From positions 1-22,227 of the IMG/VR virus record IMGVR_UViG_3300031621_000041: 22,227 bases of DNA. One strand, written 5' to 3'. The notes under the pieces are model-generated. The model was not told the origin of the DNA. It ran no database searches and saw only the letters and a program-made list of their open reading frames with translations. Numbering within the stretch: position 1 is the stretch's first letter; the number at the start of each line of letters is the position of its first letter. Both the position numbers and the translations under genes were made by a program. This DNA is from a virus. Below, piece by piece: positions 1 to 22,227 of the stretch.

Positions 1-3000
1 ATTGTAAGCCGGGTATCCAACTGCTTCTTAGTTTCAATGTCACCATCTAGGTCAAGCTCTTGCTGAGCCATGTTAAATGTAGTTTCTGGATCACCCCGGG
101 AAACTTGATGTGCTACGTTAACAAACATAGCCATGACATTATCAGCAGTAGCATCAGCCAAGAACATTGGCTTGCCTACTAACACTCGAGAAAGTCCATT
201 GATGATTTTCTTAATCTCATTCAATAGGCTCTTCTGCTTTTGATTTAAATTGTTTGGATCAAATCCACCTTCGACTAACGTTGCCCCGAACTCAGCCAAG
301 TATTCAGAGTAACGAACATCGCCATCGTATTGATTGGCAAATGCCGCAAGATTGTCAGCCATTGCACCGAAGCCGGACTGACGTAACTGCTTATCAACAG
401 CTTGCTGTAGCTCCCTCATCCGCTTGGTATTACCACGGAAGGCTTCATTGAGAATTAGTTCCCAAGCCTCGTGTGCTACTGTAGTTGAGTTAGCTTGTGC
501 ATCATTAATAACAAGGGCGATAGGCTTACCTCCCTTGAATATTGCGGCACCATTGTCCATGTCGGTAAACTGTTCGGCTTGGCTAGTAGCTTCAGCTAAA
601 CCGATTTTGCCTTTGAGTGTCTGAACTATATTAGCCCGGGTCTCTGCAAGTGTTCCGCCTACAATAATTTCTACGTCCGGGAATGCAACACGAACAAATT
701 TAAATGCATTACGTGCATTTTCGGATAGATCGTTTAGGTATGTGTCGGACTGAGGTGCTTCTACCAATCGGGTAGATGCATCCATGTTAATACTGTTCAT
801 GCCATCACGAAAGGCTATCTTGCCTGCGGCTCTTGTTTTTTCAACAACCTCACGGCTCATCTCCATGACATCTTTCTTACTAACACCCAAGGTATTTGTA
901 AGCCAGTCCATGAACTGTTGCTTGCTTGGTGCTGTTCCGTCAGGTCGAACTATATACAGTGCCCGGTCAACATCACTTTCATAGTTAACTTTAACCCTGT
1001 AACGATAGGTTACATTAGCCTTAGATAAATTCTTTGGTAGCTTGGCACCCCTGATACCCGAGATAGGTGCCCGGCTCTCTTCAGGAATTTCCTGACGAGG
1101 TAAAGGAAGACGTGTGCCTTCATTGATAACATTACCAAACTGATCTACTAACGTGTGTTGTTCTTCGGCAGTTGAGTTAGCCAATGAGTCATTTGCATTT
1201 ATAACCGGAATACCGTTTACGAGTTCAACGTTACCAACGGGGACGAGGGGAACTTGGCTAGGATCAATGCCTTGTGCTTCAGCCTGTTCAAGTCTTTGAC
1301 GTTCAGCCTCACGAGCCGCATCTAGTTCGCTTTGCAATTCGCTGTTAGCTTGTGACTCTTGGCTGTCCGGATCCAACGTTATCAATCGTCCCAACTCACG
1401 GAAGTCACTGTTGTTAAACTTTTTTAGCTTCTTTAAAATTCTGCTACCCTTTGATACACGATCAGCAAGTGAAAGGGTTCTCTTGCCTACGTTTAATTCA
1501 AACTTGCGGAACAGTCCCTTTATACGTGGATCGATACGATCCAATACTTCTGACACTGGCTCAAGTTGATCACCTATCAGTCTTCCAATAGCTGAACGAC
1601 CGCCGCTTACCCGTGCATCATCCCTAATTCTTTTAAGAACCTTGGGTGATTGTTCCGCAATAGCAGTATCTATTGCTACCAAGGATACTTCTGCCTCCCT
1701 CTTTTGTTGTCTTATTTCTGCTCTCGCTTCTCGTGCCTGATCGAGGTCAAGTTCTCCTTCGGCAACTCGATTTGCCACCCCATCTAATTGATTATCAAGA
1801 TCAATTAATTTATTCTCCGCCTTAGCTTTATTATTCTCTAGATTCAAGAACTTTCTACCAGCACGAAACTTTTTAAGTTTAGCTATACGTAATTCAGCTT
1901 GCTTCTCTTGAGCTATTGATTCGTTAACCGTAGTGTTGTCCGTGTCAGTTGCGGTAATGTCCTCGATAACATCAAACTCATTAGCCTGCTTGTAGTTAAT
2001 GTAGTTGTCGCCTTCTGCTTGAACGTATGCGGCGGCTTCAGGTCCCTCGATAACCTTTACCTCGTTTACTAATTCAAAGAGTCCTTCCTCGCCGTATAAA
2101 TCAATGCGGTCACGAGCAGTATTGCCAAGTGCTTCAACGTTTTCTACATCCAAAGTCTCCGGAGCAGTAACAGGAACATACTCATCTCCGGGCTTGATCT
2201 CCTCTTGTGCAGTAGCTTTCATTGCTACGATTGGTGTAAACTCAACGGGCTTAGTCGACAGTATTTCTCCCTGATTTGTTAGCCCACCGCTTAGAACCTC
2301 AAGGGCTTCAGCTTCCGTCTCAGCATATACAACACTCTCACGTATTTCTCCACCGGCAACCTCATACTTTACTTTGAATCTTGGCTTAGATAAAAGCGAA
2401 GAAATCATTTCGGGACTAGCTTGACCGATGTTATTTAGGTTGACCTCTTCTACCTTCCCGGGGGAAAGGGTGCGGAACACACCTCCGGTAAGTTCCATTC
2501 CTCCGGAGTATGTGGCTCCAACTGAACCACCGATCATAACATTAAGAATATAATCCTCTACGTTTTCTGCTGAGAATATTTCATTTCCTTGGTCGTAAAA
2601 TATGGTAGCCAATGTTTCAAACATGACCGCCTCAGTGCCTTCCTCCGCTCCTTCTACCGCAAATGACTTGAACATTCTGCCCAATGTATTTCCATCGAGC
2701 TTTGTCTTTTTGTTAAAAAATTGTGCGGCTTTGGTTGCACCCAGTTTCCTTATGGCAACTCTATTAAGAAAGTATCCGGCACCGGCTGATAGCACGTGAG
2801 CAGGAAGCACCTTTGCATACTCTTCATCAGTGAACTCAGCATAAGGTTTATCAAAAGTTTCTTCAGCCCGACGAACACTTTGTGAGTAAGCATTAAAGGG
2901 ATAGTCAAGACCCCTAGTAACCGTTTGTGTAACAATTTGACCGACTCCCTGAAGGACTTGACCAACGTTACTACGTTCCATCTCAGGAGTTACACCAAAC

Positions 3001-3689
3001 TTATTGGGTACTTTATCTGCCAAGATTCTTAGCTTATCGCCAATCTCTCTTCCTCCTGCCCTAATTTCTGCTCTCTCTGATTCTGCAATGGGTTGAGAAA
3101 GTGGAGAAAGACCGCCGGAAGGATCCATCATAGGAGTAGTCAGTCCCATATCAGCCATTGAGGTAACAAGACCTGCCGATGATTCAACTATTGATCTACC
3201 TCCCCCTGCTAAAATATTCTTAGGGATCTGGTCAAGGGTTACTCCCTCGTTTCCCATAGTAGTGTAAACTCTTTCGGTTGTGGGATCAGGTTCTCCTATA
3301 GTATTCTGCTCCTCATATATCCTGTTGAACTCAGCACGTTGCTCAGGGGACATATCCGAAACTTGTCTGGGAGGATTTAACTCCCTTTGCCTAGCGGCTG
3401 TTCGTTCCGCCATTCCCTCAAAATTAAAAGAAGCTTCTCCCTGAACCTCCTCGACCATAGCCTCGGGTTGATCCGGTGTAGGCTCAACAGCAGGAAGAAC
3501 TAATTCATCGTCAGTAACAACTGATTCGTCAATGATTACATCATCCGTATCACGGACAATGTTCTGTTCATAAACAGGGAACTTCTTTACATATTGGTCT
3601 ACTAATACATCGTCCGCAACGTCACCATAGGCATCGTATTTGGAGCGAATGTTATTAGCAAATTCAGAAACAGAATATTGCTTTGCCAT
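1..3689 (-). CDS. Giant internal virion / ejection protein with zincin-like motif (partial, 3' end outside window)
   Basis: An open frame starts at ATG 3689 (MAKQYSVSEFANNIRSKY) and stays open to the left edge, giving at least 1229 residues; the C-terminus is missing. I read it as the last of three internal (ejected) virion proteins, by position after the fibres and by composition: acidic N-terminal third, an AVEGAEEGTEAVM segment at residues 344-356 resembling helices often seen in giant phage ejection proteins, a charged probable coiled coil at about 585-680, and a metallopeptidase-like segment with HEAWE at 1073-1077, followed about 50 residues later by EYLAEF, which could supply a third ligand. 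A zincin would normally read HExxH, so activity is doubtful. The start has no Shine-Dalgarno sequence: only TAATTAAAT separates it from the preceding stop. The role (DNA ejection, possibly cell-wall or protein processing) is inferred. It could instead be a general polyvalent phage protein. Confidence 0.85.
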   Translation of the reverse strand, partial: MAKQYSVSEFANNIRSKYDAYGDVADDVLVDQYVKKFPVYEQNIVRDTDDVIIDESVVTDDELVLPAVEPTPDQPEAMVEEVQGEASFNFEGMAERTAARQRELNPPRQVSDMSPEQRAEFNRIYEEQNTIGEPDPTTERVYTTMGNEGVTLDQIPKNILAGGGRSIVESSAGLVTSMADMGLTTPMMDPSGGLSPLSQPIAESERAEIRAGGREIGDKLRILADKVPNKFGVTPEMERSNVGQVLQGVGQIVTQTVTRGLDYPFNAYSQSVRRAEETFDKPYAEFTDEEYAKVLPAHVLSAGAGYFLNRVAIRKLGATKAAQFFNKKTKLDGNTLGRMFKSFAVEGAEEGTEAVMFETLATIFYDQGNEIFSAENVEDYILNVMIGGSVGATYSGGMELTGGVFRTLSPGKVEEVNLNNIGQASPEMISSLLSKPRFKVKYEVAGGEIRESVVYAETEAEALEVLSGGLTNQGEILSTKPVEFTPIVAMKATAQEEIKPGDEYVPVTAPETLDVENVEALGNTARDRIDLYGEEGLFELVNEVKVIEGPEAAAYVQAEGDNYINYKQANEFDVIEDITATDTDNTTVNESIAQEKQAELRIAKLKKFRAGRKFLNLENNKAKAENKLIDLDNQLDGVANRVAEGELDLDQAREARAEIRQQKREAEVSLVAIDTAIAEQSPKVLKRIRDDARVSGGRSAIGRLIGDQLEPVSEVLDRIDPRIKGLFRKFELNVGKRTLSLADRVSKGSRILKKLKKFNNSDFRELGRLITLDPDSQESQANSELQSELDAAREAERQRLEQAEAQGIDPSQVPLVPVGNVELVNGIPVINANDSLANSTAEEQHTLVDQFGNVINEGTRLPLPRQEIPEESRAPISGIRGAKLPKNLSKANVTYRYRVKVNYESDVDRALYIVRPDGTAPSKQQFMDWLTNTLGVSKKDVMEMSREVVEKTRAAGKIAFRDGMNSINMDASTRLVEAPQSDTYLNDLSENARNAFKFVRVAFPDVEIIVGGTLAETRANIVQTLKGKIGLAEATSQAEQFTDMDNGAAIFKGGKPIALVINDAQANSTTVAHEAWELILNEAFRGNTKRMRELQQAVDKQLRQSGFGAMADNLAAFANQYDGDVRYSEYLAEFGATLVEGGFDPNNLNQKQKSLLNEIKKIINGLSRVLVGKPMFLADATADNVMAMFVNVAHQVSRGDPETTFNMAQQELDLDGDIETKKQLDTRLT

Positions 3690-3695
3690 ATTTAA

Positions 3696-4475
3696 TTAGG
3701 GTAATATACCTGCTGGATCGTTAAGATCCATATTAGGAGAAATTGAATTAGATGTGTCAACAAGTTCAACTTCGGGACGACGAGGGATTCTTGCACCCGG
3801 AAATCCCCCAGTCCTTTGACCGGCTCCTTGATCTCCGTATATAAATGCAGATCCGGGACCCTGAAACATTTTGGCGGCTGGGTCATCGTACTGAACAGTC
3901 TCGAAACCTTTGCCAAGCCCTGTCCCTGCAATTCCACCCGGTCTTGTAGCACGTTGTAACACATACATACCACCGGTGCCATCCTCTTCGTTAAAAACAA
4001 TTCTTAGATTTGGATCTGATGCGGCAGTTCTCTGTAAGTTCATAAACTTAATAGGATCACGTAATGCTTCTAGTTCTTCTTTGTTTTTGGAAGAAGCGGC
4101 TGATTCGGATTTAACCTCTAGAGCCATCAACTGAGGTATAACAGCTTTAAATCCATCGTCGCCAAAGGTATCATAAAACTCCGCCGCTGACTTTGCAATA
4201 TTAGTTGGATCAAAAAAACCGTCATCATCCCTAACATCAAAGCCCAGCTTCTCAGCCGCCTCCGGGCTGTTAGTTGCCCATTGGGTGGTAAATGCCACAC
4301 CTGCCTCCTTCTTTTTCTTTTTTGCTTTCTTCTCGGCAAACTTAGCTATGCCTCCGCCTATGCCTGCGGCTAGGCTTTGCATACCTTGTGCTTGTATCTC
4401 GGCGGCTCTCGCAAAGCCACTGTAGTCCGCCTTCATGAGACGAGGGTCAACCTGTGTTCCTGTTTGAAATGCCAT
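3696..4475 (-). CDS. Probable internal virion protein (259 aa)
   Basis: A 259-residue protein between two other internal-virion-type genes. Residues 15-60 form an Ala/Gly-rich helix ending in a strongly basic stretch (AEKKAKKKKKEAG). The middle (about 60-150) is mixed helical with acidic patches, and the last 80 residues are Gly/Pro-rich and probably disordered. There is no signal peptide and no clear membrane segment. It begins two bases after the stop of the 414-residue gene (TAA-TT-ATG) and ends six bases before the giant gene, so the three are almost certainly cotranscribed. No SD precedes the start; translational coupling is likely. I assign internal virion/ejection function only from position (podoviruses carry two or three such genes in a row after the tail genes) and composition. 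No named domain is recognised. Confidence 0.75.
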   Translation of the reverse strand: MAFQTGTQVDPRLMKADYSGFARAAEIQAQGMQSLAAGIGGGIAKFAEKKAKKKKKEAGVAFTTQWATNSPEAAEKLGFDVRDDDGFFDPTNIAKSAAEFYDTFGDDGFKAVIPQLMALEVKSESAASSKNKEELEALRDPIKFMNLQRTAASDPNLRIVFNEEDGTGGMYVLQRATRPGGIAGTGLGKGFETVQYDDPAAKMFQGPGSAFIYGDQGAGQRTGGFPGARIPRRPEVELVDTSNSISPNMDLNDPAGILP

Positions 4476-4477
4476 AA

Positions 4478-5722
4478 TTATTTAATTCTTGTATTCATCC
4501 ACTTACGAATGATTGCTTTGATACGAGGTTTATCAGAGATAAACTTAGCGAATTTCTCTCCGTGCTTGATGTATAGTTTACGGAACCAACTTGGAGAATC
4601 GTTCAGCATCCATTCACGGAATTGTTTCCATTTAGGATTAGTAGCTCCGTAGACTTCACGAGCTACCCAGCATAGACCGATTGCCGCACCGCCAAGAGAA
4701 CCTAGCATGCCCATCATGCCGGAACTACGAGAAGCATCAGCCTGAGCTTGTGCACCAAGTAAGCTAATGTTGTCTGATCTTTGTTGCATAGCCATATTGA
4801 TACCAACGTTTGGATCAAACAAATTTGGTCCCATTGCACCGCTAGCCTGTGCCTGAGCCTGACCAAGAATCTGTCCGCCTAATCCAAGACCCTGTGAGGG
4901 GCGACCAAGAATAGCCGCACCTAGGTCGCCGGCTATAGAACGTGATTGATTAAAAGCAGACTGCCCTATCCCTGTTGCAGATTGCCTCATCCCCATTGCA
5001 GATTGCCGTATCCCCTGTGCTGACTGTCCTATCCCTGCCGCTGACTGTCTTAGCCCTGCCGCAAACTGCTCACGGTTCTGACGGTATTGCTCACGTCCAA
5101 GGGCGGCTTCAAGGGCAGAACGTCCTTGCTGTGAAAAAGCTGTGCCACCCATATTGCTCATAACAGATTGGTCAACTTGACGTTGAGCCTCGAATCCCAT
5201 TGGTTCGGAAGCTCTAGCAAATGCTGAATCAGCTTGTTCTGCCGCCGCAATAGCTTGTCGCTCTGCTAGGTCAGCAAGTGTTCCGCCTCGACCTGCTTGA
5301 TCTGCCGCCGCAATAGCTTGTTGTTCTGCTAGGTTTGCTAGACGAGTGGACTGAGGATCAGCCGCACGATATGCCTCTACGACTTGAGGAGAAAGATCTT
5401 GGAGTGCCTGAACATCGGCATCACGTTGCATTCCAATTGACTCACGTTGTAGTTCGGAAGCCCTACGTCCGGAATCCTCCAATAGATCAAGCAATCCTCC
5501 CTGACCGTCTACACCCTTGGCAAAGGTTTCAATGTCCGCTAACTCAAGAGCCGCATAACGAGGACGGAATTCTTCTTCTGCCCCGATGATCCGTTCTTGC
5601 AAACGGCGATCCGTTACACCTTGGTATGATTCAAAGTTTTTACCAAATAAGTATTCCCCTGATGCCTGTGCCGGATCGACTGGATCCGGTTGATTAATTG
5701 TAGTTCCGCCTTTGCCTCCCAT
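4478..5722 (-). CDS. Internal virion protein with repeat-rich middle and conserved C-terminal domain (414 aa)
   Basis: The start at ATG 5722 has a good SD (AAAGGA, with CTAAT before the ATG) lying inside the end of the preceding gene. N-terminus MGGKGGTTINQPDPVDPAQA is a Gly/Pro-rich leader as in many phage internal virion proteins. Residues 128-148 and 149-169 are a near-duplicate 21-residue helical unit (LAxLAExQAIAAAxQA). Residues 221-255 are five heptads of the type AxGIxQS, then a Gly/Ala-rich region and a hydrophobic segment at 336-350 (MMGMLGSLGGAAIGL). The tail from 351 (CWVAREVYGATNPKWKQF) to the end is an aromatic, basic helical module that I have seen at the C-termini of phage internal proteins of this type. 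Long helices with a membrane-active segment suit an ejected channel or core component. Function is inferred; the gene itself is secure. Confidence 0.85.
   Translation of the reverse strand: MGGKGGTTINQPDPVDPAQASGEYLFGKNFESYQGVTDRRLQERIIGAEEEFRPRYAALELADIETFAKGVDGQGGLLDLLEDSGRRASELQRESIGMQRDADVQALQDLSPQVVEAYRAADPQSTRLANLAEQQAIAAADQAGRGGTLADLAERQAIAAAEQADSAFARASEPMGFEAQRQVDQSVMSNMGGTAFSQQGRSALEAALGREQYRQNREQFAAGLRQSAAGIGQSAQGIRQSAMGMRQSATGIGQSAFNQSRSIAGDLGAAILGRPSQGLGLGGQILGQAQAQASGAMGPNLFDPNVGINMAMQQRSDNISLLGAQAQADASRSSGMMGMLGSLGGAAIGLCWVAREVYGATNPKWKQFREWMLNDSPSWFRKLYIKHGEKFAKFISDKPRIKAIIRKWMNTRIK
4958..5062 (-). repeat. Five 21-bp tandem units encoding AxGIxQS heptads
   Basis: Within the 414-residue internal virion gene, five consecutive 21-bp units encode AAGLRQS, AAGIGQS, AQGIRQS, AMGMRQS and ATGIGQS. 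The repeat is clear at both DNA and protein level, in phase with codons and of helical heptad length, so copy number can change without loss of frame. A degenerate sixth unit (AFNQS) follows. Confidence 0.8.
5216..5341 (-). repeat. Tandem 63-bp duplication (21 residues)
   Basis: Residues 128-148 and 149-169 of the 414-residue internal virion protein are a near-exact tandem duplication, both carrying LAEx-QAIAAA followed by xQA. The DNA retains similar stretches (for example the gccgccgcaatagcttg block on the plus strand occurs twice), indicating a fairly recent internal duplication. Confidence 0.75.
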
Positions 5723-5723
5723 A

Positions 5724-6218
5724 TTAGTCCTTTAATTTTAATAAACGTGATAAAAGTTTTTGATTGTAATCCACACGGGTTGACCACCCGTTTCTGTTTC
5801 TTACACCAATAAGTTTTTTGTAAAGAACATCAGGCTCTTTCCTGATGAACATAAATGTTAGTTCCTTAAATGCCTCGCTGTTGCTAGCAAAAAGAAAAGC
5901 CATGAAGATGGAGTCACCGCCCTCAACATCTTCTTTCCATTCTTTAACAAAATCCCAAGTGTAATCATTGTTGCAATTATACCACATGAATACACCTTGA
6001 ATTTCTTTATTTTCATCAACAAGAACAACGAGTGTTTTTTTTATATAGTGATAAGCAATTAACTGACGAATTGTTTCCTCGTTCCATTCATCAAATACTT
6101 TGCCGTTTTCATTTTCAATACAATACTCAGCAATCTTATTTATATAAGAAGTAAACTCAGAACACTCTTCTGAGTATAATAAAGCTACCGCCTTATTAAG
6201 TAGTTGATTCTCCGGCAT
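5724..6218 (-). CDS. Hypothetical protein, possibly GNAT-like (164 aa)
   Basis: The frame extends further upstream but would then overlap the fibre gene. The ATG at 6218 (MPENQLLNKAVALLYSEE) lies 10 bases after the fibre stop and is the natural start. The 164-residue protein is soluble, with N-terminal helices (about 1-60), a central beta pattern TLVVLVDENKEIQGVFMWYN at about 80-99 that resembles the strand-turn-strand core of GNAT acetyltransferases, and a C-terminal helical part with RNRNGWSTRVDY. I do not see a complete acetyl-CoA-binding R/Q-x-x-G-x-G/A motif, so GNAT is only a suggestion. It sits between the fibre and internal virion genes and ends one base before the next start. A role in modifying or chaperoning virion proteins is possible but unproven. 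No SD is visible (TTTAATAATA precedes the ATG). Confidence 0.8.
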   Translation of the reverse strand: MPENQLLNKAVALLYSEECSEFTSYINKIAEYCIENENGKVFDEWNEETIRQLIAYHYIKKTLVVLVDENKEIQGVFMWYNCNNDYTWDFVKEWKEDVEGGDSIFMAFLFASNSEAFKELTFMFIRKEPDVLYKKLIGVRNRNGWSTRVDYNQKLLSRLLKLKD

Positions 6219-6228
6219 TATTATTAAA

Positions 6229-7080
6229 TTAACTTTCTCGTCTCCACATATATACGACAAAGTATGGTGGCATATTTTCGTGGCTTGCGGTGTTAGTCGA
6301 ACCAGTGACATCTTTGTTGAGACTTGTAAAAGTATTCTGCCTCATTTCAAATGGATCCGAATAGTCTTGTTGATTTCCAGCAGAATTAAAAGAAACGTCA
6401 CGGTTGGTGTTTTGTACCGACTGCATTTTAATGAAGTTTCTGAAGTTATTTCCGTCTGGAATTCGCAGATTCCACTCGTGATTATGATACATCTGTGCCT
6501 GTGTCAACGTAACATTTCTTTCACCACTCCTGTTCTGAGTATTCTGTTCGTACCCCACTGCATCAAAGGCAGTATCATCGGCTTTAAATCCAGCAAGAAA
6601 TGTACCTTGACTAAAAAGACTCCAAGTGCCAAAGCCCAGAAATGTAGACGGATTAACATTACTGGTCATATTCATATAAACTGAACCAATTGGATAAGCA
6701 AACTCCAGTGCATTCGTTGCTAATTTAGCCGCCGTTACACTTCCATCCTTGATCTTACCTCCGTATACACTTCCATCCGCGAGCTTACCTGTAGTTACAT
6801 TTAGATCCTTGATCTTAATTGTGGTTACACTTTGATCCTTGAGCTTACCTGTAGTTACATTTTGATCCTTGATCTTGTCTGTAATAACGGAATTAGTAGC
6901 AAGACTTGAGCTTCCTATGCCTCCGCTTCTTACCGCAAGTGAATCATTTTGATTAACAATAATCGTACTTCCATCTACCCCGGAAGTACTCAGTGTAGCA
7001 TCCGAAAGAATTTGATTTAATTTTCCGGCAGTTAACTGCTCGCCGTCATTAAATATTTTACCTGATTGTAGTAGTGACAT
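6229..7080 (-). CDS. Tail fibre with 10-residue repeats and collar-type tip (283 aa)
   Basis: A probable receptor-contacting fibre. Residues 1-60 (MSLLQSGKIFNDGEQLTAGK onwards) match the N-terminus of the neighbouring S74 fibre in pattern (x-N-x-x-x-x-x-T-x-x-x-LNQI-x-S ... SL-x-V-x-x-GGI), suggesting a shared virion-anchoring domain. Residues 65-120 are 10-residue repeats of the type VTTGKLKDQS, typical of trimeric fibre shafts. From about 129 the sequence YPIGSVYMN ... GFGTWSLFSQGTFLAG begins a collar-type tip as in T4 gp10/gp12-like and tail-collar proteins, and the protein ends HENMPPYFVVYMWRR, a hallmark ending of that family. A YHNHEW motif is present. The gene starts 12 bases after the S74 fibre stop behind AT-rich sequence without an SD. 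Confidence 0.9.
   Translation of the reverse strand: MSLLQSGKIFNDGEQLTAGKLNQILSDATLSTSGVDGSTIIVNQNDSLAVRSGGIGSSSLATNSVITDKIKDQNVTTGKLKDQSVTTIKIKDLNVTTGKLADGSVYGGKIKDGSVTAAKLATNALEFAYPIGSVYMNMTSNVNPSTFLGFGTWSLFSQGTFLAGFKADDTAFDAVGYEQNTQNRSGERNVTLTQAQMYHNHEWNLRIPDGNNFRNFIKMQSVQNTNRDVSFNSAGNQQDYSDPFEMRQNTFTSLNKDVTGSTNTASHENMPPYFVVYMWRRES
6736..6885 (-). repeat. Five 30-bp tandem repeats in fibre shaft
   Basis: Five consecutive 30-bp units share the plus-strand core tacan-tt-n-gatccttgatctta. They encode the [KI/KL]KD-x-x-VTTG-type 10-residue shaft repeats. Period and phase are exact, and neighbouring copies are nearly identical (for example 6781-6800 and 6841-6860), so slippage or recombination could change shaft length while keeping the frame. 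Confidence 0.85.
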
Positions 7081-7092
7081 AGTATTAAATTA

Positions 7093-8256
7093 TTAAGAAT
7101 TTTCGAGTGAAGTTACTCGGGCTTCTAGGGTTTCAATTTTATTTATAGATTCTTGGAGAGCTTTGGTAAGCACTGCTGTCATATTAGCATAGTGCAAGGC
7201 ATCAGGCTGTCCTTCAGGATTATATTCGACGAACTCCGTCAGTCCTGCATCGTGAACTTCTTCAGCAATAAAGCCAGCATAGGTGTTATCGTCGCCCTCG
7301 TTGATTGATTCAAAGGTTACAGGTCGAAGAGTTTTAACAGCCTCTATTCCTTTGGAGTAATCCTTTATGTTTTCTTTGTATCGAGCTGAGGACGTAGAGC
7401 GAGATATCATCCCGTTAGAATCTATATAAAGATTTGCACTGTTCCCATTGGTATTTGTATAGCTTCCTTTTGCCTGAAGCCTTCCCTCGCACACAACACT
7501 GTTTTCCACTCCCGTAACCGTAACCGAACTGAGTGAACCGACAAGAAGCTTTCCAGTGCCAGTGTCAAGTTTCATCCCGTTACTAAGGCTTCCACTTACT
7601 GACCTGAAGTTATGTTCGACGGCATCATAGTAAGCCTTGTTGGGACCATTGTTGTGAGAACCTGCATATAGCTCAATGTGTGCACCGTTTCCGATTGTCC
7701 CTCCGAATATCGCAACTCTTCCCGTGTTGCTGTCGCCTGTTATGGAATCGCTTATGATAACGTTTTGGGCGGAATTTACTCTAAGTCCAGTACGTAGGGT
7801 TCCGCTACTATCAGTAGTATCTAGATATATACTTTCCCCTGCTTTTTTATTTTGAAGGTAACATCTCCCGCTAGAGTTAAGTAATCGAGTATACTCGCTT
7901 GTGCCTGTACTATCACCGTTAAGGTCAATGAAAGCATAGCCGTTTTCGTCAGTAAGGTTTGAATTGATAGAAAGACCTGCAGTGAGATTATTATTCCCGT
8001 CAATCATCCCGTCAACGTAAAGTCGACCAGACGTGGCACTCCAACGAGGATGACCGGTGCTAAGTTTATCTTGATCAATTCCGCCATCCTTTACCTGCAA
8101 TGAACCGCTTGTTCCATCTACCTCAAGGGTTACGTTGTCAGTTGTTCCGCCTGTGCCGGTCACAAATGTAGAACCACTGATTATTTGGTTTAAGTTAGTA
8201 TGAGTAACGACATCAGCCGCATTATATACTTGAGTTGTATTTAAAATATTTGCCAT
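7093..8256 (-). CDS. Tail fibre/spike with C-terminal Peptidase S74 intramolecular chaperone (387 aa)
   Basis: Residues 1-60 form an N-terminal domain shared in pattern with the next fibre. Residues 70-280 are beta-rich, Gly/Ser/Asn-rich repeats (DxNG, GRLY, SGTLR) typical of trimeric spikes. The C-terminus carries a Peptidase S74 domain: SSARYKENI, with Ser289 and Lys294 in the S-x4-K spacing of the endosialidase-type catalytic dyad, then the usual YAGFIAEEV and a terminal coiled coil (INKIETLEARVTSLENS). In this family the chaperone assists trimer folding and then cuts itself off at the serine, so the mature fibre should end near residue 288. The start overlaps the hub stop by one base (TAATG). 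The domain is confidently recognised; the receptor is unknown. Confidence 0.93.
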   Translation of the reverse strand: MANILNTTQVYNAADVVTHTNLNQIISGSTFVTGTGGTTDNVTLEVDGTSGSLQVKDGGIDQDKLSTGHPRWSATSGRLYVDGMIDGNNNLTAGLSINSNLTDENGYAFIDLNGDSTGTSEYTRLLNSSGRCYLQNKKAGESIYLDTTDSSGTLRTGLRVNSAQNVIISDSITGDSNTGRVAIFGGTIGNGAHIELYAGSHNNGPNKAYYDAVEHNFRSVSGSLSNGMKLDTGTGKLLVGSLSSVTVTGVENSVVCEGRLQAKGSYTNTNGNSANLYIDSNGMISRSTSSARYKENIKDYSKGIEAVKTLRPVTFESINEGDDNTYAGFIAEEVHDAGLTEFVEYNPEGQPDALHYANMTAVLTKALQESINKIETLEARVTSLENS

Positions 8257-10883
8257 TATATTGCTTCTCTTGTTGATCTAAATGCTTCCGCCGCCGCAAC
8301 CTTTAGGCTACGAACACGGGGACGACCGGTTGTTCGGTCAATTTTAAATTGAAATCCGTAGGCTCGTTTGTTTCCAATCCGTCCCCGGATAGAAACATCT
8401 TCGTCTTCAGAGAGTAATTCATTGTTAAGATAATTAGATAATTGTTTCAGATCTATTGTATCATCAACATTTTCTGTTATACCAGTAATAAAGAAATCTG
8501 ACTTTAAGTCAATGCTTGATTGCACCTGCATCTCGAAGTTATTCCACTTCTTTCTGTCAATGGTCTGATTGGTAAACATCCGAGTTGTCATCGAACCCTC
8601 AATATCCGGCACAAGTAAAAGACTATCCGGATCCTCGGTGCCAGCCGCAACTTGAGTAATAATACGATCGTTGCCCTGATCTAATGAATCAAGGCTATGA
8701 ATGCCCCCGTTAGTACTAATTGAATAAACCCCACGGTTCTTTCCGTCACCGGCTACAATAAGTTTCTTGAACTCAAAGCTACTGTCCCCAACATTGTCGA
8801 TTGATTCCCACTGCTTGTTAAGAAAGTTATAGATAATAATTCGATTATTGAACTGAGCGAGGTTTGTTTTTACCGATACATTTCCTTCATTGTCTACCTC
8901 AACGACTTCCTCATTCAGGGGAATTGCTAAGTAATACCGATTGTCAAAATAAACTCCGGAACTTTTATCCCACAAGTCTTTGTTAATTAACCCAATAGTA
9001 TTGTTAATAGATTCACTAAGGGGTACTTCATTTCCTCGAAGATTGTACAAGTCTTGGAAGTTCGCCCCGTATAAACCATTGTCAGATAAAAACAAAACGT
9101 TGTTACCTACCTGAATTATAGTATCTCTAGCAACACAACCTATCTCGTTGGTTAGCAACTGAGTTTGAGCGGTACTAAGATCTCCGCTATTAATCGCTAA
9201 ATGAATACTGTTACGATTAAATACTAATAGCTTGTCATCAGAAAAAGAATGAAGACCAACTGTAAAGTCAGCAGTTCCAGCATTAAATCGGAAGTTAGCA
9301 AAAACCTGATCGTATGTATCTGAATCAAGAATATCACTTACGGCTATTTCATCTTTCCTTCCGGTTGGAGTAATTTTTGTGCTTTCAGTAGGAAGTCCTG
9401 CATTAACAGTTTCCTGAGTAAAACGAAATGGAGTGACCAATCTACGTTGATGATAAACTCCGAACTCAGGTGCCGGCATATGCATAAAGCCTAAGCCAAT
9501 GGACACTGGCTTTGAAAATACTACACTCGTTCTGTTACTTGCATTTCCTAATTGAACGTAAAATGAAACTGTGTTTGCAGTTTTATCTACATTAAAGATT
9601 ACGTATTCATCTCCTAGTGCCAGTGCGGAGTTGCCAACAGCCTCAATGGTTATTGTATTTCCTACCTTTAAATTGGCTATATCTGCCGCCGGAACCTCAG
9701 CTACCGCTTCGCCATCCGTAATGTCCATAGTGGTAACACTTATTTCATCAGGCTGTCTAAAGGTCCCGTTTGCTACTAGAGTAAACGTTGGGTAAATTTT
9801 TGAATTACTGGTAACAGTATAGTTCGCTGTACCAGATGTCCCCACATTGTATGTAAATGTTTGATCAGTTACACTTGTTATCTCAAATTGACCGTTGGGA
9901 TTAATCGTTCCTGCTGAAACATCACGTATTTCTACCATGTCCCCAACAACTAATTGATGACTCAGGAATGTTTCAACATCAACCTCCGGGCTTCCGGTTT
10001 GGGATATTGCCTTAATACTAATTGGATTAAAAAACTTTTTGTTTTCAAGTGCAATCTGATTGTCTCGGAAAATAAACAATCGATTAAATGCCTGAAGCAT
10101 GTCGGACTTCTCGAGGACCGATTCTTCGTCAGGGAACCTCATCTCAAATGTTTCGTTATTTGATAAATTTAAAGCCAGTGCCGACAAGTTAGTTGATATT
10201 ATTATGTATTCCCCTTTTGTCGCAACAGGATTGCTATAGTTAGTTCCACAACGAACACCAGTAACTTTTGATGCATCTAAAGTAGAACGTCCTCCCGGGG
10301 AAGACAAGGGTTGTGTACTCAGGACCTCGGTGATTGGGGCAAAGGGTAACGTAAATGAAGTAACTAATCCTTGTGCAGGAGGGTATGTATAAAATCCCGT
10401 GGTTCCTGTTTTTGATGATTGAAACTTAAATCTGTTAGAACCATTAACTTCTGTAATAATGTAGCTTCCGTTTATATCAGGAAAACTTGATCGGAATACT
10501 CCATTAATAACAATTTGATTTCCCACGACAAACCCATGGTTAGTAAGTTTAATTGTAACAGTTCCGTCAGTTACAATTCCAACTGACTCCATTACTCTAG
10601 GTAATATTCCTATAGTAGAGGTAGGATCATTCCCAACGAACTCACTTACATTGGGTAATCGAAACGTATTTGACCCAGCCGCAAAGGGGACATTTAAAAC
10701 ATCAATGCCTTTACGGACTTGCCACTCTCCGTTTAAATCAAGGCGACCATTTCTTGACTCAGCCAAAACTCCCGGTTGCAGTTGATCAGGGCGAACACGA
10801 TTATTAAACCCAGAGAATGCAGTCTCTAAGTCTTCTTGCATTGGGTCGTCTTCACGACCGTAGGATCTATATCTTCCGGGCAT
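8256..10883 (-). CDS. Tail nozzle/hub protein (tail tubular protein B-like), 875 aa
   Basis: The ATG at 10883 (MPGRYRSYGREDDPMQEDLE) overlaps the preceding stop by one base (TAATG), so I prefer it to the in-frame TTG four codons upstream. The N-terminus has the motif GFNNRVRPDQLQPGVLAESR followed by LDLNGEWQVRKG, characteristic of a large podovirus tail protein that I associate with the nozzle/stabilisation protein. Three related beta modules (about residues 98-166, 299-358 and 381-444) follow the pattern HGFxxGNxIxIxG...NGxYxITxV...F. Later come the family-typical segments VYHQRRLVTPFRF, SDILDSDTYD, KLLVFNRNSIHL, LTNEIGCVARDTI and VLFLSDNGLYG, which look like beta-propeller blades. The length suits a T7 gp12-like nozzle with inserted domains. 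It should connect the adaptor ring to the fibres encoded downstream. Confidence 0.85.
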   Translation of the reverse strand: MPGRYRSYGREDDPMQEDLETAFSGFNNRVRPDQLQPGVLAESRNGRLDLNGEWQVRKGIDVLNVPFAAGSNTFRLPNVSEFVGNDPTSTIGILPRVMESVGIVTDGTVTIKLTNHGFVVGNQIVINGVFRSSFPDINGSYIITEVNGSNRFKFQSSKTGTTGFYTYPPAQGLVTSFTLPFAPITEVLSTQPLSSPGGRSTLDASKVTGVRCGTNYSNPVATKGEYIIISTNLSALALNLSNNETFEMRFPDEESVLEKSDMLQAFNRLFIFRDNQIALENKKFFNPISIKAISQTGSPEVDVETFLSHQLVVGDMVEIRDVSAGTINPNGQFEITSVTDQTFTYNVGTSGTANYTVTSNSKIYPTFTLVANGTFRQPDEISVTTMDITDGEAVAEVPAADIANLKVGNTITIEAVGNSALALGDEYVIFNVDKTANTVSFYVQLGNASNRTSVVFSKPVSIGLGFMHMPAPEFGVYHQRRLVTPFRFTQETVNAGLPTESTKITPTGRKDEIAVSDILDSDTYDQVFANFRFNAGTADFTVGLHSFSDDKLLVFNRNSIHLAINSGDLSTAQTQLLTNEIGCVARDTIIQVGNNVLFLSDNGLYGANFQDLYNLRGNEVPLSESINNTIGLINKDLWDKSSGVYFDNRYYLAIPLNEEVVEVDNEGNVSVKTNLAQFNNRIIIYNFLNKQWESIDNVGDSSFEFKKLIVAGDGKNRGVYSISTNGGIHSLDSLDQGNDRIITQVAAGTEDPDSLLLVPDIEGSMTTRMFTNQTIDRKKWNNFEMQVQSSIDLKSDFFITGITENVDDTIDLKQLSNYLNNELLSEDEDVSIRGRIGNKRAYGFQFKIDRTTGRPRVRSLKVAAAEAFRSTREAI

Positions 10884-11110
10884 TAGCAGTTCCAAGCTTT
10901 GCGGCTCCAGTAGTTAGCCGACAACTTATTTGATTTACCTTTGATCCCTCCGCTTCTTGCACAGTAGCTTTTCTTCCGTGCCGGACGGTTTTTCTTTATG
11001 GTCATGTTTGCATCACCAAACCTGACAACCTTTTCTTTGCCACCTTGGCAAGCCTTGACAACAAACTTCTTCCCACCTTGCACATCTCTGCGAGGTGAGT
11101 TGCATTTCAT
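10883..11110 (-). CDS. Small basic Cys-containing conserved phage protein (75 aa)
   Basis: I choose the ATG at 11110 (MKCNSPRRDVQGGKKFVVKA), seven bases after the preceding stop, over an in-frame GTG at 11131 that would overlap the upstream gene. The 75-residue product is strongly basic, with GGKEKVVRFGDANMTIKK and ANYWSRKAWNC at the end. I recognise this type of short protein (KxCNSP ... KVVRFGDxNM ... ARYWSxKxW) as widespread in phages, usually of unknown function. It lies in a run of four very small basic genes between the membrane genes and the hub. Its stop overlaps the hub start (TAATG). A nucleic-acid-binding or virion-internal role fits the charge but is only inference. Confidence 0.85.
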   Translation of the reverse strand: MKCNSPRRDVQGGKKFVVKACQGGKEKVVRFGDANMTIKKNRPARKKSYCARSGGIKGKSNKLSANYWSRKAWNC

Positions 11111-11117
11111 TTTACTT

Positions 11118-11366
11118 TTATTTATTGCCACGTTTTACTTTTGCTTTAGGGGTGTTACTTACAAATTGTTTTCCTTTTGCTCCGGCTTTCTTTTTCTTTC
11201 TTGCTGTAGCCGCTCGCTCTGACTTAGACAAACTTTTAGCTTTAGCCATCGGAAGGCAACGGTCGGGATTCTTTTTGTTCTTAGACGTTCCGCAAGGTCC
11301 CTTAATTGATCCATCGATTCCAATTCTAACCCAGTTTTGTTGTCTCCACTTTTTAAGCTCACCCAT
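11118..11366 (-). CDS. Small basic conserved phage protein (82 aa, possibly DUF6321-like)
   Basis: An 82-residue protein with N-terminal KKWRQQNWVRIGIDGSIKGP, then CGTSKNKKNPDRCLPMAKAK, then LSKSERAATARKKKKAGAKG. The order tryptophan-rich strand, CGTS...NPDRCLP, SLSKxERAATARKKKKAGAKG is conserved in many phage genomes, and I recall it as DUF6321-like, unverified. Two cysteines in the CGTS/RCLP part could bind metal or form a bridge; the C-terminal half is polybasic and probably disordered. The start overlaps the preceding stop by one base (TAATG). Function is unknown. Consistent pairing with the 75-residue protein downstream suggests the two act together, perhaps as minor virion or DNA-binding components. 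Confidence 0.87.
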   Translation of the reverse strand: MGELKKWRQQNWVRIGIDGSIKGPCGTSKNKKNPDRCLPMAKAKSLSKSERAATARKKKKAGAKGKQFVSNTPKAKVKRGNK

Positions 11367-11506
11367 TATTTCTTCCGCTTTTTCTTACCCTTCGCATAGT
11401 TAGGGTCCTTGCAATACTTTGATGCCGCCATATTAGCATAGGCACTAGGATACTTATCGAAAGTCCTACGTGCCCAAGCTATACCTTTTTTGCAGATCTT
11501 AGCCAT
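11366..11506 (-). CDS. Tiny basic conserved phage protein (46 aa)
   Basis: A 46-residue product, MAKICKKGIAWARRTFDKYP followed by SAYANMAASKYCKDPNYA and a polybasic tail KGKKKRKK. The core pattern (KxC-x-KGxAWAxRTFxxYPSAYANxxAxxYC) is one I recognise from short phage genes of unknown function, so this is a real gene despite its size. Two cysteines 27 residues apart could form a metal site or disulphide. Its ATG overlaps the stop of the 26-residue gene by one base (TAATG), and its stop overlaps the next ATG the same way, giving a translationally coupled chain. Function unknown. Confidence 0.85.
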   Translation of the reverse strand: MAKICKKGIAWARRTFDKYPSAYANMAASKYCKDPNYAKGKKKRKK

Positions 11507-11586
11507 TAGCACTTACCACGTTTCATTTTCTTTTTGGCTGGTGGTCTTCCTTTTTTAGTTCCGTATGTTCCTTTTCCTTTTGGCAT
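11506..11586 (-). CDS. Mini-protein MPKGKGTYGTKKGRPP type (26 aa)
   Basis: A 26-residue product: MPKGKGTYGTKKGRPPAKKK then MKRGKC. It has a clear SD (AAAGGA nine bases before the ATG, in AAAAGGATATATTATG) and ends in a one-base overlap with the following ATG. Short proteins beginning MPKGKGTYGxKxGRP are common in phage genomes of this type, which supports it being a real gene. The GRPP core resembles an AT-hook (GRP flanked by basic residues), so minor-groove DNA binding is plausible; this is inference. It opens the chain of four tiny basic genes. Confidence 0.8.
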   Translation of the reverse strand: MPKGKGTYGTKKGRPPAKKKMKRGKC

Positions 11587-11597
11587 AATATATCCTT

Positions 11598-11993
11598 TTA
11601 TTTAACTTGAGATGATCCGAAGTAAAAGCCAACAATAGCTAGTGCTGTCTGGCGAACCTCCGGTAGAATGACGAATCCTTGCAGGGTGTCCCATCTAAGG
11701 GTCTTGAATAGCCCTAGAAAGCCGTTTGTTTCCCTGCCTACGGTTACCCCTACGTTAGTGAATGCAAAGACGAATGGGGCTACTACAATGGCAAAGAACG
11801 TTATTGCTACTAATCCCCGGCGAACCCATACACCGCCCCGGGCAGATGCCTTGTCCGCAGACAGGTCCGCCACGTTCTGACGTTGGATCATTGCCTCAAG
11901 GGCACGACCCTGTGCTTCGGCTTGAGTGGCTATAAGTTTCATTATAAATCCTGAAACACTACCGCCTAGCATTGCTAATAGTTCTATTGTCAT
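11598..11993 (-). CDS. Membrane protein, holin-like (131 aa)
   Basis: The start is set at ATG 11993 (MTIELLAMLGGSVSGFIMKL): it overlaps the preceding stop as ATGA and has the SD GGAAAGGA eight to ten bases upstream; an ATG six codons earlier lacks an SD. The protein has an N-terminal hydrophobic helix (about 3-20), an amphipathic Gln/Ala-rich helix (ATQAEAQGRALEAMIQRQ), a basic GGVWVRRG turn, a long transmembrane segment (LVAITFFAIVVAPFVFAF) and a final hydrophobic segment with LPEVRQTALAIVGFYFGSSQ. This three-segment arrangement resembles 3TM holin-type proteins (GTA_holin_3TM-like), so release of lysins through the inner membrane is the likely role. No endolysin gene is in the window. The family call is tentative; membrane location is well supported. 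Confidence 0.8.
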   Translation of the reverse strand: MTIELLAMLGGSVSGFIMKLIATQAEAQGRALEAMIQRQNVADLSADKASARGGVWVRRGLVAITFFAIVVAPFVFAFTNVGVTVGRETNGFLGLFKTLRWDTLQGFVILPEVRQTALAIVGFYFGSSQVK

Positions 11994-12151
11994 TTGTTCA
12001 TTCCTTTCCATATTTTAATAATGGATGATACCATGTATCCAAGTGTAGCCAAGCCTACGAGCAGGCTGACGAATGAATTAATTTCTTGTAGTCCTAGTGT
12101 AGCCAAAAAACCTCCGGTTCCTATAAATGATTTTGTAAATATTTCTTCCAT
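11990..12151 (-). CDS. Small membrane protein (53 aa), possible holin partner
   Basis: A 53-residue product beginning MEEIFTKSFIGTGGFLATLG. It has two short hydrophobic segments (about 9-20 and 27-47) separated by LQEINS, and a basic end (IIKIWKGMNK). It starts two bases after the LRR gene stop and ends in an ATGA overlap with the holin-like gene, so the two membrane proteins are translationally coupled. I have seen similar GGFLATL...LVGxxTxxYMxxxIxKxxK small proteins next to holin-like genes in marine phages. A role as holin, antiholin or membrane partner is inferred. No SD precedes the start (TTAATTAATTATG). Confidence 0.8.
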   Translation of the reverse strand: MEEIFTKSFIGTGGFLATLGLQEINSFVSLLVGLATLGYMVSSIIKIWKGMNK

Positions 12152-12153
12152 AA

Positions 12154-13227
12154 TTAATTAAATGCTGGGAGATTAACTGTCCACCCTGCCGCTACTAGTG
12201 TGTCCTTGTCGGCTAATCCGGCTGATGTAGGATAGCCATTTCTTCCACTAATATCTATAATGTTTGGGCTAATGGTGCCGGCATTAGCAAAAGCATTTAA
12301 TATTTTATCAACCTCGACTGTAGATAGTTGACAATTACTGGCATAGAATCTTGACAGTTTATTGGTTACATCGAAGTCAGATGCTAGGCTAAGATCGTTT
12401 TTAAATCCACGATTCCAAGGTTCGCCTGCACCAACGTGATAAAATGTTAAAGCTGTAGCACCGGAAAGATTTGGTATTTCACCGGTTAACATAACCTTAG
12501 GATGAATCCTTGAGTATGTTTGTCCATCGTCCTGACCGTATGCTAAGTATGATTCGATTACAGTATTGGCACTTAAGTCGTGTATACTCCCTTCAAATGC
12601 ATTGCTTTGAACTTGATATTTTTTTGTAGTTGAACTTAAACTTGGAAGTTCCCCTGTAAATTTATTGCCTTGAATAAACATATTCTTAGCAGTAACGTTT
12701 GAAGGGAATTCTCCGGGAATTGAATTACCCTTGAAGTTTATCGTTAGGTAATCTACACTTGCACCATTGTTCCACTTAGGCATTGGTTGCTTTATACCTA
12801 AATTTTCTAGTTTTAATGTATCTGATCCGCCAGTAATTGCATCCCAATAAAACTCTAGTCCGCCTAAATTTTCTATAGAAGATGCTCCAGTACTAGAATT
12901 TATTCCACTAGCAAATAAAGCACCTGCAGTTACAGAAATTACATCGCCCGAAGTAAGACCACTGTAGGTTTTACTAACAATAGTAGAAACATTTGAGCTT
13001 GTTCCGTCACCAAAATAAATAGTAGTAGTTCCGCTTCTGGCAAAAGTAAAGGACTCAGAAGCGGCACCGCTAGCAACAAAAGAAAACAACCTTAACCTAA
13101 ACGGGTCAGGAGTTGGTAGACTGCCTGTATCGATGATACCTGCCCCTATGTCCCCAAAGGATCCGTGCCTTGCCCCAAATGTTTGAAGATCAGGTCCGGA
13201 TAATAAACTTATCTGGGATGATTCCAT
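12154..13227 (-). CDS. Leucine-rich-repeat virion/adhesin-like protein (357 aa)
   Basis: N-terminal residues 1-140 are beta-rich, with an Ig/PKD-like stretch TTTIYFGDGTSSN. Residues about 150-300 are irregular leucine-rich repeats of the plant-type LxGxIPxL pattern: GNSIPGEFPSN, GNKFTGELPSLSS, SNAFEGSIHDLSA and LTGEIPNLSGA. The C-terminus (NCQLSTVEVDKILNAFANAG, IDISGRNG, AGLADKDTLVAAGWTVNLP) is the cap I associate with phage and bacterial secreted LRR proteins. There is no signal peptide or membrane anchor, consistent with a virion component. It starts directly after the stop of the 102-residue gene (TAG-ATG) and ends two bases before the 53-residue membrane gene. LRR domains bind proteins or glycans, so receptor recognition or capsid-surface display is plausible. 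The fold is well supported, the function is not. Confidence 0.88.
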   Translation of the reverse strand: MESSQISLLSGPDLQTFGARHGSFGDIGAGIIDTGSLPTPDPFRLRLFSFVASGAASESFTFARSGTTTIYFGDGTSSNVSTIVSKTYSGLTSGDVISVTAGALFASGINSSTGASSIENLGGLEFYWDAITGGSDTLKLENLGIKQPMPKWNNGASVDYLTINFKGNSIPGEFPSNVTAKNMFIQGNKFTGELPSLSSTTKKYQVQSNAFEGSIHDLSANTVIESYLAYGQDDGQTYSRIHPKVMLTGEIPNLSGATALTFYHVGAGEPWNRGFKNDLSLASDFDVTNKLSRFYASNCQLSTVEVDKILNAFANAGTISPNIIDISGRNGYPTSAGLADKDTLVAAGWTVNLPAFN

Positions 13228-13536
13228 CTACGATGACATCTCTGTTCCGTATACAATAGCAGTGCCACTAGCGGCAATAAAGCTAGCAACTCGTGCGGCT
13301 TGAATGCTTAGAGAATATGCACGTCCGGCATACAACTTGTGACCGTTTGCTGTGCTTGGAGTAGATCCATCAAGTGTCATAAAAACATCTGCTGTTTGAA
13401 CATCAAATGAAATAACATTAGTAGATGGATCAAAGGCTCCGAACTCAACTGCGGCACCGGATGTCACGGATAAACGTTGGGCACTGGCACCTTGTGTTGG
13501 GCTTAGGTATAGATTTGTAACGAATGAATTAGCCAT
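13228..13536 (-). CDS. Small beta-rich putative virion protein (102 aa)
   Basis: A 102-residue protein, MANSFVTNLYLSPTQGASAQ, with alternating hydrophobic residues throughout (strand-rich), a VFMTLDGSTPS turn and a YAGRAYSLSI strand. It resembles small decoration or adaptor-associated proteins of other tailed phages (pattern FxTLDGSxPSxxNGHxLxAG), but I cannot name a family. It overlaps the adaptor stop by one base (TAATG) and abuts the LRR gene with no gap. Position between adaptor and LRR protein suggests a minor head or neck component. It might anchor the LRR protein; that is inference. Confidence 0.8.
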   Translation of the reverse strand: MANSFVTNLYLSPTQGASAQRLSVTSGAAVEFGAFDPSTNVISFDVQTADVFMTLDGSTPSTANGHKLYAGRAYSLSIQAARVASFIAASGTAIVYGTEMSS

Positions 13537-14147
13537 TATCTTGATTGTGTTGAAACGTAAGTAGTAAACTTACGTCGAATTGTATTATTGTTTGAGATTA
13601 TATCGAGCTTCTCTAGCTCGGTTGCTAGGTAAGATGTTGCTTTATTTTCTTCGTCCATTGCTTTACTGGTCTGTCCGTCCATGCGGAGGAAGTCAGCATA
13701 AGTAGCATGAGCGGCGAAGTAGAAAAATTCCTCGGGAATATCTGTTGAGGTTTTTGTAAAATCCTTAAATACTTTTTTGTAGGTTACATAAACTGAACTG
13801 TTAGTCGTGCTACCTAAGTTCATTACGTGAGCACCGTTCGCATCAACATAAAAGTTATACTCCAGAGTTCCTGAATTAAGAAACGGCTGGTCACGATGAA
13901 TACGTTGGAACTCAGATATATCATCCTTTGTCGAATTTGTTTGTATAAAGGGAACAACTTGGTCACTTGATATGGTTCTCTCTTCCCCTACGATAATGTA
14001 AGGTGTCCACATCTGAGAAGCACTGTAAGCCTCATACAACCTGCGGTTAGCTAAACGTAGTATGTCATCTTCTTCGCTTGAAGTAAATGCATTAACACCG
14101 GCTAAGGACCGGACTAGTTGAAATAGATCTGAATAACTTTTAGCCAT
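13536..14147 (-). CDS. Head-tail adaptor (tail tubular protein A / gp11-like), 203 aa
   Basis: A 203-residue protein, MAKSYSDLFQLVRSLAGVNA. It has an N-terminal helical part with DDILRLANRRLYEAYSASQM (helix packing against portal in this class), a central beta region (EFQRIHRDQPF, EYNFYVDANGAHVMNLG, SSVYVTYKKVFKDF), and a C-terminal helix pair (PEEFFYFAAHATYADFLRMD ... KAMDEENKATSYLATELEKL). This architecture and the place after portal, scaffold and capsid match podovirus adaptor proteins that form the ring between portal and nozzle. It overlaps genes on both sides by one base (TAATG), so is translated in a coupled chain. Assignment by architecture and position; no catalytic motif expected. 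Confidence 0.8.
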   Translation of the reverse strand: MAKSYSDLFQLVRSLAGVNAFTSSEEDDILRLANRRLYEAYSASQMWTPYIIVGEERTISSDQVVPFIQTNSTKDDISEFQRIHRDQPFLNSGTLEYNFYVDANGAHVMNLGSTTNSSVYVTYKKVFKDFTKTSTDIPEEFFYFAAHATYADFLRMDGQTSKAMDEENKATSYLATELEKLDIISNNNTIRRKFTTYVSTQSR

Positions 14148-14422
14148 TAGATTTTATTGGGAGCAAGCTCGGGCATTTCCTTTTGGAAAAACTTTAAAAA
14201 TTCTTTGCTGTGCACTTCTTCGGTTCCGTATTGTTGAACCAATCGAAAGTATTCACGAGCAGGTATAGTTGCAATGCATTTACCAAGCACCGGGTGAGTC
14301 TTCCCGACATTGGAGTGTGCCTCTTCTTTGGCAACATCAACACGTTCTTTTTCTGTTTGAACTTCATTGACCAAATATTTGTCAACGTATTCGTTTAATT
14401 CTGTACTTATTTGTTCTGACAT
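14147..14422 (-). CDS. Conserved hypothetical protein (91 aa) just after the capsid terminator
   Basis: I place the start at ATG 14422 (MSEQISTELNEYVDKYLVNE); the frame is open further upstream but that part overlaps the terminator and the capsid gene and reads as non-natural protein. The 91-residue product is helical and charged. Its C-terminal half, IPAREYFRLVQQYGTEEVHS followed by KEFLKFFQKEMPEL, looks conserved and resembles short proteins seen after capsid genes in marine phages; I know no function. It begins 10 bases beyond the terminator, so its message comes from readthrough or an unseen promoter, and no SD is visible (TTTTTATCTACACAT precedes the ATG). It overlaps the adaptor start by one base. 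Confidence 0.75.
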   Translation of the reverse strand: MSEQISTELNEYVDKYLVNEVQTEKERVDVAKEEAHSNVGKTHPVLGKCIATIPAREYFRLVQQYGTEEVHSKEFLKFFQKEMPELAPNKI

Positions 14423-14431
14423 ATGTGTAGA

Positions 14432-14472
14432 TAAAAAGAAGCTCCCTGCCCCAGATGGGGCAAGGAGACTTC
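14432..14472 (-). terminator. Strong intrinsic terminator after the major capsid gene
   Basis: On the minus strand, GAAGTCTCCTTGCCCC is followed by loop ATCT and then GGGGCAGGGAGCTTC, giving a stem of about 15 pairs with one mismatch/bulge, directly followed by TTTTTAT. It begins nine bases after the capsid stop codon and ends ten bases before the next start. This is a textbook Rho-independent terminator inside the structural operon, likely partial, and it would also protect the 3' end of the capsid message. Confidence 0.93.
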
Positions 14473-14480
14473 GGATTGAA

Positions 14481-15470
14481 TTAGTCGATCTGAGTGATCT
14501 TACCGTGAGCTTGAGGATGGTATACACCAAGTCCAAGAACACAATCAACGTAGCCACGTTCGCCGCCACCCTGATTAGGAAGACGAGTTGAACCCATTGG
14601 GATCAGTTCGTGGATGCCGTAGTACTCAGGGTTAACCAAGTATCCAGTAGCAGTAGTTGTAGTGCCAGTCGAAGCAGGCATACAAGCTGGGTTACCGTTG
14701 ATGATGCTTACGATGCCGTGGTCACTTTGGTAAAGCTCAACTGACAACTTGATTGTGGAAGAACCACCGTCATAGTTAACCGAACGAACTGAATCAGAGA
14801 GAAGTCCACCGACACGAGCGAAATCAGAGATTACACGACGAAGACCTGTGTCAGCAACAAGAGTCAAGCTATCTACGTTGCCTGTTTGGCGGTAGATGCT
14901 GGAGATCAAGTCATTGAACTTAGCTTCGTTGAATCCAGTTGTAGCATAGATGCTAGAACCGGGAGTCTCAAATCCAGCAGGAACTAAACCAGCGGCAGGA
15001 GTGTCATCGATGAAAGCACCAAGACCAGCAGTAAGATAGGCATTAGCACCAGTTCCTATTTGTTTGTCTTGAGCACCACAAAGAGTAAGCTCGATGTCAC
15101 GTTTTAGTTCACGGATTGACTTGGCTTCAGCCTCAGCAAGTTTAGCAGGACCGACAGAATCAGTAGCCTCTTGAAGGTCTGATACCATGTAGTCACGGCG
15201 GAACTTTTGAACGTAGTTAGAAGTACGTTCACGAGCGGCGAATGCATCAGTGAATGTTGCAACGTCAGCACCTTCGACAACACCTGCGGCGGCTGGATCG
15301 TCCAGCTTGTCAAGTGTCCACTCGAAGTTAACGTTGGTAGCTTTTTTGCGAGAACCGCCGGAGAGAACTGGAGTTTCCTCGGGGGCAAGTACTGACAGGA
15401 TGTCGGTTAAGTCTTCACGATTGGAAGAAGCCGATCCCGGTAATGTTGTGAATGTATTTGAAAATGCCAT
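14481..15470 (-). CDS. Major capsid protein, SU10/DUF5309 type (329 aa)
   Basis: A 329-residue protein, MAFSNTFTTLPGSASSNRED, with the segments DILSVLAPEETPVLSG, NVNFEWTLDKLDDPA, GVVEGADVATFTDAFAARER, NYVQKFRRDYMVSDLQEATD and AEAKSIRELKRDIELTLCGA. This is the characteristic sequence series of the DUF5309 (SU10-type) HK97-fold major capsid family. The middle has the FNDLISSIYRQTGN region with LTLVADTGLRRVISDFAR, and the C-terminus has LSVELYQSDHGIVSIINGN. There is no N-terminal protease-like domain. It follows the scaffold by 12 bases and is followed by a strong terminator. Oddly for the most abundant virion protein there is no SD; AT-rich CATTTAATAAA precedes the ATG. Family recognition is confident. 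Confidence 0.95.
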   Translation of the reverse strand: MAFSNTFTTLPGSASSNREDLTDILSVLAPEETPVLSGGSRKKATNVNFEWTLDKLDDPAAAGVVEGADVATFTDAFAARERTSNYVQKFRRDYMVSDLQEATDSVGPAKLAEAEAKSIRELKRDIELTLCGAQDKQIGTGANAYLTAGLGAFIDDTPAAGLVPAGFETPGSSIYATTGFNEAKFNDLISSIYRQTGNVDSLTLVADTGLRRVISDFARVGGLLSDSVRSVNYDGGSSTIKLSVELYQSDHGIVSIINGNPACMPASTGTTTTATGYLVNPEYYGIHELIPMGSTRLPNQGGGERGYVDCVLGLGVYHPQAHGKITQID

Positions 15471-15482
15471 TTTATTAAATGT

Positions 15483-16529
15483 TTATTGATTAGATAACTG
15501 AAGGGTTCGTAGACGAATGAAATCACTTTTGTTTCCGCTATCACGGAATTGTTGACTTATTGCTTTGATGTTTTGAGCCTTCTTAGATGTTGAACGATCT
15601 GATACCGATGCCGAAGGAATGCCGCTTTTAGGAGGATTCATGGATCCAACTGGCTTCCTTGCATACAAACTATTTGCCGCATGAGCAATTAGGTATGGTA
15701 GTTGTGCGGAGACTTCCGGTAGCACTGATTCAAGTTTTTGCAAACGAGGATCTTTTAGCATAGCCTGATACTTTTGATTAACGTCATTGCTGTCGTCATC
15801 TATCCACGTCAATTCTTTTTTAGCTTGTTCGGCAAATGCAGATTTTAATTGCACTGACTGAGCTTGATCTTGAAGTTGACGTAGGCGATCAGGCAGGAAC
15901 GTATCCTTTGTTTTACGTGCATTACGTAAAGTCTGACGGACTTGAGCTTTCGTAAGCTCTTGACCATTGGCTTCAGTAACAACGTCTTCAGGTCCGTAAC
16001 CATCGCTATTAAAAATAAGATCTTCTGCCCATTCAATAACACTATCCATTTCTTGTGACTTGCTTTGCAGTTCTTCAACTGTATTCAAATCATTAAAAGG
16101 ATTGTCTTCGATTGGTTTCTTTGTATTAAGAGGATCTTCAGCCTGCATCTCTGACTTTAAACGAGCAAGCTCTTCTTCGGCTTGTTTACGTTTAGCTGTC
16201 AGTTCTCCAAACCTAGCAACGGCACGACTCCCTAACTTTTCAGCTAGTTCCCGTAATTCGTCTTCGGACATATCGTCCATATTCATCTGAGAAAGAACAT
16301 CATCAGCAGATTCTTCTCCGGTTTGTTCAACCGTGTCTGTTTCTGCATCAACAATTAGGGGTTCATCTTCAACTGATTCGGGAGCTACTTCCTCGGTTTC
16401 TTGAGTAGCAACTTCTTCGTCAGTTGGGATTCCTCCCAAGCGAGCTTGAGCGAACTCAGCTACACTGATATTTGTACTGTCCACTGAACTTGCGGCTTCA
16501 GCGATTTCCGTATTTGATTCGTCTGTCAT
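15483..16529 (-). CDS. Capsid scaffolding protein (348 aa)
   Basis: A 348-residue protein with a very acidic N-terminal third (Glu/Asp-rich to about residue 100), a probable coiled coil at about 95-135 (AEKLGSRAVARFGELTAKRK ... EEELARLKSEMQ), a helical middle, and a basic C-terminal tail (RSTSKKAQNIKAISQQF, RLRTLQLSNQ). Acidic-coiled-basic is the usual layout of podovirus scaffolds, whose basic end binds the capsid protein, and it sits directly upstream of the capsid gene. It has the best SD in the capsid cassette (TTAAGGAGTGGGTAATTATG) and follows an extended -10 promoter, so translation and transcription are both well supported. No protease motif is visible, so it is probably removed intact or cut by another protein. 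Confidence 0.88.
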   Translation of the reverse strand: MTDESNTEIAEAASSVDSTNISVAEFAQARLGGIPTDEEVATQETEEVAPESVEDEPLIVDAETDTVEQTGEESADDVLSQMNMDDMSEDELRELAEKLGSRAVARFGELTAKRKQAEEELARLKSEMQAEDPLNTKKPIEDNPFNDLNTVEELQSKSQEMDSVIEWAEDLIFNSDGYGPEDVVTEANGQELTKAQVRQTLRNARKTKDTFLPDRLRQLQDQAQSVQLKSAFAEQAKKELTWIDDDSNDVNQKYQAMLKDPRLQKLESVLPEVSAQLPYLIAHAANSLYARKPVGSMNPPKSGIPSASVSDRSTSKKAQNIKAISQQFRDSGNKSDFIRLRTLQLSNQ

Positions 16530-16570
16530 AATTACCCACTCCTTAACGGCGAGCGATGCCGATGGTTTTT

Positions 16571-16602
16571 ATTATATCACACTTAATTTCTATGCTTCTC
16601 AA
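16571..16602 (-). promoter_or_regulatory. Extended -10 promoter before scaffold/capsid genes
   Basis: On the minus strand, TGATATAAT (16571-16579) is an exact extended -10 element (TGnTATAAT). A weak -35-like TTGAGA lies at 16597-16602, with a spacer of 20, longer than ideal but acceptable with an extended -10. Transcription should begin near 16564 and give a leader of about 35 bases with a small CGGC/GCCG hairpin and the scaffold SD. With the terminator at 14432-14472 it brackets the scaffold and capsid genes. Confidence 0.7.
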
Positions 16603-16813
16603 TAAGAGAATCATAGTCAACCATGTGTAAAATTTGATCATATGACAACAGTCTACCACTAATCTGTTGCATATTGTCTGAGTTAGCAAGGTGCAGTTCT
16701 TCGATGCACTCTTCTCTCATTGTTAAAACAAATCCCATGAAGCGAGCAAATGCTTCGTATTGAGATAGTGTGTCTAAATCTTCTTGTATGTTAGTAACTG
16801 GACTCGTTTGCAT
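16583..16813 (-). CDS. Conserved hypothetical protein between portal and scaffold (76 aa)
   Basis: A 76-residue helical protein, MQTSPVTNIQEDLDTLSQYE, with FARFMGFVLTMREECIEELH and NMQQISGRLLSYDQILHMVD. I recognise the series (DLDTLSxYxxFxRFMxFxxxxREECIExLH ... QQISGRxLxYDxxL) as a short protein commonly placed between portal and scaffold in phages of this kind, without a known function. It overlaps the portal 3' end by 23 bases in another frame. The -10 of the capsid-cassette promoter lies just beyond its stop codon. Possible roles are capsid or portal assembly co-factor. Confidence 0.82.
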   Translation of the reverse strand: MQTSPVTNIQEDLDTLSQYEAFARFMGFVLTMREECIEELHLANSDNMQQISGRLLSYDQILHMVDYDSLIEKHRN

Positions 16814-18890
16814 TTTGTGTATTTACGTTGCCGACTTCTGCTGGAGATGTTCCGATACGTCCGATCTGTGCATTCTCTGCTTGTTGCATTTGGAATGTAT
16901 ACTGACCTACATATTTTTGTAAACGTTCAGCAAACATTTGATCTTGCTCTAGGCGACCGGCGATGTCTGGTTGTTGTGAATATTGTTGAACAAGTTGGAC
17001 TGCAGTTTGACCACCATTAGCTCGTGCTGGCATTTCAATGCCGGCAAAGATCTTAGCTAAGTCATCAGTTACTCCACGAATAATTTCGTCTTGAGCAACT
17101 TGAGGTGACTGAAGTATACCATCCGCTAGAACCGGATCAATAGATGATGCGATTGCTGTAAGTAGGTTATCTACATTCATTAGACCATTGCGATCATACT
17201 GAAGCATACCAAGCATTCCTTGTAATTTTTGTGCTTGTGCTTCTGGATCCGTGGTCAATACATCATAATTAATCATGATGTCAAAGTTTTCATTTGGATT
17301 TCCCTTAACCATTTGAACTGACTCAGGGACACCGGTAACCCGGAAGAATGTGCTATCTGGTCCAAAACGTTGGTAGCATTTAAATGCCATACGTAGGACC
17401 TTAGCATTGTGTTGAAGAAACTTATCGACCAAGAATTGCTTGCGAACACCGCTAATTTGACTGGTTTCATCCAATCCGCACAAGCGATCAGCCTGAGCCT
17501 GTTGGGTTTGTTCCATCTCTATGGACCCGGTAGGCGGTGGCGGAGTAGGTGCAAAGTCAATATCCCCCTTGCGACGATAAGGAATGTAACGACCGGGACC
17601 CCAATCAGTTGGTGCCTGACCCACTGGGTGAATGATCGGAGGCATTGTTGCAATGCTGTTCCGGTCAATACGTGAGTCACGTTCGATCTTAATTTGATTT
17701 TGAATACCACGAAGGATCTGAGGGAAGGTCATCGTATCATACATACGTTTGCTGTCCTCAGATAAACGTGTGACTACCACTGGGTAATCCTCGTATCCGT
17801 TAAGTAATTCAAACTTTGCAAAGCCCGGGATGTCTCCATCTCCGCTGAACTCTCTGTGAAAGACTGTGCAATAGATTCCTTGTGCACCATCGTCCGGATC
17901 TACTAAACGTTGATAGCCATAGATAATTTCAATGAGTTCGTCTTGCTGATCAGTATTATCAGTAAAGATCATGCTACGGTTTTGATCGCTATCACGATCA
18001 ACCATGTTATCGCTGGATCCGCGATACCGCTCAATGATGTGCTGAACAAAGTCCGCATCCCATCCGTCTGTAGCAACCTTACCCTCTAGCTCTTGAGCTG
18101 TGTATGATGTCCTCCAAAAGCAATAAGGTGCCCGTTGCGGATCAGTAACATAACTCGGAAAAAAGAAATCTCCGTCAGGGGAAAGTGTTTTAATTTCAGG
18201 TGCATCTACTAAACGGCGGATCAAAGGAAGAACCGTCTCGCTAGTATTGCGAAGTTCTTTAATAGCTTTTTTTGCTGATTTAATATTGATACCATCAAAC
18301 GTAGTCTCAATAAAAGCAGCGAGTTCGGCATCGTTACCCCCATCAAGGATGGAGCGATAGATCTCTGGGTTCGTTTGTCCTATCTGATCCATGGTTATAG
18401 TTTGTTTGAATCGAGTATCTTCCCGGTTCCAACCTACGTATGTAACCATTAACCCTCGTTCTAGCATATAATTAGCACCTAGTTCCATTTCTTCGGCGAA
18501 CCGATTAATGTAACCACTTGTAACCATCCAACGGAGAAAGTTTGAAACAACCTTTGAACGTCCTATGTCACTTATCTCAACGGGGAATGCCCGGATATTT
18601 GCACGACTAAGTGCTGACATAAACAAAGATACTAAACGTGTGATACGTTCGTCAATGGTATGAGCCTCCATATCTGATGCACCTTCCCAAGGAAAGGCAT
18701 CTGCTCCGTGCTTTCGGAGATCCCGGGACTTACCGTTCCAGAAATTGCGGCGGTCATCATAAGATGTGCGACACACATCAAAGTATGGTTCTAGCTCAAG
18801 CACCGTCTGATCGTAAGCACGGCGGAGAGCATTGACGTTTGGTTCATCCCCAACGTATGTTAAGGATTCAAAAATATCTTCGTTCTGCAT
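16791..18890 (-). CDS. Portal protein (699 aa)
   Basis: A 699-residue podovirus-type portal: the dodecameric ring through which DNA enters and leaves. Features that I associate with this family are the N-terminal DDRRNFWNGKSRDLRKHGAD followed by AFPWEGASDMEAHTIDERI, then LVSLFMSALSRANIRAFPVE, the central LSPDGDFFFPSYVTDPQRAP segment, and a long C-terminal helical region rich in Gln (for example QLVQQYSQQPDIAGRLEQDQ), probably the barrel. It sits one gene downstream of the terminase block and upstream of scaffold, the standard order. It overlaps the HTH gene at its 5' end by 23 bases and the 76-residue gene at its 3' end by 23 bases. No SD is seen before the ATG (AGAAAAAAACTAA), so coupling to the overlapping upstream gene is likely. 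Confidence 0.93.
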   Translation of the reverse strand: MQNEDIFESLTYVGDEPNVNALRRAYDQTVLELEPYFDVCRTSYDDRRNFWNGKSRDLRKHGADAFPWEGASDMEAHTIDERITRLVSLFMSALSRANIRAFPVEISDIGRSKVVSNFLRWMVTSGYINRFAEEMELGANYMLERGLMVTYVGWNREDTRFKQTITMDQIGQTNPEIYRSILDGGNDAELAAFIETTFDGINIKSAKKAIKELRNTSETVLPLIRRLVDAPEIKTLSPDGDFFFPSYVTDPQRAPYCFWRTSYTAQELEGKVATDGWDADFVQHIIERYRGSSDNMVDRDSDQNRSMIFTDNTDQQDELIEIIYGYQRLVDPDDGAQGIYCTVFHREFSGDGDIPGFAKFELLNGYEDYPVVVTRLSEDSKRMYDTMTFPQILRGIQNQIKIERDSRIDRNSIATMPPIIHPVGQAPTDWGPGRYIPYRRKGDIDFAPTPPPPTGSIEMEQTQQAQADRLCGLDETSQISGVRKQFLVDKFLQHNAKVLRMAFKCYQRFGPDSTFFRVTGVPESVQMVKGNPNENFDIMINYDVLTTDPEAQAQKLQGMLGMLQYDRNGLMNVDNLLTAIASSIDPVLADGILQSPQVAQDEIIRGVTDDLAKIFAGIEMPARANGGQTAVQLVQQYSQQPDIAGRLEQDQMFAERLQKYVGQYTFQMQQAENAQIGRIGTSPAEVGNVNTQNANESSY

Positions 18891-19107
18891 TTAGTTTTTT
18901 TCTAACGGTTGTGATGACCTGATGGACATAGCCCTTATTCACCCCGATTTTATCACACAAATCTAAAGGTTTCATGGGTATGTTTTCTTGATTGTTACAA
19001 TACCTCTGTAGTATCTCCCAAGATAGCAATCGGTCAACCTGTTGGTCTATAAATTCTGGATCAAGAGTTATGTCTTGTTGGGATGTATCTGTAGCTGGAT
19101 CCTGCAT
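18868..19107 (-). CDS. Small helix-turn-helix protein (79 aa)
   Basis: A 79-residue protein, MQDPATDTSQQDITLDPEFI, with an acidic N-terminus and a C-terminal helix-turn-helix pattern (about residues 46-71): MKPLDLCDKIGVNKGYVHQV followed by ITTVRKKLNAERRYF. The DKIGVNKGYVHQVITTVR part reads like a recognition-helix motif of sigma-region-4/Xre-like HTH folds. It overlaps the 128-residue gene by 47 bases and the portal by 23 bases, so it is nested tightly between packaging and head genes. It could be a small DNA-binding regulator, or a terminase- or portal-associated factor. The upstream start overlap is long, so a later start is possible, though no better ATG precedes the HTH. Confidence 0.75.
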   Translation of the reverse strand: MQDPATDTSQQDITLDPEFIDQQVDRLLSWEILQRYCNNQENIPMKPLDLCDKIGVNKGYVHQVITTVRKKLNAERRYF

Positions 19108-19447
19108 TGTCTGTGATTTCTTCTACCTTAATTGTTTTACCATTTAGTTTGCCCTTGAACCTACGTGGCACAACTACCGGAACTCGTTTATTTAGTTCAT
19201 TTAAATAAACATAAACGTAGTTAGGGTTAGGTGCTTGAGTTAATACCTTGCCAACGTAGTAGTTAGGGATTAGCTCCGGTGCCTCTAGTTTATCTTTAAC
19301 TATACTGACCGCATCTTCGGTTAACCAAGTGTTCTTACCCTTGCCGCTAATATCATCTTCAGAAACATTATCCTCAATGATAGTAGAGATAGTTAAAAAA
19401 TCTACCTCTAGTTCTTCTGCTAGTGCTGTTGCTTTTGTCTTAGCCAT
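19061..19447 (-). CDS. Hypothetical protein with N-terminal winged-helix-like domain (128 aa)
   Basis: A 128-residue protein, MAKTKATALAEELEVDFLTI, preceded by a strong SD (AGGAGGATATTAAATG). Residues 3-55 look like a small helical domain (ATALAEELEVDFLTISTIIE, then WLTEDAVSIVKDKLE) similar in pattern to the IF2 N-terminal/HTH-type domain. Residues 65-120 are strand-rich (YVGKVLTQAPNPNYVYVYLN, RVPVVVPRRFKGKLNGKTIK, VEEITDNAGSSYRYI), like a small beta barrel. It starts right after the TerL stop (TerL ends at 19448) and overlaps the HTH gene. I have seen a similar helical-plus-beta protein after terminase genes in marine phages, but the function is unknown. Confidence 0.82.
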   Translation of the reverse strand: MAKTKATALAEELEVDFLTISTIIEDNVSEDDISGKGKNTWLTEDAVSIVKDKLEAPELIPNYYVGKVLTQAPNPNYVYVYLNELNKRVPVVVPRRFKGKLNGKTIKVEEITDNAGSSYRYIPTRHNS

Positions 19448-21103
19448 TTAATATCCTCCTGTTGTTTTTTGTATTACCTTCATGTCCTTGTTGGTAACAT
19501 GGTCAGGACCTTCGCCCCGGTTAGCCATACGTAGATAACGAATCACGTCAAAGAAATCCTTTAGTGGTTCGTCAGCTTTTCCGTTGGCATTGTAGTTAAT
19601 TAAACTGTCAATCAAGTTGCCGCATCGTTCGTGTATGTAGCAACGAGGTTTATTCATATCATCAATCTTTGCATTTGGGTTATAACTAAACCAATCGTCC
19701 AGTGCATTGATACCCATGTCCTGTGTCCTGCCATCTGATGGTACAAATGATAAGCCATGATCATAGAATGTAGTGAATAAGTCGTCATTATTCTCGTTTT
19801 CCCGGGCAAAATAACGTGAATCCCCTATCCTTTCAAAGACTTCTACCCCGTGTGATTCCTCTATTCCTAGGAATAAATCGGTGTATCCTTGCACATCGTA
19901 GCCTATTTTCTTTGATGCTGGTCCACGTTTCCACTTTGGGTCCCCGAACATTGCCCACTCTCCGTGTGCACCCCGGTCCGGAAACTCATCGAAGATATAT
20001 ATCTCTCCTTCTTCGTTAACCGCCGCCCATATAGCTACACTGTTCCGGGCACCTGCCGGATCCATCACCATGTAAATGGTGTAGTCATCGTCATTAATTT
20101 CCGGGAATGTCATTCCGTATTTATTTGGAATGTCGCCAAGAACATTTATCTCAGTTGAGAACAGGGGTAGCAGTGATGTCATTGACTTCACCGGCACACC
20201 GTAAGCACGAACTAGGATCTCTTCGTCCGGGCGACCCTTTAGATCTTTGCTTAGACGTTTGTAACCACCAAATGGATTTTCATCTGAGTGCAGGTAAACT
20301 ATGCCGGCATCTCGGTTAGGGCTATACTGCCGGATTGGTAGCTGGCGGTTCTTTAATAGACTCGCCTCACGAGTCTCTAGTGTTTCCGCATTGGTGCAAT
20401 ACTCGCTAATGAAAGGTGTGAACCCATCAATAGGAGTAAACCCCAGTATCATCTTTGAATTAAATGTAGCTAAACGGAAACGAAGTGTGTTAACCAAAGC
20501 CGCATCACCAAGGTATTCGTCTAGCCATGCCCCCATGTTTAGGTTGTCTGGCTTAGAAGGGAACCCGAATTGCATACCCTCTAGGATGGTTTGGTTATTC
20601 GAGAACTGTGTGTAAGTCTTGAAGTCAACCCGGGTCCGGGTATCCGGAAAGATAAACGAGCTTCCGGTGAATCCATTTTGCATAGAGAAGTTAATATATC
20701 CCTCCGTGCTCTTGGTCTTTTTCCGGAACTCCTTGGGCATCATTTCCCACATCGCGGCTTGCTGAACCTTGACGGATGTATCCGCATTCTGTGAGAAACA
20801 AACTATGTGACCGTTCATGTTCTCCATTACAGCCTGCATGATTATCTTTGCACACCCGGTAGTCTTCCCGGATCTGTTGCCCCCAAGGGTGAGGACCTCG
20901 TTGTATTCGTTTAGTCCGTCCCGGATCCTGCCCCATCCCTCTAACTCAAACCCGTATCGGACCGGATCGTTAGTAGCGGCTTCTATCCTGCCCTCGTGAG
21001 CACGGTGCAGATCCTCGAGTAACTGAGGATCTTTCTTTGCTAATAAAAGAATCTCTTCGTCACTAGGGGTATCTAGTATGGGGTGCTGGGTAAACTCAAT
21101 CAT
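19448..21103 (-). CDS. terL: Terminase large subunit
   Basis: ATP-driven DNA-packaging motor and nuclease. The start is ATG 21103 (MIEFTQHPILDTPSDEEILL): it overlaps the upstream stop as ATGA and has the SD GAGGA five bases before it; an ATG nine codons earlier reads into Arg-rich nonsense (GRGRRRGR) and is rejected. In the 551-residue protein, Walker A is GGNRSGKT (residues 74-81), Walker B WLDE (193-196) with adenine/coupling segment GFTPIDGFTPF (about 221-231). The RNase H-like nuclease begins at MVMDPAGARNSVAIW (Asp348) with a late acidic residue in FFDVIRYLRM (Asp519). All the key residues are present. It is cotranscribed with TerS and the small acidic gene. Confidence 0.96.
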   Translation of the reverse strand: MIEFTQHPILDTPSDEEILLLAKKDPQLLEDLHRAHEGRIEAATNDPVRYGFELEGWGRIRDGLNEYNEVLTLGGNRSGKTTGCAKIIMQAVMENMNGHIVCFSQNADTSVKVQQAAMWEMMPKEFRKKTKSTEGYINFSMQNGFTGSSFIFPDTRTRVDFKTYTQFSNNQTILEGMQFGFPSKPDNLNMGAWLDEYLGDAALVNTLRFRLATFNSKMILGFTPIDGFTPFISEYCTNAETLETREASLLKNRQLPIRQYSPNRDAGIVYLHSDENPFGGYKRLSKDLKGRPDEEILVRAYGVPVKSMTSLLPLFSTEINVLGDIPNKYGMTFPEINDDDYTIYMVMDPAGARNSVAIWAAVNEEGEIYIFDEFPDRGAHGEWAMFGDPKWKRGPASKKIGYDVQGYTDLFLGIEESHGVEVFERIGDSRYFARENENNDDLFTTFYDHGLSFVPSDGRTQDMGINALDDWFSYNPNAKIDDMNKPRCYIHERCGNLIDSLINYNANGKADEPLKDFFDVIRYLRMANRGEGPDHVTNKDMKVIQKTTGGY

Positions 21104-21327
21104 TCTTCCTCGTCGTCTTCCTCTACCCATTCAAAGTTAAGATCGTCTACCTCTAGCTCTTCCCGGACTTCTCGCATTAGCATCTTGCCTATTGGCAAGT
21201 TAGTGTAGTCATAGAACAATTCTCCGTCATCATTCATTACTATGAACATATAGTTCGGGAAGTGCTCGGATAAAATAGCCCGAACATTCTCGTGTACATC
21301 CTCATGGTATTCTGAATTAATCGACAT
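21100..21327 (-). CDS. Small acidic conserved hypothetical protein (75 aa)
   Basis: A 75-residue protein starting at ATG 21327 (MSINSEYHEDVHENVRAILS); an in-frame TTG immediately before it is a possible but less likely start. It has a helix (HENVRAILSEHF), a strand pair with NYMFIVMNDDGELFYDYTNL, then PIGKMLMREVREELEVDD and a highly acidic tail (EWVEEDDEEE). The order FPNYxFIVxxDDGELFYDYTN...GKMLMxE is one I recognise from phage genomes between the terminase subunits; the function is unknown. It overlaps TerS by 11 bases and TerL by four bases. The position suggests a packaging accessory factor, which is inference. Confidence 0.85.
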   Translation of the reverse strand: MSINSEYHEDVHENVRAILSEHFPNYMFIVMNDDGELFYDYTNLPIGKMLMREVREELEVDDLNFEWVEEDDEEE

Positions 21328-21859
21328 CAATAACTTCTGCTTCTTTTAGTTTCCGGATTCGGTCCTCTGCCGCCTTAGCGGTAGCCTCGTAGTCCTCTTG
21401 GGTATATACCTTCCGGTCCTCGGTGATATTGGTTGCTTCACCCCGGGCGGTCAGTGCTTCCCGTGCGGCATTAGCTTTAGCTATTGAAAGTTCTTTAAGG
21501 TCCCGGAACGTAGCTTCTAGTTCCCCGGATTCTAACCGGTCCCGGACTATCTCAATGAGGTCCTCCTCTAAGCTAGACATATCTAAGTAGTTCTTAGCGG
21601 CTATCCTTCCGGACAGTTCCCGGAACTTACCTATGTGATCTGCATAGTCCGTAAGAACTGAGATGACAGTATGTCTATCGAAGCCGTATTTCTTAACTAG
21701 CCGGGTCTGACTAGATCCTGTGGCATACAGGTATAGCATCTTAGCTACCCGTTCAGGTGCAAACCTACTTAGACTATTCAGCTTACTGAACTCCTTCTGT
21801 TCAGATATGTCCTGAATGGACGTGGTTATCTCCTGCATTAACTCTTCCTTCTCTTCCAT
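21317..21859 (-). CDS. terS: Terminase small subunit (DNA recognition)
   Basis: A 180-residue protein. Residues 46-72 (ATGSSQTRLVKKYGFDRHTV followed by ISVLTDY) form a helix-turn-helix, followed by a long helical region (SLEEDLIEIVRDRLESGELE) for oligomerisation and a charged C-terminus (TAKAAEDRIRKLKEAEVIDV) for TerL contact, which is the standard TerS layout. Two starts are credible: ATG 21859, with almost no leader and no SD, and ATG 21838 (seven codons in, MQEITTSIQD), preceded by AGAAGGA at good spacing. The second may be the real start; I report the longer form. It heads the operon and is the likely binder of the palindromic repeats upstream. Confidence 0.85.
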   Translation of the reverse strand: MEEKEELMQEITTSIQDISEQKEFSKLNSLSRFAPERVAKMLYLYATGSSQTRLVKKYGFDRHTVISVLTDYADHIGKFRELSGRIAAKNYLDMSSLEEDLIEIVRDRLESGELEATFRDLKELSIAKANAAREALTARGEATNITEDRKVYTQEDYEATAKAAEDRIRKLKEAEVIDVD

Positions 21860-21868
21860 TTAATATAA

Positions 21869-21897
21869 AGTATTTTATACTAGCACTTAGGTGTCAA
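21869..21897 (-). promoter_or_regulatory. Promoter for terS operon (TTGACA-N17-AATACT)
   Basis: On the minus strand, an exact TTGACA (21892-21897) lies 17 bases before AATACT (21869-21874); TAAAAT (21872-21877) is an alternative -10 at short spacing. The -10 area is a near palindrome (AGTATAAAATACT). The predicted start of transcription falls only a few bases before ATG 21859, implying a nearly leaderless message or use of the later ATG at 21838. Confidence 0.65.
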
Positions 21898-21903
21898 GCC
21901 CAA

Positions 21904-21914
21904 TGTATGATACA
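21904..21914. promoter_or_regulatory. 11-bp palindrome TGTATGATACA (operator-like)
   Basis: A perfect inverted repeat (TGTAT, centre G, ATACA on plus) just upstream of the -35 box of the terS promoter. ATACAT/ATGTAT half-sites recur nearby (for example 21987-21992), so it may be a regulator site. No cognate regulator is identifiable, although the window's HTH proteins are candidates. Confidence 0.5.
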
Positions 21915-21926
21915 ATACACCTGTGG

Positions 21927-21991
21927 TACATAAGAAACCTTTCTGCCGTAGGCGAGAAAGAGTAATGATGATCAAGAGAACTCCTTATGTA
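21927..21991. repeat. Nested inverted repeat / stem-loop upstream of terS
   Basis: Outer arms TACATAAG (21927-21934) and CTTATGTA (21984-21991) are perfect 8-bp inverted repeats 49 bases apart. Inside, at 21939-21960, is a compact hairpin: CTTTCT GCC, loop GTA, GGC, one unpaired G, then AGAAAG, giving nine pairs with a single bulge. There is no U-run on either side, so it is not an intrinsic terminator. It may form in RNA or act as paired protein sites at DNA level. Confidence 0.65.
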
Positions 21992-22016
21992 TCACCTGTT
22001 TGATCAGGGCTGTCAA
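21988..22016 (-). promoter_or_regulatory. Second promoter-like box (GGACTTGACA) with flanking TGATCA sites
   Basis: On the minus strand, GGACTTGACA contains an exact TTGACA (22011-22016) and resembles the GGGCTTGACA of the terS promoter. The -10 candidate GATACA (21988-21993, 17-base spacer) is weak. Palindromic TGATCA sites lie within the spacer (22001-22006) and past the predicted start (21969-21974), 32 bp centre to centre, an arrangement suited to repression. Confidence 0.45.
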
Positions 22017-22052
22017 GTCCAAAATCCTATGAGGAGCATATTTTTTTATACC

Positions 22053-22080
22053 CTTGTTTATGTATATATAGAGAAACAAG
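22053..22080. repeat. AT-rich inverted repeat CTTGTTT...AAACAAG
   Basis: Perfect 7-bp arms CTTGTTT (22053-22059) and AAACAAG (22074-22080) flank a 14-base AT-rich loop with TATATATA. There is no U-run downstream on either strand, so it is more likely a structural or protein-binding element than a terminator. The melted-looking AT core could assist strand opening. Confidence 0.45.
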
Positions 22081-22093
22081 CCAAAAAAGTTCT

Positions 22094-22110
22094 GACCCCC
22101 TCCCCCCTGC
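22094..22110 (-). other. G-rich purine tract (minus strand GCAGGGGGGAGGGGGTC)
   Basis: Two adjacent runs, GGGGGG and GGGGG, on the minus strand, next to the palindrome CGCTACAGCG. It is the most strand-asymmetric tract in the window and lies between the repeat cluster and the AT-rich inverted repeat. Function unknown; quadruplex formation within one strand would need more runs or splitting of the long ones. Confidence 0.4.
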
Positions 22111-22127
22111 TGTCGCTGTAGCGGTAA

Positions 22128-22142
22128 TGAGACTGAGACTCA
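22128..22142. repeat. 15-bp palindromic repeat, copy 1 (TGAGACTGAGACTCA)
   Basis: First of three copies with consensus AATGAGACWGRGWCTCA. The arms TGAGAC and GACTCA match except for one base around a 3-base centre. Spacing to the next copy is 42 bp start to start. Confidence 0.75.
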
Positions 22143-22169
22143 ATATCAATAAGCACAGGAACTCTCAAA

Positions 22170-22184
22170 TGAGACAGGGTCTCA
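22170..22184. repeat. 15-bp palindromic repeat, copy 2 (TGAGACAGGGTCTCA)
   Basis: Middle copy and the only perfect one: 6-bp arms TGAGAC and GTCTCA around AGG. It lies 37 bp before the third copy (start to start). The perfect dyad suggests the highest-affinity protein site of the set. Confidence 0.78.
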
Positions 22185-22206
22185 AAAACTCGGGATGTAG
22201 TTTTAA

Positions 22207-22221
22207 TGAGACTGGGACTCA
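22207..22221. repeat. 15-bp palindromic repeat, copy 3 (TGAGACTGGGACTCA)
   Basis: Third copy, six bases from the window edge, with one mismatch in the arms as in copy 1. More copies may lie beyond the edge. Confidence 0.75.
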
Positions 22222-22227
22222 GTAGCA

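Follow-up and report, generated by a model that had tools for sequence, protein, structure and literature searches.

The scaffold–capsid message of a marine phage and its relatives carries, at its predicted start, a 26-nt RNA element with two crossing helices, both supported by strong covariation. The element could be read in every relative of the lineage whose scaffold start is set correctly, and sister lineages have different structures in its place. Phages must balance scaffold and capsid and, to our knowledge, how most of them do so is not known; the leader is a candidate control element that probably sets the amount of shell protein made. In metagenomes it can also serve to mark phages of this lineage. 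The DNA analysed (the window; 22,227 nt, IMGVR_UViG_3300031621_000041) had initially been annotated as containing a capsid cassette bracketed by its own promoter and terminator. The bracket stands: the sequences of both signals and their conserved positions can be read directly from the comparison of relatives, as can both helices of the leader. What had been overlooked is the leader pseudoknot itself, the strongest signal of the region; it suggests that control extends beyond transcription to translation.

Layout of the scaffold–capsid cassette

All of the cassette features lie on the minus strand of the window:

16583–16813 (−): upstream small gene, 76 aa; its stop codon (16583) is just ahead of the promoter
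16571–16581 (−): predicted extended −10 promoter TGTGA-TATAAT, TGTGATATAAT, between the upstream stop at 16583 and the scaffold start at 16529
16563–16565 (−): predicted transcription start, 6–8 nt past the −10
16536–16561 (−): leader element, putative H-type pseudoknot, 26 nt, between the −10 and the scaffold AUG, from covariation
16558–16561 with 16547–16550 (−): helix P1 (CGGC/GCCG)
16551–16556 with 16536–16541 (−): helix P2 (UCGCUC/GAGUGG)
16557 (−): loop L1 (A); 16542–16546 (−): loop L3 (UUAAG)
16539–16542 (−): Shine–Dalgarno GGAG of the scaffold gene, three of four bases paired in P2
15483–16529 (−): scaffold protein gene, 348 aa, start at 16529, from position and synteny
14481–15470 (−): major capsid protein gene, 329 aa, SU10_MCP / phrog_1328
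14439–14470 (−): predicted intrinsic terminator hairpin, beginning 10 nt past the capsid stop codon
14427–14438 (−): U-rich terminator tail, CUUUUUAUCUAC, directly after the stem
14147–14422 (−): first gene past the terminator, with its ATG at 14422 (91 aa), probably reached by readthrough only

The capsid gene matches PF17236 (SU10_MCP) in Pfam with an E value of 6e-47. The scaffold gene has no PHROG family match at E 0.001, its Pfam matches all fall under their cut-offs, and for the scaffold of 14 relatives PHROG gives weak, single matches; it owes its name to position and synteny, as three more distant phages have a gene annotated as scaffold(ing) protein at the corresponding place.

Conservation and covariation of the leader element

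From 196 loci we kept 185, leaving out seven without a parsed scaffold and four without a capsid match. All 185 loci in which a scaffold was parsed show the element. Later queries added 71 loci, of which 70 show it; in the remaining one it is cut off by a mis-set start. An anchored leader pattern misses 21 of the 185; loss of the element was rejected as the explanation, since the element could be read by other routes for all of them. Twenty of the misses form one clade in which the scaffold start is set about 48 nt too far upstream, with the element found on rescan in 19 and, for L131, through L297 from the same contig; it was also found on rescan in L026, whose parsed ORF begins further downstream. 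In the window the element is single-copy at up to three mismatches, and the ORF that follows it is homologous to scaffold in each of the 80 loci listed by a search with its DNA motif. A loose descriptor scan of 3.19 Mb (both strands) gave 444 hits outside scaffold leaders, part of them being the leader element of loci whose scaffold start was set wrongly or missing; no systematic second copy was seen among the 60 commonest.

Both helices are supported by covariation. Alignment A2 (41 distinct elements) gives a covariation score of 0.188, compared with 0.102 (sd 0.012) for shuffles that leave the relatedness of the sequences in place (0/500 as high), and its true register exceeds all six slid registers (best 0.115). 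With anchored registers, 183 of the 195 P2 cells are paired in 39 elements, against 164.3 (sd 2.4) expected (0/20000), and the 21 distinct P2 pairings, seven of them added by hand from later locus sets, have 96 of 105 cells paired against 81.2 in shuffles (0/50000). Changes are spread over the tree (39 rows), with 12 at P2 pair 5, 13 at P2 pair 2 and four at P1 pair 3. Moreover, the series CGCUC/GAGCG (L344), CGCUC/GGGCG (L342) and CGCCC/GGGCG (L345) is compensatory with a G–U intermediate, which points to pairing at the RNA level. The exceptions are a U·U mismatch at P2 pair 2 and a nonstandard P2 pair 5, each in 6/39 elements. A MAFFT-based count finds just 74% of the P2 cells paired, because loop gaps shift the register, and two of its statistics are less extreme (22/500 shuffles as high for both-side pair changes and 58/500 for further pair types).

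Loop L3 is A-rich and 3–6 nt long (39 elements), and a free parse gives 0–1 nt for L2 and 0–3 nt for L1. These lengths suit an H-type pseudoknot with both helices formed at once, so that the two crossing helices probably coexist in one molecule. In the later set, L341 and L350 depart from this with an 8-nt L3, and five loci (L356 and L361 types) have a bulge in P2. The knot score is at least 20 in all 185 loci, and eight of the 71 later loci score below 20 through a long L3, a P2 bulge or a mis-set start; as the 99th percentile of the background is also 20 (2715 windows, maximum 25), the case is carried by the sequences and their covariation rather than by the score. Nested folding of the window leader is no more stable than that of shuffles (z of 0.76 and 0.38).

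Position of the leader and its possible role

The 3′ strand of the element covers the Shine–Dalgarno sequence of the scaffold gene. The knot ends 4–17 nt before the AUG (mode 8; 174 of the 185 loci measured), and the −10 is separated from the element by 5–10 nt, mostly 7–9 nt (99 distinct upstream regions). The capsid start lies 1–39 nt past the scaffold stop, with a Shine–Dalgarno sequence in 0/68 cases; this lack is not special to the capsid, as 123 of 179 other long ORFs of the same loci are likewise without one.

We propose that the leader is a translational operator on the scaffold–capsid message, an explanation whose chances, taken as a whole, we put at about even. A host-type RNA polymerase would start the cassette message at the extended −10 and a leaky intrinsic terminator would end it, leaving readthrough only to the late genes downstream. 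The message would open with an H-type pseudoknot that occupies the scaffold ribosome-binding site and most likely gates the translation of scaffold and, through scaffold, that of capsid: with its start close behind the scaffold stop and no Shine–Dalgarno sequence, capsid translation would follow that of scaffold. The knot would be kept closed by a protein that accumulates whenever head assembly falls behind, for which free scaffold is the most plausible candidate. The idea of scaffold feedback is drawn from phage P22, in which free scaffold protein (gene 8) lowers its own synthesis post-transcriptionally.

Some observations count against gating. A strong Shine–Dalgarno match is found in just 22 of 60 distinct leaders, so that conservation of the knot exceeds that of the site that it supposedly hides, and the spacing to the −10 is tighter than that to the AUG, as would fit an element acting at the 5′ end. 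Both would also fit if the pseudoknot were a 5′-end cap that slows 5′-end-dependent decay and, with the 3′ hairpin, gives a long-lived mRNA, translation control not being its job. We regard this reading as rather improbable. It has in its favour that the knot begins about 1–3 nt past the predicted start, that it is retained where the Shine–Dalgarno sequence is weak or lost and that the 3′ end of the message has a strong hairpin too. However, a plain stable hairpin would suffice as a cap, yet two weak helices and a specific loop are conserved, and the 3′ strand of the knot keeps close to the AUG in the loci measured.

The promoter and terminator of the cassette

The extended −10 that the initial annotation had placed ahead of scaffold is present, with TATAAT at 16571–16576 (−), and its position is kept in relatives. 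It is this conserved position, and not the motif itself, that carries the promoter case, as motif counts are at chance level: TGNTATAAT has two copies in the window against 1.08 expected (at least two in 30/100 shuffles), and positions 1–20000 hold 41 promoter-like sites against 40.3 expected. Significance within the window was rejected as stand-alone evidence. The relatives provide 99 distinct upstream regions. Of these, 85 match TATAAT at five or more of six positions (baseline 6% at random positions and about 21% in shuffled upstream regions), 67 have the TGn extension and 55 have both TGn and a TATAAT-like hexamer; in the TRTGN that precedes TATAAT the base frequencies are T 78%, R 86%, T 85% and G 80%. 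No −35 consensus was seen in these 99 regions. From this conservation we infer promoter activity at 16571–16581. Transcription from extended −10 promoters starts 6–8 nt downstream of the −10, from which the predicted start was placed. The 50 annotated features of C75C1, the nearest isolate, do not include an RNA polymerase. Separately, inverted repeats occur over the −10 at mixed positions: in 53 thinned upstream regions the mean longest stem is 4.64, compared with 4.24 (sd 0.13) when shuffled (0/100).

The claim of a near-perfect intrinsic terminator after capsid also holds. The G+C-rich stem has an MFE of −28.2 kcal/mol (z −6.68; equally stable shuffles 0/200) and is followed by a U tract, in which RNA 3′ ends would be expected, and the terminator is kept in relatives. 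In the window scan it is the first-listed terminator-like site. At the cassette end the rule finds a terminator in 139 of the 145 loci examined, and inspection by eye in the other six, which all have GGGGGC-GAAA-GCCCCC-type hairpins with T tracts; the rate elsewhere is 0.147 per kb. This stem rule replaced an earlier scan, which required three T among tail bases 1–4 and did not detect the terminator of the window. In 53 of the rule-called loci the terminator directly follows capsid, and in 86 it follows an inserted gene of about 150 aa, present behind capsid in 86/145 relatives. Stem sequences vary between clades while the position at the cassette end is kept, even behind an inserted gene. The comparison of relatives, in which both the −10 and the terminator keep their positions and the hairpin is not lost, therefore gives good support to the bracketed cassette: scaffold and capsid, plus the ~150-aa gene in those 86 relatives, would form their own transcription unit within the late operon.

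In the window the next gene starts 16 nt past the hairpin (14422), which leaves no space for another promoter, and in 46 measured loci the next ATG is 6–19 nt past it; the partial readthrough proposed initially is hence a sound deduction, while the high dosage of a short message proposed with it is a conjecture. This same dependence of the downstream genes on one transcript, with an ATG so close, would also suit a hairpin that is mainly a stabiliser or processing site of the mRNA 3′ end and hardly ends transcription. We find this unlikely, since the window stem runs directly into its U-rich tail and relatives have the T-rich tails that termination requires, although in the rule-called relatives such tails are there by construction (at least four T in eight).

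Other readings of the leader and other lineages

P1 and P2 could instead be alternatives to each other, with the leader toggling between an open state (P1) and a closed one (P2) as a small riboswitch or thermosensor that responds to a metabolite, an ion or temperature. Computed singly, the window helices are nearly equal in stability (P1 −5.2 and P2 −5.7 kcal/mol), covariation backs each helix singly and cannot show joint formation, and the literature on preQ1 provides a precedent for a pseudoknotted translational riboswitch. We nevertheless hold a switch to be quite unlikely: the loop lengths are those that an H-type knot needs, the 80 motif-search loci have the element only ahead of scaffold genes, with no obvious metabolite link, and Rfam gives no family. 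Indeed, there were no matches in the window at 16400–16700 with E up to 10, and nothing at the gathering score except one tRNA in ten element-bearing sources (the window, L001, L019, L030, L047, L048, L069, L078, L083 and L132). It is very unlikely that the bracket alone matters and that the leader owes its conservation to a role as DNA, be it as an operator or as the initial transcribed region, with no functional RNA: the element adjoins the promoter, and promoter and terminator are each conserved independently, but the compensatory changes with a G–U intermediate indicate RNA pairing and other lineages keep different pairing structures at the same place.

Over the 5 kb around the cassette, a DNA-level match was found to C75C1 only, and the other capsid relatives in the phage collection are at most 41% identical. 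No LUZ24 record is among the 44 records matched by capsid at E 1e-5; judged from the cassette region and capsid, the window is not closely related to LUZ24 genomes (Bruynoghevirus). We found no literature on phage C75C1. A host search in genome contigs gave no matches with the scaffold query, and with the capsid profile it gave two MAG contigs (binned as Opitutae and Rickettsiales), too weak for a host call. Two more distant lineages, Pelagibacter HTVC106P-like and Methylophilales Venkman-like, have different covarying structures ahead of scaffold. It is conceivable, although we would lean against it, that small phages of the SU10_MCP type share assembly-sensing leader RNAs on their scaffold–capsid messages, the C75C1-like knot being closed by free head protein and the HTVC106P-like and Venkman-like folds doing the same job at the corresponding place. 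Our literature search found no description of feedback operators of this class, acting on capsid assembly.

Comparison with known systems

The proposed ligand model resembles the post-transcriptional autoregulation of the P22 scaffold, although we know of no RNA element of the pseudoknot-leader kind for gene 8. In T7, which transcribes with its own RNA polymerase, the capsid gene 10 lies between its own promoter and a partial terminator; we know of no comparable leader knot there. The parallel with T7 gene 10 drawn initially is fair as to layout, but a nearer one is already published: the LUZ24-like phage UFV-P2 has a predicted Rho-independent terminator at the end of its major head gene and a scaffold gene adjoining capsid, as in the window, within two late modules that contain two predicted promoters (PMC3890496). 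The bracket itself is therefore ordinary. UFV-P2 differs in that its signals are predictions only and that the available text of the report does not mention a leader RNA (PMC3890496).

For the leader, the likeness is to T4 gene 32, a phage mRNA leader pseudoknot of two stacked stems tied to autogenous translation control, and the sole viral pseudoknot named in translation autoregulation in the available text of a 2010 review (PMC3014915). The T4 knot, which nucleates cooperative binding, is found 67 nt ahead of the start codon (PMC3014915), whereas that of the window lies within the ribosome-binding site, at what is predicted to be the 5′ end of a scaffold–capsid message; ending just ahead of the AUG, it is not a knot placed well upstream of the ribosome-binding site, as in the gene 32 type. 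Finally, the operators of ribosomal protein S15 show that distinct RNA structures can govern the same gene across lineages (PMC4137082), and scaffold leaders too carry distinct structures by lineage, with the difference that S15 is a cellular ribosomal-protein system with a known ligand, whereas the ligand of the phage leader is a proposal.

Gene order and relatives

The window, 22,227 bases of an IMG/VR virus record, carries its large genes on the - strand, in the order terminase, small genes, portal, 76 aa gene, scaffold, capsid, 91 aa gene and further late genes. Its capsid matches PF17236 SU10_MCP and phrog_1328. Among annotated isolates, Phage C75C1 (OQ984151; 68% DNA identity across 31% of a 5 kb query) is the nearest; its annotation (50 features, many hypothetical) contains no RNA polymerase. 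The longest ORF at 14147-14569 opens at a GTG within the capsid gene; the ATG at 14422, directly past the terminator, is more likely to be its start. Near the record end, upstream of the terminase genes, the 16-base repeat unit GAGwCyCwGTCTCATT occurs three times (22126-22220).

Capsid and scaffold queries of IMG/VR (the best 80 of 590, the best 80 of 490, and 37 loci) yielded 196 loci (L numbers below) after merging of duplicates, including the window and C75C1, with the scaffold parsed in 185. Since many of the 196 are near-identical, distinct sequences were counted where possible. A later query made with another capsid, together with two genome contigs, added 71 loci in which a scaffold is present; the tested loci from the later-query searches numbered 81 (61 new and 20 already known).

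Promoter and terminator of the cassette

The initial annotation had placed a promoter before scaffold and a terminator after capsid. Both positions hold: an extended -10 lies at the first and, at the second, a hairpin far more stable than its shuffles (z -6.68). Within the window the promoter motif alone is at chance level (2 matches versus 1.08 expected). Among 99 distinct upstream regions of relatives, TATAAT is matched at five or six positions in 85, compared with 6% of random positions and about 21% of shuffled upstream regions. The TRTG extension is present as well (T 78%, R 86%, T 85%, G 80%), no -35 signal was found in these regions, and the -10 stands 5-10 nt, mostly 7-9, from the leader element described below.

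In many relatives (for example L083, L098 and L153) a sequence resembling CTTG or TTG stands some 10 nt upstream of the -10, and some relatives also have inverted repeats that span the -10. In one clade (L125 3708-3782 (-), L137, L154, L126), an antisense tRNA-Thr gene (anticodon tgt) separates the upstream gene from the scaffold promoter. In the window, TGTGATAAAAT at 18947-18957 (-), 56 nt before the portal start, is an extended -10-like site that could be a further late promoter.

The hairpin is likewise conserved. Among the 145 loci having at least 800 nt past the capsid, a stem rule finds the terminator at the cassette end in 139, directly 3' of the capsid in 53 and, in 86, directly 3' of a roughly 150-aa gene inserted after the capsid; it is present by eye in all six that the rule missed. 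Applied elsewhere to the same strand, the rule yields 148 sites over 1.006 Mb (0.147 per kb). The stem sequences vary from clade to clade (CTCCTTGCCCC.., GGGGAGGTTGGGCC.., GGGGGGCGAAAGCCCCCC); this points to selection acting on structure and location. As the next ATG lies 6-19 nt past the hairpin (46 loci measured), downstream genes would be reachable only via readthrough. The inserted gene (L183, L048, L083 and 83 further loci), perhaps encoding a head decoration protein, often begins MAKLTVNE, MPKLTVNE or MAIELKK.

A putative pseudoknot in the scaffold leader

Between the -10 and the scaffold AUG lies a putative H-type pseudoknot, present once in the window:

16561 to 16536, - strand: leader element, reading CGGC-AUCGCUC-GCCG-UUAAG-GAGUGG

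Helix P1 pairs CGGC with GCCG, and in the crossing helix P2 the loop bases UCGCUC pair with GAGUGG, covering the Shine-Dalgarno site. Both pairings are kept in relatives, with the P1 variants CGCC/GGCG, CGUG/CACG, CGCU/AGCG and CGAC/GUCG and the P2 variants CGCUA/UAGUG, CACUA/UAGUG, CAUCC/GGAUG, CGCUU/AAGCG, CGCUG/CAGCG, CGCG/CGCG and CGCCC/GGGCG. An alignment of 41 of the 44 distinct elements gives a covariation score of 0.188 (shuffled 0.102, sd 0.012; 0/500 as high), with 74% of P2 cells paired; slid registers score 0.024-0.115. With anchored registers (39 elements), 183/195 P2 cells are paired versus 164.3 (sd 2.4) in shuffles (0/20000), the number of pair types being less extreme (533/20000). 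The 21 distinct P2 pairings, seven of them added by hand, have 96/105 cells paired versus 81.2 (sd 2.4; 0/50000), and 13 are fully paired versus 4.8 (0/50000). Pairing changes are scattered on a quick tree of scaffold and capsid proteins (39 rows), with 12 at P2 pair 5, 13 at P2 pair 2, 4 at P1 pair 3 and 14 at P1 pair 4, the last often unpaired.

An anchored pattern finds the element in 164 of the 185 loci, and the remaining 21 carry it too. It is present in 70 of the 71 later-query loci, seven with a long L3 (the loop between the 3' strands of P1 and P2) or a bulge in P2; in the other, L325, the scaffold start is mis-set and the printed stretch stops inside the element. When IMG/VR was searched without any protein, using 21 bases of the most frequent subtype, at least 120 stretches matched. 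Each of the 80 loci listed, some on contigs already in the earlier sets, has the element once, and in 80/80 the ORF that follows encodes a scaffold homolog and is preceded by a -10-like site.

Leaders of sister lineages

HTVC106P-like Pelagibacter phages are without the knot (0/61 reach knot score 20). Their leaders carry a different hairpin between the -10 and the Shine-Dalgarno, AAGC-CAA-(3 bp)-loop-A-GCUU, with 224/224 cells paired and a covariation of 0.508 versus 0.203 (sd 0.022; 0/500) in 32 distinct sequences, pair counts being less extreme (95 and 141 of 500). The CAA/A internal loop is nearly constant (L205-L284), and in many loci a TTAACC..GGTTAA-type inverted repeat spans the -10. 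Venkman-like phages (L474-L553; 65 loci, 32 distinct leaders, one outlier dropped) have two further covarying hairpins before scaffold, with 96.0% of cells paired versus 88.2 (sd 0.6; 0/500) and a covariation of 0.242 versus 0.098 (sd 0.011; 0/500). The first, which may share bases with the -10, could be a DNA site; in the second, most loops read CACC.AGA. The leaders of pCB2047-A-like phages (32 loci) are G+C-rich. Rfam gave no match in sister-lineage leaders (5 loci). Base-paired leaders before scaffold are thus a recurring feature, in folds that differ between lineages.

Possible function of the leader element

The knot ends 4-17 nt before the AUG (mode 8; 174 of 185 loci) and therefore has to open for the ribosome to start. 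The Shine-Dalgarno is weak (above -4 kcal/mol) in 38/60 distinct leaders, and the knot is conserved even there. The most likely reading of these sequences, to which we give about even credence, is that the knot is a putative translational operator. Free scaffold protein would feed back on its own message through it, as suggested by analogy with P22, a precedent for such feedback. Against an operator count the nested folding of the leader, no better than shuffles, and a U.U in P2 of 6/39 elements. Ranked next, as a rather doubtful alternative, the knot would serve as a 5'-end stabiliser of the message. Capsid translation could follow scaffold: the capsid start lies 1-39 nt past the scaffold stop, and a Shine-Dalgarno is absent before capsid in 68/68 distinct cases. 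The inserted gene has a strong one in 46/46 distinct cases, versus 20/179 other long ORFs; since 123/179 of these ORFs have no Shine-Dalgarno at all, a coupling of capsid translation to that of scaffold is no more than plausible.

Comparison with known systems

A promoter and terminator around a capsid cassette are known in kind. The LUZ24-like phage UFV-P2 is described as carrying a terminator where its major head gene ends and as having two late modules (PMC3890496); distant isolates also show hairpins 3' of capsid by eye, so the capsid-end terminator is not new in kind. The leader element has no match in Rfam, and a leader pseudoknot on scaffold-capsid was not found in openly licensed PubMed Central papers. 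The nearest known thing is the T4 gene 32 operator (PMC3014915), which differs from the scaffold leader knot in place and gene.
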